A DNA stretch of 64,000 nt from Chryseobacterium soldanellicola. GTDB lineage: Bacteria; Bacteroidota; Bacteroidia; Flavobacteriales; Weeksellaceae. Location: NCBI RefSeq assembly GCF_900100115.1, contig NZ_FNKL01000001.1, positions 310,001-374,000 of the forward strand, written 5' to 3'. Shown one piece after another: positions 1-64,000 of this stretch (the first letter of the stretch is position 1; every line of letters starts with the position of its first letter). Under the pieces are notes generated by a model. That model did not search any database. It was not told the DNA's origin and saw only the letters and a program-made list of their open reading frames with translations. The translations under genes and the position numbers were made by a program.

Positions 1-677
1 AATGTCCAGCCTACAATTAAATCAAGCCACGGCTGGTATTCTGCTTTCCATTTATTGTCGTAGTAAAATTTTAACTGATAATTTTTGTAAGATTCAGCCG
101 TATTTTTTAATTCCGACTGATAAGCCTGATCGATAGTCTGATAAGATGCAAAAGTTTTATAATCCTCCAGCCCAATTGGATTTTCTAAAATTAATTTCTG
201 AACTTTTTCAGGGTAAAGCAATACAAACCTGGTCGCGACCATCCCTCCCATCGAGTGACCTAACACTATCGTTTTATCAATTTTCAATTCATCCAAAATC
301 GCTTTTGTATTTTCTGCCAATTGTGAAAAAGAGAACTGATAGCTTTGAGGTTTTGAAGACTTTCCAAAGCCAATCTGATCGGGAATAATTACCCTGAAAC
401 CTTTGTCTGAAAGATCATTTGCCGTCTGTTTCCAATACGCTCCGTTGAAATTTTTGCCGTGGAGAAGAAGTATTGTTTTTCCATTAGAATTTCGGGGCTT
501 TACATCCATATAAGCCATTTTAAGCTCCTGATTCTGAGTTTTTAAATCAAGAAAATGAACTTCATAAGGATATTGATAATTTGAAAGCTCGGCATCCAAA
601 GGTTTTATCTGCGAAAACAATAAATTAGGAGTGATTGTTAGCATTAAAATCACAACAGCATTCTTAAAATATTTCAT
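1..677 (-). CDS. alpha/beta hydrolase, 3' end cut by window edge
   Basis: The reading frame runs leftward from an ATG at 677 and is still open at base 1, giving about 225 residues. It starts with a signal peptide (MKYFKNAVVILMLTITPNLL followed by FSQ). An oxyanion-hole motif LLLHGKNFNG lies near residues 70-80. The nucleophile elbow GHSMGG lies near residue 140, with the serine as the expected catalytic residue. The catalytic Asp and His would lie further on, outside the window. This is an exported serine hydrolase of the alpha/beta fold (esterase, lipase or haloperoxidase-like). The substrate cannot be told from the sequence. It is separated from the upstream EamA gene by that gene's terminator, so it is probably transcribed on its own. 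Confidence 0.85.
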   Translation of the reverse strand, partial: MKYFKNAVVILMLTITPNLLFSQIKPLDAELSNYQYPYEVHFLDLKTQNQELKMAYMDVKPRNSNGKTILLLHGKNFNGAYWKQTANDLSDKGFRVIIPDQIGFGKSSKPQSYQFSFSQLAENTKAILDELKIDKTIVLGHSMGGMVATRFVLLYPEKVQKLILENPIGLEDYKTFASYQTIDQAYQSELKNTAESYKNYQLKFYYDNKWKAEYQPWLDLIVGWT

Positions 678-703
678 GAGATTTATTTTATTTATTAAAA
701 TTA

Positions 704-731
704 AAAAACCGTTCCAAAAGAAACGGTTTTT
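704..731 (-). terminator. rho-independent terminator of the EamA gene
   Basis: Ten-base arms AAAAACCGTT and AACGGTTTTT flank an eight-base loop, just beyond the stop codon of the leftward EamA gene, with an A/T tract on each side. Confidence 0.8.
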
Positions 732-759
732 ATCATTATTTTTAATTTAATTAATATTT

Positions 760-1740
760 TTATGATGCTTCTGTCAAGATAAGCTCTTTTTTTGAAGGTA
801 AATTCATCAAAACAATGGCGAAAAGAATTAAGGCAATTCCTATCCATTGAATAAAAACAACCTGCTCTCCCAACAAAACAAAAGCCATTGTTACAGAAAC
901 CGGAAGTTCTAATGATGAAACAATGCTTCCCAATCCCAATCCTGCATTCGGAAAACCAATATTAAATAAAATCGGCGGAATAACGGTTCCAAACAAAGAA
1001 AGAATCAGCCCGTATTTCCAAAGGATTGAGTAATCAAAAGAGTGAATATGTTGCGTATTTTCTGTAAAATGTAAGTAAAAAGATTTTAATCCGTCAAAAT
1101 AAAGCGGACCGATCTGGGCAAAAAACAGAAATATAAATACTACAATCGATCCTCCGCAAAGCATAATAATACTTTTCCTGAAAACAGGAAGATGTGTCGC
1201 TAATGTATTGGATGTGAACATTGTAAGCGTATAAGATGCAGCTGCCATTAATCCCCAGAAAACACCTTTCCAATCTAGTTTGATATCAACATTAATAAGA
1301 TTGGTTGCTAAAACAGTTCCTATTAAAACAATAATTACTGAGGCAATTTTTCTTGCATTAGGTAGGCTTTTAGTTAAAAAGCTTTCAACTACAACACTAA
1401 ACCAAACTGACTGCATTAATAATACAATGGCTATTGAAACCGCAATATACTGAACAGCAATATAATAGAATAAACTTGTACACCCGAGAGAAGTCCCGGC
1501 CAGCAGCAGCATTTTAAACTCTTTTGAAGTCGGAGATGCCAATGTCTGTTTTGAGGTAATTGTCTGAATAAAATTCAGGACCAAAAGCCCAACCAATCCT
1601 AATATAAACTGAGAAGTTGTAACCTCTGAGGTCGTGTAGCCCTCTTCATAAGCCAACTTTACAAATGTCGCTAACATACCATATATACTAGCACCAATTC
1701 CTACAAATAAAACTCCTTTTAGTATATTTTTCTTCTTCAT
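760..1740 (-). CDS. EamA/DMT-family transporter
   Basis: A 326-residue integral membrane protein with about ten hydrophobic segments, arranged as two five-helix EamA halves (roughly residues 10-145 and 165-315). This is the drug/metabolite transporter architecture. The second half carries the typical SLELPVSVTMAFVLLGEQV stretch. Proteins of this family export amino acids, nucleosides or other small metabolites across the inner membrane; the substrate is not predictable here. The start at 1740 is an ATG preceded by a consensus Bacteroidetes -7 box at 1758-1765. It has its own terminator and appears monocistronic. Confidence 0.9.
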   Translation of the reverse strand: MKKKNILKGVLFVGIGASIYGMLATFVKLAYEEGYTTSEVTTSQFILGLVGLLVLNFIQTITSKQTLASPTSKEFKMLLLAGTSLGCTSLFYYIAVQYIAVSIAIVLLMQSVWFSVVVESFLTKSLPNARKIASVIIVLIGTVLATNLINVDIKLDWKGVFWGLMAAASYTLTMFTSNTLATHLPVFRKSIIMLCGGSIVVFIFLFFAQIGPLYFDGLKSFYLHFTENTQHIHSFDYSILWKYGLILSLFGTVIPPILFNIGFPNAGLGLGSIVSSLELPVSVTMAFVLLGEQVVFIQWIGIALILFAIVLMNLPSKKELILTEAS

Positions 1741-1757
1741 ATCTTTTTTCGAGCCTG

Positions 1758-1765
1758 CAAAGGTA
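1758..1765 (-). promoter_or_regulatory. putative -7 promoter box TACCTTTG for the EamA gene
   Basis: Exact match to the TAnnTTTG box known from Bacteroidetes promoters, 17 bases before the ATG at 1740. A matching -33 element was not convincingly found. Confidence 0.55.
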
Positions 1766-1813
1766 CAATATATTCCTTAAAACATCTTAATCATCATTAT
1801 TATAGATAAATAA

Positions 1814-1842
1814 AATCGCCGCAAGCTTTGCTTGCGGCGATT
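1814..1842 (-). terminator. terminator of the first M36 protease gene
   Basis: A perfect 13-base-pair stem (AATCGCCGCAAGC and its complement) with a three-base loop, followed on the minus strand by a T-rich run, 21 bases beyond the stop at 1863. Confidence 0.9.
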
Positions 1843-1862
1843 CAAATAGTATTTCAAAAAAA

Positions 1863-4475
1863 TTATTTTTTAACTACAACTTTAGAGGCTGCTTCAATAG
1901 CAAGCCCTTTTACTTTAACCATATAGGTTCCGTTTACTAATTTATCTGTAGAAATTGCTTTTTTAGCATCAGGAGAAATTTTATCTTCTGAAGAAACTAA
2001 TTTTCCGGACATATCGTAAATCTCAACACTTACTTTTCCGAGTGTATTATTCGGAAAATTGATAAAGAATTCATTTTTAGCAGGATTCGGATAGATTGAA
2101 ATGGAGTTGTTAACTGCTTTTACCTCATTAGTAGCCAACAGACATTCAGATGGAACAGTAAAGTCTTCTACCTGATCATTAATATTGGTTTTACTACCCG
2201 CAGAAGCACTAACTCCCAATCCTCTTTTTGCAAAAGCTTTCCAGATCATACATTTATCTGCACCTCCAGTAGCAGCTAAATCTGCAGCCAAAATTGCATT
2301 TCTTCCATCAATAAATGTAGGGTAACATGCCTGAAGCTTTAATCCGTTTGTAACCATTTGTAATACCCTTGAACTACCATTGGTAGCATTAGCTGTTACA
2401 TCAGAAGAATAACCATATTTAGCTACATATTGCCAATGCAGATCCCATAACATCGTTGCCCAAACAAAACCGATAGAGTGTACATTAGGAAGCAAAACTC
2501 CATTGGAAAGAAACTCCATTCCATTGGTGCTACCATATGTATAATTATTAACAGAAAAATCCGGTGAATATTTGGCCGGGCGTATCCCTCCACCCGTAGT
2601 TAATTGGCCGGTAGCATAAGTTCCCATTCCTCTTGGCACAGATGCATTATCACCTGGTTGATTTGTAAGCATTATAGCAAAAAAATCAGACCATCCTTCA
2701 CCCATTTGTTCTTTATCGGCCGATGAGCTTAAACAGGTATATCCGTCTCCCGTCAATCTATTGGAAATACCATGGCCATATTCATGAGTAATAATACCAT
2801 TATCAAAATCTCCATCAGGTGTTACACTTGTAGCCGGATCATTTTTCAAGGTAACATTTACTGTAGTTGATGCAGACAACTGACTTTTAATATATTCTCC
2901 TTCAGTATTATCAATTAGAACAGAAGGGATTGTAATAGTAGCGTCAGTTCCGCTCATTCCACCAACCGCAGCAGACGTCGGGGCATTATAGATGATGGCT
3001 GCAGTTGCTCCAGCATTTTGAGCATTTTTTACTTTAACTGTAAAAGCACATGTGCCTCTTTCCACTAAACCTATTTTTCCCGTAAGTGAACCAGCCGGCA
3101 GGGCTGTACATCCGTCTAAGACTGATGATAACTGCACATTTCCAGTAACCCCCGCTGCGTTTAAAGCAGGTCCAAACTGTGCTGTTCCTACATTTGGCTG
3201 ACGCGGAACGGCTGCACCGGGTGCATTATATAAAAACATTCTATTAATGCTTGACCATAAATACATTTGCATCACTCCGTTGCCACCGTCAGCTGGTGTC
3301 CCAAAATTGGCATTATTGGTTCCTCCCCCATCTTGAGCTTCAGCTTCTACATAGTCATTTCCTACACCACCAAGTCCAAAATTATTTTGTTGAAAATTTC
3401 TTGCAGATTCCGTAAATCCAAATTTGTAAAAAACATCATGAACCTTATTATTCATATAGAATAAATTGGTAATTGCGGCGCTTTGATTAGCAGCAGGAGT
3501 TCCATTTGTACTATATGGAAAATTAAAGTTTCTGGTAGCTCCACCATCAGGAGAAAATCCAGGGGCATCAGCATCTGCGGTATCTTCATAAGCATACACA
3601 TTATTTCCTCTTGTATTTGTATAATGATTTGTGCCGTCAGAATGCCATCCTTCGGGAGAAGAAGTTAAAATCCAGGGATTGCTGACAACAGATCTCGAAC
3701 CAAAAGTTGGAGCTTCTATCGGCAGGGCAAATATATTATAGGAAGCGTTATCCGGAGTTAAGATAGAAAATGAAGACTTTTGTGATGCATAATTATCTAA
3801 AAATTCAGGTAAGTTTTTTTTTACGATTTCAGCATTGGAATGATCATGAGAATAAGCATCAGGATAAAAATTACATGATACTGTTAAATTATTTTTGCCA
3901 ATAATTTCACCATTACCTGCATCTACTAAAATATTCCAATAATTTGAAGATTTTGGTTCTTTTAATGTAAATTCATAAGCTAAACGAAGATTTCCATTTG
4001 TGTCATTGGCATATACTAATCGTTGTTTCGCAGACTGTGAATTATTGTTATCTTGTTCGAAAAAACCTAAAATAGATAAATTTGAAATATCTTGGTTTCC
4101 CAAATCATCTGCAATTTTACTGAGAGCTGTATTTTTATTAATTACTGCAAAACCCGAGGCAGCCTGCCCATAATTTTTAACGAAATTATCGGTATAATAA
4201 ACAACTTTATTATCCTTAATCAATGCTGTCCCGACGGAGCTGTATACAGGAAATCCATTGTAAGTCTGCTGAAATTTCACAACATTTCCATGTAATGATT
4301 TTGAATCATCAACATTTTCAATAATAAAATTTGCCAGATCAGATTTTTTATATTCCCTTATTTTGTTTTGAGAAATATAATCTTTAATCAATTTTTCATT
4401 TTCCTGTGAAAATAAATTTGAAGATGGCAAAACCGCAAGTGCAGCCATTAAAAGTGGTAATTGTATTTTTTTCAT
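1863..4475 (-). CDS. T9SS-dependent M36 (fungalysin) metallopeptidase
   Basis: An 870-residue secreted zinc protease. Residues 1-24 form a signal peptide ending LFSQ. An FTP-type propeptide (inhibitory, removed on maturation) covers about residues 30-200. The peptidase domain carries the zinc motif HEYGH at 564-568, with E565 as the catalytic base. The GEGWSD motif places E593 as the likely third zinc ligand. A PA-type insertion (near VLDGCTALPAGSLTGKIG, about residues 440-545) lies inside the catalytic region, as in many Bacteroidetes members. The last 80 residues (IYPNPAKNEF to KVVVKK) are a T9SS type A sorting domain, so the product should cross the outer membrane and be anchored or released there. 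It stands downstream of a close paralogue but has its own terminator. Confidence 0.93.
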   Translation of the reverse strand: MKKIQLPLLMAALAVLPSSNLFSQENEKLIKDYISQNKIREYKKSDLANFIIENVDDSKSLHGNVVKFQQTYNGFPVYSSVGTALIKDNKVVYYTDNFVKNYGQAASGFAVINKNTALSKIADDLGNQDISNLSILGFFEQDNNNSQSAKQRLVYANDTNGNLRLAYEFTLKEPKSSNYWNILVDAGNGEIIGKNNLTVSCNFYPDAYSHDHSNAEIVKKNLPEFLDNYASQKSSFSILTPDNASYNIFALPIEAPTFGSRSVVSNPWILTSSPEGWHSDGTNHYTNTRGNNVYAYEDTADADAPGFSPDGGATRNFNFPYSTNGTPAANQSAAITNLFYMNNKVHDVFYKFGFTESARNFQQNNFGLGGVGNDYVEAEAQDGGGTNNANFGTPADGGNGVMQMYLWSSINRMFLYNAPGAAVPRQPNVGTAQFGPALNAAGVTGNVQLSSVLDGCTALPAGSLTGKIGLVERGTCAFTVKVKNAQNAGATAAIIYNAPTSAAVGGMSGTDATITIPSVLIDNTEGEYIKSQLSASTTVNVTLKNDPATSVTPDGDFDNGIITHEYGHGISNRLTGDGYTCLSSSADKEQMGEGWSDFFAIMLTNQPGDNASVPRGMGTYATGQLTTGGGIRPAKYSPDFSVNNYTYGSTNGMEFLSNGVLLPNVHSIGFVWATMLWDLHWQYVAKYGYSSDVTANATNGSSRVLQMVTNGLKLQACYPTFIDGRNAILAADLAATGGADKCMIWKAFAKRGLGVSASAGSKTNINDQVEDFTVPSECLLATNEVKAVNNSISIYPNPAKNEFFINFPNNTLGKVSVEIYDMSGKLVSSEDKISPDAKKAISTDKLVNGTYMVKVKGLAIEAASKVVVKK

Positions 4476-4548
4476 ATTTATTTAATATATGACCAATTTA
4501 CAATTACTATTCATTCAAAGGCTATTTTAATTAAATATTCAATAAAAA

Positions 4549-4570
4549 AATCGCCTCATATGAAGCGATT
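4549..4570 (-). terminator. terminator of the second M36 protease gene
   Basis: AATCGC and GCGATT arms, with an inner TCATATGA palindrome and one mismatched pair, followed on the minus strand by a run of seven T. It lies between the stop at 4625 and the next gene start at 4475. Confidence 0.75.
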
Positions 4571-4624
4571 CTATAATTTTTTAATTTTAAATTATTTATT
4601 TCTAAATTTTTTAATTTTTAATGA

Positions 4625-7225
4625 TTATTTTTTTACTATAATTTTAGAAACAGCATCAAAAGCAAGCCCTTTTATCTTAATCATATAGGTTCCGTCAACT
4701 AATTTATCTGTAGAAATTGCTTTTTTAGCATCGGGAGAAATTTTATCTTCTGAAGAAACCAATTTACCGGACATGTCGTAAATTTCAACACTTACTTTTC
4801 CGAGCGTATTGCTTGGGAAATTGATGTAAAATTCGTTTTTTGCAGGATTTGGATAGACTGAGATGGTATTTTTAACTGATTTTACCTCATCTGTAGCCAA
4901 TAAGCAGTCTGCAGGCACTGTGGCATCCTCTGTCTGATCATTAATATCTGTCAAGCTTCCCGCAGCTGCATTTACACCCAGCCCTCTTTTGGCAAAAGTT
5001 CTCCAGATCATACATCTGTCTGCTCCACCTGTTGTTGCCACATCAGCAGCCAGGATCGCATCTCTACCATTGATAAACGTGGGACTACAAACCTGAAGCT
5101 TTAAGGCGTCGGTAACCAGCTGCAAGACTCTTGAGCTGCCGTTTGTAGCATTAGAAGTAACATCAGAAGCGTAACCGTATTTAGCAACATACTGCCAGTG
5201 CAGATCCCACAACATGGTAGCCCAGACAAAACCAATTGAATGTACATCCGGAACGATACCGGAACCATTATTGTATTCCATCCCGTTTGTATCACCGTAA
5301 GTAAAAGAATTAATGGCAAAATCCGGTGAATATTTTGCAGGTCTGATACCTACACCCGTAGTTCCCTGCCCGATAGGATAAGTTCCCATACCTCTTGGAA
5401 CAGCAGCATTATCGCCCGGTTTATTGGTCAGCATTAAAGCAAAGAAATCGGACCATCCTTCGCCCATTTGCTCTTTATCATTTCCGGCATTTAAACAGTT
5501 ATATCCTGATCCTGTCAATCTGTTTGAGATCCCATGGCCATACTCGTGAGTTACGATACCATTATCAAAACTTCCGTCATACCTTGCATCAACTCTTAAA
5601 GCAACATTTACGGTTGTAGATGCCGCTAATTTTGATTTAATATATTCTCCTTCGGCATTGGTAATTAATATAGAAGGGATCGTTATCGTGTTATCAACAC
5701 CTCCCATATTTCCTAAAGTAGAACCGTTGGCCGTATTATTATAAATGATAGCGCCGATAGCTCCTGCATTCTGAGCATTTTTCACTTTTACAGAAAAACC
5801 GCATGCAGATCCGCCACCTCTTTCAATTAAGCCGATCTTCCCTGTCATTTCACCTGCAGGTAAAGCGGTACAACCGTCAATAACGCTTGCAAGTTTTACA
5901 TCTCCGCTTACTCCAACATCATTTAAAGTAGGACCGAACTGCGCAACTCCTGCATTCACAAGCCTTCCGACAGCATCAGAAGGTGCGCTGTAAAACATTT
6001 TACGATTTGAAGCGAGCCATAAGTACATTTGCATAACAGGATTATAATTATCCGGATAAGGAGCAAAATTGGCATTGTTAAAACCTCCGCCATCTTGTGA
6101 CTGTGCAAAAACTTCATCATCATCTAAGCCTCCGTTGCCAAAATTATTACTTTGGAAATTTCTTGCAGATTCTGTAAATCCGAATTTATAGAAAACATCG
6201 TGCACCATATTACTTATATAAAATAAGTTGGTAGTGGCAGCCGGTAAATTTGTATAAGTGAGAGCTGTCGAGCTATACGGAAAATCGAAATTTCTTGATG
6301 CTCCGCCATTCGGAGAAGTTCCAAATGTGTTTTCGTTATTATCTTTATCATCATAAGCATACACGTTGTTGCCTCTTGTGATTGTGTAATGCGTTGTCCC
6401 GTTGGAATGCCATCCTTCAGGTGAAGAAGCTAAAATCCAGGGATTGCTTACGATAGATCTTGATCCGAAAGTCGGAGATTCGATCGGTAAAGGAAAAATA
6501 TTATAAGATGCGTTATCCGGCACCAAGAAAGGAATGTTTGTATTGTTATTAACACGAGCTCCTTCAAACTGAGGCAATGAAACCATTAAATTTTCATCAT
6601 GCGAATAGGCATTGTCGCTAAAATTACATGAAAGGTTTAAATTAATTTTACTTAAAATCTTCCCTGTATTGGCATCAACCAAAATATTCCAGTGATTGGT
6701 AGTTTTCGGCTCATTCAATAAATATTCATAAGCCAGCCTTAGGTTTTTGTTTTCGTCGGTTGCATAAACAAGACGTTGTTTGGCAGCCGTCATTTTATTG
6801 GCCCCTTTTTCAAAAAATGCCATGATCGGCAGGCTTGAAACCTCTTCATTTCCTAAATCCGCAGCGATTTTCTGTAAAGCTGCTTCTTTGGTGATTCCTG
6901 CACCATTTGTGTCAGAAGCAACATAATCTTTTATAAATGTGTCGTTATAAAAAGCAATCTTATTATTCTTAACCAATGCTGTACCCACAGAACCATAGAC
7001 CGGTAATCCGTTATATGTTTGCTGGAACTTTACAACATCTCCATTCATCGACTTTGAATGATCTGTATTGTCAATGATGAAATTGGTAAGGTCAGATTTT
7101 TTATATTCCCTAATCTTATTTTGAGAAATATAATCTTTAATCAGTTTATTATTATCTTGCGAAAATAAAGTTATAGGAAATACTGCGAATGCAGCAAATA
7201 GAAGTGGTAAAGTTATCTTTTTCAT
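4625..7225 (-). CDS. T9SS-dependent M36 (fungalysin) metallopeptidase, tandem paralogue
   Basis: An 866-residue secreted zinc protease, collinear with the one at 1863-4475 and highly similar in every domain. It has a signal peptide (MKKITLPLLFAAFAVFP then ITLFSQ), an FTP propeptide, a PA-type insertion, HEYGH at 560-564 with E561 as catalytic base, E589 as likely third ligand, and a C-terminal T9SS type A sorting domain ending KIIVKK. The frame extends 13 codons further upstream to 7264. The ATG at 7225 is chosen because it begins a standard signal peptide and the extra stretch overlaps a promoter-like region (TATAATATTTG near 7252-7262). The two copies look like a local duplication that has since diverged, mostly in the propeptide and the region before the zinc motif. 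Confidence 0.92.
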   Translation of the reverse strand: MKKITLPLLFAAFAVFPITLFSQDNNKLIKDYISQNKIREYKKSDLTNFIIDNTDHSKSMNGDVVKFQQTYNGLPVYGSVGTALVKNNKIAFYNDTFIKDYVASDTNGAGITKEAALQKIAADLGNEEVSSLPIMAFFEKGANKMTAAKQRLVYATDENKNLRLAYEYLLNEPKTTNHWNILVDANTGKILSKINLNLSCNFSDNAYSHDENLMVSLPQFEGARVNNNTNIPFLVPDNASYNIFPLPIESPTFGSRSIVSNPWILASSPEGWHSNGTTHYTITRGNNVYAYDDKDNNENTFGTSPNGGASRNFDFPYSSTALTYTNLPAATTNLFYISNMVHDVFYKFGFTESARNFQSNNFGNGGLDDDEVFAQSQDGGGFNNANFAPYPDNYNPVMQMYLWLASNRKMFYSAPSDAVGRLVNAGVAQFGPTLNDVGVSGDVKLASVIDGCTALPAGEMTGKIGLIERGGGSACGFSVKVKNAQNAGAIGAIIYNNTANGSTLGNMGGVDNTITIPSILITNAEGEYIKSKLAASTTVNVALRVDARYDGSFDNGIVTHEYGHGISNRLTGSGYNCLNAGNDKEQMGEGWSDFFALMLTNKPGDNAAVPRGMGTYPIGQGTTGVGIRPAKYSPDFAINSFTYGDTNGMEYNNGSGIVPDVHSIGFVWATMLWDLHWQYVAKYGYASDVTSNATNGSSRVLQLVTDALKLQVCSPTFINGRDAILAADVATTGGADRCMIWRTFAKRGLGVNAAAGSLTDINDQTEDATVPADCLLATDEVKSVKNTISVYPNPAKNEFYINFPSNTLGKVSVEIYDMSGKLVSSEDKISPDAKKAISTDKLVDGTYMIKIKGLAFDAVSKIIVKK

Positions 7226-7400
7226 TCTTACTAATAAAGCCGCTAATTTACAAATATTATACATTAAAAAAGTTATTTAACTAATTTTAATTTAACTTAA
7301 AATAATATTAAATGTAAAATCTTTATCAAAACTGGTTTTATTAATATTCAAAAATATAAAAATTGGTGACCTTATTTTTCAATAAATCAAAATATAAAAA

Positions 7401-7423
7401 AAGCCACTCAAAATGAGTGGCTT
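7401..7423 (-). terminator. rpsA terminator
   Basis: A perfect ten-base-pair stem AAGCCACTCA with a three-base loop, followed on the minus strand by six T. It lies 23 bases beyond the rpsA stop codon. Confidence 0.92.
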
Positions 7424-7445
7424 ACATATTTTAATGGTTCAAAGA

Positions 7446-9236
7446 TTATTTACCTTCTTCCATTTTTCTTTTCAATTCTGCTAATGCATCGATATCTCCA
7501 AGAGTTGATCTTTCTTCGTTGTTTGAAGAAGAAGATACGTTTCTGTTAGAAGATTCTTTCACATTTTTCTTCTCTTCGTCTCTGAAGATACCTGTGTGAG
7601 AAACTACTACTCTCTTGAATTCTTTGTTGAATTCGATTACCTTGAACTGAGCTTCTTCACCTTTTTTGATTTTAGATCCATCTTCTTTCTCTAATAATCT
7701 TGAAGGGCAGAAAGCTTCAACCTCAGCATCTTCGAACTGTACAGAAGCACCTTTATCGTGTACTTCTACCGCTTTACCAGCGTGGATAGTTCCTTCAGCA
7801 TATTTAGTTTCAAATTTATCCCAAGGGTTTTCAGTCAATTGCTTATGACCTAGAGATAATCTTCTAGCCTGGATATCTAATTCAAGAACGATAACGTCTA
7901 ATTTATCACCTACTGCACAGAACTCAGACGGGTGCTTGATTTTCTTAGTCCAAGAAAGATCAGAGATATAAATTAATCCGTCGATACCTTCTTCTAACTC
8001 TACGAATACACCGAAGTTAGTGAAGTTTCTTACAGTTCCAACGTGTTGAGAACCTACCGGATATTTAGCTTCGATATTTTCCCAAGGATCTTTAGACAAT
8101 TGTTTGATCCCTAGAGAGATTTTTCTTTCTTCTCTATCTAAAGTTAATACTTCAGCTTCTACTTCATCACCTACTTTTACGAAATCTCCTGCAGATCTTA
8201 AGTGAGTAGACCAAGACATTTCAGAAACGTGGATCAATCCTTCTACTCCTGGAGCGATTTCTACGAATGCACCATAGTCAGCAAGAACTACTACTTTTCC
8301 TTTTACTTTATCTCCAACTTTCATGTCAGCAGAAAGAGCATCCCAAGGATGAGCTTCTAATTGCTTCATACCTAACTGGATTCTTGTTTTCTCATCATCA
8401 AAATCAAGGATAACAACTTTTACAGTCTGTCCGTCCTCAAGGATTTCAGATGGGTGGTTCACTCTAGACCAAGAAAGGTCTGTAATGTGGATCAATCCAT
8501 CAACACCTCCTAAGTCAACGAATACACCGTAAGAAGTAATATTCTTAACAGTACCTTCAAGCACCTGGCCTTTTTCAAGCTGCGCGATGATTTCTTTTTT
8601 CTGACCTTCGATATCTGCTTCGATCAATGCTTTGTGAGATACCACTACGTTTTTGAACTCAGGGTTGATTTTCACAACTTTGAACTCCATAGTTTTACCT
8701 ACGAACTGATCGTAATCTTTAATTGGCTTAACATCAATTTGAGAACCTGGTAAGAATGCCTCGATGCCGTGTACGTCAACGATCATACCACCTTTAGTTC
8801 TTGATTTAACAAAACCGTTAACGATTTCTCCAGTTTCGTGAAGTTCGTTTACTCTATCCCAAGCTTTAAGCGTTCTAGCTTTTCTGTGAGATAACTGTAA
8901 CTGACCGGTTTTGTCTTCTCTTCTGTCAACCATTACTTCCACATCATCACCTACTTTAAGGCCTGGGTTGTAACGGAATTCGTTAAGAGAAATAACACCT
9001 TCTGATTTGAAATCGATGTCTACGATAGCTTCTTTATCAGTTAATCTTACAACTTTACCAGTGATAACGTCGTTATCGTTTAAACTGCTTAAAGATCCGT
9101 TGTAGATTTCTTCTAAGTCGCTTTTTTCTTTTCTTGCGTCTGCATCAAGACCTGATTCGAAAGAATCCCAATCAAATTGTTCTGGTGCTACGTTTTGGTT
9201 TAATAAAACCTCTGCTGAATTTGTCTCTTTTGACAT
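7446..9236 (-). CDS. rpsA: 30S ribosomal protein S1
   Basis: A 596-residue protein with six S1 (OB-fold) RNA-binding repeats at about residues 56-118, 138-202, 224-291, 309-378, 395-464 and 482-547. It has an acidic N-terminal arm (residues 1-50) that would dock on the ribosome, and a low-complexity Ser/Asn-rich tail. The repeats show the usual YGVFVDLGGVDGLIHITDLS-type core. S1 brings mRNA to the 30S subunit; its role in Bacteroidetes is notable because ribosome binding sites there are weak. Expression probably starts from the TATCTTTG box at 9358-9365, giving an untranslated leader of about 115 bases. It is monocistronic with a strong terminator. Confidence 0.97.
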   Translation of the reverse strand: MSKETNSAEVLLNQNVAPEQFDWDSFESGLDADARKEKSDLEEIYNGSLSSLNDNDVITGKVVRLTDKEAIVDIDFKSEGVISLNEFRYNPGLKVGDDVEVMVDRREDKTGQLQLSHRKARTLKAWDRVNELHETGEIVNGFVKSRTKGGMIVDVHGIEAFLPGSQIDVKPIKDYDQFVGKTMEFKVVKINPEFKNVVVSHKALIEADIEGQKKEIIAQLEKGQVLEGTVKNITSYGVFVDLGGVDGLIHITDLSWSRVNHPSEILEDGQTVKVVILDFDDEKTRIQLGMKQLEAHPWDALSADMKVGDKVKGKVVVLADYGAFVEIAPGVEGLIHVSEMSWSTHLRSAGDFVKVGDEVEAEVLTLDREERKISLGIKQLSKDPWENIEAKYPVGSQHVGTVRNFTNFGVFVELEEGIDGLIYISDLSWTKKIKHPSEFCAVGDKLDVIVLELDIQARRLSLGHKQLTENPWDKFETKYAEGTIHAGKAVEVHDKGASVQFEDAEVEAFCPSRLLEKEDGSKIKKGEEAQFKVIEFNKEFKRVVVSHTGIFRDEEKKNVKESSNRNVSSSSNNEERSTLGDIDALAELKRKMEEGK

Positions 9237-9338
9237 TTTCTAATAAAATTTGTATTCCTTCTTTTTTAAATGGTCTGAATCAATGTGGATGTAAAAAATA
9301 CGGAAGTAATTAATTTTTAATAATTTACTCTTCAAACC

Positions 9339-9356
9339 TTTCCCACAAAAGTGGGT
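9339..9356 (-). promoter_or_regulatory. small hairpin at the 5' end of the rpsA leader
   Basis: CCCAC and GTGGG arms around a four-base loop (9342-9355) lie just downstream of the -7 box, so they would be at the very 5' end of the rpsA transcript. This could stabilise the mRNA or be a regulatory element. It is a structural observation only. Confidence 0.35.
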
Positions 9357-9357
9357 G

Positions 9358-9365
9358 CAAAGATA
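9358..9365 (-). promoter_or_regulatory. putative -7 promoter box TATCTTTG for rpsA
   Basis: Exact TAnnTTTG match on the minus strand, about 120 bases before the rpsA start codon. Confidence 0.55.
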
Positions 9366-9444
9366 CAACTTTTATTTAAAAGAAACAAGGATTTTAAAGC
9401 TATTAAGTTTAATTATAACTTACTAATAATCAGACAATAAATGT

Positions 9445-9615
9445 TTTGTCATTGCGGGGAGCGAAGCGACGAAGCAATCTTAATTAAAGCATTAAATCAT
9501 TTAAAAATATTAAAATAAAAAGTTTGTCATTCTGGAAGAATCTCAACGGTATAAATAACGCCTCAAAGGATAATAAAAACGAGATTGCTTCGTCGCTTCG
9601 CTTCTCGCAATGACA
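9445..9615. repeat. inverted pair of a dispersed GTCATTGCGNNGAGCGAAGC repeat
   Basis: Left arm 9445-9481 and right arm 9581-9615 are inverted copies of a 35-base unit with only a few mismatches, separated by about 100 bases. A related single copy is at 63075-63109, and a more diverged relative is at 40426-40467. No transposase is nearby, so this is a REP-like intergenic repeat family rather than an insertion sequence. Confidence 0.75.
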
Positions 9616-9691
9616 TACAGGCTAGTTCTCTAATACTTAATTGAAATCTTTTCAGGATGACAAACCGGGTGGATAATGAAGGTATAATATT

Positions 9692-9784
9692 GATACAACG
9701 ACAAATACCCTAGCCCCGATTGTAGAGAAAATCCTTTTTTGAAAAAAAAGATTGCAACGGAAAGCGGGAATAGCTCCTGAAAAA
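9692..9784. repeat. dispersed 90-base intergenic element, copy A
   Basis: The sequence runs from ACAACGACAAATACCC through AGCCCCGATTG and an A/T hairpin core (AATCCTTTTTT then AAAAAAGATT) to AAAGCGGGAATAGCTCC. A collinear copy is at 40590-40687. The conserved central dyad and flanks suggest a folded RNA or a mobile palindromic unit. Confidence 0.7.
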
Positions 9785-9887
9785 GTAAGTAATGAGTAAT
9801 GATAATTCTTTCACTCCGCTTTGCTCTATTCAGAATGACAGTTATACAAACTAAGCCCTAAATCCTAATTCCTCCTGCCTAATTTAT

Positions 9888-9895
9888 TACCTTTG
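9888..9895 (+). promoter_or_regulatory. putative -7 promoter box TACCTTTG for the helicase gene
   Basis: Exact TAnnTTTG match ending four bases before the ATG at 9900. If it is used, the transcript would begin at or near the start codon (a leaderless or near-leaderless mRNA). Confidence 0.5.
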
Positions 9896-9899
9896 CAAC

Positions 9900-11207
9900 A
9901 TGGAATTAGAATCAATATATCAAAAACTGCAGATTCAGGATATGAATCAGATGCAGAAATCTACATATAAAACCACGGAAAACAATCAGGATGTCGTTTT
10001 GCTTTCTCCTACAGGTTCGGGGAAAACGCTTGCTTTTCTGTTTCCGGTTCTTCGAAATCTGAAAAAAGACGTTTCAGAAATTCAGGCTTTAATTTTGGTT
10101 CCGGCGAGAGAATTGGCATTGCAGATTGAGCAGGTTTTTAAGTCAATGGGAACGGATTTTAAAGTTTCTGTTTGTTATGGAGGTCACGATAAAAAAATTG
10201 AGGTTAATAATTTAATTGAAGCTCCGGCGGTTTTGATCGGAACTCCGGGAAGGGTTGTTTATCATTTAAGAAACAGCAATTTTGACCCAAAAACAATTCA
10301 GACCCTGGTTTTGGACGAGTTTGACAAGGCTTTGGAATTAGGTTTTCATGAAGATATGGAATTCATTTCCAATTCTCTGAAAGGCCTTTCACAAAGGATT
10401 TTAACTTCTGCGACTGCGATGGATGAAATTCCAAAATTTACCGGCTTACAAAATGAAAAGCTTGTTGATTTCCTAAAATTAAGCGAAGTAAAACCGGACA
10501 TTCAGCTGAGAAAAGTAATGACCATTTCTGAAGAAAAACTGGATACTTTATTTAATTTAATTTGCAAAATCGGAAATAAAAGAACGTTAATTTTCTGCAA
10601 TCACCGTGAAGCAGTTGACCGTATTTCTGAACTATTGCGAGAAAAAGGAATCGACAGGGAAACCTTTCACGGCGGGATGGAACAGGATGAAAGAGAACGT
10701 GCTTTACTGAAATTCAGAAATGATTCTGCAAGAATTTTAATTACAACAGATCTGGCTTCAAGAGGTTTGGACGTTCCCGAAGTTGAATCGATCGTTCATT
10801 ATCAATTGCCGCCGAAAGAAGATGCTTTTATTCACAGAAACGGCCGTACCGCGAGAATGAATGCTAAAGGTTTTGCTTATTTAATCATGACTACAGAGGA
10901 AAATTTTCCTTTCATTAAAAATAATACGCCGGAAGAAAGTGTTGCTGGCTTCAACAAAATTCCTGAGAAAACCCCTTTCCAAACGGTTTACATCAGCGCC
11001 GGAAAAAAAGATAAAGTTAATAAAGTGGATATTGTCGGATACCTTATTAAAAAAGGACAGCTTAGAAAGGAAGACATTGGCCTGATCGAAGTAAAAGATA
11101 CGACTTCGTACGTTGCCGTTTCAAGAAATAAAGTCAAAACATTATTGGATACATTGAGCGCTGAAAAACTGAAAGGTAAGAAGGTGAAAATGGAGGTTGC
11201 TTATTAA
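9900..11207 (+). CDS. DEAD-box ATP-dependent RNA helicase with DbpA-type RNA-binding domain
   Basis: A 435-residue RNA helicase. Motif I SPTGSGKT is at 36-43, motif Ia PAREL near 68, motif II is DEFD (139-142) in place of DEAD, motif III SAT at 170-172, motif V near TTDLASRGLD, and motif VI HRNGRTAR at 312-319. Residues about 362-435 match the DbpA RNA-binding domain, a small RRM-like fold that directs such helicases to 23S rRNA in ribosome assembly. By analogy it acts on rRNA; whether it binds hairpin 92 as E. coli DbpA does is not shown by the sequence. It is convergent with the SMP-30 gene and shares a terminator with it. Confidence 0.92.
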   Translation: MELESIYQKLQIQDMNQMQKSTYKTTENNQDVVLLSPTGSGKTLAFLFPVLRNLKKDVSEIQALILVPARELALQIEQVFKSMGTDFKVSVCYGGHDKKIEVNNLIEAPAVLIGTPGRVVYHLRNSNFDPKTIQTLVLDEFDKALELGFHEDMEFISNSLKGLSQRILTSATAMDEIPKFTGLQNEKLVDFLKLSEVKPDIQLRKVMTISEEKLDTLFNLICKIGNKRTLIFCNHREAVDRISELLREKGIDRETFHGGMEQDERERALLKFRNDSARILITTDLASRGLDVPEVESIVHYQLPPKEDAFIHRNGRTARMNAKGFAYLIMTTEENFPFIKNNTPEESVAGFNKIPEKTPFQTVYISAGKKDKVNKVDIVGYLIKKGQLRKEDIGLIEVKDTTSYVAVSRNKVKTLLDTLSAEKLKGKKVKMEVAY

Positions 11208-11220
11208 TATTTAAGACTGA

Positions 11221-11275
11221 GGTTAAGGTTAAGGTTGATGTTAAGATTAAGAGAAGTTTTAGTCTTAATCTTAAC
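11221..11275. terminator. bidirectional terminator with a GGTTAA-like hexamer array
   Basis: GTTAAGATTAAGA (11240-11252) pairs perfectly with TCTTAATCTTAAC (11263-11275) across a ten-base loop, between convergent genes. The left side (11221-11250) is a degenerate tandem array of the hexamer GGTTAA, GGTTGA, TGTTAA, GATTAA. Confidence 0.7.
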
Positions 11276-11282
11276 CTTAAAA

Positions 11283-12176
11283 TTATTTCACCCCTTTCAC
11301 CTTTGTCGGTAAAATATATACCGATTTTGAGGCTGTTATGAATAAAGTTTCATTATTTTTCCCTCCAAACGTAACATTTGAAGTCCATTCTTCATCAATC
11401 GGAATGTGATAGATTTTTTTGCCTTCCCGGTTAAAAACGTGTACACCTTTTCCTGTAAGATAAAGATTCCCATTTTTATCGAGAGTCATTCCGTCTGAAC
11501 CCATTTCGCAGAAAAGTCTCTTTTCAGATAATTTTCCTTCGCCTAAAATGTCATAAACGTAAGTTTTTCCGGCTTCAATATCTGAAACATATAATTTTTT
11601 AAACTTTTCACTTCCAACAATTCCGTTGGGTTGTTTAAAAGTTTCAATTTTTACAACTCCACCTTCTTTATTCCTGTAATACAAACTTTTATGCGGGATT
11701 TCCTGTTTAAAATTCTTCCAATAATCTCTTTCATATAAAGGATCTGTAAAATACATTCCGCCAGCCGCGTCATTCCAAACATCATTTGGCCCGTTAAACC
11801 GTTTTCCTTCAAAACCATTTAATAAAACCTGAATTTTTTTATCTTTTGAAATTTTCCAGATTTCACCCTGATCATCGGAACAGGTGATCAGATTATCATC
11901 CTTATCGAAATGTGTTCCGTTCGCTCTTCCCGATTTCTCTAAAAATACCTTTACCTGATTGGTTTTCCAGTCCCAAAAATAAATTTTGTCGTTAGGCTGA
12001 TCGGTAAAATATACATTTCCTTCTTTATCCGAAGACGGGCCTTCCGTAAAACTAAATTTATCGGAAACTTTCTCCGGTTGTACTCCATCATAAAACATGT
12101 TGCTATAATTTACTGATTTGCAATTTACTAATGCGAAAACCAAACCAATCAGGCCTGTTTTAATAATATTTTTCAT
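11283..12176 (-). CDS. SMP-30/gluconolactonase/LRE-family lipoprotein
   Basis: A 297-residue six-bladed beta-propeller of the SMP-30 (regucalcin/gluconolactonase) family. N-terminal residues 1-20 form a lipoprotein signal with Cys at about 19 (FALVNCKS), so it is probably lipid-anchored in the envelope. Family motifs include FTEGPSSDKEGNVYFTD and, mid-protein, RFNGPNDVWNDAAGGMYFTD. These hold the acidic and Asn residues that bind a divalent metal in the family. Members hydrolyse sugar lactones or other cyclic esters; the substrate here is unknown. It has no co-directional neighbour close by and is likely monocistronic. Confidence 0.88.
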   Translation of the reverse strand: MKNIIKTGLIGLVFALVNCKSVNYSNMFYDGVQPEKVSDKFSFTEGPSSDKEGNVYFTDQPNDKIYFWDWKTNQVKVFLEKSGRANGTHFDKDDNLITCSDDQGEIWKISKDKKIQVLLNGFEGKRFNGPNDVWNDAAGGMYFTDPLYERDYWKNFKQEIPHKSLYYRNKEGGVVKIETFKQPNGIVGSEKFKKLYVSDIEAGKTYVYDILGEGKLSEKRLFCEMGSDGMTLDKNGNLYLTGKGVHVFNREGKKIYHIPIDEEWTSNVTFGGKNNETLFITASKSVYILPTKVKGVK

Positions 12177-12326
12177 TTTATATTATTTAAAGTGCACAAT
12201 TTACGAGTTCTCAGACATATTTCTCTTTTTGAGATAATAATATTTTTGGAAATTCTTTTTTAGCTGTAAAAATATCTTTCAGACATTTAACCGCCTCATT
12301 ATTTGCAGTAAAACTTAAAAAATATT

Positions 12327-12334
12327 TATCTTTG
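12327..12334 (+). promoter_or_regulatory. putative -7 promoter box TATCTTTG for the MerR gene
   Basis: Exact TAnnTTTG match 18 bases before the ATG at 12353. It overlaps an in-frame TTG at 12332, which argues against that TTG as the start codon. Confidence 0.55.
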
Positions 12335-12352
12335 AATTTTAGGATTTGTAAA

Positions 12353-12697
12353 ATGAAGATAAATTTACCTGATAAACTGTATTATTCAATAGGAGAAGTG
12401 GCCAAAGCATTTGATGTAAACACCTCATTGATACGGTATTGGGAGCAGGAATTTCCGATCATCAAGCCTAAAAAGAACAAAAAAGGCAACCGCTATTTCA
12501 CTCCTGAAGACATTAAAAATCTTCAAATGATTTACCATTTGGTTAAAGAAAAAGGCTATACTCTTGACGGTGCGCGTGTTGCACTGACAACAAACAGTAA
12601 AATCTCAGAAACAGTAACCATCATCGACCGCCTGGAATTTGTAAAAGCCGAACTTTTAAAGTTAAAAGATTCTTTAACAGAAAAGGATTCTGAATAA
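12353..12697 (+). CDS. MerR-family transcriptional regulator
   Basis: A 114-residue protein with an N-terminal winged helix-turn-helix (YSIGEVAKAFDVNTSLIRYW, residues about 11-30, then the wing NKKGNRYFTPEDIKNL). A short C-terminal helix follows that could form the dimer coiled coil. It lacks the cysteines and the long effector domain of metal- or drug-sensing MerR proteins, so the ligand is unknown. This compact form is common in Bacteroidetes. The start ATG at 12353 is chosen over an in-frame TTG seven codons upstream, because the promoter box covers that codon. The next gene follows 92 bases later with its own promoter box. Confidence 0.88.
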   Translation: MKINLPDKLYYSIGEVAKAFDVNTSLIRYWEQEFPIIKPKKNKKGNRYFTPEDIKNLQMIYHLVKEKGYTLDGARVALTTNSKISETVTIIDRLEFVKAELLKLKDSLTEKDSE

Positions 12698-12776
12698 TTT
12701 TTTAAGTAATTCCGCTTATTTCTATCATAAAATAATACACTTCTCCGTACACATTGCTTTGGATTTATTAAATCAT

Positions 12777-12784
12777 TAAGTTTG
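12777..12784 (+). promoter_or_regulatory. putative -7 promoter box TAAGTTTG for the HhH protein gene
   Basis: Exact TAnnTTTG match ending five bases before the ATG at 12790, again suggesting a near-leaderless transcript. Confidence 0.5.
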
Positions 12785-12789
12785 CAGCG

Positions 12790-14076
12790 ATGAAAAAAAA
12801 TTACTACCAAAAAGTAACACTTTTAGGAGTGTTATTAATTTTCCTATTCGGGTTTCAAAAATATACAGGCACAGAAAATGATAACTTTCCGGCGGTAAAG
12901 TTTGCTTCTGAAAATATAAATTCAGTAACGATTTCTGAATTTGACCCCAACGAGCTTGACCAAAAACAGTGGCAAAAGCTAGGTTTCTCGGAAAAACAAA
13001 CCGAAACTATTTTAAAATACAAAACAATTGTCGGCGGAAAATTTACTTCAAAAGAACAGCTCAAAAAATGCTATGCCGTTTCAGCAGATAAATTCGCAGA
13101 ACTAGAGTCTTTTATCTTGCTTCCGGAAAGCAGTAAATCCGGTGATTTTAAAAGCTTTGAGAAGAAATCAATTGTTGTTGTAAAAAGGTTCAATCCCGAT
13201 CAATCTACCGCTCAAGACTGGATTAAAATGGGATTTTCTGAAAAGCAGGCGGAAGCTATTTTAAAATATAAAAATTATTTAGGTGGAAGCTTTATAAGTA
13301 AGGAAAAATTCAAAGAATGTTTTATCATTAATGAAGAAAATTATCAAAAATTAGCGTCTTATTTAATTTTACCTGAAAAAACACCTGCAAATTTTAAAAG
13401 CTTTAATAAAAACTTTTCTAATGAGAAGCAAAAAATCCAATACCGCAATTTTGATCCGAATTCTTTAGATATTGATGGCTGGAAAACGCTTGGATTCTCT
13501 GATAAACAGGCAAATACAATTGTCAATTATCGTGGCCGAATTCTGAGGGGAAGCTTTAAAAATTTAGAAGACATTCAGAAATGTTTTGTGATTTCTGCGG
13601 AGAAATTTGCAGAATTAAAGCCTTTTATTAAATTAAATCAAACTTCGTCTACTAATACCGCTCAAAAAAATGAACCCAAACAAGAGAAAACCGATTTCTC
13701 AAAGCTTGATTTAAACACCATTACTTTCAGACAGCTTCTAGAATTTGGTCTGGATGAAAGAAGTGCAGGTTCTATGATCGGTTTCAGGAAAAAACTTGGC
13801 GGTTTTGTGAATAAAGAGCAGATTTTACAGACTTACAATATTGATAAGGATTTGGTCGAAAAATTATTATCCATTTGTGCGTTAAATTCATCGGGCGTGC
13901 AAAAATACACTTTGATTGATGCGCCCGAAGATTGGCTGAAAAATCATCCGTATTTTAAATATTCTGCAGATAAAATTATTTATTACAGAGTGAGTAATCC
14001 TGATGACAGAAAAATATGGAAATTGTTGAAAGTAAAACCTGAATATGAGGCGAGAATGAGGCTTTATTTGAAATGA
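12790..14076 (+). CDS. membrane-anchored protein with four helix-hairpin-helix repeats (ComEA-like)
   Basis: A 428-residue protein. One N-terminal hydrophobic segment (residues about 7-22) acts as a signal or anchor. Four tandem repeats of about 60-80 residues follow, each built as a D/N-PN start, a W/L-x-LGF-S-E/D-KQ hairpin, an ILKYK-x-x-x-GG-x-F turn, and a conserved cysteine (KKCYAV, KECFII, QKCFVI) missing in the fourth. The repeats resemble the ComEA/competence helix-hairpin-helix fold that contacts DNA non-specifically. Together with the export signal this points to a periplasmic or surface DNA-binding role, possibly in DNA uptake; that is inference. It follows a MerR regulator. The end of the gene is followed by a dispersed inverted repeat. 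Confidence 0.75.
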   Translation: MKKNYYQKVTLLGVLLIFLFGFQKYTGTENDNFPAVKFASENINSVTISEFDPNELDQKQWQKLGFSEKQTETILKYKTIVGGKFTSKEQLKKCYAVSADKFAELESFILLPESSKSGDFKSFEKKSIVVVKRFNPDQSTAQDWIKMGFSEKQAEAILKYKNYLGGSFISKEKFKECFIINEENYQKLASYLILPEKTPANFKSFNKNFSNEKQKIQYRNFDPNSLDIDGWKTLGFSDKQANTIVNYRGRILRGSFKNLEDIQKCFVISAEKFAELKPFIKLNQTSSTNTAQKNEPKQEKTDFSKLDLNTITFRQLLEFGLDERSAGSMIGFRKKLGGFVNKEQILQTYNIDKDLVEKLLSICALNSSGVQKYTLIDAPEDWLKNHPYFKYSADKIIYYRVSNPDDRKIWKLLKVKPEYEARMRLYLK

Positions 14077-14099
14077 TAATTGTTTCTACTGAATGCTTC

Positions 14100-14177
14100 G
14101 ACAAGCTCAGCATGACAACGCTAAAAAATACGTTATAATAAAACGGTTAGTAATAGAGATATCATGCTGAGCTTGTC
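14100..14177. repeat. perfect 16-base inverted repeat (GACAAGCTCAGCATGA family)
   Basis: Arms 14100-14115 and 14162-14177 are perfect reverse complements, separated by 46 bases, in the gap between convergent genes. They belong to the class of short palindromic intergenic repeats with CAAGCTCAGCATGACA cores. The hairpin could also end transcription from both sides. Confidence 0.7.
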
Positions 14178-14224
14178 TAAACAAAACAACTCATAACTCA
14201 TCATTTATAACTCAAAACTTATAA

Positions 14225-14947
14225 CTAATCCACCGTTTTACTGGAATCTTCCAACAGCTTATTCAATGTAGAAAGCTCATCATCAGTTAGATCTCTCCAT
14301 TTTCCAATCGGGAGATCTAATTTTATATTCATGATACGGATTCTCTTCAGCTTCTTTACATCATAGCCAAGATATTCGCACATTCTGCGGATCTGTCTGT
14401 TTAAACCTTGCGTAAGAACAATCCTGAAGGTCATATCATCGATCTTTTCTACTTCACATTTTTTTGTGACCGTATCTAAAATCGGAACTCCGTTTCGCAT
14501 TTTTTCCAGGAACTTTGGGTTGATCGGCTTGTCAACTCTTACTAAATATTCTTTTTCGTGATTATTTCTCGCTCTTAGAATTTTATTTACAATATCTCCG
14601 TCACTGGTTAAAAGAATTAGTCCTTCACTCGGTTTATCCAATCTCCCGATTGGAAAAATTCTTTTTGGATGATTAATGTAATCGATAATATTATCCAGTT
14701 CACGTTTCGTATCTGTTGTACAAACGATGCCGACAGGTTTGTTGAAGGCAATGTAAATAGGCTTATCCTGAGGCTCACGAATTGGTTTTCCGTCAACTTC
14801 TACAACATCTTCATCGGAAACTTTTGTTCCCATTTCAGGAACCAGACCGTTGATTTTTATTCTGCCTTCTTCCAAAAGCTTGTCCGCCGCCCTTCTTGAG
14901 CAGTAGCCAACTTCTGATAAATATTTATTGATACGCGTTTTTTCCAT
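14225..14947 (-). CDS. rluF: 23S rRNA pseudouridine synthase, RluF type
   Basis: A 240-residue enzyme that converts uridine to pseudouridine in rRNA. It has an N-terminal S4 RNA-binding domain (residues 1-55, [20 protein letters not shown]) and a catalytic domain with [10 protein letters not shown], where D104 is the expected nucleophile. The stretches [34 protein letters not shown] and RIRIMNI closely follow E. coli RluF (U2604 of 23S rRNA). The long basic tail of the E. coli enzyme is absent. Its ATG overlaps the stop of the upstream gene (TAATG), so it is probably translationally coupled at the end of the ftsX-uppP-truB run. Confidence 0.88.
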
Positions 14948-15525
14948 TAATCTATACCGTAAGCTGTATAATTTTTATTGCTGAAAATAGTAATTCCGTA
15001 ACTTAATCCTATAAAAAATGGATGAGAATTACCTAGTTTATGTCCTTCAAAAATAATTCCTCCTTCCTGGCTTAGCCTTTTTGAAAAAGAAACCTGCATT
15101 CCAAGCCTTGCTCCCCAAAATTCGGAATTTGAAACTACAGAATTATTGATCTGTTTGCCGTAATTCGCTTCAATATAAAAAGGCCTGTCGCCGGGAGCGA
15201 AAATAATTTTCGGCTGAATCACCCAATACACCAAATGATAATTATCTTCTATAAAATTATATCTCAGCCCTGTTCCGAGTGCAAAGTTAGGAAGAAAATT
15301 ATAACCTCCAATCGCCGTTATTCCATAAGTGAGCTTATGATCCGGTGAAGGTTGTACATATTGGGAATTGTGATCATAATTATCTTTTTCCTTAAACAGA
15401 TTATATACTACATGAATTGAAGGATTAAAATAAAAATCCATTTTTGGTTTTTTATTTTCAGTATTTTGTGCTGAAAAATTCAAATAATTAATTAAAACAA
15501 AAAGTAAAGCTAATTTTTTTATCAT
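14947..15525 (-). CDS. small outer-membrane beta-barrel protein of unknown function
   Basis: A 192-residue exported protein with a signal peptide ending NFSAQN (residues about 1-20). The rest alternates aromatic and hydrophobic residues in short strands ([49 protein letters not shown]), typical of eight-stranded outer-membrane barrels in Bacteroidetes. No catalytic motif is seen. It starts within the truB stop codon (ATGA overlap) and its own stop overlaps the rluF start, so it sits in a tightly coupled operon. The linkage suggests co-expression with envelope genes, not a defined role. Confidence 0.7.
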
Positions 15526-16220
15526 TTATTTTCAAATCTGAAATCATTTTCAAGGAATTTTTCCGTTGCATCCTCTATTTTGTACTCTCCAATTTTAGTA
15601 CGTCTCAGCTGCGTCAAATAAGCGCCAACACCCAATTCCTGACCAATATCGTGTGCAAGGCTACGAATATATGTTCCCTTTGAGCATCCCACCGTAAAAC
15701 TTACCAAAGGAAGATCAATTTTAACATCTTTGATATAAAGAATTGTAGTTTTCCTCGACTTCATTTCAACCTCTTCTCCTGCTCGGGCAAGATTGTAGGC
15801 TCTTTTTCCATCGATTTTTATAGCTGAGAATACAGGCGGTTTTTGATCAATCTCACCAATAAATTTTTCTAAAGCCTCATTAATTTGTTCTTCTGTAACG
15901 TGGGAAAAATCCTGCTGTAAAATTTCGGGCTTTTCGGTGTCATAGCTTTCGGTTTGGACTCCAATTTTTATTTCTGTCCAATATTCTTTTGGAGCGTCCT
16001 GTATTTCAGGGATTTTCTTGGTGAATTTTCCGCAACATACAATTAAAAGCCCTGTCGCTCGTGGATCCAGCGTTCCCGCGTGACCTATTTTAAACTTTTT
16101 AGGAAGATTAAACTCTCTTTTAAGTTTATATTTCAATTTATTAACCGCCTGAAATGAAGTCCAATCCAAGGGTTTGTCTAATAAAAAAATGTGTCCGGAT
16201 TGTAAATCTTCTGCAGTCAT
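15522..16220 (-). CDS. truB: tRNA pseudouridine(55) synthase
   Basis: A 232-residue enzyme that makes pseudouridine at position 55 of the tRNA T-arm. The catalytic motif GHAGTLDPRATG is present with D52 as nucleophile. The family motifs KPPVFSAIKIDGKRAYNLAR and GTYIRSLAHDIGQELG follow. It lacks the C-terminal PUA domain found in longer TruB proteins, matching the short form common in Bacteroidetes. The 3' end overlaps the next gene by four bases. Upstream is uppP, about 60 bases away, and this order is common in the phylum. Confidence 0.96.
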   Translation of the reverse strand: MTAEDLQSGHIFLLDKPLDWTSFQAVNKLKYKLKREFNLPKKFKIGHAGTLDPRATGLLIVCCGKFTKKIPEIQDAPKEYWTEIKIGVQTESYDTEKPEILQQDFSHVTEEQINEALEKFIGEIDQKPPVFSAIKIDGKRAYNLARAGEEVEMKSRKTTILYIKDVKIDLPLVSFTVGCSKGTYIRSLAHDIGQELGVGAYLTQLRRTKIGEYKIEDATEKFLENDFRFENK

Positions 16221-16280
16221 TGGTTATGAGTAATAAATAATGGGTAATGAATAATTTTGAGAATATTTTTCTTTTAAAGT

Positions 16281-17099
16281 CTATTTAAACCAATAGAAAT
16301 AAATCAACAAAGCTATTCCCACAAAAATACGATACCATCCCCAAGGCCTAAAACCGTATTTATTTAAAACCCCGATAAAAGCTTTAATCGCAATTAATGC
16401 AACGATGAATGCAACCACATTTCCGACAATAAAAATCGTAATGTGATCTTGTGATGCCATGATCATTTCGTATCCTTTTTGAGGCGTTGCCGTGCCTTTT
16501 CCCCAAGTTTTCAGAAAAACCGAATAAACTGTTACCGCCAACATGGTAGGAACTGCCAAGAAGAAAGAAAATTCTGCAGCAGCTTTTCTCGTTAAGCCCT
16601 GAGACATTCCACCGATGATAGAAGCTGCACTCCTACTCGTCCCTGGCATCATGGCAAGACATTGCCAGAAACCGATTGTGATGGCTTTTCTTATCGAAAT
16701 TCCTTTTTCATCATCGATTTTCGGATTTTTAAACCATTTATCTGCAAATAATAAAATAACTCCTCCCAAGACCAACACTGCCGAAATGGCAATTTGATTT
16801 CCGAGAACAGCTTCAATTTTATCATCAAATAAATATCCCAAAACCAAAGCCGGAACTACCGCAAAAGCCAGTTTATAATAAAATTTAATATTACTGAAAT
16901 CAAAGAATTTTTTCCAATATGCCACTACGACAGACAAAATCGCTCCAAATTGAATGGAAACCTGAAACATTTTCAAAAATTCGTCTTCTGGCAAGCCCAT
17001 CAGATTGGCGGTAAAACCCATATGTGCGGTAGAAGAGATCGGCAGATATTCCGTCAGGCCTTCTATAATGGCAATAATAATTGCTTTGATTAAATCCAT
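16281..17099 (-). CDS. uppP: undecaprenyl-diphosphate phosphatase (BacA/UppP family)
   Basis: A 272-residue inner-membrane enzyme that dephosphorylates undecaprenyl pyrophosphate, recycling the lipid carrier for peptidoglycan and other cell-wall polymers. Both family signatures are clear: EGLTEYLPISSTAH near residues 13-26, with the catalytic Glu, and MPGTSRSAASIIGGM near 150-165, with the essential Ser and Arg. About eight membrane segments are seen. Family members can raise bacitracin tolerance when over-expressed. It lies in the ftsX-DUF3098-uppP-truB order. Confidence 0.96.
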   Translation of the reverse strand: MDLIKAIIIAIIEGLTEYLPISSTAHMGFTANLMGLPEDEFLKMFQVSIQFGAILSVVVAYWKKFFDFSNIKFYYKLAFAVVPALVLGYLFDDKIEAVLGNQIAISAVLVLGGVILLFADKWFKNPKIDDEKGISIRKAITIGFWQCLAMMPGTSRSAASIIGGMSQGLTRKAAAEFSFFLAVPTMLAVTVYSVFLKTWGKGTATPQKGYEMIMASQDHITIFIVGNVVAFIVALIAIKAFIGVLNKYGFRPWGWYRIFVGIALLIYFYWFK

Positions 17100-17113
17100 A
17101 ATTATTTAAATTA

Positions 17114-17261
17114 AAAGATTAAAAAATTTAAATACTAAAGATTAGACTACGATTAAATACTAATTAAAATATAAACCAGAGAATAAATTCATCTGTTTAA
17201 TTATTACTATTTAATTCTGTAAATCAATAAATTCTTTAACTATTTAAATTTTTTAATCTTT
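17114..17261. repeat. 21-base inverted repeat in the gap between DUF3098 and uppP
   Basis: AAAGATTAAAAAATTTAAAT plus one base (17114-17134) is the exact reverse complement of 17241-17261, with about 106 A/T-rich bases between. It could be a stem-loop that punctuates the operon. A/T bias makes chance similarity easier, but 21 exact pairs is notable. Confidence 0.55.
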
Positions 17262-17270
17262 AAATACGTT

Positions 17271-17567
17271 TTACTTTCTTTTTAAAATTGCGTACACTTC
17301 GATTACAAAACCTATTACCACAAATAATGGGGCAATTCTGATTCTGCGGATAGAAAAAATACCGTCATTCCAAGCGTTCGGGTCTAGTTTTCCATCGACT
17401 GTATTAGCGTCTGATCCCATCATTAAAAGGAATCCGACAACGATGAATGCTAAACCGATCAGCATCCATTTAAAGTTCTGCTGTCCGAAATAGAAAGTGC
17501 CTTCCTGCTGAACTTCAGTTTCTTTACCGAAATCTGATGCGGAAAATTTATTTGTTTTTTTGCTCAT
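17271..17567 (-). CDS. DUF3098 family membrane protein
   Basis: A 98-residue protein with two predicted membrane helices (residues about 33-50 and 76-94) joined by a short loop containing DANTVDGKLDPNAWNDGIFS. This matches the DUF3098 family, which is largely confined to Bacteroidetes and almost always lies between ftsX and uppP. Its start is three bases after the ftsX stop, indicating one transcript. Its function is unknown; the fixed position suggests a link to FtsX or to cell-wall lipid carrier recycling. Confidence 0.85.
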   Translation of the reverse strand: MSKKTNKFSASDFGKETEVQQEGTFYFGQQNFKWMLIGLAFIVVGFLLMMGSDANTVDGKLDPNAWNDGIFSIRRIRIAPLFVVIGFVIEVYAILKRK

Positions 17568-17570
17568 TTT

Positions 17571-18470
17571 TTAAGAGTAATATAAATCGTCAACGTTTGA
17601 TTTTAAGAATCTCCAGGTTGCTACAACCGTGCTCAGAACCGTAATAAAAACTCCGACTCCAAAGACCAGTAACACCAGCCAGAAATATTGCTTGTTATCC
17701 TGTACGAATTCTGATCCGATTTGGCTTGTGAAGTAATACCAGACTCCAAATAATGCTAAAAGACCGATTACAGAACCAATCGCTCCCAAGATCACAGCTT
17801 CTACGATGAAGGGTTTAAGAATAAATCTTCTTTTGGCGCCCACCAACTGCATTGTTTTGATAATGAATCTTTTAGAGAATATCTTCAAACGAATTGAGTT
17901 GTTAATTAAAACCACTGCCAATACTAAAAACAGCACCGAGAATCCTAAGATCCATTTTAAAATCCTGTTCAGATTATTGTAAACTCCCACCATCAAAGTG
18001 CTGTCATTCTTCACATCTACAATCCCCGGAACAGATTTAATGATCTTTATGGCTTCATCAATTTTTGCAGGGTCAACATATTCAGGTTTTAGAGCAACTT
18101 CTATCGATGAAGGGAAAATATTTTCCTCAAAAAGCGCATCACTGTCAATCCCCATGCTTATTTTAGCTTCCTTTGCAGCAGCTTCTCTGGAGATGTAGGT
18201 CGCTCTTTTTACAGGAGCCAAAGTCTGTACTTTTTTAAAAGTTTCTTCTTCCAGTTTTACAATTTTTACGGAATCTTTAGCATCGTAATTTTGATCAAAG
18301 TATGCGTTTACCACAAGCTGTTCTTTGATATAATCGGAATATTTCTGAGCATTAATTAAAATAAGCCCCATTAATCCCAACAAAAATAACACTAAGGCGA
18401 TACTAATTACTACCGTAATATTGCTAGACCTAAGCCTTTTCTTATTAAATTCATCTACAGATTTAGCCAT
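17571..18470 (-). CDS. ftsX: cell division protein FtsX
   Basis: A 299-residue inner-membrane protein with one N-terminal helix (residues about 16-38), a periplasmic domain (about 45-165), and three C-terminal helices of the FtsX/MacB type (including ILGFSVLFLVLAVVLINNSI). FtsX pairs with the ATPase FtsE and activates murein hydrolases at the division septum. The cytoplasmic loop after the second helix (KTMQLVGAKRRFI) is the typical FtsE contact. ftsE is not adjacent, as is common in this phylum. It is first in a leftward operon and divergent from rsmA. Confidence 0.93.
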   Translation of the reverse strand: MAKSVDEFNKKRLRSSNITVVISIALVLFLLGLMGLILINAQKYSDYIKEQLVVNAYFDQNYDAKDSVKIVKLEEETFKKVQTLAPVKRATYISREAAAKEAKISMGIDSDALFEENIFPSSIEVALKPEYVDPAKIDEAIKIIKSVPGIVDVKNDSTLMVGVYNNLNRILKWILGFSVLFLVLAVVLINNSIRLKIFSKRFIIKTMQLVGAKRRFILKPFIVEAVILGAIGSVIGLLALFGVWYYFTSQIGSEFVQDNKQYFWLVLLVFGVGVFITVLSTVVATWRFLKSNVDDLYYS

Positions 18471-18561
18471 TAATATTAAAATTTTTGGCTAAAATAGAAA
18501 AAAACTTCCGAAATTTGGGGAGAATTCCAGAAAATCATTGTTAATAAAATCATAAAAAACT

Positions 18562-19332
18562 TTGAGTGTAAAAGCAAAAAAACATCTTGGTCAACACTTT
18601 TTGACAGATGAAAACATCGCAAGAAAAATCGTAGAAGGCTTAAGCTTTGAAAACTACAAAAGTGTAATGGAGGTGGGACCCGGGATGGGTGTTCTTACCA
18701 AATATCTCCTTGAAAAAGATCAGGATATCTACCTTGCAGAAATTGACAATGAGTCGATAGAATACTTAAAAAAGAACTATTCTAAGATCACCGAACAGAC
18801 GTTTGTAGGTGACTTTCTCAAGCAGGATTTTAATTTTATCAATGGGGAACAAATTGCTATTATTGGCAATTTCCCTTATAATATCTCTTCGCAGATCTTA
18901 TTTAAAATCATTGATTATTACGGGATCGTTCCCGAAATGGTCGGAATGTTTCAGAAGGAAGTTGCGGAAAGAACGGCAGCAGTTCCGAGAACGAAAGACT
19001 ACGGAATTCTCTCTGTTTTGGTGCAGGCTTACTACGATGTTTCGTATCTGTTTACAGTACACGAAAACGTCTTTAATCCGCCACCAAAAGTAAAATCGGG
19101 AGTTATCAGACTGACAAGAAATCCTAAAGAAGGCTTAGCCGGAAATGAGGTTTTATTTAAGCAGATTGTAAAAACAGGATTTAACCAAAGGAGAAAAAAG
19201 CTTTCCAATGCATTAAAATCCATGAACATTCCTGAAGCATTGAAAACCCATGAATTTATGGATAAAAGAGCGGAAGAACTGAGTGTGGCAGACTTCATCC
19301 AGTTTACCATTCTCTGGAAAGAAAATCAATAA
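18562..19332 (+). CDS. rsmA: 16S rRNA dimethyladenosine transferase (KsgA)
   Basis: A 256-residue SAM-dependent methyltransferase that dimethylates the two adjacent adenines near the 3' end of 16S rRNA. Motif I is EVGPGMGVLTKYL and motif IV is IIGNFPYNIS, with NFPY in place of NLPY. The basic C-terminal region GFNQRRKKLSNALKS is typical. The start is a TTG at 18562: it gives the family N-terminus MSVKAKKHLGQHFLTD, and no in-frame ATG or GTG lies nearby. Loss of this enzyme is known to give kasugamycin resistance. It ends at a palindromic terminator shared with the convergent gene. Confidence 0.95.
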   Translation: MSVKAKKHLGQHFLTDENIARKIVEGLSFENYKSVMEVGPGMGVLTKYLLEKDQDIYLAEIDNESIEYLKKNYSKITEQTFVGDFLKQDFNFINGEQIAIIGNFPYNISSQILFKIIDYYGIVPEMVGMFQKEVAERTAAVPRTKDYGILSVLVQAYYDVSYLFTVHENVFNPPPKVKSGVIRLTRNPKEGLAGNEVLFKQIVKTGFNQRRKKLSNALKSMNIPEALKTHEFMDKRAEELSVADFIQFTILWKENQ

Positions 19333-19350
19333 ATTTTTCGTTAAAAATTA

Positions 19351-19382
19351 AAAAAAGCCTTTCAATATTGAAAGGCTTTTTT
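19351..19382. terminator. bidirectional terminator between rsmA and the T9SS type B gene
   Basis: AAAAAAGCCTTTCAATATTG and its mirror form a perfect 32-base palindrome with A and T tracts on both sides. Confidence 0.9.
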
Positions 19383-19403
19383 GTATTTACATTATCTATT
19401 TAA

Positions 19404-21761
19404 TTATTCTCTGTTTTTCAACATGATCCATCCGGACCAGTTCATCTGAGCTTTTGATTTTGGATATTCAAAATTAAACTTATACCAATAGGTAGCGGTC
19501 GGCAATTTTTTACCTCCTACAGTTCCGTCCCAAATTGGTGTCTGTTTTGTAAATCTGAACATCTCGGAACCATATCTGTCATAAATAGATCCTGTGAAGT
19601 TTTTAAAGTCTCCAAGAGCCGTAAGATCTAATGTATCATTGATACCGTCCTGGTTTGGCGTGATGATATTTGAGATATTCAATGTGTAGAATTCTAATGC
19701 TCCCACACAATGTGTTCCCTGAATTCTCACCTGAATATGGTACGTTGTATTATTCTGCAATCCCGGGAATACATTTGATGTCTGCCAATTAATACCTCCG
19801 TCAACGGAATATTCTAAAGTTCCCTGAATATGGTTAATCGGTGGGTTCTCAGCAGTGATTGTCAATGTATTACTTCCATAATTAATATTCGTTACGAAAG
19901 GTGATGCCGCAGCCTGAACATGTACCGTGAACGTTTTTTCACAATATCCGTTTTTAATTGTTACGGTATAAATACCCAATTGATCTACTGAAATGGTTTG
20001 TGTAACATCTCCCGTACTCCATAAATACGAGTAATTTGGTCCTGATCCCGCGTCTAATATCAACCTGTCCCCCTGACACATTTCAATGTCTTGTAATGGA
20101 GACGTGATTTCCGGTACAACTTCTACCGTGATCGTTGCAGGCTGTAAGGACTGGCATCCTTTTGCACCGATTGCGTACACTGTGAATGTTGTTGTTTGAT
20201 ATAACGTAACTGACTGTGTATTCCCTGTTCCCGTGAAATTATTCCATAAATAGGTAACACCACCCGTTGCTGTAAGATCTACTGTATCACCGGGACATAT
20301 TTTTATTTTTGATGCTACAACGTGAGCTGTTGGCGTAGCTTCTTTTAATAAAGTTAATTTAACTAATTTGCTACAGAACCCTCCATTGGAAACCACGACA
20401 TATAAAATCTGGCCGTCATTACCTACATAATTTAAAATATTCTGAATATAATTATTATTTTGGGCTACAGCATCTGCCTGATTTTCATAAAAATGGAATA
20501 CCGCTCCCGGCGTTGTACTGATTGACGGCATTGCATTACTCAGGTCAAACCATGTAACATCCGGTGTCGTACAGAGCAGTAAAGAGGCATCCTGGGCGAC
20601 CGGCGTCTCTCCGCCATGAATGACTATGGTTGCTTTCCCCGGACAAGGATTTCCGGGCACGCTTACTTCAATTGTATATGTTCCGGCCTGAACTGCCGTA
20701 ATTGTATTGGTAGTAGCTCCCGGTACAAGAGTTCCGTTGAAATACCATTGGTAAAGCAAATTCGGATCACTTACAGAAGCTGTTAAAACTTGTGGTACAT
20801 TATCACAAACATTAATATCAGAAGGCAAAGTAGCACCGGAAGGGTCTAATAATTCAACACCGATGTTGAAAGATCCCCCTTCCAGGAAAACAGCAGAATC
20901 AAAACTACTGTCCAAAGCATCTGCCAACACCATTTTGAAGTGATAAGGCTGCCCCGGAGTTACAGTTGCCGTAGCGGTAAGAGGAACTGTTCTTCCCTGA
21001 AAGTTAGTTTCAATATTCGCATTATTAATCCCTCCAAAATATTGAGCATTGATTGGTCCGCAAGAGAAACCATTCCCTGCAGGTACAATGTTGGTAACAC
21101 TTACAGGTCCTGCGCCACTTGGTAAAACGGCCATATTTACATAAGGCCCACCTGATACAGGTCTCAGCAATAATGCAAATGCATCGGCATATCCTGAACA
21201 CGGGAAGTTGGACGTATATTCTTCAGAAGCAAATAAATAATTAAATTTTACCTGACTTGAAGTAGGTACAAAGTCAAATTCCAGAATAACACTGTCATAT
21301 AAAGTACTCGTTGGATTGGTCGCAGCTACCAGGTCAGGATCACTTCCCGTTGGAAGGTCATCACTATTAGTACCTGGGATAAAGTTATTCCCTGCATTTC
21401 TTGCATATCCTGTACTAAGAATGATTCCGTCTTTAAATGGAAAAGCTGTGGTTCCTTTATGAAAATATCCCCATGATCTGTTTTGATCGGTAGCCGGTAA
21501 ATTTGGGCTTACCTGAACGTTAGAAACTTGCGGAGTCACACAAGAGTTAGTTCCTGAAGAGATCAGGACATCCTTTACCAACTGCGTAGGCGTATAAGCA
21601 GACTCAGCGTATCCAGGTGCATTCACATCAATAAAAGCACCTGCTTTCATCGTTAAAGATGAAGGCTTTGCCTGAACAGACTTTCTGGACGGTGGATTAT
21701 TTTGTGCATGAAAAACTGAGGTGACTAAAAAAAAAGAAAACAATAGTAGATATCTCGTCAT
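19404..21761 (-). CDS. T9SS type B surface protein with choice-of-anchor L domain
   Basis: A 785-residue exported protein. A signal peptide (VTSVFHAQ) is followed by a choice-of-anchor L domain (about residues 60-310, with FNYLFASEEY and VSVTNIVPAGN). Ig-like/PKD-like modules come next, with conserved cysteines and a GTYTIEVSVPGN-type strand. The C-terminal 85 residues (ITPNQDGINDTLDLTALG to IMLKNRE) form a T9SS type B, gliding-motility-associated sorting domain. It should be displayed on the cell surface or released. The anchor L domain has no known activity; adhesin or matrix function is plausible. It is the last of three tandem paralogues. Confidence 0.88.
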   Translation of the reverse strand: MTRYLLLFSFFLVTSVFHAQNNPPSRKSVQAKPSSLTMKAGAFIDVNAPGYAESAYTPTQLVKDVLISSGTNSCVTPQVSNVQVSPNLPATDQNRSWGYFHKGTTAFPFKDGIILSTGYARNAGNNFIPGTNSDDLPTGSDPDLVAATNPTSTLYDSVILEFDFVPTSSQVKFNYLFASEEYTSNFPCSGYADAFALLLRPVSGGPYVNMAVLPSGAGPVSVTNIVPAGNGFSCGPINAQYFGGINNANIETNFQGRTVPLTATATVTPGQPYHFKMVLADALDSSFDSAVFLEGGSFNIGVELLDPSGATLPSDINVCDNVPQVLTASVSDPNLLYQWYFNGTLVPGATTNTITAVQAGTYTIEVSVPGNPCPGKATIVIHGGETPVAQDASLLLCTTPDVTWFDLSNAMPSISTTPGAVFHFYENQADAVAQNNNYIQNILNYVGNDGQILYVVVSNGGFCSKLVKLTLLKEATPTAHVVASKIKICPGDTVDLTATGGVTYLWNNFTGTGNTQSVTLYQTTTFTVYAIGAKGCQSLQPATITVEVVPEITSPLQDIEMCQGDRLILDAGSGPNYSYLWSTGDVTQTISVDQLGIYTVTIKNGYCEKTFTVHVQAAASPFVTNINYGSNTLTITAENPPINHIQGTLEYSVDGGINWQTSNVFPGLQNNTTYHIQVRIQGTHCVGALEFYTLNISNIITPNQDGINDTLDLTALGDFKNFTGSIYDRYGSEMFRFTKQTPIWDGTVGGKKLPTATYWYKFNFEYPKSKAQMNWSGWIMLKNRE

Positions 21762-21836
21762 AATATTTTTGTTTCAACAAATTTAATTTTTTTTTGAATA
21801 TACCACATACATATTTATCTTTTTTTGTGTTAAAAA

Positions 21837-21866
21837 TTAAAGCCTCCCGAAATCAGGAGGCTTTAA
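21837..21866 (-). terminator. terminator of the 1193-residue T9SS type B gene
   Basis: TTAAAGCCTCC and GGAGGCTTTAA, an 11-base perfect stem with an eight-base loop, directly adjoining the stop codon at 21868. Confidence 0.85.
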
Positions 21867-21867
21867 T

Positions 21868-24800
21868 TTAATTTCTATTTTTTAACAAAATCCAGCCGGT
21901 ACGCAGCTCGAGTTTTTTGCTTGCAGGGTTTTCCCACTGCACTCTGTACCAATAGGTAGCTGTAGGTTGCTTTATACCCCGAATGTTTCCTCTCCAGACC
22001 GGTTCGGATTTAGTGGCCTTAAATATTTCCTGTCCGTATCTGTTAAAAATTGATCCCGCAAAACGATTATAATCACTGATTCCTGAGAAATCTATCACAT
22101 CATTGATTCCGTCATCATTTGGTGTAATGGCATTACTGATCACAAAGGTGTAGTAATCTAAACCGGTGCTGCATTTTGCATCTTTCGTTCTTACTCTTAA
22201 ATTATAATTGGTATTATTCAACACATTATAAAACATATTTGAAGTCTGCCACGTTATTCCCCCATCAATAGAATATTCTAATATTCCGTTGGTAGGATTG
22301 GATGCTGATAATGTTAAAACATGATTATCAAAAACAATATTGGTAAACTGTGGCAATGTAGGGTTTAATAACGAAGCTGTGAATACTTTCGAACAGGTTC
22401 CGTTGCTTATCGTCACAGAATATGGTCCCGGAATATTTGTAGAGATCGTAGGTGTCGTTGCGCCCGTGCTCCATAAATAAGTATACCCCGCAGTGAAACC
22501 TGCATCTAGAATTCCAAAGTCACCCGCACAAACGTACACATCCTGTAAAGTAGAAGTAATGGCAGGAACTACTTCAATGGTAATTGTAGCAGGATTAATT
22601 GAGCTACATCCGTTTCCGCCTAATGCATAAACAGAGTATATTGTTGTAACCGTTGGTGAAACCACCTGCGTATTACCATTACCCGGTAAACCTACCCAGT
22701 TATAGGTAATTCCTCCTCCTGCGGTTAATGTAACAGATTCGCCTGCACAGATTTTGGATTTTGAAGCCGCGATCGTGGCTGTTGGCGGACCGACAACTAC
22801 TGTAACCGTCGCAGGATTTGCAGAAATACATCCATTAGCCCCAACCGCAAAAACAGTATATGTTGTTGTAACTGTTGGAGAAACTACCTGCGTATTTCCT
22901 GTTCCCGGAAGGCCGGTCCAGTTGTATGTTGCACCACCTGTTGCAGTCAATGTCACTGATTCGCCCACACAGATCTGAGGCACGGAAGAAGTTAATCCCG
23001 CCACCGGAAGCGTTGTATTTTGAGCTACCGTGACCGTTGTTGTGTAGGTACAAGTTAAATTTCCCGGTTGCGTAACATTTGAAACCGTTAAAGTATATGT
23101 TCCGCCTGCATTCACAACAGGTGTTAATGTATTTGCTCCTGAAACGATGTTTCCTCCTGTTGTCGTCCATGCGATTGTGGAGCCGGCAGGAATTACCGAT
23201 GCAGAAGCATTCAGTGTTACCTGAGCTGTGGTACAGGTAATTGTCTGTGGCTGCGCAACCGTTAAGGTTGTTTCAGCGGTTCTTATTAATTGTAAATTGA
23301 CTACATAGCTACAACCTCCATTTTTCACCAAAACATAAACGGTTTGTCCTGTACTTGGAAAAGTTGTGGGAGCAGCAATTGTATTGGCATTCCCGGCATT
23401 GGCATCTGCCTGACTGACATAATAAGTGAAAGTAACTCCCGGCACTGTCGTGATCTGAGGCTGAGCCGAAGTTAAATCAAATATAGTATTTCCGGCTTCG
23501 TAGCATTTTAATAATGTTGCGTTTTGCACGGTAATAGGTTGAGAAACCTCAATTGTAATTGTAGCAGGAGTCTGAGAAACACAACCATTTGCCCCAACAG
23601 CTGTTACCGTATACGTCGTTGTTGTTGTAGGTGATACAGTTTGTGTAGCCCCTGTTCCCGGTAAGCCTACCCAGTTGTAGGTTGCTCCACCTGAGGCTGT
23701 TAACGTAACGGTCTCACCATTACAGATAAGAATTTTCGTTGCCGTTAAAGTTGTTGTCGGAGGGGCACTGTTTCCTGTTACGTTCACAGTTGCCGTTCCT
23801 GTACAGGTAACATTTCCGGGTTGGTAAGTATTTGAAATCGTTAAAGTATATGTTCCTGCTGTATTCACAACGGGATTTAATGTGTTTCCGCCTGAAACAA
23901 TATTTCCACCGCCTGTGGCTGTCCAGCTGAATGTAGAACCCGGAGGATATGTTGACCCCGTAGCATCTAAGGTGATTTGTGAATTGGTACAAGTTAATAC
24001 CTGCGGAGGGGCAATTGATCCTGTAATTTGTGGAGCTTTCACTAAATTAAGCTCGGCAACTTTAGAACAAAAGCCACTTTTAACCAAAACATAAACCGTC
24101 TGACCTCCTGGACTGGAATACGCATTAGGAGCAGCAATGGTGTTTGCATTTCCGGCATTGGCATCCGCCTGGCTTACATAATATGCAAATGTTGCTCCCG
24201 GCGTCGTACTTATTGCGCCTTGAGCTGATGTTAGATTAAATATAGCATTTCCCGGAGCATAACAGCTTGTTAATGTAGCATTCTGTACTGTCGGAGAAGT
24301 TCCGCCGACGATGGTTACACTTGCCGTTCCCGGACAGGTATTTCCCGGCAGGAAAACCTGAACGGTATAAATTCCCGGCTGTGTTGCTGTATAGGAGCCA
24401 TTGGTAGCTCCAGGGATAATTCCGTTGTTAAATAACCATTGATAGGTAGCTCCACCCCCCTGAACCGAAGCCGTTAAAACCTGAGGAGCATTATCACAAA
24501 CATTAATTGATGAAGGAAGCGCTACTCCGGCAGGATTAAGGATCTCAACACCGATATCAAAAGAACCGGCTTCAAGAAAAACTGCGGAATCGAAATTTGA
24601 ATCCTGAAAATCAGACAATACCATTTTGAAATGATACGTCTGCCCGGGAATTACGGTTGCTGTAGCGGTTAATGGGATTGTACGACCGTCGAAATTCGTT
24701 TCGATCTGCGGATTATTCATGCCTGCAAAATAGGCTGCGTTTTTAGGTCCGCAAGGTAAATTCGCCGGGATAATATTCGTTACACTTACAGCTCCTGCTC

Positions 24801-25449
24801 CAGCTGGTAAAACTGCCAGATTGGTATAAGTAGGATCCCCTACTTTTTTCAGCAATAATGCAAAGGCATCTGAAATGCTACATGTAAAATTTCCCTGATA
24901 TTCTTTTGAAGCAAACAAATATCTGAAGGTCACCTTTGTAGAGCTCGGTACAAAATCAAATTCAATATAAGTGGCATCTCTAAGATCAGCATTATTTACC
25001 CCGATTGCATTAGCCAAATCTATATCTCCCGCTGAAGGCAGAGGGTCACTTAATGTTCCCTGAAAATTATTTCCTGCTTTTCTTGCAAATCCTGTTGTCA
25101 GAACGATTCCTTTTGCAAAAGGAAAATTCGTTGTTGCTTTATTGAAATATCCCCAGCTTCTGTTCTGGTCTGTGACTGCTAAATTAGGAGAAACCACTAC
25201 ATTGCTTACGTTCGCCGTAGTACATGTGGAGCCACCGGCAATAAGAACGTCTTTTACTAATTGTGTGATACTATAATTTGACTCCGGATATCCGGCTGCA
25301 TTTACATCAATAAAAGCACCGGTCTTCATGCTTACCGCTGTAGGTGTTTTAGCTACAACAGTTCTATCCTTCCTTTGTGCAAAAGTAACGGTACTGATGA
25401 GTGCTAAAAATAAAGTCAAAAATAAATTTCTTGTCCTCCTATTTAACAT
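21868..25449 (-). CDS. large T9SS type B surface protein with choice-of-anchor L and repeated Ig-like modules
   Basis: An 1193-residue exported protein, the largest of three paralogues. The N-terminal signal peptide ends TVTFAQ. The choice-of-anchor L domain follows (FRYLFASKEY, VSVTNIIPANL), then at least eight Ig/PKD-like modules, and then a T9SS type B sorting domain (ITPNDDGINDVIDFSGIS to LLKNRN). The extra length comes from a repeated block: modules containing FYYVSQADANAGNANT-like and LTASGGATYNW-like sequences occur twice, about 745 bases apart, and the ATYNW module recurs four times. The product should form an extended surface stalk. Function is not known; adhesion is the best guess. 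Confidence 0.87.
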   Translation of the reverse strand: MLNRRTRNLFLTLFLALISTVTFAQRKDRTVVAKTPTAVSMKTGAFIDVNAAGYPESNYSITQLVKDVLIAGGSTCTTANVSNVVVSPNLAVTDQNRSWGYFNKATTNFPFAKGIVLTTGFARKAGNNFQGTLSDPLPSAGDIDLANAIGVNNADLRDATYIEFDFVPSSTKVTFRYLFASKEYQGNFTCSISDAFALLLKKVGDPTYTNLAVLPAGAGAVSVTNIIPANLPCGPKNAAYFAGMNNPQIETNFDGRTIPLTATATVIPGQTYHFKMVLSDFQDSNFDSAVFLEAGSFDIGVEILNPAGVALPSSINVCDNAPQVLTASVQGGGATYQWLFNNGIIPGATNGSYTATQPGIYTVQVFLPGNTCPGTASVTIVGGTSPTVQNATLTSCYAPGNAIFNLTSAQGAISTTPGATFAYYVSQADANAGNANTIAAPNAYSSPGGQTVYVLVKSGFCSKVAELNLVKAPQITGSIAPPQVLTCTNSQITLDATGSTYPPGSTFSWTATGGGNIVSGGNTLNPVVNTAGTYTLTISNTYQPGNVTCTGTATVNVTGNSAPPTTTLTATKILICNGETVTLTASGGATYNWVGLPGTGATQTVSPTTTTTYTVTAVGANGCVSQTPATITIEVSQPITVQNATLLKCYEAGNTIFDLTSAQPQITTVPGVTFTYYVSQADANAGNANTIAAPTTFPSTGQTVYVLVKNGGCSYVVNLQLIRTAETTLTVAQPQTITCTTAQVTLNASASVIPAGSTIAWTTTGGNIVSGANTLTPVVNAGGTYTLTVSNVTQPGNLTCTYTTTVTVAQNTTLPVAGLTSSVPQICVGESVTLTATGGATYNWTGLPGTGNTQVVSPTVTTTYTVFAVGANGCISANPATVTVVVGPPTATIAASKSKICAGESVTLTAGGGITYNWVGLPGNGNTQVVSPTVTTIYSVYALGGNGCSSINPATITIEVVPAITSTLQDVYVCAGDFGILDAGFTAGYTYLWSTGATTPTISTNIPGPYSVTISNGTCSKVFTASLLNPTLPQFTNIVFDNHVLTLSASNPTNGILEYSIDGGITWQTSNMFYNVLNNTNYNLRVRTKDAKCSTGLDYYTFVISNAITPNDDGINDVIDFSGISDYNRFAGSIFNRYGQEIFKATKSEPVWRGNIRGIKQPTATYWYRVQWENPASKKLELRTGWILLKNRN
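22560..24330 (-). repeat. internal tandem duplication of Ig-like modules
   Basis: Nearly identical stretches recur, for example around 23385-23430 and 24140-24190 (GCATTGGCATCTGCCTG and GCATTGGCATCCGCCTG), and several copies of a GGTTTACCGGGAACGGG-like unit encode LPGTGNTQ. Boundaries are approximate. Confidence 0.7.
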
Positions 25450-25569
25450 TTTATATTATTTTAAACAAAAATACTATTTTTTTCGATTGAATTTCAATTC
25501 TATGCAAATTGTCTTATTACTACGATAAACTTATTTCTAATCAAATGTCAATTTCATTACTTAAAAACG

Positions 25570-25599
25570 AAAAAAGGCCAACAAATTGTCAGCCTTTTT
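25570..25599 (-). terminator. terminator of the first T9SS type B gene of the trio
   Basis: GAAAAAAGGC and GCCTTTTTC arms with an imperfect inner stem, 24 bases beyond the stop at 25623. Confidence 0.75.
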
Positions 25600-25622
25600 C
25601 AATATATTTTTTCTTATAAATT

Positions 25623-27989
25623 TTATTCGAAGTTTTTCAATAAAATCCAACCTGTTTTTACAGCGATTTTCTTGGTTGCAGGATCTTCAAAACTTACCTG
25701 ATACCAATAAGATGCCGTTGGAAGACGTTTACCCTGAAAATAACCGTCCCAATAAGGTCTGATTTTTTCAGCTTTAAATACTTCTTTTCCGTAACGGTCG
25801 AAGATGCTTCCTTTGAAATCTTTATACTCAACGATTCCTCTGAAATCAATGATATCATTTTTAGTATCACCATTCGGAGTAATTACATTCTGCATTACAA
25901 ATGTGAAATATTCTAAGAAACCTACACAGCTTGTCTTTTTCACTCTTACTCTTATTGAAATCACAGAGTTTTTAGGAACATTATTAAAGATATTAGAATC
26001 CTGCCATGTAACTCCATTGTCCACTGAATATTCCAATGGGCCGTTACTTGGATTGCTTGCTGTAAGGATCATGGTTCCGTTATCGCTGTAATCTACTTTA
26101 ATAATTTCAGGAATAATTGCCTGAATTACCTGCGTTGTGTAAACTTTCGTACAAACTCCGTTATTAATAGTTACAGTATAAGTACCCGGAGTTCCCACCG
26201 TAATCGTCTGAGTTGTAGAACCTGTATTCCAAGAATATGAATAGCTTGGCCCCGCTCCTGCGTCTAAAGTGATCTGGTCGCCTGCACAGATCATTCCGCC
26301 TTTAAGGTCGGAAACAATGGCAGGAACTACCTCTACTTTTACAGTTGCCGGAACTAAAGACTTACATCCTTGCGCTCCGATTGCATATACGGTGTACGTT
26401 GTTGTCTGAGTCGGGCTTAAAGTTCTTACAGGCCCCGTTCCTGAAAAATCATCCCAAAGATACGTTACTCCTCCACCCGCGGTTAACGTTATTGATTCTC
26501 CCGCGCAGATTCTCAATTTTGTGGAAGTAAGGGTAGCTACCGGGGTGGTTTCTTTTCTTAGCGTTAACTGTACCAATCTGCTACAGAATGAGCCGTTTGA
26601 AACCACTACATATAATATCTGGCCATCAGTCCCGTTAAAATTAGCCAATCCGGCCGTCGGAATAAAACTGCTGTTCTGGGCAACGGCATCCGCCTGATTT
26701 TGGTAGAAATAAAAAATTGCACCCGCAGTTGTGCTGATTAAAGTTTTTGCGGTATTTAAATTAAAAGTATCGTTGGAAGGTGTTGCACAAAGCTTTAATG
26801 TGGCATTTTGTGCTGCCGGGGATGTACCTCCGACAATCGTAATTGTCGCCGATCCCGGACATTGATTTCCAGGGACTGAAGCTTTCACCTCATAAACTCC
26901 CGGTGCTACAGCCGTATAAGAGATGTTTGTTGCTCCCGGAATGGCTGCTCCGTCTTTATACCACTGGAAAGTCATTCCCGGAACAGCTCCTACCTGAGCC
27001 ATTAAAACCTGTGGTGTATTGTCGCACATATTAATGGTATCCGGTAAAACGACTCCGTTTCCGTCAACAATTTTAATTCCTATATCAAAAGATCCTCCTT
27101 CAATGAATACAGCAGAATCATATCCTGTATCTCTGTAATCGGATAAAACCATTTTAAAATGATAGGCAACTCCCGGCGTAACGTTTGCTATTGCCGTTAA
27201 AGGAATTGTTCTTCCTTCATAGTTTGTTACAATATTAGACGCAGAATTATATCCTGCAAAATACGTTTCATTGACAGCAGGACATCCTCCAATTCCTGGA
27301 ATAGCGGGGTGAATGTTTGTCATGCTTACCGGCCCTGCCGTTCCCGGTAGAACAGCCACATTCACATAAGGACCGCCACTTACAGGCTTAATCAATAAAG
27401 CAAATGCATCAGAATACTGACATGGATAACTGCCTGTATATTCTTCGGAAGCAAAAAGATAATTAAACTTCACCTGATTGGAGTTGGGTACAAAATCAAA
27501 CTCCAGCATTACATTATCATTATAATGATCGGTAGGATTGGTGATAGGAACTGCCGCAACCAGATCAGGATCGTCCATTCCGGCACCAATAACATTGGTA
27601 CTTACCGATGATGCTACATTTCCTGCCTCTCTGGCACGACCTGTAGTTAAAACAATACCATCTGTAAAAGGGAAGTTTGTCGTTCCTTTATTGAAATATC
27701 CCCAAAACCTGTCATTATTCGTTACCGGATGGTTTGGAGTAATCGATACATTCGTTACGTTAGGCACCGAACAGGTCGATCCTCCGTTAATAAGAATATC
27801 TTTTACAAGTTGCTCTGGAGAATAATTAGAAGGGGCATACCCCGCGGCATTTACATCTATAAAAACTCCTGTTTTGTTGTTTGCCGATGTTATTATCGTT
27901 TTAGGAGGTTTTCTCTGAGAAAATACCGAAACTGAAACCAATAGCAATACTAAAAAGAAAAAGTAGTTTTTTAATCTATATTTTAACAT
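25623..27989 (-). CDS. T9SS type B surface protein with choice-of-anchor L domain
   Basis: A 788-residue exported protein, collinear with the 785-residue paralogue. It has a signal peptide ending SVFSQ, then a choice-of-anchor L domain (FNYLFASEEYTGSYPCQYSD, VSMTNIHPA). Ig-like modules with paired cysteines follow (IRICAGESITLTAGGG), then a C-terminal T9SS type B sorting domain (ITPNGDTKNDIIDFRGIV to LLKNFE). It is the first of the leftward trio. Each of the three genes has its own terminator, so expression may be independent. Surface display and adhesion are inferred from the domains, not shown. Confidence 0.88.
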   Translation of the reverse strand: MLKYRLKNYFFFLVLLLVSVSVFSQRKPPKTIITSANNKTGVFIDVNAAGYAPSNYSPEQLVKDILINGGSTCSVPNVTNVSITPNHPVTNNDRFWGYFNKGTTNFPFTDGIVLTTGRAREAGNVASSVSTNVIGAGMDDPDLVAAVPITNPTDHYNDNVMLEFDFVPNSNQVKFNYLFASEEYTGSYPCQYSDAFALLIKPVSGGPYVNVAVLPGTAGPVSMTNIHPAIPGIGGCPAVNETYFAGYNSASNIVTNYEGRTIPLTAIANVTPGVAYHFKMVLSDYRDTGYDSAVFIEGGSFDIGIKIVDGNGVVLPDTINMCDNTPQVLMAQVGAVPGMTFQWYKDGAAIPGATNISYTAVAPGVYEVKASVPGNQCPGSATITIVGGTSPAAQNATLKLCATPSNDTFNLNTAKTLISTTAGAIFYFYQNQADAVAQNSSFIPTAGLANFNGTDGQILYVVVSNGSFCSRLVQLTLRKETTPVATLTSTKLRICAGESITLTAGGGVTYLWDDFSGTGPVRTLSPTQTTTYTVYAIGAQGCKSLVPATVKVEVVPAIVSDLKGGMICAGDQITLDAGAGPSYSYSWNTGSTTQTITVGTPGTYTVTINNGVCTKVYTTQVIQAIIPEIIKVDYSDNGTMILTASNPSNGPLEYSVDNGVTWQDSNIFNNVPKNSVISIRVRVKKTSCVGFLEYFTFVMQNVITPNGDTKNDIIDFRGIVEYKDFKGSIFDRYGKEVFKAEKIRPYWDGYFQGKRLPTASYWYQVSFEDPATKKIAVKTGWILLKNFE

Positions 27990-28159
27990 TTTGTAATTGT
28001 TTATTCAAAAATAGCAAAAAATAGTTTTATACGCCTATTATTTTCTCAATTGATTCAATATAAATACATTGTATCAAATTTATCAATTCACAATAAAACT
28101 CTGATTTTTAGCAAGTATATAAACTATTTATTTAAAAATCATTAATCATACAAATAAAA

Positions 28160-28182
28160 AAGCCTGATAAATTATCAGACTT
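28160..28182 (-). terminator. terminator of the rnz-TIGR02757-DUF1003 unit
   Basis: AAGCCTGATAA and TTATCAGACTT form a stem with one mismatch, followed on the minus strand by a T run. It lies 44 bases past the DUF1003 stop codon. Confidence 0.8.
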
Positions 28183-28225
28183 CAGAATTTATTTTTTTAA
28201 CTTAAATCATAGATTTAACTTTAAA

Positions 28226-28756
28226 TTAATCTTTCTTCAGCTCATTAATTTCGTTTTTAAGCTGGGCAATAATATCTTTCAGCGCTTTAATTTCGTTTTT
28301 GTTTGAGCTTACATTGCTTTTCAGTATTACATTCTTTGCTCTTTCGCTGTGGTCTTCTTCCTCTTCATCTTCGTTGATTTCTTCAATATCTTCCTGGATA
28401 TCTTCAATATCTTCATTAATTTCCTCAATATCCTCGCTGATCTCTTCAATATCTTCCTGAATATCTTCAATATCTTCACTGATCTCTTCGATATCTTCCT
28501 GAATATCTTCAATTTTTTCGTGGCTTTTATTCACCGACATCTGGATAAAAATTGCCAGATAAATTGCTTCCAGAGAAACTACCGTCGTCAGAATCAGAAG
28601 CATCTTATCAAACTCTACGATATGCAATATCGGGAGAAGAAAAGAGGTAATAAAGAACAGCGTATGTGCTATTAATGATGGAATAGAACCCACCCACCAA
28701 GTAATTCCGTTGGCTATTTTCTCTAAAACATCTATTTTTTCGTCTTCTTTTTCCAT
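28226..28756 (-). CDS. DUF1003-family membrane protein with a long acidic heptad array
   Basis: A 176-residue protein with two membrane helices (about 24-45 and 52-74) typical of DUF1003. A cytoplasmic coiled coil follows. Residues 82-130 are seven near-identical heptads (IEDIQED, IEEISED, IEEINED), strongly acidic with Ile at positions a and d. A second basic coiled coil (residues about 140-176) closes the protein. DUF1003 has no assigned function. Multimerisation through the coiled coil is likely. It begins ten bases after the TIGR02757 stop and is the last gene of that operon. Confidence 0.8.
   Translation of the reverse strand: MEKEDEKIDVLEKIANGITWWVGSIPSLIAHTLFFITSFLLPILHIVEFDKMLLILTTVVSLEAIYLAIFIQMSVNKSHEKIEDIQEDIEEISEDIEDIQEDIEEISEDIEEINEDIEDIQEDIEEINEDEEEEDHSERAKNVILKSNVSSNKNEIKALKDIIAQLKNEINELKKD
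28367..28513 (-). repeat. in-frame tandem repeat encoding seven acidic heptads
   Basis: 147 bases built of 21-base units in two alternating forms (a 42-base period), encoding IEDIQED/IEEISED heptads. The copy number could vary between strains by slippage or recombination. Confidence 0.85.
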
Positions 28757-28766
28757 TGTGCTATTT

Positions 28767-29537
28767 TTAAAATAATTCTTTGGTTACGCCTAATCCGAAC
28801 AATGCAAAATCATATTTTGCAGGATCTTTTTCATCTAATTTTCTGATGACAATATCAAGCTCTTCCACCGTTTTCCAGTCGTTTTGCGTTCTTGAAATCA
28901 ACCCCAATTTTCTCGAAATATTTCCCGTATGCACATCCAGCGGAATCGAAAGATATTTCTGATCAATATTTTCCCAAATTCCGAAATCAACTCCTCTTTT
29001 ATCTTTACGTACCATCCAGCGCAAAAACATGATGATTCTTTTTGATGAAGAATTTTTATAGGGCGAACTTACATGCTTATGGCTTCTGTGTTTTTCAGTT
29101 TCCAGAAAACTTTTTCTGAATCTTTCGATGGCGTGAGAAAAATTGATTTCGGAATTTTCAACTTTAAACAATTCTTCAAAACTACTGTTTTCCTTATAAA
29201 TCCGTTTAAACTGTTTGATAAAATAAGCAAAATCTTCACCATTAAAAGTTCTGTGAATGCTTTTTCCTTCAATTTGCTTTAAATCTTTCTCAGAATAATT
29301 CTGAACGAAATCATAAGGAGAATTCCCCATCATATCGAGCATTTTTTCTGCTGATTTGATGATAGCTTTCCTGTTTCCCCAGGAAATTGTCGCTGCCAGA
29401 AAACCTGCAATTTCGATATCCTGCTTCAAAGAAAAACGGTGCGGAATCTGCAGCGGATCATTTTCAATAAAATCCGGATTGTTGTAAAAATCGGCTTTTT
29501 CGTCTAAAAAACTCTTTAATTCTTCAAAATTCAGCAT
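28767..29537 (-). CDS. TIGR02757 family protein
   Basis: A 256-residue protein matching the TIGR02757 (DUF2400) family, widespread in Bacteroidetes. Recognised stretches include PHRFSLKQDIEIAGFLAATI, SWGNRK and VRKDKRGVDFGIW, with DVHTGNISRKLGL near the C-terminus. The helical layout and the DVHTGNISRKLGL segment recall HhH-GPD DNA glycosylase-like proteins, but I see no proven catalytic residues. Function is unknown. It starts four bases after the rnz stop, so it is co-transcribed with rnz and the DUF1003 gene. Confidence 0.85.
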   Translation of the reverse strand: MLNFEELKSFLDEKADFYNNPDFIENDPLQIPHRFSLKQDIEIAGFLAATISWGNRKAIIKSAEKMLDMMGNSPYDFVQNYSEKDLKQIEGKSIHRTFNGEDFAYFIKQFKRIYKENSSFEELFKVENSEINFSHAIERFRKSFLETEKHRSHKHVSSPYKNSSSKRIIMFLRWMVRKDKRGVDFGIWENIDQKYLSIPLDVHTGNISRKLGLISRTQNDWKTVEELDIVIRKLDEKDPAKYDFALFGLGVTKELF

Positions 29538-29541
29538 ACAT

Positions 29542-30456
29542 TTAAATTTTCACAGCTTCCAAAGCTTTAGGCAAAAATGAATTGGGGAAAATTGTTCTCG
29601 CTTCATCTGTAAACACCGTTAAATCACTGTATCTATTGGAAAAATGACCTAAAATTAATTTTCCGACCTGTGCTTTTTGAGCAATGGTCGCTGCTTCCAG
29701 AGCCGTGGTGTGGCCTGTATAATCTGCCATTTCTTTTAAATCATGTAAAAACGTGGATTCGTGATATAAAACAGTCACATTTTTAATGATCGGAATTACA
29801 CTTTCCAAATATCTTGTATCGCTGCAGAATGCATAAGAAACTGAAGGTGCCGGCTCAACCGTTAACACTTCATTTTTAAGAACATAGCCATCACTTAAGA
29901 TGAAATCTTTTCCAGCTTTAATATTGTGATAATCGCAGGTTTCGATTTCGCTGTATTTGGCAATTTCTTTCATGTCAAGATGCCTGTCTTTCGGTTTTTC
30001 CTTGAAAAGATACCCGTTACAGTAAATCCTGTGATCCAAAGGAATTGTATATACTTCAAGCCTGTTATCTTCATAAATTTTCTCAGAATAATTTTTATCC
30101 AATTCATGATAAACGACCTCAAAACCACGATGTGTTTCTGTAATTGTAAAAATGGTTTCCATCATATTTTTGATCCCTTTCGGACCGTAAACATGCAGCG
30201 GCGTATCTCTTCCCAACAACCTGAAAGATGCAATAAGCCCCGGCAGACCAAAACAGTGATCTCCGTGTAGATGAGAAATAAAAATATGGTTGATCTTCGA
30301 AAATTTCGCCTTTGCTTTTCTCAGCTGAACCTGGGTTCCTTCTCCGCAATCGATCAGGAAATATCTTTCCTCCATTTCCAAAAGCTGCGCAGTGGGTGAA
30401 GAATTGATCGTAGGAATTGCTGAATTAAAGCCTAATATCGTTAAATAAGTACTCAA
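29542..30456 (-). CDS. rnz: ribonuclease Z
   Basis: A 304-residue metallo-beta-lactamase-fold endonuclease that cuts the 3' trailer from tRNA precursors. The zinc motif SHLHGDHCFGLPG gives H62, H64, D66 and H67. Further ligands are expected in the YHESTFLHD and GHFSNRY stretches, which are present. It starts with TTG at 30456: a stop codon lies a few codons upstream in frame and no ATG intervenes, and the N-terminus STYLTILGFNSAIPT matches the family. It is the first gene of an operon with TIGR02757 and DUF1003, with a consensus promoter box at 30478-30485. Confidence 0.95.
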   Translation of the reverse strand: MSTYLTILGFNSAIPTINSSPTAQLLEMEERYFLIDCGEGTQVQLRKAKAKFSKINHIFISHLHGDHCFGLPGLIASFRLLGRDTPLHVYGPKGIKNMMETIFTITETHRGFEVVYHELDKNYSEKIYEDNRLEVYTIPLDHRIYCNGYLFKEKPKDRHLDMKEIAKYSEIETCDYHNIKAGKDFILSDGYVLKNEVLTVEPAPSVSYAFCSDTRYLESVIPIIKNVTVLYHESTFLHDLKEMADYTGHTTALEAATIAQKAQVGKLILGHFSNRYSDLTVFTDEARTIFPNSFLPKALEAVKI

Positions 30457-30477
30457 ATCAATAGTTTATTATGCCGA

Positions 30478-30485
30478 CAAATGTA
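30478..30485 (-). promoter_or_regulatory. putative -7 promoter box TACATTTG for rnz
   Basis: Exact TAnnTTTG match 21 bases before the TTG start. Confidence 0.55.
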
Positions 30486-30540
30486 CGACAGATTTAAGTT
30501 TAATCATAAAAAGCATCATTTTTTTCATAAATAACACTTA

Positions 30541-30564
30541 TTCTTTTGTCTTAAAACAAAAGAA
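30541..30564. repeat. short perfect hairpin TTCTTTTGT/ACAAAAGAA
   Basis: Nine-base arms with a six-base loop in the gap between rdgB and rnz. It could be a repeat fragment or a weak terminator-like structure. Confidence 0.4.
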
Positions 30565-30784
30565 ACAAAAATTCAAGACTTGGAAATTTCGGCTAAAAAT
30601 AACTTCTATTCACTAAAAATTCTAAAACTCGTGCGGATTACTATTGTTACTCCGTTTCAATTTTTGTCCCGCACTCAAACAATAGAATTTTCTTAACGTT
30701 CACAGAATTTATTTTCTTAACGCCTCCATTTCCTATGTCGATTATTGAATGACAAACTAACCGTAAAATCTTTTGTGGTTAAAA

Positions 30785-31360
30785 TTAATCTGTTACTTTC
30801 AAAAAATCCAGGAACAAATCCAAAGCCTGTTTACGGTGGCTGATCTTGTTTTTATCTTCAGGATTCATTTCAGCAAAAGTTTTTTCATACCCTTCCGGAA
30901 CAAAGATCGGATCATATCCAAATCCTTTGAAACCTTTATTTTCTGTCAATAAATTTCCGTGAGCCCTGCCCTCGAAATATTTTGCACCATTTTCGTCATA
31001 ATAACATAAAACCGTGATGAAATAAGCTTTTCTGTTTTCAACACCATCCATTTCGCTTAACACTTTTTGAATGTTTTTAGCAAAATCGTGATCGCCGGCA
31101 TAACGGGCAGAGAAAATCCCCGGTCTTCCGTCTAAAGATTCTACGACCAAGCCGCTGTCATCTCCCAAACTTGGAATTCCCGTTTTTTCGAAGCAATATT
31201 TAGCTTTAATTAAAGCATTGGCGTTGAAAGAATCGCCGTCTTCTATAATTTCTTCGTGAATATGATAATCAGTCAGACTTTTTACGACAAATTCATCTCC
31301 TAAAATCTGCTGGATCTCTTCTTTTTTATGTACGTTGTGGGTTGCTACCAGTAATTCCAT
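30785..31360 (-). CDS. rdgB: non-canonical purine NTP pyrophosphatase (RdgB/HAM1)
   Basis: A 191-residue enzyme that hydrolyses ITP, dITP and XTP to monophosphates, keeping deaminated purines out of DNA and RNA. The N-terminal substrate motif ATHNVHKKEEI (usually T/S-x-N-x-x-K) is present. The signature SLGDDSGLVVESLDGRPGIF carries the metal-binding aspartates. The C-terminal FGYDPIFVPEGYEKTFAEM and SHRKQAL complete the active site. Length is normal. It lies alone between the CPBP gene and the rnz operon. Confidence 0.96.
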   Translation of the reverse strand: MELLVATHNVHKKEEIQQILGDEFVVKSLTDYHIHEEIIEDGDSFNANALIKAKYCFEKTGIPSLGDDSGLVVESLDGRPGIFSARYAGDHDFAKNIQKVLSEMDGVENRKAYFITVLCYYDENGAKYFEGRAHGNLLTENKGFKGFGYDPIFVPEGYEKTFAEMNPEDKNKISHRKQALDLFLDFLKVTD

Positions 31361-31473
31361 ATATCAATTTCATTTTTTTATTCTTTTTAAAACATAACAC
31401 TAATTTTCTAGCACAAATATCACAAATGAGAATATGTTATTCGTGAAAATATTCGTGAATTTCATATTTAGAT

Positions 31474-32304
31474 CTAAATTTCAGAGTAATGCACTTTATA
31501 TTTCTTCATAAATAAATAGTAAAACAAAGAGAAAAGTACAATTCCGATCAATAATAATGTCCATTCCGGAACTTTAAAAGCATCTGCAAAACTTTCGTTT
31601 TTGGTGTATGTTATCAATAACGTTGAGCATAAATTGTTAAAACCATGCAACAACATCGGCAATAACAAAGATTTTGTTTTATAATACACCAAACCTAAAA
31701 CGCAGCCCAGCAAAACCGCTCCGACAAACTGCCAAGGATTTGCATGAACCACCCCAAAAATAATGGAAGAAAAAATAATGGCTTTCCAGGGTTTGACCCC
31801 TTTATTCATCAATCCTTTCTGAATGATTCCCCTGAAGATAATTTCTTCAAAAATCGGAGCCATAATTACGGCTGTGATAACCATTACCACGGGATCATCC
31901 GTTAACTGATTCATTAACTGATTAAAAAATTCGTAATATTTTCCAAAAAACGGACCTGTTGTAGGAATTTGTGCTGTGATAAATTCTGCAACAAACATCA
32001 TCCCGATCATTAAAGGAAAAATCAATAAATAGGTGTAAAAATTTGTTGGAGAAAAATTAAAATTCAGTTTTTTCTTTGTTGAAGGCCTTACAATAAAAAA
32101 ATCAAAAAACGCAATAGCCGTAAGAAATCCTGCCGCATTGGTAAGCATAAAAAACCAATCTTTATATTGCAGATTTATTTTAAAAACAAGCATCCACAAA
32201 ACATTGAAAAAAGAAGTAAACATTGTTCCCACAAACAATCCTGTCAATAAAATCAAGCCTCCGATCCATGTAAAAGTAAATTTAGGATATTTGCTGTTTT
32301 CCAT
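31474..32304 (-). CDS. CPBP-family intramembrane glutamic endopeptidase
   Basis: A 276-residue membrane protein with about eight hydrophobic segments. The three CPBP/Abi (Rce1-like) motifs are in order: EEIIFRG (EExxxR, residues about 153-159), FGVVHANPW (FxxxH) and LLHGFNNL (HxxxN). These hold the catalytic Glu and His residues of the family. Members process prenylated proteins in eukaryotes; in bacteria they are linked to bacteriocin immunity or signalling, with few known substrates. The N-terminal helices are less conserved. It is divergent from the MFS gene, with its own promoter box at 32331-32338. Confidence 0.9.
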   Translation of the reverse strand: MENSKYPKFTFTWIGGLILLTGLFVGTMFTSFFNVLWMLVFKINLQYKDWFFMLTNAAGFLTAIAFFDFFIVRPSTKKKLNFNFSPTNFYTYLLIFPLMIGMMFVAEFITAQIPTTGPFFGKYYEFFNQLMNQLTDDPVVMVITAVIMAPIFEEIIFRGIIQKGLMNKGVKPWKAIIFSSIIFGVVHANPWQFVGAVLLGCVLGLVYYKTKSLLLPMLLHGFNNLCSTLLITYTKNESFADAFKVPEWTLLLIGIVLFSLFYYLFMKKYKVHYSEI

Positions 32305-32330
32305 GCTTTTTATGTAAAAATTTATAAAAA

Positions 32331-32338
32331 CAAAGATA
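32331..32338 (-). promoter_or_regulatory. putative -7 promoter box TATCTTTG for the CPBP gene
   Basis: Exact TAnnTTTG match on the minus strand, 26 bases before the ATG at 32304. Confidence 0.55.
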
Positions 32339-32435
32339 GCTGATTTTATGGAATGGTAAATGATTATTGGGATTTTGAATGATAAATATTACCTTTTTAG
32401 TGGTCTTATTATTCTGTTAAGCTATTTTTATGAAG

Positions 32436-32443
32436 TAACTTTG
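32436..32443 (+). promoter_or_regulatory. putative -7 promoter box TAACTTTG for the MFS gene
   Basis: Exact TAnnTTTG match 18 bases before the ATG at 32462. It decides against an in-frame start further upstream at 32360. Confidence 0.55.
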
Positions 32444-32461
32444 CGCTTTAATTTTTTACAT

Positions 32462-33655
32462 ATGGATCGCCTAGTAAATCGGTCAGAGAATGTTAATTTA
32501 TCCTTAATCACTTATGTATCTTTTACTTTCGTGGGATATTTTATCATAGGATTATCGCTGTCTGTCCTTCCCATTTTTATCAATAAAAGTTTAGGTTTCA
32601 GTTTGATTGTTGCCGGATTGGTCATCAGTCTGCAATATGTCTCCACATTTTTCCTGAGAGCCTATTCCGGGAAAATCATTGATAGAAAAGGTTCAAAACC
32701 AGCCGTATTATTCAGCATGCTGAGTTTTTCATTAACAGGAATCTTTTTAATTATTGCTTATTATTTTAAATTTTCACCTTTCATCAGTCTTTCATTTCTT
32801 GTGGTTACACGTTTACTCACAGGCTGTGCAGAAGGAATGATCGGTGCAAGCCCGATTAACTGGGCGATTATGGCGGTTGGAGAAAAACATACGGCGAAAA
32901 TCATTTCATACAATGGCGTTGCCTGTTACGGAGCCCTTGCGATTGGCGCTTCATTAGGAATCATTATTGAGCATACATTCAGTCTTTACGGAATTGGAAT
33001 TCTTTCGATTATCTTAGGGATATTGGGATTTCTTTTCGCTAAAACCAAAGAAAATAAAACGAATACACATTCTAAGGATTCTCAATCTTTCTGGAAAGTT
33101 TTGGGAACAGTAGCACCTTATGGAGTTTGTCTGGCATTGGGAGGTCTTGGTTTTGCGAGTATTTCTACTTTTATCACGTTGTATTATAATTTTTTTCATT
33201 GGAATAATGGGGCTTTATGTCTCAGTGTTTTTGGAGGATTATTTGTTGCAGGAAGATTGGTTTTCAGCAATGTTATCAATAATTATGGCGGAATAAAAGT
33301 AGCAATCGCCTGTCTTTTGGTAGAAACTATCGGACTTTTAATTATTGCATTCTCGACCAATTCACAAATGGCACTTATTGGCGCCGGAGTTACAGGATTG
33401 GGATTTTCATTAATTTTTCCTGCGTTGGGCGTTGTTGCCATTAAAAGTGTTTCACCGTCAAATAAAGGTTCTGCATTGGCAGGTTACGGTCTTTTCATTG
33501 ATCTTTCGCTTGGCGTTGCAGGTCCGTTAATTGGTGGTGTAGCCGATATTTTTGGGATGAATTATATTTTTCCTTTTAGTGCGGCCATGGTTTTTGTGGG
33601 GCTTGGATTGGCTTTTGTCCTTAAAAGAAAATCAAGTTTAAAAATGAAACACTGA
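32462..33655 (+). CDS. MFS transporter of the YhhS/YfcJ type
   Basis: A 397-residue major facilitator with twelve predicted helices. The segment GFSLIVAGLVISLQYVSTFF, followed by SGKIIDRKGSKPAVL (loop 2-3, the MFS signature), closely resembles the YhhS/YfcJ group of efflux carriers, often annotated as arabinose-like or drug exporters. Substrate is unknown. An in-frame frame extends to 32360, but the promoter box TAACTTTG lies inside that extension, so the ATG at 32462 (MDRLVNRSENVNLS) is preferred. It is divergent from the CPBP gene and followed by prfC about 150 bases later, without a clear terminator between. Confidence 0.88.
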   Translation: MDRLVNRSENVNLSLITYVSFTFVGYFIIGLSLSVLPIFINKSLGFSLIVAGLVISLQYVSTFFLRAYSGKIIDRKGSKPAVLFSMLSFSLTGIFLIIAYYFKFSPFISLSFLVVTRLLTGCAEGMIGASPINWAIMAVGEKHTAKIISYNGVACYGALAIGASLGIIIEHTFSLYGIGILSIILGILGFLFAKTKENKTNTHSKDSQSFWKVLGTVAPYGVCLALGGLGFASISTFITLYYNFFHWNNGALCLSVFGGLFVAGRLVFSNVINNYGGIKVAIACLLVETIGLLIIAFSTNSQMALIGAGVTGLGFSLIFPALGVVAIKSVSPSNKGSALAGYGLFIDLSLGVAGPLIGGVADIFGMNYIFPFSAAMVFVGLGLAFVLKRKSSLKMKH

Positions 33656-33802
33656 TTACACAAATGTTTTCACAAATTTCCACAAATTTAATTGTGTTTT
33701 ATTCGTTAATAATTAATGTTATTTGTGTTTGAATAAAAGTTTAAAAAATCAAACTTTCAGGATTCGACAAAATTCACGATTTTTGCAACTTCAAAATACG
33801 AT

Positions 33803-35398
33803 ATGTCAGACTTAATCAAAGAAATAGAGAGAAGAAAAACTTTCGGGATTATCTCTCACCCCGATGCCGGAAAAACCACCCTTACTGAAAAATTACTGCT
33901 TTTCGGAGGTGCGATTCAGGAGGCGGGTGCGGTAAAATCGAACAAAATAAAAAAAGGAGCAACCTCCGACTTCATGGAAATTGAAAGACAGAGAGGGATC
34001 TCCGTGGCGACTTCCGTGTTGGCTTTTGAATATAGAAACCATAAAATCAATATTTTAGATACTCCCGGCCACAAAGATTTTGCGGAAGATACGTATAGAA
34101 CTTTGACCGCCGTTGACTCTGTAATCGTTGTCATCGACGTTGCAAAAGGGGTTGAGGAACAGACAGAAAAACTGGTTCAGGTTTGCAGAATGAGAAACAT
34201 TCCGATGTTGGTTTTCATTAATAAATTGGACCGTGAAGGAAAAGATGCCTTCGATTTACTGGATGAGGTTGAGCAAAAATTAGGATTAAGCGTAGTTCCG
34301 TTATCTATTCCGATCGGGATGGGCGCTGATTTTCAGGGAATTTACAATATCTGGGAAAATAATATTCAGCTATTTTTAGAAGAGAAAAAACAGAAAGTAG
34401 GTGAAGCCATCAAATTTGATGACATCAACGATCTTACAATCGATGAAATTATCGGTGAAAAACCCGCACAAACCTTAAGAGAAGAACTTGAATTAGTACA
34501 ATCCGTTTATCCTGAATTTAACCGTGAAGATTATATGAAAGGCGATTTGCAGCCTGTTTTCTTTGGTTCGGCTTTGAATAATTTTGGAGTTCGTGAATTA
34601 TTGGATGCCTTTATTGATATTGCTCCGATGCCACAGCCCAAAGAAAGTGATACGCGTTTGGTAAAACCTGAAGAAAATGCTTTCACAGGATTCGTTTTCA
34701 AGATTCACGCCAATATGGATCCGAAACACAGAGACCGTTTGGCCTTTGTGAAAATTGTTTCGGGAACATTTAAAAGAAACGAAAATTATTTATTGGTAAG
34801 AGAAGGCAAAAAGATGAAATTTTCTTCACCCAACGCATTCTTTGCAGATAAAAAAGAAGTTGTGGATGAGAGTTTCCCGGGAGATATTGTAGGTCTTCAC
34901 GATACAGGAAGCTTCAGAATCGGTGACACGTTGACGGGAGGTGAAAAATTGAGCTTCAAAGGAATTCCGAGCTTCTCCCCCGAACATTTCAGATATATTA
35001 ATAATAATGATCCGCTGAAAGCAAAGCAATTGGCAAAAGGTATCGATCAGCTGATGGATGAAGGTGTTGCTCAGTTATTTACGCTTGAAATGAACAACAG
35101 AAAAATCATCGGAACAGTTGGTGCGCTTCAGTATGAAGTTATCCAATACCGTCTGGAGCACGAATACGGTGCAAAATGTACTTACGAACCACTTTCTATG
35201 CATAAAGCCTGTTGGGTGGAAGCGGATGAAAAATCAGAAGAGTTCAAGGAATTTGCAAGATTGAAGCAAAGATTTTTGGCCAGAGATAAATATAATCAAT
35301 TGGTTTTCCTGGCTGATTCATCATTTACAATTCATATGACGCAGGAAAAATTCCCGAATGTGAAGCTGCATTTTATCAGTGAATATCAAAATAGCTAA
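33803..35398 (+). CDS. prfC: peptide chain release factor 3
   Basis: A 531-residue GTPase that recycles RF1 and RF2 from the ribosome after termination. The G1 loop HPDAGKTTLTEK, switch II DTPGHKDFAEDTYR and G4 FINKLDRE are all present. The EF-G-like domains II and III follow (TGFVFKIHANMDPKHRDRLA). Length is close to the 529 residues of E. coli RF3. It has its own terminator at 35426-35454. Nothing unusual is seen in the catalytic motifs. Confidence 0.97.
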   Translation: MSDLIKEIERRKTFGIISHPDAGKTTLTEKLLLFGGAIQEAGAVKSNKIKKGATSDFMEIERQRGISVATSVLAFEYRNHKINILDTPGHKDFAEDTYRTLTAVDSVIVVIDVAKGVEEQTEKLVQVCRMRNIPMLVFINKLDREGKDAFDLLDEVEQKLGLSVVPLSIPIGMGADFQGIYNIWENNIQLFLEEKKQKVGEAIKFDDINDLTIDEIIGEKPAQTLREELELVQSVYPEFNREDYMKGDLQPVFFGSALNNFGVRELLDAFIDIAPMPQPKESDTRLVKPEENAFTGFVFKIHANMDPKHRDRLAFVKIVSGTFKRNENYLLVREGKKMKFSSPNAFFADKKEVVDESFPGDIVGLHDTGSFRIGDTLTGGEKLSFKGIPSFSPEHFRYINNNDPLKAKQLAKGIDQLMDEGVAQLFTLEMNNRKIIGTVGALQYEVIQYRLEHEYGAKCTYEPLSMHKACWVEADEKSEEFKEFARLKQRFLARDKYNQLVFLADSSFTIHMTQEKFPNVKLHFISEYQNS

Positions 35399-35425
35399 TT
35401 AAGCAAATAAGCTTTTACATAGTAT

Positions 35426-35454
35426 AAATCCGTGGAAAAAATTTCTACGGATTT
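35426..35454 (+). terminator. prfC terminator
   Basis: AAATCCGT and ACGGATTT arms with a 13-base loop, followed by a T run, 28 bases after the stop. Confidence 0.85.
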
Positions 35455-35631
35455 TTTATTTTCATTAAAAGATGGCATTTCAAAATGAAGAAAATCTTTT
35501 GTAAAATTTTTGTAAAATAAATCTAATTCATTGATTTTCTACTACATGTAATTTTATGGACTGAATACATTTCTTTTACAACCTTTACAAGAACTTCCCT
35601 CCTAATTTTACTTCATCAAAAAATTAATGTT

Positions 35632-36600
35632 ATGAAAAAATTCATATTACTATTCGCTGTAACAAGCACTTTTATTATGTGTAAAAAAGGAGAAGCGACA
35701 CAATCTCAGATTGAAAAGGCAGTAAATTCTGCAGACAGCAGCGCAACGGCCGCAATGGATGCGGTACATACAGCCCATGATGCCGCCAACCAGGTTTTTG
35801 ATTCTGCCAATGTAAAAATCAGGGAATTTGATGATACTAAAGAAAACATCAAAGAAAAAATAGAATCAACCTCGAAAAGTATCGATTCTTTATCTGATAA
35901 AATTGCCGCCACAAAGCTGGAATCAAAAATTGAAAAGAAAGATTCTGCAGATAAGAAACCGGAAAAAATTGTGGTCAATGTTCCAGCTCCAAAAGTGATT
36001 AAGGAAACGAAGATTATTTATAAAAACAGACCAAAAAGTGAAAATTCTGAACTTATTACTACAAAAAATAAAATGGTAAAATCAGGTTTTATCTCTATCA
36101 ATGTTGACAATATAGAAACCGTAAAAGAAATTGTAAAAGAAGAAATACAGAAAAACAACGGATTTATTAAAAGTGAAGAGCTCTCGTATATCGTGAATGA
36201 ACCCGTAAAAAACACTCCTTCCTCTTACTCAGAAAATGATCGAAAAGTATATGAAATGCAGGTGAAGGTCCCGATCAGGAATTTTGATGATTTGATGAAC
36301 GGCTTAAGCTCGCTCGGAGAAATTGAGAATAAAAACATAGAAGTTTTCGGAAATAATTATGCTGAAAATGCCATTTGCAACGTATCAATAACGGTTACAG
36401 ATAAGGCAGCTTCTGAAAAAGAACCAAAGACCTTCGGTGAAAAATCTTTGGCAGCGATCTCTTCCGGGTGGGGAGTCATTACTTCTATTTTCCTGTTTAT
36501 TCTTCCGTTGTGGCCCTTGATTTTAATTGGCGGAATTGGATATTATTTTTATAAAAAAAGAAGCAAAAGCCGTTCTGATAAAGATTCCCATCAAATATAA
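35632..36600 (+). CDS. DUF4349-like lipoprotein
   Basis: A 322-residue envelope protein. The N-terminal lipoprotein signal places Cys at about residue 17 (TFIMCKKGE). An Ala/Ser/Lys-rich helical stretch follows (to about 110). A DUF4349-type domain covers about 140-260, with MVKSGFISINVDNIETVKE and YEMQVKVPIRNFDDLMNGL, where a lipid-linked protein compares two strands around a coiled region. A C-terminal membrane helix (ILPLWPLILIGGIGYYFY) ends in a basic tail. Such proteins are of unknown role. Having both a lipid anchor and a C-terminal helix is typical of the family. Confidence 0.72.
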   Translation: MKKFILLFAVTSTFIMCKKGEATQSQIEKAVNSADSSATAAMDAVHTAHDAANQVFDSANVKIREFDDTKENIKEKIESTSKSIDSLSDKIAATKLESKIEKKDSADKKPEKIVVNVPAPKVIKETKIIYKNRPKSENSELITTKNKMVKSGFISINVDNIETVKEIVKEEIQKNNGFIKSEELSYIVNEPVKNTPSSYSENDRKVYEMQVKVPIRNFDDLMNGLSSLGEIENKNIEVFGNNYAENAICNVSITVTDKAASEKEPKTFGEKSLAAISSGWGVITSIFLFILPLWPLILIGGIGYYFYKKRSKSRSDKDSHQI

Positions 36601-36741
36601 AAAAACAGCTCAGTGATAGCGTTTATATTTTAATATTATTTTAATTAAAACGAGACATTTAATGAAAATGTTCTTTATAACTTTATCATATTCAAAATAG
36701 ATAATACTATTATTAATATTTTGTGGTTCGTGTGTAACGTA

Positions 36742-36768
36742 AAAGGCTCCCAAAAACTGAGAGCCTTT
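36742..36768 (-). terminator. terminator of the small membrane protein gene
   Basis: AAAGGCTC and GAGCCTTT stem with an 11-base loop, overlapping the last bases before the stop at 36771. Confidence 0.75.
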
Positions 36769-36770
36769 AC

Positions 36771-37136
36771 TTATTTCATATTCACTATTTTATCTACGAC
36801 GTACTTTGTGTTTCCCCTCCAAGGCAAAGCTCCGTTATATTCTTTGTAATGAAGATCAAAAGTTTTTCCACTGTTGAGTTCCAATTGCTTGAAAACTTCA
36901 GGATCAGAAACAGAAAACTCAAATTCATAACTTGTAATACTTCCCGTTTTACCTCTACCAAAACCTTCCTGAATTAATTTACCTTCATAAGTTTTGAATA
37001 CATACCCTTTTTTAATTGCATAATTCAGATAACCGGATTTTACACCTTCTCCGAAAACAAAGAAAAATTTATACCAGACAAATACTCCTAAAAGCAGTAA
37101 AACAACGCCGAGAGTGACCCACAAAGATTTTTTCAT
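36771..37136 (-). CDS. small single-pass membrane protein of unknown function
   Basis: A 121-residue protein with one N-terminal membrane helix (residues about 5-25, VTLGVVLLLLGVFVWYKFFF) and a soluble domain of about 90 residues rich in aromatic and charged residues (KKGYVFKTYEGKLIQEGFG, HYKEYNGALPWRGNTKYVVD). I do not recognise a functional domain. As I recall, homologues in this group are sometimes labelled 6-phosphogluconate dehydrogenase in databases; nothing in this sequence (length, absence of a Rossmann motif) supports that name. It starts 22 bases after the acyl-CoA dehydrogenase stop, so it may be co-transcribed with it. Confidence 0.75.
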   Translation of the reverse strand: MKKSLWVTLGVVLLLLGVFVWYKFFFVFGEGVKSGYLNYAIKKGYVFKTYEGKLIQEGFGRGKTGSITSYEFEFSVSDPEVFKQLELNSGKTFDLHYKEYNGALPWRGNTKYVVDKIVNMK

Positions 37137-37158
37137 AGTAATAGTGTTTTTTAGAATT

Positions 37159-38298
37159 TTATTTTGCGATGCTTCTTGAAATCACAATTTTCTGGATTTC
37201 AGAAGTTCCTTCGTAGATCTGAGTGATTTTTGCATCACGCATCATTCTTTCTACATGATATTCTTTCACATATCCGTATCCACCGTGGATTTGTACAGCT
37301 TCAATCGTAGTATCCATAGCCACCTGAGAGGCGTATAATTTTGCCATTGCTCCACTTTCAGAGATGTCTTTTCCGGCGTCTTTTTCCACAGCTGCTTTAT
37401 AGCAAAGCATTCTTGCAGCCGTAATTTGTGTTGCCATATCTGCTAATTTAAAAGCAATTGCCTGGTGATTGATGATTTCAGTTTTGAAAGCTTTTCTTGT
37501 TTTAGCATATTTTAAAGCCAGTTCGTAAGCTCCGGCAGCAATTCCCAACGCCTGAGAAGCAATACCGATTCTACCCCCGTTTAAAACAGCCATCGCGAAG
37601 TTGAATCCGAAGCCATCTTCCCCGATTCTGTTTTCTTTCGGTACTTTTACGTTGTTGAAGATCAAAGAGTGCGTATCACTTCCTCTGATTCCCAGCTTGT
37701 CTTCTTTTAACCCGATTTCGAAACCTTCCCAACCTCTTTCAACGATAAATGCGTTGATACCTTTGTGTTTTTTCTCAGGATCAGTCTGTGCAATTACGAT
37801 ATAATAAGATGCCGTTCCACCGTTTGTGATCCAGTTTTTGATTCCGTTTAAAAGATAATAGTCACCTTTATCTTCAGCAGTCGTTTTTTGAGAAGTTGCA
37901 TCAGAACCTGCTTCAGGCTCAGATAGCGCAAACGCACCGATTACCTGGCCGCTTGCCAGTGGGGTAAGATATTTTACTTTTTGTTCTTCAGAAGCGAATT
38001 TTTCAAGCCCTGCACAAACCAATGAATTGTTTACAGACATTACAACAGCTGCAGAAGCGTCTACCTTTGCAATCTCCTCCATTGCCAAAACGTAAGAAAC
38101 ACTGTCCATCCCGGCACCGCCGTACTTAGGGTCTACCATCATTCCCAAAAGCCCCATTTCTCCCATTTTCTTTACCTGCTCGGTAGGAAATTTCTGATCG
38201 CGGTCTCTTTCAATTACTTCCGGTAATAGTTCGTTTTGTGCAAAATCCCTTGCTGCCTGCTGAATCATCAGCTGTTCTTCCGATAAATTAAAGTCCAT
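37159..38298 (-). CDS. acyl-CoA dehydrogenase
   Basis: A 379-residue FAD enzyme that oxidises acyl-CoA to trans-2-enoyl-CoA, passing electrons to ETF. Family signatures are clear: YGGAGMDSVSYVLAMEEIAK, GAFALSEPEAGSDA (FAD contact) and WITNGG. The catalytic base is E363 in QIYEGTSEI, the position used by short- and medium-chain enzymes rather than by isovaleryl-CoA dehydrogenase. Chain-length preference cannot be read from the sequence. The acyl-CoA ligase gene lies divergently across a 250-base gap, suggesting shared fatty-acid use. Confidence 0.95.
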   Translation of the reverse strand: MDFNLSEEQLMIQQAARDFAQNELLPEVIERDRDQKFPTEQVKKMGEMGLLGMMVDPKYGGAGMDSVSYVLAMEEIAKVDASAAVVMSVNNSLVCAGLEKFASEEQKVKYLTPLASGQVIGAFALSEPEAGSDATSQKTTAEDKGDYYLLNGIKNWITNGGTASYYIVIAQTDPEKKHKGINAFIVERGWEGFEIGLKEDKLGIRGSDTHSLIFNNVKVPKENRIGEDGFGFNFAMAVLNGGRIGIASQALGIAAGAYELALKYAKTRKAFKTEIINHQAIAFKLADMATQITAARMLCYKAAVEKDAGKDISESGAMAKLYASQVAMDTTIEAVQIHGGYGYVKEYHVERMMRDAKITQIYEGTSEIQKIVISRSIAK

Positions 38299-38551
38299 AA
38301 AAATAATAATTAGATGGTCGTAAATTTACACTTTTTGGTCAAACCTGAAAATAGAATTAGCAATTAGCGGTTATTAATTGGGCGTGGTCCAAAGATTTAT
38401 GATTTTTAAATATTCATAAGATAAAGTCATCGCATGAATTATTCAATATATTATGGCTTACATTTTAGTAATTTTCAACTTATGCTTTCTAATTTCTATA
38501 ATTAAAAAAAATGCTTATATTTAGATTTATTTAAAATATACTTAGAAAATC

Positions 38552-40330
38552 ATGACGATCAAGAGATTATTCGATATACCTCATTACGCTTTAGAAAAAT
38601 ATCCAAAATCGGATATGTTTGTAACCAAATATCATGGCGAATGGAAAAAAACTTCTACGCAGGAGTTTATTAATGAAGCCAATAAAATATCAAGAGGACT
38701 TTTAAAGCTTGGAATAAAGCCGGGTGACAAAATCGCTTTAATCACCACCAATTCCCGAACAGAATGGGCCATTATGGATCTCGGGCTTTCCCAGATCGGA
38801 GTAGTTTCCGTGCCTGTTTACCCGAGCATTTCGCCTGAAGATTATGAATTCATTTTCAATAATGCCGAAATAAAATACTGTTTCGTTTCCGATAAAGAGC
38901 TTTTTAGTAAAGTAATGAAAGTGAAGCACAATATTTCTTCTTTACAGGGAATTTTCACTTTTGACGCAGTAAACGGTGCCGCAAACTGGAGAGAAATCCT
39001 GGATTTAGGCGAAGATGATTCAACACAAATTGAAGTTGAAGATCTTGCCAATACGATAAATTCCGAGGACCTTGCAACCATAATCTACACTTCGGGAACC
39101 ACCGGAAGACCAAAAGGAGTAATGCTTACCCACCACAATATTGTTTCAAATATTTTAGGCTCGCTTCCAAGAATTCCACGAAAAAAAGGACTTGATTATA
39201 AAGATACAAGGGTTTTGAGCTTCTTACCGATCTGTCATATTTTCGAGAGAATGCTTTTTTATCTTTTCCAATACAACGGTTTTTCGGTTTATTTTGCAGA
39301 AAGTATAGAAAAAATGGGCGAAAATGTAAAGGAAGTGAAACCACACTACATGAGCGTTGTTCCGAGGCTGGTAGAGAAAGTGTATGATAAAATATATGCA
39401 ACCGGTTCTTCTGCCGGAGGTTTAAAAACGAAGATTTTCTTCTGGGCTTTACAATTAATTCAGAAAAAGAAAGAAGTTTCAAAACCATCTGGGCTGCAGG
39501 AAATTATCGCTGATAAGTTAGTATTTAAAAAATGGCGAGAAGGTTTGGGAGGCGAGATCATTACGCTGGTTTCGGGTTCTGCGGCTTTGTCTACAAGATT
39601 GAATTTAATGTTTCAAAATGCCGGAATTCCGATTCTGGAAGGCTATGGATTAACGGAAACTTCACCTGTTATTTCTGTCAATGCATTCGGAAAAATGAAA
39701 ATAGGAACCGTTGGTTTGCCGTTGGATAATTTACAGGTTAAAATTCAGGAAGATGGTGAAATTACCGTAAAAGGTCCTTCTATATTTAAAGCATACTTTA
39801 AAAATGATGAAATGACGAAAGAAGTCTTCACTGAAGACGGCTATTTCAAAACCGGAGACATCGGACATATCGACAACGAAGGATTTTTACAAATCACCGA
39901 CCGTAAAAAAGAAATGTTTAAAACATCCGGCGGAAAATATATTGCTCCTCAAACGATTGAAAATTTAGCAAAAGCCTCGAAATTTATTGAGCAGATCATG
40001 GTGGTAGGCGATGGTGAAAAAATGCCGACAGCATTGGTTCAGCCGGATTTTGAATTTGCAAAAAGCTGGGCAATGAGAAACAATCTGAACATCGGCACAA
40101 CGCCACAGGAAATCGCAAAAAGCAAAGAATTAAAAGAAAGGATCGAAAAAGAAATCGATGATATCAACGAACATCTCGGAAATTGGGAAAAAATCAAGAA
40201 AATTGAACTGACACCAGAAGTATGGAGCATTGAAGCAGGGCTTTTAACCCCTACTTTAAAGCTGAAAAGGAAAGCGATCAAGGAAAAGTTTATTGATCTT
40301 TACAATACAATGTATGAGCATCATGAATAA
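38552..40330 (+). CDS. long-chain fatty acid--CoA ligase (FadD15-like AMP-binding enzyme)
   Basis: A 592-residue adenylate-forming enzyme that activates fatty acids to acyl-CoA. The P-loop is TIIYTSGTTGRPKGVMLT (residues about 176-193). LTETSPVISVN and YFKTGDIGHID (motifs A5 and A8) follow. The catalytic lysine is expected in the ITDRKKEMFKTSGGKYIAP region, with the C-terminal domain behind. The overall form matches FadD15-type ligases that lack a long N-terminal extension. It is divergent from the acyl-CoA dehydrogenase gene, which fits a fatty acid degradation or recycling role. Confidence 0.94.
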   Translation: MTIKRLFDIPHYALEKYPKSDMFVTKYHGEWKKTSTQEFINEANKISRGLLKLGIKPGDKIALITTNSRTEWAIMDLGLSQIGVVSVPVYPSISPEDYEFIFNNAEIKYCFVSDKELFSKVMKVKHNISSLQGIFTFDAVNGAANWREILDLGEDDSTQIEVEDLANTINSEDLATIIYTSGTTGRPKGVMLTHHNIVSNILGSLPRIPRKKGLDYKDTRVLSFLPICHIFERMLFYLFQYNGFSVYFAESIEKMGENVKEVKPHYMSVVPRLVEKVYDKIYATGSSAGGLKTKIFFWALQLIQKKKEVSKPSGLQEIIADKLVFKKWREGLGGEIITLVSGSAALSTRLNLMFQNAGIPILEGYGLTETSPVISVNAFGKMKIGTVGLPLDNLQVKIQEDGEITVKGPSIFKAYFKNDEMTKEVFTEDGYFKTGDIGHIDNEGFLQITDRKKEMFKTSGGKYIAPQTIENLAKASKFIEQIMVVGDGEKMPTALVQPDFEFAKSWAMRNNLNIGTTPQEIAKSKELKERIEKEIDDINEHLGNWEKIKKIELTPEVWSIEAGLLTPTLKLKRKAIKEKFIDLYNTMYEHHE

Positions 40331-40335
40331 ATAGT

Positions 40336-40359
40336 AAAACCGTCTGCTGAGACGGTTTT
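40336..40359 (+). terminator. terminator of the acyl-CoA ligase gene
   Basis: AAAACCGTC and GACGGTTTT arms with a six-base loop, followed by a long T run. Confidence 0.9.
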
Positions 40360-40493
40360 TTTGTTTTTTTGTTTAAACACTAATTGCACTAATTTTTACA
40401 CAAATGACACAAACTAAACGGTGTGTTTGTCATTCAGAGCGAAACGAAGTGGAGCGTGGAATCTTTCCTGTTTTCACATGTTTTATCCATTCA

Positions 40494-40563
40494 GTTTGTC
40501 ATCCTGAGAGGATCTAGACCGTTTTTAGAATTGCGTTGTTGAGATCCTTTCAGGATGACAAAC
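40494..40563. repeat. 21-base inverted repeat (GTTTGTCATCCTGA family)
   Basis: 40494-40514 and 40543-40563 pair at 20 of 21 positions around a 28-base spacer. The right arm ends in AGGATGACAAAC, which is repeated near 9655 next to the other copy of the 90-base element. Confidence 0.75.
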
Positions 40564-40589
40564 AGAGTATTAAATTGACTGTGATAGAT

Positions 40590-40687
40590 TGAAACAACGA
40601 CAAAGACTATAGCCCCGATTGCAGTAGAAATCCTTTTTTTGAGAAAAAAGATTGGAGCGAAAAGCGGGAAAAAGCTCCTGGAAAAAT
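40590..40687. repeat. dispersed 90-base intergenic element, copy B
   Basis: Collinear with 9692-9784: ACAACGACAAAGACTA, AGCCCCGATTG, the TCC-T(n)...A(n)-GATT hairpin core and AAAGCGGGAAAAAGCTCCTG are shared. It differs by scattered substitutions and one or two small insertions. Confidence 0.7.
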
Positions 40688-40745
40688 GGAAGCTGATCTT
40701 TAGTCTGTATTCAGAATAACAACTATTCCAAAAAAACCATAAAAA

Positions 40746-40773
40746 AAAGCTGCTCCAAAATTGAAGCAGCTTT
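40746..40773 (-). terminator. terminator of the Nif3/coiled-coil operon
   Basis: AAAGCTGCT and AGCAGCTTT arms around a ten-base loop, preceded on the plus strand by an A run (a T run on the minus strand). Confidence 0.88.
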
Positions 40774-40792
40774 GTATTTTAAAAATCAGTAA

Positions 40793-41569
40793 TTAAAATT
40801 TAATCACGGATTTCATTCTTTCGTTTTCTTCCATTACCAATTCATCATCAACAAGGATTTTCCCTGAATGCTCATCGATAATAATTTTCTTTCTCTGAGC
40901 GATTTCCATCTGCTTTTGAGGCGGGATTGTAAAGAAAGAACCTTTCGGAGCCCCTCTTTCCAGACCTACAACTGCAAGACCGTTGATAGAATTTGTTCTG
41001 ATTCTGTTGTATGAAGCCAATAATCTGTCATCAATTTTCGCAGCATATTCTTTAGACTGCTCGATCAGATAATCTTCTTCTTTCTGTGTTTCAGAAACAA
41101 GACCGTCAAGCTCTACTTTCTTGAATTTCAAGTGGTTTTTAAGCTCAGCGATTTTTGTATTAAGATCATCTAAAGTTTCGTTTTTGTGACTGATTTTTGC
41201 CGCGAACTCTTTAATTCTTTTCTCAGCAAGCTGGATTTCAAGATCCTGATATTCAATCTCTTTACTTAAAGCTTCAAATTCTTTATTGTTTCTTACATTA
41301 TCCTGTTGAGACTTGTATTTTTCAATTAAAGATTTTGCATGGTTGATTACTTCATGTTTTGTTTTGATCTGATCTTCCTGATCTTTGATATCTGCGTGAA
41401 ATTTTTCAGCTCTTTTCTCAAGACCTTCAATCTCGATTTCAAGATCTTCTACCTCGATTGGCAACTCTCCTCTTGTATTTCGGATTTCATCCAATCTTGA
41501 ATCAATGATCTGCAAATCGTATAAAGCTCTTAATTTCTCTTCAACTGAAATATCGTTGGTTTTTGCCAT
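40793..41569 (-). CDS. coiled-coil protein of the C4 zinc-ribbon (DUF164/CdsZ-like) family, lacking the cysteines
   Basis: A 258-residue protein. A long antiparallel coiled coil (residues about 15-180, many Glu/Lys heptads) is followed by a C-terminal region that aligns with the C4 zinc ribbon of the DUF164 family (RGAPKGSFFTIPPQ, IIIDEHSGKILVDDE). In typical members this has CxxC and CxxCG pairs; here those positions are P-K-G-S and D-E-H-S, and the protein has no cysteine at all. The fold is presumably kept without zinc. Family members are implicated in basal transcription, secretion or mRNA decay in different phyla, without a settled role. It starts two bases after the Nif3 stop, so it is co-transcribed with it. 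Confidence 0.85.
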   Translation of the reverse strand: MAKTNDISVEEKLRALYDLQIIDSRLDEIRNTRGELPIEVEDLEIEIEGLEKRAEKFHADIKDQEDQIKTKHEVINHAKSLIEKYKSQQDNVRNNKEFEALSKEIEYQDLEIQLAEKRIKEFAAKISHKNETLDDLNTKIAELKNHLKFKKVELDGLVSETQKEEDYLIEQSKEYAAKIDDRLLASYNRIRTNSINGLAVVGLERGAPKGSFFTIPPQKQMEIAQRKKIIIDEHSGKILVDDELVMEENERMKSVIKF

Positions 41570-41571
41570 AT

Positions 41572-42669
41572 TTAAATGAAATAATTTACTGGGTTGGTTT
41601 TCTCAATAGATTTTGAAATTGCAAATGTACTAAATTTTTGTGACAAAATTTCAAATAATTGTTGGGTTACCAATTGTTCTGATTCATAATGCCCGATATC
41701 GCAGATCAGCATCCTCGATTCAGCCAGGAAATAGTCGTGGTATTTGATGTCTCCGGTAAGATAGGCATCACATTTTTTAGACAAGGCAGACTTGATTCCA
41801 CTGGCTCCGGAACCGCCTAAAACCCCTACTTTTTTAATTTTTTTATTCGTAAAATCAGAATGTTTTATGAGTTCAAGATTAAATTTTTCCTTAACTAATT
41901 TCAGGAAATCCTTTTCATCCATTTCTTCTTCAAATTCACCATACATTCCCAATCCGGAATGATGATTTTCATTGTCCAAATTATAAATCTGATGTGCCAC
42001 TTCTTCGTAAGGATGCGCAGATTTCATTGCTGAAATAATCTGACTTTGCTTATATCCTTCAAAAATCACGGAAATCATGTCTTCATCGGCATTTTCACGG
42101 ATATTTTTTTGTCCTGAGAAAGGGTTTGAACCTTCGATTGGTCTGAAAGTTCCGTTTCCATTCAATGTAAAGCTGCATTCGTCATAGAACCCGATATTTC
42201 CGGCTCCGGCGTCGAAAAGTGCTTCTTTAACCTGTTCAGAATACTCTTTTGGTACGAAAACGGTTAACTGCTTCAAATTATTTTTTTTAGGTTGAAGGAT
42301 TTTTACCTCTTTTAATCCTAAATGATTACAAATTCCTGCATTTACCCCAAAGAAATCATTGTCCCAAGCCGTATGAATGGCATAAATGGCCACTTTATTT
42401 TCAACTGCTTTTAAAACGGCTCTTTCGACATAATTTTTTCCTGTTAAAGATTTTAATCCTGAAAAAATAATAGGATGAAAACATACTATCAAATTACAGT
42501 TTTTATGAATAGCTTCATCTACAACATTTTCCAGGGCATCGTGGCAAACAAGAATTCCGCTTACATTTCGGGTAGGAATTCCGCATAATAATCCTACATT
42601 ATCAAAATCTTCTGCCTGCTGTAGCGGAATACGCTGTTCAATTTTTGAAATTACTTCGCCTATTGTCAT
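41572..42669 (-). CDS. Nif3-like dinuclear metal centre protein
   Basis: A 365-residue protein of the Nif3/YqfO (DUF34) family, which forms hexameric toroids with a two-metal site. Metal ligands are expected in the VCFHPIIFSGLKS stretch (His near 64), in AIHTAWDN and, near the C-terminus, in DIGHYESEQ. A middle domain (about residues 125-235, YSEQVKEALFDAGAGNIGFY) is the PII/CutA-like insertion seen in long members. Biochemical function is unsettled (GTP cyclohydrolase-like activity has been proposed for some). Gene order with a DUF164-type protein is common across bacteria. Confidence 0.92.
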   Translation of the reverse strand: MTIGEVISKIEQRIPLQQAEDFDNVGLLCGIPTRNVSGILVCHDALENVVDEAIHKNCNLIVCFHPIIFSGLKSLTGKNYVERAVLKAVENKVAIYAIHTAWDNDFFGVNAGICNHLGLKEVKILQPKKNNLKQLTVFVPKEYSEQVKEALFDAGAGNIGFYDECSFTLNGNGTFRPIEGSNPFSGQKNIRENADEDMISVIFEGYKQSQIISAMKSAHPYEEVAHQIYNLDNENHHSGLGMYGEFEEEMDEKDFLKLVKEKFNLELIKHSDFTNKKIKKVGVLGGSGASGIKSALSKKCDAYLTGDIKYHDYFLAESRMLICDIGHYESEQLVTQQLFEILSQKFSTFAISKSIEKTNPVNYFI

Positions 42670-42731
42670 TTTATTGTGTATGTTTGTTACGAAAATAGGG
42701 ATAATTTGTTAATTTTAAAAAAACATTTGCA

Positions 42732-43559
42732 ATGGAAAAAGAGCACAACCTGATTCCCGAAGACGCGCTCTGGAAAAGACACCTTTACAAAATTATTTAC
42801 CGTTCCGATACCAAACTCGGGAAATTATTCGATATCATATTATTATCTTTAATTCTTATAAGCACTTCTATCATTATGATGGAAAGTGTTCCAAAGCTGG
42901 ATAAAAGGTTTCATTATACGTTCATCATTCTTGAATGGATTATTTCCGTATTTTTTTCTGCAGAATATTTCAGCAGAATTGCGGTTGTAAAAAATAAGAG
43001 ACAGTATATTTTCAGTTTTTTCGGGATTATTGATTTTTTGGCTTTGGTTCCGTTTTATTTAAGCTTTTTCTTTCCGGTTACGAAATATTTCCTGATTTTC
43101 AGAATGCTGAGAATGTTGAGGGTTTTCAGGGTTTTTAACCTTCTGGATTTTATGAATGACGGATATGTCATTGTGCGGGCATTAAAAAACAGCTCACGAA
43201 AAATTTATATCTTCCTTTTATTTTTAATTATTTTCTCGGTGATCGTTGGCTCTCTGATGTTTATGGTGGAAGGTGGAAGACCGGGCTTTGAAACCATTCC
43301 GCAGGCTATTTACTGGGCTGTGGTGACGGTAACAACGGTGGGTTACGGTGATGTGTCACCCATTACGCCGATGGGAAAATTCTTTGCAGTGATCTTAATG
43401 CTGGCCGGTTATTCGATTATTGCCGTTCCTACAGGGATCGTGACGGCTGAAATGCGAAACAAAAGACAAAACCTTGAAAAAGTCTGCGAGCAATGCGGAA
43501 ATGAAGATATTGATGATGATGCGAGATATTGCAAACAATGTGGCAAGAAATTAGCTTAG
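42732..43559 (+). CDS. voltage-gated potassium channel-like ion transporter with C-terminal zinc ribbon
   Basis: A 275-residue six-helix channel. S1-S3 lie at about 32-50, 62-82 and 95-117. The voltage-sensing S4 (RMLRMLRVFRVF, residues 124-135) has arginines every third residue. The pore has the selectivity filter TTVGYGD (201-207), indicating K+ selectivity. S6 covers about 216-240. The C-terminus carries four cysteines C252, C255, C267 and C270 in a zinc-ribbon arrangement (CEQCGNEDI, CKQCGKK), an uncommon tail that could sense metal or aid tetramer assembly. A near-consensus -7 box (AACATTTG) ends two bases before the ATG. A small membrane protein gene follows on the same strand. Confidence 0.9.
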   Translation: MEKEHNLIPEDALWKRHLYKIIYRSDTKLGKLFDIILLSLILISTSIIMMESVPKLDKRFHYTFIILEWIISVFFSAEYFSRIAVVKNKRQYIFSFFGIIDFLALVPFYLSFFFPVTKYFLIFRMLRMLRVFRVFNLLDFMNDGYVIVRALKNSSRKIYIFLLFLIIFSVIVGSLMFMVEGGRPGFETIPQAIYWAVVTVTTVGYGDVSPITPMGKFFAVILMLAGYSIIAVPTGIVTAEMRNKRQNLEKVCEQCGNEDIDDDARYCKQCGKKLA

Positions 43560-43602
43560 TATTAAATATCAATGTAATCTATTAACTAAATACCAAAAAA
43601 TC

Positions 43603-43761
43603 ATGGAACCACAAAAGAAAAATAAGCCAAATAGTTTAGTAATTATACTTTTTGCTTTAGTTGTATTAATGGTCATCATTTATTTTATACTCGTGATGTT
43701 TTTCCCAACTGTTTTTGAGCATATGACCACAGGAGATATACAACCCGTTCCCAATAAATAA
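43603..43761 (+). CDS. 52-residue single-pass membrane protein
   Basis: ATG at 43603, stop TAA at 43759-43761. The protein begins MEPQKKNKPNSL, has one hydrophobic helix (residues about 13-36, VIILFALVVLMVIIYFILVMF), and a short outside tail (EHMTTGDIQPVPNK). It lies 43 bases after the channel gene, on the same strand and before a strong terminator, so co-transcription is likely. No family is recognised. A charged N-terminus followed by one helix fits an inserted membrane peptide; a role as channel partner is only a positional guess. Confirmation needs conservation of the frame in relatives. Confidence 0.6.
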   Translation: MEPQKKNKPNSLVIILFALVVLMVIIYFILVMFFPTVFEHMTTGDIQPVPNK

Positions 43762-43793
43762 TAAAGTTATATTATTTTAATACTAACAAAATA

Positions 43794-43819
43794 AGAGGCG
43801 ACCTTTTACAGTCGCCTCT
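43794..43819. terminator. terminator between the 52-residue gene and the T9SS gene
   Basis: AGAGGCGAC and GTCGCCTCT, nine paired bases with an eight-base loop. It may serve both convergent genes. The same hairpin is repeated at 44974-44993. Confidence 0.85.
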
Positions 43820-44097
43820 ACTTATTTTATAATTTATAAGTTATTTCTTGATGGTTTTAACGGTTTGTTTAGAACCGTCTTTCATGTTAAGAATTACACT
43901 ATACATTCCCTGCTTCAATTCTCCTAAGCTAAGAGCTGATGAAGGATTTTCAATTGTTTTAACCAATCTTCCGGAAATATCTGTAATCGCAACCGACTTC
44001 ACTTTTGAAGCGTCAGAGATATTCAATACCTCTGTAAACGGATTTGGATATACCTTAAGATTATTCTTGTTGGCCGAAACTTCAGAAGTCGCTAAAG
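43797..44097. repeat. T9SS tail plus terminator, copy 1 (pairs with 44974-45274)
   Basis: 301 bases, covering a terminator arm and the last 85 codons of the gene at 43841, match 44974-45274 with about ten substitutions by eye, nearly all silent. Similarity stops sharply upstream of the sorting domain. Confidence 0.85.
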
Positions 44098-44611
44098 TAG
44101 CAGCATCTACGACAAAAGTGTCTGCATACAACTCCCATTGATCGGTATCAGTAGCATGAATAGCGATATAAACCGTTTGTCCGGCGTAGGCTGAAAGATT
44201 AAAAGTTTTCTGAGCCCAAGTTGTGGGAGCTTTTTCCATGGGTTGTAAAACTGTTGTAAATGCAGCTGCAGTCTGATTAGTTGTGGAAAGCAAAACTTCA
44301 TAATTCTCCAGATAAGCAGCACTTCTGGACTTTACATAAAAAGATATTCTGTCAGCTATCCCAACTTGAACAGCGATAGCTTTAGTGATTAAATAATCAT
44401 CATGTGCAGCAGTTCCATAGATAATTTTAGCAACGTTTGTCCCCGTTTGGCCTGTTCCTGTTCCCGGACTTGCGAAAACCCATCCATTTGGATCTCCACT
44501 GTTAACAACGGCCCATCCTGCGGGCATGCTGGTTGCCGTATCAAAATTTTCTGTCCATTGTCCAAAACTTGCTATCGGAAATCCCAGAATAAAAAGTAAT
44601 AATTTTTTCAT
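43841..44611 (-). CDS. T9SS type A protein with choice-of-anchor J domain
   Basis: A 256-residue exported protein. A signal peptide (LLLFILGFPIASFG) precedes a choice-of-anchor J (MAM/cleaved-adhesin-like) beta-sandwich of about 165 residues (WTENFDTATSMPAGWAVVNS, then QWELYADTFVVDA). The last 72 residues (KVYPNPFTEVLNISDAS to VKTIKK) are a T9SS type A sorting domain. Choice-of-anchor J domains occur in Bacteroidetes adhesins and in the hemagglutinin regions of gingipains. Here it is a minimal single-domain version. The sorting domain and terminator are nearly identical to those of the upstream neighbour. Confidence 0.88.
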   Translation of the reverse strand: MKKLLLFILGFPIASFGQWTENFDTATSMPAGWAVVNSGDPNGWVFASPGTGTGQTGTNVAKIIYGTAAHDDYLITKAIAVQVGIADRISFYVKSRSAAYLENYEVLLSTTNQTAAAFTTVLQPMEKAPTTWAQKTFNLSAYAGQTVYIAIHATDTDQWELYADTFVVDAATLATSEVSANKNNLKVYPNPFTEVLNISDASKVKSVAITDISGRLVKTIENPSSALSLGELKQGMYSVILNMKDGSKQTVKTIKK

Positions 44612-45017
44612 GTTTTTTTATTTAAAAATTCTTTACAATTATACCAACATGAAAAAAAATATCAAAATTATTTTCGAAAATAATTCAAATTACCATGAAT
44701 AATCCTAACACGTTATATCTATCAAAAACAGACAATTAAGATGATAATTTTCATACATTTTATTTTATTTTAAAAATAAAAAACACTTAATATTTAAAAT
44801 TGAAAAAAAAGAATTTTATAAAAAAGTTTAATCAAAAATCAATAACATTAATATTTTACTACTTATATCTGGAAAGCACTTTATTATTTTAACATCAATC
44901 ACAAACAATTAAACTATAACAAACCTTTAAAAGGTAGTTAATTATATAAAATCCTTTTTTTTTAAACAAAAAAGGCGACCTTTTACAGTCGCCTCTACTT
45001 ATTTTATAACTTATAAG
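44612..45017. other. A/T-rich gap upstream of the choice-of-anchor J gene
   Basis: About 406 bases, very A/T-rich, with the terminator of the next gene (44974-44993) at its right end. A short palindrome AACCTTTAAAAGGT lies near 44922. The promoter of the 44611 gene should be here, but I see no clear consensus box. No gene seen. Confidence 0.55.
44974..44993 (-). terminator. terminator of the 656-residue T9SS gene
   Basis: GGCGAC and GTCGCC stem with an eight-base loop and a T run on the minus strand; a copy of the hairpin at 43794-43819. Confidence 0.8.
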
Positions 45018-45274
45018 TTATTTCTTGATGGTTTTAACGGTTTGTTTAGAACCGTCTTTCATATTAAGAATGACAATATACATTCCCTGCTTCAATTCTC
45101 CTAAGCTAAGAGCTGATGAAGGATTTTCAATTGTTTTAACCAATCTTCCGGAAATATCTGTAATAGCAACCGACTTCACTTTTGAAGCGTCGGAGATATT
45201 TAATACCTCTGTAAATGGATTTGGATATACCTTAAGATTATTCTTATTGGCCGAAACTTCAGAAGTTGCTAAAG
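44974..45274. repeat. T9SS tail plus terminator, copy 2 (pairs with 43797-44097)
   Basis: The second member of the near-identical 301-base pair, differing from copy 1 at about ten positions. Confidence 0.85.
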
Positions 45275-46988
45275 CCGTTTTGGTAATATTGATCGTGAAA
45301 GGACCTTCCATCTCATCTGACCACTCGCTGTAATGACCTACATTTACATAGTAAGTATTTCCTGAAAGCGTAGGGATAGAAAGCATTTCCGTACCACCCT
45401 GGCCACCCATATCTACTGTATCTTCGCAAGATAAAGCTGAACAGTTTCCGCTAAATACACCGATTTGAGGATCAAATAAGCTTCCTGAAGGCATAGTCAC
45501 TGTAATATAAACAGGATCTCCGTCTCCGGTAAATGTAAACCAAGTACCGTCATTCATCCCATTATTAGAGCAAGCTGTAAGCATTCCTGCATTATTGGTA
45601 GATCCTGCTGCATCTGCCTGAACATAAGTATAAGGGAAAGAAGATGCAATCAACGCTCCTGAACAGTCATCGTTTGCAGGCGGCGGCGGGAATGTTCCTA
45701 CACAGATATCAAAACTCTGGTTACTTCCCTGATCTGAGTAGCTGTATACTCTCACATAATAGGTCTCACCCGGAGTTAATCCTGTAACGACACTAGATTC
45801 TGCGTCAGAGCATAAAATGCTTAATAAGCTGCCACAACCTCCACTGAATACCTGGAAATAAGTATCTGTATCTCCTACTGTGCTTCCTACCGAAACAATA
45901 TTGCTTAGAGAAATCAAATGTCGTGTAGCTGTCGCTGTGAACTTATACCAAACATCATCGTCCGGATCTCCGTAGCAAGGATCAGGCACCAATCCTGAAT
46001 CTGTAGCTCCGATTGTGTATCCTGAAGTAACAGTTCCGCAGTTAAGGTCTGTATTTACCGTTAAAGTAGTCGCTGTTATACATTCGTCGTTGGTAGGAGC
46101 CGGCGGCATTGTTGTAAACATAATTTCACCACAACCCGAAGATTCTCCCGCAGATCCTACGGCAACTACTTTTACGTAATAATTTGTATTCGGATTTAAA
46201 GCTACCGAAGGAACAAAATTATTGGTTGTTGTAGATTGCTGGTTGACAACATTCGTGCCTCCAGGAGTAGTTCCGATTGAGATTTTGTACCCTGTAGCTC
46301 CCGATGAATTATTCCATGTGATGCTTGGCGCCAACGGAACGAATGTCGCATTGTTAGCCGGATACGTAATCAACGGACAAGCCGGAATAGGATTTTCCAC
46401 CAATCCGTTAAATGTTGTAACAGATTTAAAATCAACTAAATTTCCGTCTGGCGGTGTGTTAGGATCCGGGTTATTACCATCATTTTTATAATAAATGGCG
46501 GAATTTGGCGCTGAAGGATACACGTAAAATGCTTCATCAAAGTCATTATTATCATAACCCTGAGAATTTTCTTCTGCTGCAAGCACTAAATTATCCGAAT
46601 TATTATACGGAAACGGTGTGGCAAAAGTAACTTCCACGACTCCGTTTACATTAGATACCGTTCCTGCATACACCTGTGTAAGCTGCCCTACAGGTATCCA
46701 GTCTGCATCAGAAGTGAAAGATGTTTTAGTAGTATGTCCTAAATACACTACCCAATCTGAAGAAGCTGCGAGAGACATTGCAGGGTCCAGATAAAATTTA
46801 AGTCCGGTAATATTTCCTGCAGCATTGGCATTGATTTCCTGCTTGGTAAAGATCTGCTGAACGTAGGAATATCCGTAGTACGTACTAATGGGGGCCTCGC
46901 CGACATCGGTGCTCCCCAAGCCCAAAGTGATCTGGGATTTTAAGGTCATACTTAACATGATTAAGCATGAGAGTAGAAATTTTGTCAT
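45018..46988 (-). CDS. T9SS type A surface protein with FN3-like and C-terminal beta-sandwich modules
   Basis: A 656-residue exported protein. A signal peptide (MTKFLLSCLIMLSMTLKSQ) is followed by an N-terminal domain of about 190 residues (YYGYSYVQQIF, GNITGLKFYLDP). That domain is shared with the next gene upstream and not recognised. One FN3-like module (about 205-295) follows, and then two beta-sandwich domains of the type that begins NDECITATTL or NDDCSGALIA with DVWYKFTATA. The T9SS type A sorting domain ends it. It may bind surface glycans or proteins. It stands in a run of four leftward T9SS genes, each with its own terminator. Confidence 0.85.
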   Translation of the reverse strand: MTKFLLSCLIMLSMTLKSQITLGLGSTDVGEAPISTYYGYSYVQQIFTKQEINANAAGNITGLKFYLDPAMSLAASSDWVVYLGHTTKTSFTSDADWIPVGQLTQVYAGTVSNVNGVVEVTFATPFPYNNSDNLVLAAEENSQGYDNNDFDEAFYVYPSAPNSAIYYKNDGNNPDPNTPPDGNLVDFKSVTTFNGLVENPIPACPLITYPANNATFVPLAPSITWNNSSGATGYKISIGTTPGGTNVVNQQSTTTNNFVPSVALNPNTNYYVKVVAVGSAGESSGCGEIMFTTMPPAPTNDECITATTLTVNTDLNCGTVTSGYTIGATDSGLVPDPCYGDPDDDVWYKFTATATRHLISLSNIVSVGSTVGDTDTYFQVFSGGCGSLLSILCSDAESSVVTGLTPGETYYVRVYSYSDQGSNQSFDICVGTFPPPPANDDCSGALIASSFPYTYVQADAAGSTNNAGMLTACSNNGMNDGTWFTFTGDGDPVYITVTMPSGSLFDPQIGVFSGNCSALSCEDTVDMGGQGGTEMLSIPTLSGNTYYVNVGHYSEWSDEMEGPFTINITKTALATSEVSANKNNLKVYPNPFTEVLNISDASKVKSVAITDISGRLVKTIENPSSALSLGELKQGMYIVILNMKDGSKQTVKTIKK

Positions 46989-47074
46989 AAACTAAAGTAT
47001 TTTGCTGATTCGAGCACTAAATTAGCAATAAACTTTTAATATATATAGTTAATTTTTATTTTTTAAACAAAAAA

Positions 47075-47101
47075 GATAGCGACTATCAAATAGCCGCTAT
47101 C
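47075..47101 (-). terminator. terminator of the 881-residue T9SS gene
   Basis: GATAGCG and CGCTATC arms with an inner CTAT/ATAG pairing, followed by a T run on the minus strand. Confidence 0.8.
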
Positions 47102-47124
47102 CATTAGTTTTTGTAAATTAAAAA

Positions 47125-49770
47125 TTATTTTTTGATCACTTTAACTGTCTGATTAGCACCATTTTTCATTTCCAATGTTACTAAGTACATTCCTGATTTT
47201 AATTCACCCAAATAAAGAGCTGAGGAAGGATTTGTGATTGTTTTTACCAATCTTCCCGAAATATCAGTAACTAAAACCGTCTTCACACCTGCAATATCTG
47301 AAATATTTAACACATCAGTGAAAGGATTTGGATATACTTTAATATTATTTTTAATATTTGAAGTTTCATTTGTTGCTAAGACAGAAGCATCGTAAGCAGA
47401 AATCTGGAACTGTCCGTTTGTACCTGATCCCGAAGAATATCTCCAAATGCTTACCAATAAAGTAGACCCCGGAGTCTGACCTGTTAAAGTCACTTTTGAG
47501 AAATTACCATCACCAGAATCATCATCACAAGAAACATCTGTTAAAGATCCACAAGATCCGCTGAAAACATTCATAACAGAATCGGTAAATGTAGATCCTG
47601 CCGCACCTCTTGTTTCAATTGTAATACTTCCTGAAGCAGGAACCACCACCGAATACCAAACATTATTAACTGCATTGGTCTGGCAAGCCATTGGTGTTCC
47701 ATCTGTTGTTGCTCCGTTGTTTGAAGCAATGATTGCACTAGAGGCAAAATCTCCGCCTAAAGTTAAAGCAACAGGATTTGCACAGTTATCATTGGTAATT
47801 GCTGTAGAAATCAATAAAGGCCCCGCCCAAGCACTCTGGTCGCTTCCTGAGCAACGAGATCTTACCCAAACATAATAAGAAGTTGCCGGTGAAAGACCTG
47901 AGATTGTTTTAGAAGTTCCCGTGATCGCCGTATAATTCGGATTTGTTGTTGATACAGGAGCCGTATTGTTTGTGCTGTAATATAGATCGTATCCATTTGC
48001 TGGAGCTGTACCAGGCGCCGTCCAGGAAACATCAACAGATGATGTTGTCGGGTTTGCAGAAGTAATGTTGGATGGCTCCAGACAAGTAGGCGCTACCTGT
48101 AATTTGAAATCATCAACTCCCAAATACCAAGGCGAACCGTTGGACGAAACATTTACCGCAAAATAATAATTATTGGTTGTTGTAGGAGTATAAAAAACTT
48201 TATACAGCGTATAAGAACCTGTACCCTGAGTAGAAGTAATAAACGTACCCAGAGATGTTGCCGTACCTGCATTTGTAGAATTATTCACCAAAACATCTCC
48301 CGAAAACCCAACGTAAGAGCTGGTTGTACCGTTTGTATTGTAATAGAATGAAAATTCATACGTTGTACCTGCCGTTAAATTAAACCCTGGAGTCCAAAGC
48401 TGGCTTGCTGCCGTATTTCCGTAAGGGATCGACATATAATTCGGAGCAGATTTCGGTGCATTATAACTTACCGAGCTCGCATTCATAGAAGACCAGTTTG
48501 TTGTACCGACTGTTGTAGACCAGCACATTGGAACCGATCCTAAGCCTAAAGATGTTAAGCCGTCAAAATTTTCCGTCCAAGGTAATGCTGTAATTGCATT
48601 TGTACATGCTGTTGAGAAATTTCTCTCTACACAGCTTGCTGAAATATTATTTGCCGTATAAGCGTTAACTGTATAATAATATTTAGTTCCGCCAGCTAAA
48701 GGAGTTGCAAAAGTGTATGACGTGACATTTCCGATATCTGAATTATTTAAGACATCTGTACCTCCTGCCGTTGTACCAACAGAGATTTTATATCCGATTG
48801 CATCAGTTACTGCGCTCCATTCGATAGTTGGTGTTGAAGAAAGCCCTGTTGCATTTGAAACCGGCGCCGTAACAGTAGGACATCCGATATTTTTAGTCGT
48901 AAAGCTTAATGGAGAACATCCTGAAGATGAACCACCCGCGCCATAAGCATTTAAGCTGTAATAATACTGTTTTCCGTACAATAGCGGTATAGTAAATGTG
49001 TAGCTTGTAACATTTCCAAGGTCTACATTATTCATCACATCAGTTCCGCCGGGCGTTGTTCCCATTGTTAATCTGTATCCTGTTGCATTTTGAATTGAAG
49101 ACCAGTTGATTACTGGCAAATTCGTAACACCGGTCGCCCCATTTGAAGGCGCAGAAACTACCGGGCAGGCAGGCAGAAGACTCTGCGTTAAACCAACAAT
49201 CGTCATGTTTGACTTTTTAGACATCCTTGATCCTGTCGGTGGTGCAAAAGGATCAGGGTTATTGCTGTCGCTTGCGTAATAAATACTTGAATTCGAGCTT
49301 GAGGTATAAGAATAGAAGTTCCCTGAAGAACCTGTATTATAACCTGCTTTGTTTTCATCAACAGCAACGACAAGATTGTTAACATTATCATAGCTGAATG
49401 GTGTTGAAAAAGCCACTTCCACGATTCCGGCGTTATTGGTAACCGTTCCGGAGAAAACCTGTGTAAGCGAAGATGCGGCAACCCAGTCTGAATCTGAAGT
49501 AAAGCTTGTCTTCGCGGTTGTTCCCAGATAGATCGTCCAGCTATCGGAATTTGTTAAACTTGTGGAAGATCCGCAGTAAAATTTCAGTCCGGTGATATTC
49601 CCGGCACCATTTGCATTGATCTCTGTTTTAGGAAAAATCTGTTGTGTATACGTGTAGCCGTAATACGGATAAACCGGGAAATAACTTGTGGATGTACCAC
49701 TTCCCAGTGTGATCTGTGCAGACATGCTTAGCCCAAGCATCATCAGACACATTAGTAAAAATTTTCTCAT
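47125..49770 (-). CDS. T9SS type A surface protein with FN3 and choice-of-anchor J-like modules
   Basis: An 881-residue exported protein. The signal peptide is MRKFLLMCLMMLGLSMSAQ. The N-terminal domain (YYGYTYTQQIF, GNITGLKFYCGS) is the one found in the neighbouring 656-residue protein. Two FN3-like repeats follow, starting PACPVVSAPSNGATG and CPTVTAPVSNATG. A choice-of-anchor J-like domain is next (TALPWTENFDGLTSLG), then an FN3 domain with LEPSNITSANPTTSSVDVSW. A CUB-like or pre-peptidase-like beta-sandwich (NDNCANPVALTL, NNVWYSVVVPASG) precedes the T9SS type A sorting domain. Such modular proteins in this phylum are mostly adhesins or carry carbohydrate-binding modules. Confidence 0.85.
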   Translation of the reverse strand: MRKFLLMCLMMLGLSMSAQITLGSGTSTSYFPVYPYYGYTYTQQIFPKTEINANGAGNITGLKFYCGSSTSLTNSDSWTIYLGTTAKTSFTSDSDWVAASSLTQVFSGTVTNNAGIVEVAFSTPFSYDNVNNLVVAVDENKAGYNTGSSGNFYSYTSSSNSSIYYASDSNNPDPFAPPTGSRMSKKSNMTIVGLTQSLLPACPVVSAPSNGATGVTNLPVINWSSIQNATGYRLTMGTTPGGTDVMNNVDLGNVTSYTFTIPLLYGKQYYYSLNAYGAGGSSSGCSPLSFTTKNIGCPTVTAPVSNATGLSSTPTIEWSAVTDAIGYKISVGTTAGGTDVLNNSDIGNVTSYTFATPLAGGTKYYYTVNAYTANNISASCVERNFSTACTNAITALPWTENFDGLTSLGLGSVPMCWSTTVGTTNWSSMNASSVSYNAPKSAPNYMSIPYGNTAASQLWTPGFNLTAGTTYEFSFYYNTNGTTSSYVGFSGDVLVNNSTNAGTATSLGTFITSTQGTGSYTLYKVFYTPTTTNNYYFAVNVSSNGSPWYLGVDDFKLQVAPTCLEPSNITSANPTTSSVDVSWTAPGTAPANGYDLYYSTNNTAPVSTTNPNYTAITGTSKTISGLSPATSYYVWVRSRCSGSDQSAWAGPLLISTAITNDNCANPVALTLGGDFASSAIIASNNGATTDGTPMACQTNAVNNVWYSVVVPASGSITIETRGAAGSTFTDSVMNVFSGSCGSLTDVSCDDDSGDGNFSKVTLTGQTPGSTLLVSIWRYSSGSGTNGQFQISAYDASVLATNETSNIKNNIKVYPNPFTDVLNISDIAGVKTVLVTDISGRLVKTITNPSSALYLGELKSGMYLVTLEMKNGANQTVKVIKK

Positions 49771-49900
49771 ACTTAGTAAATAAAATTAGGGTTGCTAAAT
49801 TAGTGATTTATTATCCAATCCAGGCGATTATTAATATTTTTTTAATCATTAATTATAATTTTGATTTATTTAATTATGAATTAGATATAAAAACAAAAAA

Positions 49901-49928
49901 AAATAGCGACTGAAGACAGCCGCTATTT
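49901..49928 (-). terminator. terminator of the 779-residue T9SS gene
   Basis: AAATAGCG and CGCTATTT arms with an inner CTG/CAG pairing, preceded on the plus strand by an A run. Confidence 0.82.
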
Positions 49929-49948
49929 AATTCAAAAATTAGAATGAA

Positions 49949-52288
49949 TTATTTTTTAATTGTTTTGATCGTTTGCTTAGAGCCGTCTTTCATTTCTAAT
50001 GTTACGATGTACATTCCTGATTTCAATTCTCCTAACTGAAGAGAAGAAGAAGGATTTGCGATTGTTTTCACCAATCTTCCTGAAATATCGTTAATAAGAA
50101 CGTTTTTCACTTTAGAAGCATCTGAAATATTCAGCACATCAGCAAATGGGTTCGGATATACTTTAAGATCATTTTTAGCATTCGATGTTTCATTTGTTGC
50201 CAATACAGAAGCATCATATGCTGAAATCTGGAACTGGCCGTCTGTACCTGATCCCGAAGAATATCTCCAAACGCTTACTAATAAAGTAGCTCCCGGAGTC
50301 TGACCCGTTAATGAAACTAAAGAGAAATTACCATCAGCAGAAGAATCATCATCACAAGCAACAGACGTTAATGATCCGCAAGATCCGCTGAATACATTGA
50401 TAACCGAATCTGTGTAAGTAGAACCTGCAACTGAATTTGTTTCAATTTTTAATGTTCCGGAAGCAGGAACCACTACGGAATACCATACATTATTAGTTGA
50501 ACTTGTCTGACAAGATTGTGCTGTACCATCAGCAGTTGCCCCCACGTTTGTTGTTGTAATTGCATTAGCACCAAATGTACCTCCTACTGTTAAAGGAGTT
50601 GGGTTAGCACAGTTATCATTTGCCGGTGGTGGTGGCGGAGTTCCGATACAAATATTAAAGCTCGCGTTATATCCTGCGCCAGAATACGTATATACTCTTA
50701 CATAATAGGTTTGCCCAGGTGTTAATCCACTTACAGTAGCCGTGTTAGGATCTGAACATAAAACGCTTGTCTGAGCACCGCAAGCCCCACTTAAAACCTG
50801 GAAATACATATCCGTGGTTGAACTTGTACCTGTTGAAACCACGCTTGACAAGGTCACAACATGTGAAGTACCCGTTGCCACAAAGCTATACCAAACATCA
50901 TCATCAGGATTTCCGTTACAAGGCGTAGCAGCCATAGATAAAGAGGCACCCAATGTATTACCGGCTGTTGTAACTCCACATGCTAAATCCGGATTTACCG
51001 TTAAACCGATAGCACCACCACAATTATCATTAGCAGGCGGAGCCGTTGCAGTTGTTGTAAATGATCTTACCGTACATGTTCCTGAGCTTGTAGATGCATT
51101 ATAAGATGTTACCGTATAATAATATACAGTAGACGGCATTAAAGCAGAAGCAAATGTGTATGAAGTAACATTACCTAAATCCACATTATTTACAATATCC
51201 GTACCTCCGGATGTTGTCCCAACAGTAAGCCTGTATCCGGTAGCTCCCGAAACCGCACCCCAAGAAATTGTAGGGATTGTGGAAACTCCTGTTGCCGCAG
51301 CTCCAGGCGAGCTTACACTTGGACAAGGCATTGCCAGCGTTGTAAATGTATTCTCTGTACATCCTGTAGCCAATCCTACAACGTTTTTAGGAATTACAGT
51401 TACGTAATACTGAGTTGAATATGATAACGGTGTTGCAGCAGGAATTGAATATGATGTAACATTTCCAACATCTACTCCATTCATGATGTTGGTCCCACCA
51501 GGTGTAGTCCCCATATTGATTACATAGCTAGACGTAATAGGTGTTGCCGACCAGGTAATTGTAGGGGTCACAGAAACTCCTGTTGCTGCATTTGCAGGTG
51601 CAGAAACTGTTGTACAAGAAGGCACTGTTGTTGGCGGCGGTACATTAGCATCAAATGCAATTACCGGTCTTCTATAGTTAGATGAAGTAAGCGTAGCCCC
51701 AAAAGTACCTGTTGTATTCACATATTTCGTAGTATTACTGTTTGAAGTATTAATACAAGGGCTGCTGTATTCATACTGCCAATAAATGGTAGATGCCTGA
51801 GCAGTAGTTTGCACATATTCCGTAAAAACTGCAAGATTGCTTCCTGCTGTATAAACGAAATTAGTAGAATGCTGAAACTGCTTAAATCCCGCGGTGCTTC
51901 CTACCGCTGTTTGAGGATTTGAATCATAAACCAATGTAGCAGTACCGGTTTCTGTTGCCCAATCAGGAGATCCTGATCCGAAATCTGTAGCAGTTGTATT
52001 TTTCAGATAAATTCTAAAATTCGCGCCTGCATTTAAGGTTCCCGAAGACGTTGATCTTTTGAAATAAGTTGACGTGATCGTACCGTTTGCGATATTATCC
52101 AATTGAGAAGCCGGAATGATAAAAGCCATTCTTTGCTTGTCATTGGCCGTCGTGTTGCTTCTCAGCACCGAATACGTGATGTTGTCAACATTTGATGAGC
52201 ACGTATTGACAGGATAAGCTTGACCCTGATACAATTGACAGGTGATCAGACCCGTCAAGAGTGAAAAAAATAGAAATAGTTTTTTCAT
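49949..52288 (-). CDS. T9SS type A surface protein with FN3-like modules
   Basis: A 779-residue exported protein. The signal peptide is followed by an N-terminal beta-rich domain (about 25-215, CSSNVDNITYSVLRSN, then WQYEYSSPCINTS) that differs from those of its neighbours. Two FN3-like repeats follow (SCTTVSAPANAATGVSVTPT and SVSSPGAAATG). Two beta-sandwich domains come next: NDNCGGAIGLTV, with DDVWYSFVATGTS, and NDNCANPTPLTV, with NNVWYSVVVPASG. The T9SS type A sorting domain ends it (KVYPNPFADVLNISDAS). The second beta-sandwich is almost the same as in the neighbour at 47125, so modules are being shared between these genes. Confidence 0.85.
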   Translation of the reverse strand: MKKLFLFFSLLTGLITCQLYQGQAYPVNTCSSNVDNITYSVLRSNTTANDKQRMAFIIPASQLDNIANGTITSTYFKRSTSSGTLNAGANFRIYLKNTTATDFGSGSPDWATETGTATLVYDSNPQTAVGSTAGFKQFQHSTNFVYTAGSNLAVFTEYVQTTAQASTIYWQYEYSSPCINTSNSNTTKYVNTTGTFGATLTSSNYRRPVIAFDANVPPPTTVPSCTTVSAPANAATGVSVTPTITWSATPITSSYVINMGTTPGGTNIMNGVDVGNVTSYSIPAATPLSYSTQYYVTVIPKNVVGLATGCTENTFTTLAMPCPSVSSPGAAATGVSTIPTISWGAVSGATGYRLTVGTTSGGTDIVNNVDLGNVTSYTFASALMPSTVYYYTVTSYNASTSSGTCTVRSFTTTATAPPANDNCGGAIGLTVNPDLACGVTTAGNTLGASLSMAATPCNGNPDDDVWYSFVATGTSHVVTLSSVVSTGTSSTTDMYFQVLSGACGAQTSVLCSDPNTATVSGLTPGQTYYVRVYTYSGAGYNASFNICIGTPPPPPANDNCANPTPLTVGGTFGANAITTTNVGATADGTAQSCQTSSTNNVWYSVVVPASGTLKIETNSVAGSTYTDSVINVFSGSCGSLTSVACDDDSSADGNFSLVSLTGQTPGATLLVSVWRYSSGSGTDGQFQISAYDASVLATNETSNAKNDLKVYPNPFADVLNISDASKVKNVLINDISGRLVKTIANPSSSLQLGELKSGMYIVTLEMKDGSKQTIKTIKK

Positions 52289-52637
52289 ACTTAGTAAATT
52301 AAAATTAGGAGGTAAATGTAGAAAAATTATTCAATTAATATCAAAGATTTCAATATTTTTTTAAACAATAAACATATAAATCACCAAATAGTTACAAATA
52401 ATCAAACGTTTATTTAATTTTTCCTAACAATTCAACAATAAATGAATTATTTATAATTAAATGATTATCAATAATTTGCCTCCCTGATCTCAACCTGGGA
52501 CTTTTTAACATGTGGTATGAAAAATATTTAAATAATAGATTAAAAAAATATTAACTTTTTATTAACATCAACAAAAAAAGTGACTGAAAAGCCACTTTTT
52601 TATTATCTGTTTTTATTATCTGTTTTTATTATACTTA
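52289..52637. other. A/T-rich gap between dnaE and the T9SS cluster
   Basis: A 349-base gap holding the upstream region of the 52288 gene (a near-consensus TACATTTA box about 25 bases before its ATG), the dnaE terminator (52575-52600) and a short direct repeat of TTATTATCTGTTTTT near 52600-52630. No gene seen. Confidence 0.6.
52575..52600 (-). terminator. dnaE terminator
   Basis: AAAAAGTG and CACTTTTT arms with an inner CTG/CAG-like pairing. It lies 38 bases past the dnaE stop. Confidence 0.8.
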
Positions 52638-55600
52638 TTAATTTAAGTAAAATTCATACTTATTGAGAAGCTGAATTTCCTTAATCAGATCACCATTTAA
52701 ATCAACCGAATGCTTCATCGACTGTACCTCGATCTGAGAATCGTCCTCAATATTTTTAATGAAAAATTTTAACTTCTGATTTCCCTGATTCCTTTCAAGA
52801 ACGGTTCTGAAGAATGTAAGGTCTTCCGGCCTGAAATCCATAACATCCATGACCAGAGAAATGCTTTTTGCAAATCTTTCGAAGGCTTCCTGAAGCTCGA
52901 TCACATCATTTACATTCACAAAAACACGCCCGTCCTTCACCTGGGCAAATTTAATTTTAAAAATAACAAAACGCTGAACTTCAAGCTTTTCCTTCAATCT
53001 CATATAATCCCTGTCACCCAGCCTAAAAGAATATGACCCGGAATAGTCTTCAAGGGTAACAAAAGCTACTTTTTCACCACTTTTGAAACCATCCTGAACT
53101 CTATATTCGGTGATTAAACCTGCAACGGTGTATTCTTTACCGGCACCGCCATTTTCTCTTTCTTTCTGTAACGTTTTCCAGTCTTTTTTCTTTTCTTCAA
53201 ATAATTCTTCCTGCTTATTGGCAAAAGCCTGCTCTTTATAAGCATCAACCTCATCAAGATTTAGGAATAAAAAATTACCTTTTGGTTCGGCTTTTTTGGT
53301 GACTTCTTCAATAATTTCCTCTTCGCCAACAGACAATTCATCAGAAACAATTTCTATAAGATCCGCCACCTCATCCACCACGTCTTTTTCAAGAATAGGA
53401 ACTTCATCCGTAACCACTTTTTCTTCTTCTTTCTCCAATACCGCTTTTTTAGAAAGTTGCCCCTGCATAAACTGGTAATGATATTTAAACTCATCCAGCG
53501 GGTGCGCAGAAAGATAGAAACCAATGATTTCCTTTTCCTTATTTAACTTATGCATATTCGGCCATTCCGGACAAGGTGCTAGTTTTGGCTGCTCGATCTG
53601 AACTTCTTCCGCAAAATCTGCAAAAAGAGAATTTTCCATCTCATTTTTACTTTCCTGGAAGCTTTGTCCGTATCTTATCAATCGTTCCAAATTTGTTCTT
53701 CCCGCCATGTCAATATCAAAATACTGCCCTCTGTGGAAAGAATCCAGCTCATCAAAAGCTCCCGCCAACACTAAACTTTCCGCCACTCTTTTATTCATTT
53801 GAGAAGGCATAATTCTTTCAAAAAAATCATAGATATTTCTGAATCTTCCGTTTGCGCGTTCCCTTGTGATGGCTTCACTCGGCCCTTCTCCGATGCCTTT
53901 GATCGCTCCCAACCCAAAACGGATCTGCCCTTTTTCGTTTACCGAGAATTTATACTGTGATTCATTCACATCCGGCCCTAGAACATCAACTCCGATACTT
54001 TTACAATCCTCCATAAACATAGTAATTGAGTCTGTATTGTTGATGTTGTTACTCATTACACTTGCCATATATTCTGCCGGATAATTTGCTTTCAAATATG
54101 CTGTATGATAAGCAATTAAGGCATAACAGGTAGAGTGGGATTTGTTGAAGGCATATTCTGCAAAGGCCTTCCAGTCATTCCAGATTTTTTCTAAGCGTTC
54201 TTCATTAAGATTGTTTTTCTTTCCGCCTTCGATGAATTTCGGGTACATTTTATTCAGAACGTCGATCTGCTTTTTACCCATCGCTTTTCTTAACGTATCG
54301 GCTTCACCTTTTGTAAAGTTGGCCAATTTTTGAGATAAAAGCATTACCTGCTCCTGGTATACGGTAATTCCGTAGGTTTCCTTTAAATATTCTTCTGTTT
54401 CGGGTAAATCATAGACAATTTCTTCAATTCCATGTTTTCTGTTAATGAAATTCGGGATATATTTAATCGGACCCGGTCGATAAAGAGCATTCATCGCAAT
54501 AAGATCGGCAAAAACCGTTGGCTTAAGCTCCCGCATGTATTTTTGCATTCCGGGGCTTTCATATTGGAAAATCCCGACCGTTCTTCCTTCTTTAAATAAT
54601 TGATAAGTTTTGGTGTCATCCAGCGGAATCGTATCCGGATCGATGTCAACATTGTGTCTTTCTTTAACGAGTTTTAAAGCGTCTTTGATAATTGTCAGCG
54701 TACGAAGACCAAGGAAATCCATTTTCAGAAGACCTGCACTTTCCGCCACTGAGTTATCAAACTGGGAGACCAAAATGTCTGCATCTTTTGCCGCGATCGT
54801 AACCGGAACAAGATTACTCACATCTTCCGGCGTAATAATTACCCCACAAGCATGAATTCCTGTATTTCTGATACATCCTTCCATTTTCCTGGCACTCGAG
54901 AGCACGTCAAAACGCGGATCATTCGGGCTGTCAAGAACATACCGCATTTCGTCAACAAGCTGCTGTTCTTCAGGCTTTAATTTATCATATTTTGCCAAAG
55001 CTTTCGCAATATTCATTCCGGGGGTGGAAGGAATTAATTTAGCAATATTATTGGTTTCAGGAATTGAAAGATCTAAAACCCTTCCGGCATCTTTAATCGC
55101 TGATTTACCACCCAAAACCGAGTACGTAATGATCTGAGCAACCTGGCTCTGACCATATTTATCAATAACCCATTTAATAACCCTGTCACGCCCCTCATCA
55201 TCAAAATCGATATCAATATCGGGCATTGAAACCCTTTCCGGATTCAAGAATCTCTCAAAAAGGAGATCATATTTAATAGGGTCAACATTGGTAATCCCGA
55301 TCGTGTAAGCTACTGCAGAACCTGCCGCAGAACCACGTCCCGGACCAACCCAAACTCCCATTTTCCGGGCTTCGTTACAGAAATCCTGTACAATAAGGAA
55401 ATAACCGGGATATCCTGTATTAGCAATTACATCCAATTCAAAATCAAGACGTTCCTTGATTTCATCGGTAATTACTTGGTATCTTTTTCTGGCTCCTTCG
55501 TATGTCAAATGTGTTAAATACGCCATCTCCCCTCGTTTACCGCCATCAATCTCATCTTCTGGGTTAAGAAATTCTTCCGGAATATCAAATTTAGGAAGCA

Positions 55601-57296
55601 AAACATCTCTTTTTAAGGTATATGGACTGAATTTTGCAAAAAACTCTTCATAAGCCTCAAAAGCATCCGGGTACGCCAGAAAAGCCTCTTTTATTTCATC
55701 AGAATTTTTGATATAATATTCTCCTGTCGCAAGGCCTCTTCTTTTTCCAAATCCTTTTCCTACAGGTGTTGTCAGCTTTTCACCGTCCTTGATACAGCTT
55801 ACAATATCCTGAATATTAGAATCATCTTTATCGGTATAATAAGTCTCGTTCTGAGCTAAAATTTTAACATTATATTTATCTGCAAAATGCAGTAGAACGT
55901 CATTCAAATGCTCTTCTTCCGGTAGCTTATGGTTTTGGATCTGAACATAAAAATCATCTTCAAAAGTATCTTTCCACCATTTGAAAAGCTCCTCCCCTTT
56001 TTGCTCCCCTGTATTTAAAATCGCATCGGGAATATCTCCGTTAATCCCTGATGTTAAAGCAATTAAACCTTCTTTATATTGTGAAATTATTTCACGACTG
56101 ATCCTTGGAACTCCAAAATAAAAACCTTTCAAAAATCCAATACTTGAAAGTTTTGCTAAATTTTTATATCCATTAAAATCTTTCGCCAGCAAAACAACCT
56201 GTGTTCTTCTGTCGGGATCGTCTTTTGTAAACTGCTTCTGCTCGTACCGGTCTGAAATATAAAACTCACAGCCTACAACAGGAACTAATGACTCTGAGAC
56301 AGGTTCCTGCTCATTAAATTCTTCTCCATTTTCTTCTGCTTCCTGTTTTTTTGCTAAATATTCCTTGTGTTTTTTTGCTCTGTCGCTATTTGCTCCTTCA
56401 ACAGCCGAGACAAATTTGAAAGCCCCCATCATATTTCCCAGATCCACCATTCCGACAGCTGGGAAATTATCGTCAGAAGCTTTTTTAATCAAATCTGAAA
56501 TGCTGGAAGTCGCCATCAGCGTTGAAAAAACACTATGACTGTTGAAATTGAAATATTTCCCAAGATCAATCTCATCAATGCTTCCAAAATCGTTTTGCTT
56601 TTTCTTATTATTAAAATCGGCAACCTGCCTTCTGATAATAATCCCGAAAGGTTTGATCGGATCCGGATGCAGGGTCTTGAAATAAGCCAGCTGATCCTCT
56701 GAGGTTTTAAGAATTTCTGCAGGAATAACACCGATTCTCATCATTTCAAAGAAAACCTGGGCCGTTGCATTTACGTCGGCGGCGGCGTTGTGGGCTTCAT
56801 CGAATTTATTCCCGTACAGTTTTTCATAAAGCTCTTCCAGCTTCGGAGGCTTGAATTTTCCTCCGCGGCCACCTCCAAGCTGACAAAAATCGGTTCCCAA
56901 GATCATGGTATCGGCTTTTGGCTTTTCCTGAAGATTATCTTTTATATTTTTCCTGAAAAATTCGGCTCCTACAATATTGTAGTCAAACTCGACATTGTGC
57001 CCGGAAACCACTCTTACCCGATCTAAAACTTTGGAAAATTCTTCTAAAATCTCCTGCAGATCACGGCCTTCTTCATTGGCTATTTTGGTTGTAATCCCGT
57101 GGATTCTGGCGGCATTAAATGGTATATCGTATCCTTCTGGTTTTATGATATAATCCTGATTTTCAATTAAAACCCCATTATCATCGTGCAACTGCCATGC
57201 GATCTGAACCATTCTTGGCCAGTTATCTGAATCTGAAAGCGGTGCGTTGAAATTCTTAGGTAAACCTGTGGTTTCTGTATCAAAAACTAAATACAT
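52638..57296 (-). CDS. dnaE: DNA polymerase III alpha subunit with N-terminal DEDDh exonuclease
   Basis: A 1552-residue replicative polymerase with a fused proofreading domain. Residues 1-200 are a DnaQ-like exonuclease with all catalytic residues: D6 and E8 (FDTETTG), D105 (HNVEFDYN), H169 and D174 (AHNAAAD). A PHP domain (about 250-500) follows, but its metal motifs are degraded (MVDLGN instead of TDHGN) and it carries a charged insertion (about 300-335). The polymerase core has MPDIDIDFDD, with D695 and D697 as catalytic residues, and LLKMDFLGLR with the third Asp. A long acidic, low-complexity insertion (near residues 1290-1360) precedes the OB-fold. Fusion of exonuclease and polymerase makes the separate epsilon subunit less needed. 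Confidence 0.93.
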   Translation of the reverse strand: MYLVFDTETTGLPKNFNAPLSDSDNWPRMVQIAWQLHDDNGVLIENQDYIIKPEGYDIPFNAARIHGITTKIANEEGRDLQEILEEFSKVLDRVRVVSGHNVEFDYNIVGAEFFRKNIKDNLQEKPKADTMILGTDFCQLGGGRGGKFKPPKLEELYEKLYGNKFDEAHNAAADVNATAQVFFEMMRIGVIPAEILKTSEDQLAYFKTLHPDPIKPFGIIIRRQVADFNNKKKQNDFGSIDEIDLGKYFNFNSHSVFSTLMATSSISDLIKKASDDNFPAVGMVDLGNMMGAFKFVSAVEGANSDRAKKHKEYLAKKQEAEENGEEFNEQEPVSESLVPVVGCEFYISDRYEQKQFTKDDPDRRTQVVLLAKDFNGYKNLAKLSSIGFLKGFYFGVPRISREIISQYKEGLIALTSGINGDIPDAILNTGEQKGEELFKWWKDTFEDDFYVQIQNHKLPEEEHLNDVLLHFADKYNVKILAQNETYYTDKDDSNIQDIVSCIKDGEKLTTPVGKGFGKRRGLATGEYYIKNSDEIKEAFLAYPDAFEAYEEFFAKFSPYTLKRDVLLPKFDIPEEFLNPEDEIDGGKRGEMAYLTHLTYEGARKRYQVITDEIKERLDFELDVIANTGYPGYFLIVQDFCNEARKMGVWVGPGRGSAAGSAVAYTIGITNVDPIKYDLLFERFLNPERVSMPDIDIDFDDEGRDRVIKWVIDKYGQSQVAQIITYSVLGGKSAIKDAGRVLDLSIPETNNIAKLIPSTPGMNIAKALAKYDKLKPEEQQLVDEMRYVLDSPNDPRFDVLSSARKMEGCIRNTGIHACGVIITPEDVSNLVPVTIAAKDADILVSQFDNSVAESAGLLKMDFLGLRTLTIIKDALKLVKERHNVDIDPDTIPLDDTKTYQLFKEGRTVGIFQYESPGMQKYMRELKPTVFADLIAMNALYRPGPIKYIPNFINRKHGIEEIVYDLPETEEYLKETYGITVYQEQVMLLSQKLANFTKGEADTLRKAMGKKQIDVLNKMYPKFIEGGKKNNLNEERLEKIWNDWKAFAEYAFNKSHSTCYALIAYHTAYLKANYPAEYMASVMSNNINNTDSITMFMEDCKSIGVDVLGPDVNESQYKFSVNEKGQIRFGLGAIKGIGEGPSEAITRERANGRFRNIYDFFERIMPSQMNKRVAESLVLAGAFDELDSFHRGQYFDIDMAGRTNLERLIRYGQSFQESKNEMENSLFADFAEEVQIEQPKLAPCPEWPNMHKLNKEKEIIGFYLSAHPLDEFKYHYQFMQGQLSKKAVLEKEEEKVVTDEVPILEKDVVDEVADLIEIVSDELSVGEEEIIEEVTKKAEPKGNFLFLNLDEVDAYKEQAFANKQEELFEEKKKDWKTLQKERENGGAGKEYTVAGLITEYRVQDGFKSGEKVAFVTLEDYSGSYSFRLGDRDYMRLKEKLEVQRFVIFKIKFAQVKDGRVFVNVNDVIELQEAFERFAKSISLVMDVMDFRPEDLTFFRTVLERNQGNQKLKFFIKNIEDDSQIEVQSMKHSVDLNGDLIKEIQLLNKYEFYLN

Positions 57297-57537
57297 GTAT
57301 TTTCTTAGCTTTTTTAATTAAAGAGAATGTAAAGTTAGTGTAATTTTTTCAATTTTATTTAAAATGAAACAGTTGGTATCCTCCATAAACTACAATAATT
57401 TCAAATTAAATATTTAATAATCTGAATTAATTTTTTGATTATGTAATAAATACCCGAGAATGGTATTATTTAAGAATAAATTTTATTTTTTACTGATAAT
57501 TTCTTATACAAAACTCTTATATTATAATTATTTTATA

Positions 57538-57545
57538 TAAATTTG
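57538..57545 (+). promoter_or_regulatory. putative -7 promoter box TAAATTTG for the S8 protease gene
   Basis: Exact TAnnTTTG match 35 bases before the ATG at 57581. Confidence 0.55.
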
Positions 57546-57580
57546 CTTCTTGTACCTAGATTTAATATTTTACTACTGTT

Positions 57581-59698
57581 ATGAAGAAACATTTACTTCT
57601 AATAGGCACATTAGCGATTACTTTAGTAAGTGCGCAAAATAATGATGCTTTAAAAAGAGAATTTGAAAGACAAAACAAAGAGAACAGCGCAAAGTTTGAC
57701 TCTTATGTTGCAAAACGTTACGGAGCCAATAAGTCTCCTGAAGTTTTAAAGGAGATTGAAGAACAAAGAGCAAATTTGGCCGGATTCAGTGGTGATGTTC
57801 CTAATTTCTATAAAGCAGATGATCAAAATCAGATTTTAAATAATAATGTTGATGCTTTAACTACTGCAGGTGGTGTAAATGGACTTACAGGTGCTTTTAA
57901 AGGTGAAAACATTAAATATACAATATTTGACGGAGGAAGGATTTATGCGGCTCACACAGCATTCAACAATGCAGCAGGAAGAATAACAAACCTGGAAGCT
58001 GCAACTAATGCATATAGCGCACACTCTACAGGTGTTGCAAGTATTATCGGAGCTAAATCTTCTCCGTTATCAGCAACAAGCAACGGAGTACAAATTACTG
58101 GAAATGCTATGGGAATTGCGTTGAACTCGACAATGGATTCTTACAGATTTGCAACGACAACATTACCGGGTAATACAACAACAAGCACGGTTTTTGATAA
58201 AATTATAGCTGCTCAGCCTAAAATTTCAAACCATTCTTATGGAGTAAATGCTGCCTGGGATTATAAAACTACAGCAGACGGATATCCGGTTAACGGATGG
58301 TACTGGGGAGGAAATTATATTTCCGGAAACAATTATGATTTGATGGGAACTTATTACGGAAATGATCAAAATTATGATGCTATCGTATATAATAACCCTT
58401 CTTATACAATTGTAAAATCCGCAGGAAACTATTTTGATTATGGCCCTGGATTTGGAGGTACTTCAACTACAGGCTATTATTATAACGGAACTGGGTTTAC
58501 CGCTTATCCAGACGGGTTGGCACCTCCTACCAACTGTTCTCAAGGATTTGACTGTATCGGATATGGATCTCTGGCTAAAAATATTATTGTTGTAGGTGCT
58601 ACAGACATTATTACGACTAATAATTATAGATATCAAATTCCTGATGATGTGATGAGATCTAGCTATAGCAGTGCAGGACCAAGAGATGACGGTGGTATTA
58701 AACCGGATATTGCTGCTCCGGGTACTGATATTTGGATGGCTTCAACTGCAGAAAATACCACAGGAAGTGTTGCCTGGCAAATTAACAGCGGAACCTCTAT
58801 GTCTGCCCCTCAAGTAACAGGCATTATCGGTCTTTGGATGCAGATTTATAAATCATTATTCAACAATGCTGAGCTTAATGCAGCTGCAGCTAAAACATTA
58901 ATGGTACATTCAGCATCAGAAGCAGGAAATGTAGGACCAGACCCATGGTACGGCTGGGGATATATCAATGCTAAAAAAGGAGCTGAATTATTAGTTGGAA
59001 AATCTAATAACACCATTATATTCAATAATGAAACTTTAACAAGTGGAACTCCAAACAAAAAAGTAGTAAAAGCTACAGGAACTGAACCTTTAAAAGTTAC
59101 AATTTCCTGGATAGACCCTGAATATGTTGTTAGCTCAAACTTATGGTCAGACCTATATAACAACAGAGTTTCAAGACTTGTTAATGATTTAGATTTAAGA
59201 ATTATCGATACTGTTACCAATACGGTGTATTATCCTTGGAAATTAAATGCTACAAGCCCTATGACTCCCGCAACCAAAGCAGATAATACGGTGGACAATG
59301 TTGAGCAAGTTGTAATTGACGCTCCTGTTGCAGGAAGAAACTACAGAATTGAAATTTCAAATAAGGGAACTTTAAAAAACAATACCGGCGCAAACGCTCC
59401 TCAGAACTACTCTATTATTACAACAGGTTATACAGAACAGGTTTTAGGAACAGGAGAAATCGCTAAAGATGGCGGTATCACTATTGCTCCGACTCTTACA
59501 AAAGATTTTGTAAAAGTATTGAAAGCTCCTAAAAAATCAACTTTCAACGTGTATGAGTTATCTGGTAAAAAATTACAAAGTGGCGTAATCAATAGTGATG
59601 AGGCAAGCGTAGACTTATCTTCTTACACTAAAGGAATTTACATCATCGAAGTAAAAACCGATAAAGACACTGTTTCTAAAAAAGTTATCAAAGAATAA
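57581..59698 (+). CDS. T9SS-dependent S8 (subtilisin-like) serine peptidase
   Basis: A 705-residue secreted protease. The signal peptide is MKKHLLLIGTLAITLVSAQ. A short prodomain-like segment (about 20-100) precedes the catalytic domain. The triad is D117 (IFDGGRIYAAH), H148 (AHSTGVASIIG) and S406 (NSGTSMSAPQVTG). The oxyanion-hole Asn is in KSAGNYFDYG. A beta-sandwich (about 500-625) follows, then a T9SS type A sorting domain of about 75 residues ending KKVIKE. It probably degrades proteins outside the cell, alongside the two M36 enzymes. It is monocistronic, ending in a perfect 13-base-pair terminator. Confidence 0.93.
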   Translation: MKKHLLLIGTLAITLVSAQNNDALKREFERQNKENSAKFDSYVAKRYGANKSPEVLKEIEEQRANLAGFSGDVPNFYKADDQNQILNNNVDALTTAGGVNGLTGAFKGENIKYTIFDGGRIYAAHTAFNNAAGRITNLEAATNAYSAHSTGVASIIGAKSSPLSATSNGVQITGNAMGIALNSTMDSYRFATTTLPGNTTTSTVFDKIIAAQPKISNHSYGVNAAWDYKTTADGYPVNGWYWGGNYISGNNYDLMGTYYGNDQNYDAIVYNNPSYTIVKSAGNYFDYGPGFGGTSTTGYYYNGTGFTAYPDGLAPPTNCSQGFDCIGYGSLAKNIIVVGATDIITTNNYRYQIPDDVMRSSYSSAGPRDDGGIKPDIAAPGTDIWMASTAENTTGSVAWQINSGTSMSAPQVTGIIGLWMQIYKSLFNNAELNAAAAKTLMVHSASEAGNVGPDPWYGWGYINAKKGAELLVGKSNNTIIFNNETLTSGTPNKKVVKATGTEPLKVTISWIDPEYVVSSNLWSDLYNNRVSRLVNDLDLRIIDTVTNTVYYPWKLNATSPMTPATKADNTVDNVEQVVIDAPVAGRNYRIEISNKGTLKNNTGANAPQNYSIITTGYTEQVLGTGEIAKDGGITIAPTLTKDFVKVLKAPKKSTFNVYELSGKKLQSGVINSDEASVDLSSYTKGIYIIEVKTDKDTVSKKVIKE

Positions 59699-59720
59699 TG
59701 TATAAATAAATAGATATATT

Positions 59721-59750
59721 ACAAAATACTAACGCTTGTTAGTATTTTGT
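59721..59750 (+). terminator. terminator of the S8 protease gene
   Basis: ACAAAATACTAAC and GTTAGTATTTTGT, a perfect 13-base-pair stem with a GCTT tetraloop and a T run. It ends only ten bases before the next gene's -7 box. Confidence 0.92.
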
Positions 59751-59759
59751 TTTTTTATG

Positions 59760-59767
59760 TATATTTG
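59760..59767 (+). promoter_or_regulatory. putative -7 promoter box TATATTTG for the E1 fusion gene
   Basis: Exact TAnnTTTG match ending six bases before the ATG at 59774. It lies inside an in-frame upstream extension, arguing for the ATG as the true start. Confidence 0.55.
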
Positions 59768-59773
59768 CTTCCT

Positions 59774-61846
59774 ATGGAAAATACACTTCACGAAAAAGTT
59801 TCTCAAGATATATTACTTAAGGCTTACAACCATATGATGCTTGCCAAGGCTATGGCAGACATCTACGAAGAAAATAGAAATGTTTGTAAATATGTTCATA
59901 GCACTTCAAGAGGTCATGAAGCGATTCAGTTGGCGACTGCTTATCAGCTTAAAAAAGAAGACTGGGTTTCTCCTTATTACAGAGACGAAAGCATTCTTTT
60001 AGGGATCGGTTTTGAACCTTATCAATTAATGCTTCAATTATTGGCAAAAGCTGACGATCCGTTTTCCGGCGGCAGATCATATTACTCGCATCCTTCGAGC
60101 AGAGATGAAAATATGCCTAAAATCATTCATCAGAGCTCGGCAACAGGAATGCAGACCATTCCGACAACGGGAGTTGCTCAGGGAATTAAATATATCCAGG
60201 ATTTTGAATTACAGAATTTCGAAAATAATCCGGTCGTAGTTTGCAGTCTTGGGGACAATTCTGTTACAGAAGGTGAAGTGAGTGAGGCGTTACAATTTGC
60301 TGCTTTGCATCAGCTTCCTATCATTTTTCTTGTTCAGGATAATGAGTGGGGAATTTCTGTAACCAAAGAAGAAGCTAGAACGTGTGATGCTTACGATTTC
60401 GTGGCAGGTTTTGTAGGATTAGGCAGAATGAGAGTTGACGGAACAGATTTCGTTGAAAGCTTTGAAGTAATGAAAAAAGCTGTTGATTTTGTACGAACTG
60501 AAAGAAAACCTTTAGTTGTTTGTGCAAAAACAGTTCTTATTGGCCACCACACTTCAGGAGTAAGAAGAGAATTCTATAGGGATGAAGAAGATTTAACAAA
60601 ACACAGAGCAAAAGATCCGGGAGAAATCCTTAGAAAGCAATTGCTTGAATCCGGTGCTGATGAAGAATTATTAAAGCAAATCACGAAAAAGGCAAGATTA
60701 GAAGCAGAAGAAGCTTTTGAAAGAGCGCAAAATGCAGAAGATCCTAAGCCTGAAACCGTAATGCAGCATATTTTCGCACCAACTCCGATCACCGAAGAAG
60801 TTGGAACCCGTGAACCTGAAGGTGGCGAAAAAATCGTCATGGTAGACGCCGCGATTCACGCGATTCAGGAGATTATGTGGAAACATCCGGAAGCCTTACT
60901 TTACGGTCAGGATGTTGGTGAAAGAATCGGTGGAGTTTTCCGTGAAACGGTGACTTTAGGTAAAAAATTCGGAAGCAAAAGGGTTTTTAATACAGCGATT
61001 CAGGAAGCGTATATCATTGGTTCTACGACGGGAATGAGCGCGGTGGGTTTAAAGCCAATTGTTGAAGTACAGTTTGCAGACTATATCTATCCGGGAATCA
61101 ATCAGTTAATCACTGAAATTTCCAAATCAAACTATTTAAGCAACGGGAAATTTCCTGTAAGCAATATCATCAGAGTTCCCATTGGAGCTTACGGCGGCGG
61201 CGGACCTTACCACAGCGGAAGTGTTGAAAGTATTTTAGCCAATATCAAAGGAATTAAAATCGCATATCCAAGCAATGCAGCGGACTTTAAAGGGTTATTA
61301 AAAGCAGCCTATTATGATCCGAATCCAGTGGTAATGCTCGAGCACAAAGGTCTTTACTGGAGCAAAGTTCCTGGAACCGAAGACGCAAAAACGATCGAGC
61401 CGGCAGAAGATTATGTCCTACCTTTCGGAAAAGGAAAAATCATCATCGAAGCTGATAAAGAACAAACCGAAAAAGGCAGAACTTTATTGGTTGTCACTTA
61501 CGGAATGGGGGTTTACTGGGCAAAAGAAGCTGCGAAAAGCTTTAACGGAAGAGTTGAAGTGATCGATTTAAGAACCTTAATTCCTCTTGATGAAGAATTG
61601 GTTTTCGAAAGAGTAAAAGCTCACGGAAAATGCATCGTTTTAACGGAGGAACAGTTAAATAATTCATTCGCTGAAGCCTTTGCACACCGTATTTCTAAAA
61701 ACTGCTTCAAATATCTGGATGCTCCGGTAGAAACAATGGGATCTCTTGATACTCCGGCCGTTCCGATCAACTTAATTTTAGAAAAGGAAATGCTTCCAAA
61801 TGCAGAAAAGCTTTCTATTAAAATTGAAGAAATGTTGAAATATTAA
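59774..61846 (+). CDS. 2-oxo acid dehydrogenase E1, fused alpha and beta subunits
   Basis: A 690-residue thiamine diphosphate enzyme. The alpha part (about 1-330) has the TPP motif region GDNSVTEGEVSEAL, followed by DNEWGIS. The beta part (about 350-690) carries LYGQDVGERIGGVF, EVQFADYIYPGINQ and GAYGGGGPYHSG. Such alpha-beta fusions are typical of Bacteroidetes and act in branched-chain keto acid or pyruvate-type dehydrogenase complexes. The E2 and E3 partners are not in the window. The ATG at 59774 (MENTLHEKVSQDI) is preferred over an in-frame TTG at 59747 because the promoter box lies in between. A terminator follows at 61860-61884. Confidence 0.92.
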   Translation: MENTLHEKVSQDILLKAYNHMMLAKAMADIYEENRNVCKYVHSTSRGHEAIQLATAYQLKKEDWVSPYYRDESILLGIGFEPYQLMLQLLAKADDPFSGGRSYYSHPSSRDENMPKIIHQSSATGMQTIPTTGVAQGIKYIQDFELQNFENNPVVVCSLGDNSVTEGEVSEALQFAALHQLPIIFLVQDNEWGISVTKEEARTCDAYDFVAGFVGLGRMRVDGTDFVESFEVMKKAVDFVRTERKPLVVCAKTVLIGHHTSGVRREFYRDEEDLTKHRAKDPGEILRKQLLESGADEELLKQITKKARLEAEEAFERAQNAEDPKPETVMQHIFAPTPITEEVGTREPEGGEKIVMVDAAIHAIQEIMWKHPEALLYGQDVGERIGGVFRETVTLGKKFGSKRVFNTAIQEAYIIGSTTGMSAVGLKPIVEVQFADYIYPGINQLITEISKSNYLSNGKFPVSNIIRVPIGAYGGGGPYHSGSVESILANIKGIKIAYPSNAADFKGLLKAAYYDPNPVVMLEHKGLYWSKVPGTEDAKTIEPAEDYVLPFGKGKIIIEADKEQTEKGRTLLVVTYGMGVYWAKEAAKSFNGRVEVIDLRTLIPLDEELVFERVKAHGKCIVLTEEQLNNSFAEAFAHRISKNCFKYLDAPVETMGSLDTPAVPINLILEKEMLPNAEKLSIKIEEMLKY

Positions 61847-61859
61847 AATATATAAAACC

Positions 61860-61884
61860 AAACCTCTAAAATTTTTAGAGGTTT
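61860..61884 (+). terminator. terminator of the E1 fusion gene
   Basis: AAACCTCTAAA and TTTAGAGGTTT form a perfect 11-base-pair stem with a three-base loop, followed by a T run. Confidence 0.88.
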
Positions 61885-61942
61885 TTTTGTGCTCTTTTTT
61901 ATAATTTTTAATAACTTGAGTCGGCAAATCCCATAAACACTT

Positions 61943-62974
61943 ATGATTACTACAAAATATGTCAATTACAAACAGGTTTTAAACTTATCGGGGTATCATT
62001 TGATCTGGATCTCGGTTTGGTGTACGTTGATCGCTATCCTATTTTATTTTTTCAACTGGCAGTGGATGACCATTCCCTGGGTTCCGGTTGCGCTGATCGG
62101 TACGGCAGAAGCTTTTTTGGTGGGTTTTAAAAATAATCAGGCGTATGACAGACTTTGGGAAGCCCGAAAAATCTGGGGCGGAATTGTGAATTCCAGCCGT
62201 TCATTTGCAGCCATGGTTTACGCTTTTGACACCGAAAATGAGGAAATGGGCGCTTTTGAACTCGAAGACCGAAGAAAAAAAATCGTTTACAGACATATAG
62301 CGTGGTTGTACACGTTTCGTGAACAACTTTTGGTTCCTACGGAATGGGAGCACATCAGCCACGAAGATGAAAGCTTTAAAAATATCGATCATAAGCGTAA
62401 CAGACTGATTAGAGCAGGATTTCCCGATTACGGAAGAACTCCTATCTTTTTACATAAATATCTTTCAGAGGAAGAATTGGAACAACAGTCTGATTATAAG
62501 AATTTTGCGACCTTTTTGATTTCAAAACAGGCAAAAGAAATTAACGAATTAAAGAACAGCAAAGTCATTTCTGATTTCAATCAAATGCAGCTCCAAAACT
62601 GTTTAAATGAGTTTTATAACTTTCAGGGACAAGCTGAAAGAATCAAAAAATTTCCTTCGCCAAGACAGTTTGCCAGTACAGCATTCGTTTTTAATATTCT
62701 TTTTATTACTTTACTTCCGTTAGGCTTAGTGAATGAATTTGCAAAATTGGGAGATTGGGGAATCTGGACCTCCATCCCTTTCTGCATCATTATCGGGTGG
62801 ATTTATATCATTATGGAACTTGTGGGCGATTATTCCGAAAACCCTTTTGCAGGCCTGATGTTTGACGTTCCGATGCTTTCAATTTGCCGTACAATAGAAA
62901 TTGATCTCCTTCAAATCATTGGTGAGAAAGATCTTCCAGAACCTATTTCATCTAAAAACGGAGTTTTGATGTAA
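61943..62974 (+). CDS. bestrophin-family anion channel
   Basis: A 343-residue membrane protein of the bestrophin (UPF0187) family. N-terminal helices lie at about 17-55 (LIWISVWCTLIAILFYFFNW and VPVALIGTAEAFLVGFKNNQ). The signature NNQAYDRLWEARKIWGG follows. The middle is helical and cytoplasmic. C-terminal helices are around 240-285, with GDYSENPFAGLMFDVPM as the second signature, near residues 299-315. Bacterial homologues form pentameric channels; some conduct cations, others anions, so ion choice is open. It lies downstream of the E1 gene after a terminator, with a repeat-rich gap behind it. Confidence 0.9.
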   Translation: MITTKYVNYKQVLNLSGYHLIWISVWCTLIAILFYFFNWQWMTIPWVPVALIGTAEAFLVGFKNNQAYDRLWEARKIWGGIVNSSRSFAAMVYAFDTENEEMGAFELEDRRKKIVYRHIAWLYTFREQLLVPTEWEHISHEDESFKNIDHKRNRLIRAGFPDYGRTPIFLHKYLSEEELEQQSDYKNFATFLISKQAKEINELKNSKVISDFNQMQLQNCLNEFYNFQGQAERIKKFPSPRQFASTAFVFNILFITLLPLGLVNEFAKLGDWGIWTSIPFCIIIGWIYIIMELVGDYSENPFAGLMFDVPMLSICRTIEIDLLQIIGEKDLPEPISSKNGVLM

Positions 62975-63074
62975 GGAAGATGAATCGTCAATAAAGTGAA
63001 TTGTGAATTTACATACAGCCGGAAAAAAATTGACTATTGACAATTCATTTTTTTAAATTCATTTCTCGCGTCGC

Positions 63075-63109
63075 TGTCATTGCGAAGAGCGAAGCGATGA
63101 AGCAATCTC
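63075..63109. repeat. dispersed GTCATTGCGAAGAGCGAAGC unit
   Basis: A single copy of the 35-base unit that forms an inverted pair at 9445-9615, with a few differences. Confidence 0.7.
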
Positions 63110-63139
63110 ATTACACTTTCATTACTACACTCTCATCCT

Positions 63140-63238
63140 CCACAGCGTTTGTCATTCCGTAGGAATTTAGACTCATTTTATAGAATTAATTATGTGATAA
63201 TAGGTGTTGAGATTCCTACGGAATGACAAACGCTGTGG
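63140..63238. repeat. perfect 27-base inverted repeat
   Basis: The arms at 63140-63166 (core GTTTGTCATTCCGTAGGAAT) and 63212-63238 are exact reverse complements, with a 45-base spacer. The unit belongs to the same loose GTTTGTCATTC family seen at 9524 and 40494. Confidence 0.8.
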
Positions 63239-63306
63239 AAGCTACATGAAAAATAATGTTGAGATATTCTTTCTTCGTCAGAATGACAAACTGCATAACA
63301 GAAAAA

Positions 63307-64000
63307 TTACTTTTTATGAAAATGACTCGGAAACGCATCCTCCGGCTTCATTCTGAAAATATTGAGCAAAATCCATGATTTTAAGAAACCATATCCGTAA
63401 GAAAACATTTGAATATACGTGGAAATCACCGCCATTCCTGCAATACTGATATTTTTAGTTACAATCAACGCATGAAAAAGAACCATAAAAGTATACAGAC
63501 CATAAAGTGCCAGAATAAAGCCTCTCCCAAGTGCAAAATATTCTATAAAACCCATTACATAGCCTAATAAAAATAAGGTCGGAAAACCAAAAGATATTTT
63601 CACATAATTAGGATGTCTTTGATTCAAAATCGGTCTTGCACAGCCAAACTGATAAATTTGCTTTGAAAATTTTCCAAAATCCACCCTGCGTTTGTGATAT
63701 ACAGCTATATCGTCAAAAAATGCTGTCGTAAAGCCATTTTCCCAAAGCGTCATCGACAAATCGGGGTCCTCTCCTATTCTCATCTCTGAAAATCCGCCTA
63801 TCTTTTCAAAAACTTCTTTTTTTACCCCCATATTAAAGCTTCGGGGCTGAAATTTTGAAACCGATTTTTTATTGCCTCTGATTCCTCCCGTTGTAAAAAC
63901 CGACGTCATGGAATACGAAATTGCCTTCTGCATCAGATTAAAGCCTTTATGCGCCTTATCTGCGCCTCCAAAAGCATCACATGGTATTTTAACAATATCT
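63307..64000 (-). CDS. glycosyltransferase family 2 protein, 5' end cut by window edge
   Basis: The frame is open from base 64000 to a stop at 63307, giving 230 residues and no visible start; an internal ATG at 63933 is not the real start. The visible part carries SFNMGVKKEVFEKIGGFSE and MRIGEDPDLSMTLWENGF, where the Glu-Asp pair is the acceptor-side catalytic motif of GT2 enzymes. Two or three C-terminal membrane helices follow (FPTLFLLGYVMGFIEYFALG and neighbours), so it is membrane-bound. It probably builds a surface polysaccharide. Donor and acceptor are unknown. Confidence 0.85.
   Translation of the reverse strand, partial: DIVKIPCDAFGGADKAHKGFNLMQKAISYSMTSVFTTGGIRGNKKSVSKFQPRSFNMGVKKEVFEKIGGFSEMRIGEDPDLSMTLWENGFTTAFFDDIAVYHKRRVDFGKFSKQIYQFGCARPILNQRHPNYVKISFGFPTLFLLGYVMGFIEYFALGRGFILALYGLYTFMVLFHALIVTKNISIAGMAVISTYIQMFSYGYGFLKSWILLNIFRMKPEDAFPSHFHKK

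Follow-up and report, generated by a model that had tools for sequence, protein, structure and literature searches.

Gene conversion can make the members of a gene array evolve in concert, the textbook bacterial case being the rRNA operons. The locus described here resembles this case in that paralogues within one genome are closer to each other than to their orthologues, silent sites included, but it differs from the classic form in that a single domain is homogenised, in genes that otherwise share nothing. The closest account that we found concerns T9SS cargo: passages of one paper report domain rearrangement and allelic exchange in the gingipain and HagA surface proteins of Porphyromonas gingivalis, and state that gene conversion can take place in this species through homologous recombination (PMC5266723). 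As far as these passages go, the gingipain/HagA proteins are T9SS cargo with reshuffled modules, like the proteins considered in the following, and cleaved-adhesin domains occur both there and in one of our genes (gene A); however, the modules at issue there are catalytic and adhesin domains, whereas here it is the C-terminal sorting tail that appears to be exchanged between unrelated cargos (PMC5266723). At E<=0.001, we found one cleaved-adhesin match in gene A and none in its neighbour, gene B, and no peptidase domain in either, which places the two outside the gingipain/HagA group. Likewise, polymorphic toxin systems, in the parts of PMC3482391 that describe them, combine a constant delivery part with a variable partner and gain their diversity by recombination; there, it is the C-terminal toxin domain that varies, whereas here the C-terminal tail is constant and no toxin is implied. 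A limited literature search on T9SS or Por secretion in connection with gene conversion or concerted evolution returned no description of conversion of T9SS tails, and in the passages of PMC5266723 and PMC7323717 that it covered, concerted evolution is mentioned once, in a reference title on rRNA.

Here, we analyse a stretch of 64,000 nt from the genome of Chryseobacterium soldanellicola, which we refer to as the window. The source genome comprises 4.14 Mb in 9 contigs, and the contig that contains the window has 1.08 Mb.

A tract common to two neighbouring T9SS genes

In the window, four T9SS cargo genes, which we call A to D, follow one another on the minus strand. One border of this array is formed by a gene that we take by eye, from its sequence, to be ion-channel-like (42732–43559, plus strand) and that is present in 147 of the 148 genomes searched, source genome included; the other is formed by a presumably dnaE-like gene, named by eye (52638–57296, minus strand) and seen in 115 of the 121 loci compared below. 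Gene A (43841–44611; 256 aa) has a choice-of-anchor J / cleaved adhesin domain (PF07675; NF038128 with 85.8 bits at a cut-off of 30, residues 19–166) and a T9SS type A tail, and gene B (45018–46988; 656 aa) has, by profile matches, fn3, a galactose-binding-like domain (PF23759) and a T9SS type A tail. Both C-termini score above the curated cut-offs for this sorting domain, with 40.6 bits in A and 41.8 bits in B for TIGR04183 (cut-off 23) and with 42.9 and 43.0 for PF18962 (cut-off 27), and are accordingly predicted T9SS sorting signals. Genes C (47125–49770; 881 aa) and D (49949–52288; 779 aa) carry tails that are 73% and 75–76% identical, respectively, to those of A and B. Folding yields a terminator-like hairpin of 10 pairs after gene A (43794–43819, minus strand; -21.2 kcal/mol, z -6.1) and a second one after gene B (44971–44996, minus strand; -20.2 kcal/mol, z -5.6), with the same 5' arm and loop as in A and a different 3' end. 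Convergent with gene A lies a small ORF (43603–43761, plus strand) whose 52 aa include a hydrophobic stretch; this region is conserved between the channel gene and the last array gene in the relatives' loci L140, L136, L146, L147 and L262.

An earlier note on this DNA had claimed a match of about 97 percent over 301 bases between the ends of A and B, with changes that are nearly all silent and with unrelated proteins upstream, and each of these points is borne out. In a base-by-base alignment (ungapped, offset 1177), the gene A copy at 43797–44097 and the gene B copy at 44974–45274, both on the minus strand, are identical at 291 of 301 bases (96.7%). The tract takes in the T9SS tail, the stop codon and the 3' stretch and reaches into the hairpin as far as its 3' arm, and across the gene A copy identity falls abruptly at 43796/43797 and 44097/44098. 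Because the homology between A and B stops at the domain border, the tract edges sit there without any special event being needed. Nine of the ten differences are coding, eight of them synonymous and one not (Ser/Ile), and the tenth lies between the stop codon and the hairpin. The tails have a dS of 0.156 and a dN of 0.005, against a background dS of 0.71–1.57 in five other tail pairs subjected to the same computation, and the cargo parts are without similarity in blastp at E<=1e-3; near-identity at silent sites thus goes together with dissimilar flanks. A repeat search recovered these two copies, 96% identical over 300 nt, as well as a third one, at 67%, in the next gene.

The sorting-tail family has 83 matches in the source genome, on many different proteins. 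We compared 75 of them, leaving out six weak matches over the cut-off and two below it, and obtained 2775 pairs with a mean DNA identity of 0.550, a median of 0.551 and a 99th percentile of 0.652; the A/B pair, with 0.967, is the highest of all. Likewise, when the source genome is searched with the DNA of the block, the partner copy comes out at 97%, followed by genes D and C at 74% and by two weaker matches of 66 and 69%. If all tails of the genome were equally similar, no local event would be needed, as the earlier note had pointed out; with a median of 55% over the 75 tails and A/B on top with 96.7%, such uniformity is ruled out.

The ranks below A/B are taken by two tandem pairs on contig C5 (0.933 and 0.928), a distant pair (0.887) and an M36-type pair in the window (0.868). 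Cargo is related in these three other tandem pairs of the source genome, and the tail has a lower dS than the cargo in each: 0.076 vs 2.12 in C5:788596/791393, 0.32 vs 0.73 in C5:881413/884681, and 0.55 vs 1.90 in the M36 pair. In both C5 pairs identity climbs sharply at the tail, C5:881413/884681 being a mosaic with another stretch of >0.9 further upstream. These values point the same way as conversion between A and B, although a stronger constraint on the tail, if there is one, could partly lower divergence where the cargo is related. The M36 pair, a tandem with T9SS tails at 1863–4475 and 4625–7264 (minus strand) that we take by eye to encode M36-like metallopeptidases, is likely a second case of tail homogenisation in the window. 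Four genes at C5:45986, C5:763737, C5:818454 and C6:523102, to which the distant pair belongs and whose tails have identities of 0.82–0.89, were considered as a case of sharing without proximity and rejected, as their cargos are 90–94% identical over ~430 aa: they are whole-gene copies, that is, dispersed near-copies of one T9SS protein of ~520–532 aa.

Tail and cargo histories in the genus

The T9SS array between the ion-channel gene and dnaE varies among relatives. We took 120 stretches, of which 119 lie around the channel gene, in 119 of the 146 relatives that carry it, and one (L142) lies around an A-like gene in another place; together with the window, this makes 121 loci, which are not a random draw, since the first 17 stretches were picked for A-like cargo. 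L142 is without the channel gene and six loci are without dnaE, and 119 of the loci contain 308 tail genes, as found with a tail profile that was made from three window tails and favours tails of that kind.

Mean tail identity is 0.739 for pairs within one locus vs 0.707 for pairs between loci. With all cargo included, an identity of at least 0.85 is reached by 29 of 297 same-locus pairs vs 511 of 46981 pairs between loci. When the cargo next to the tail is unrelated, it is reached by 17 of 185 same-locus pairs (13 loci) vs 48 of 27182 between loci, counts that overstate the number of events, as the loci come from related species and are not independent; where cargo similarity is absent anywhere, the figures are 12 of 101 vs 31 of 13457. 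Permutation of the labels gives, for the 17 of 185, a mean of 0.4 and a maximum of 4 (2000 permutations). The sharing of tails between genes with unrelated cargo beside them hence recurs in other species; the 17 pairs divide into 14 of 105 adjacent and 3 of 80 non-adjacent ones. Similarly, 15 of the 78 reciprocal-best tail pairs fall within one locus, where 0.49 are expected; their cargo shows no similarity in six, some similarity but not beside the tail in three, and relatedness beside the tail in the remaining six. Outside the array, among 65 named loci, 60 had the channel gene and four others had tails, the sole testable pair having an identity of 0.833 and related cargo.

In a tree of 97 tails, A and B come out as sisters in the source genome (100/96), in L136 (100/98) and in L140 (94/90), and B tails mostly fall into B-only groups. 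In AU tests on a smaller set, with groups picked after the first tree was seen, joining the A tail to the A tails of L140, of L136 or of both is rejected (p 4e-9, 0.0011 and 6e-5, respectively), and a clade of the L140 and L136 A tails is not (p 0.14). Array genes that match the cargo at >=55% identity over at least nine tenths of its length number 19 for A and 52 for B, and four of the 19 are short A-like genes (L135, L140, L146 and L147), each closest to the channel. In L135 and L140, the channel-proximal slot that A fills in the window is occupied by a short choice-of-anchor-J gene whose T9SS tail has a different sequence, and L136 has a 400-aa form of the A-like gene there; in a cargo tree, A stands beside longer proteins of other architecture (86/86). 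In the source genome, the history of the tract conflicts with that of the rest of the gene, by the tail tree and the AU tests. The conflict is weaker for L140 and L136, where the A/B tails have a dS of about 0.7 and where, in L136, the cargo beside the tail is weakly similar; A/B tail homogenisation in these two loci is likely at best. The stretch that A and B share is the coding tail only in L136 and L140, whose A terminators are alike and whose B terminators are alike, A being unlike B, whereas in the window it reaches into the hairpin. Gene A DNA, searched against 173 genomes of the genus, matches 121 at E<=1e-30. No relative's tail is >78% identical among the matches listed, with the best three candidates per genome, and none in the 308-tail set is >79% identical to A or B.

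The clearest independent case of tail sharing with unrelated cargo is L262, whose genes 2 and 3 have unrelated cargo and tails that are 98.6% identical over 210 nt. Compared with L147_3, L262_2 is 79% identical in its cargo and 92% in its downstream flank, but only 81% in its tail, so that here the tract lies between orthologous flanks on either side. L262_3 compares with L147_4 at 90% in the cargo, 86% in the upstream region and 83% in the tail, with no match in the downstream flank (56%), and its channel-side flank is 87% identical to L147_5; this arrangement fits a tail-mediated deletion. Finally, L147_4 and L146_4 have the terminator flank in common (92% over 75 nt), but not the cargo. Taken together, L262, L147 and L146 suggest that tails can serve as junctions at which the cargo of one gene is joined to the terminator of another.

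Origin of the tract

We consider it quite probable that the near-identity of A and B is an ectopic gene-conversion tract between adjacent tails, and that such conversion has happened repeatedly in the genus, within its tandem T9SS array. A and B would have started as adjacent, co-oriented T9SS cargo genes with already homologous tails and would have recombined over the tail region, presumably by homologous recombination. About 300 bp, running from the tail through the stop codon and across most of the hairpin of the terminator, would thereby have been copied from one gene over the other, each gene retaining its own cargo and its own outer flank. Repeated in the array of the genus, such events would amount to a concerted evolution of the sorting tail, with the terminator at times carried along. 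The tail dS of A and B says that the event between them was not very recent. That gene A formerly had another tail is something we infer, as no close relative of the source genome was found. As for direction, we lean weakly towards copying from A to B, because the B hairpin looks hybrid: it combines a 5' arm that is perfectly complementary to the 3' arm of A with a B-like 3' end that includes a G-U pair. The two directions are not told apart by how similar the tails are to those of the orthologues of A and B, and the end branch, longer in A (0.043) than in B (0.0085), carries no direction signal.

The earlier note had named conversion alongside capture, in which a different cargo domain acquires a ready-made tail together with its terminator, a possible way in which new T9SS cargo arises. 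Conversion is well supported by the conflict between tail and cargo, the common silent sites and the recurrence between neighbours; for A and B, there is less in favour of capture by a new cargo. It would have made gene A by joining a choice-of-anchor-J cargo to a duplicate of the B tail and terminator, or by replacing the cargo in a duplicate of B, and it would account for a tract that is exactly tail plus hairpin. Moreover, the A cargo groups (86/86) with the N-terminal domains that longer proteins have in L132, L133, L137 and L139, so that a recent truncation with tail capture is possible, and the junction-like tails of L262, L147 and L146 lend the idea some support outside A and B. However, the slot of A is filled in relatives by a short gene that has the A cargo but a different tail, as in L135 and L140 and, in more distant form, in L146 and L147, which makes it less likely that a new gene was born here by capturing a tail. 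Both outer flanks also look native, as judged from distant relatives only: the sequence from the stop codon of gene A to the channel, much of it a small conserved ORF, is 83–84% identical to L140 and L136, and the bases 3' of the gene B hairpin are 76% identical to those of L136 B over the first 90 nt. For A and B, we thus regard capture as unlikely.

Two other explanations fare worse than either conversion or capture. Strong selection on the tail sequence alone would agree with the tail dN of 0.005, but silent sites and the non-coding stretch up to the hairpin are also common to A and B, the other tails of the genome differ widely, and the shared sequence differs between species; the silent sites rule out selection on the protein as the sole cause, and we find this explanation very improbable. 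An assembly artefact or chance has nothing but the near-identity itself in its favour and has to contend with ten differences, unique flanks on both copies, a contig of 1.08 Mb, an A/B identity far above that of the other tail pairs of the genome, and the same pattern in other assemblies. Chance is ruled out by the own-genome search and the ranking of tail pairs, and we give this last explanation as a whole next to no credence.

Possible roles of tail exchange, and further T9SS genes

Recurrent tail conversion, if true, would offer unrelated cargo proteins an easy means of retaining one shared and current signal, and it would caution against inferring orthology from tails. One study reports that P. 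gingivalis and Tannerella forsythia tails are not functionally interchangeable (PMC11285876), and for this reason export may depend on how alike the tails of one species are. More tentatively, the T9SS tails of tandem arrays might act as a recombination platform, in which conversion keeps the tails alike and matched to their own secretion machinery, and in which crossovers at these same tails exchange cargo, remove genes and bring cargo together with new terminators. We regard this wider idea as possible, if somewhat doubtful; if true, the array would be a site of fast surface-protein turnover.

Elsewhere in the source genome, two T9SS tails, at C6:56297–56503 and C9:286620–286832, have an in-frame stop inside the match and are possibly pseudogenes. 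In the window, three tandem genes of 785, 1193 and 788 aa (19404–27989, minus strand) have similar N-termini and a common ITPN..G..ND ending, which we take to be a gliding-type C-terminus.
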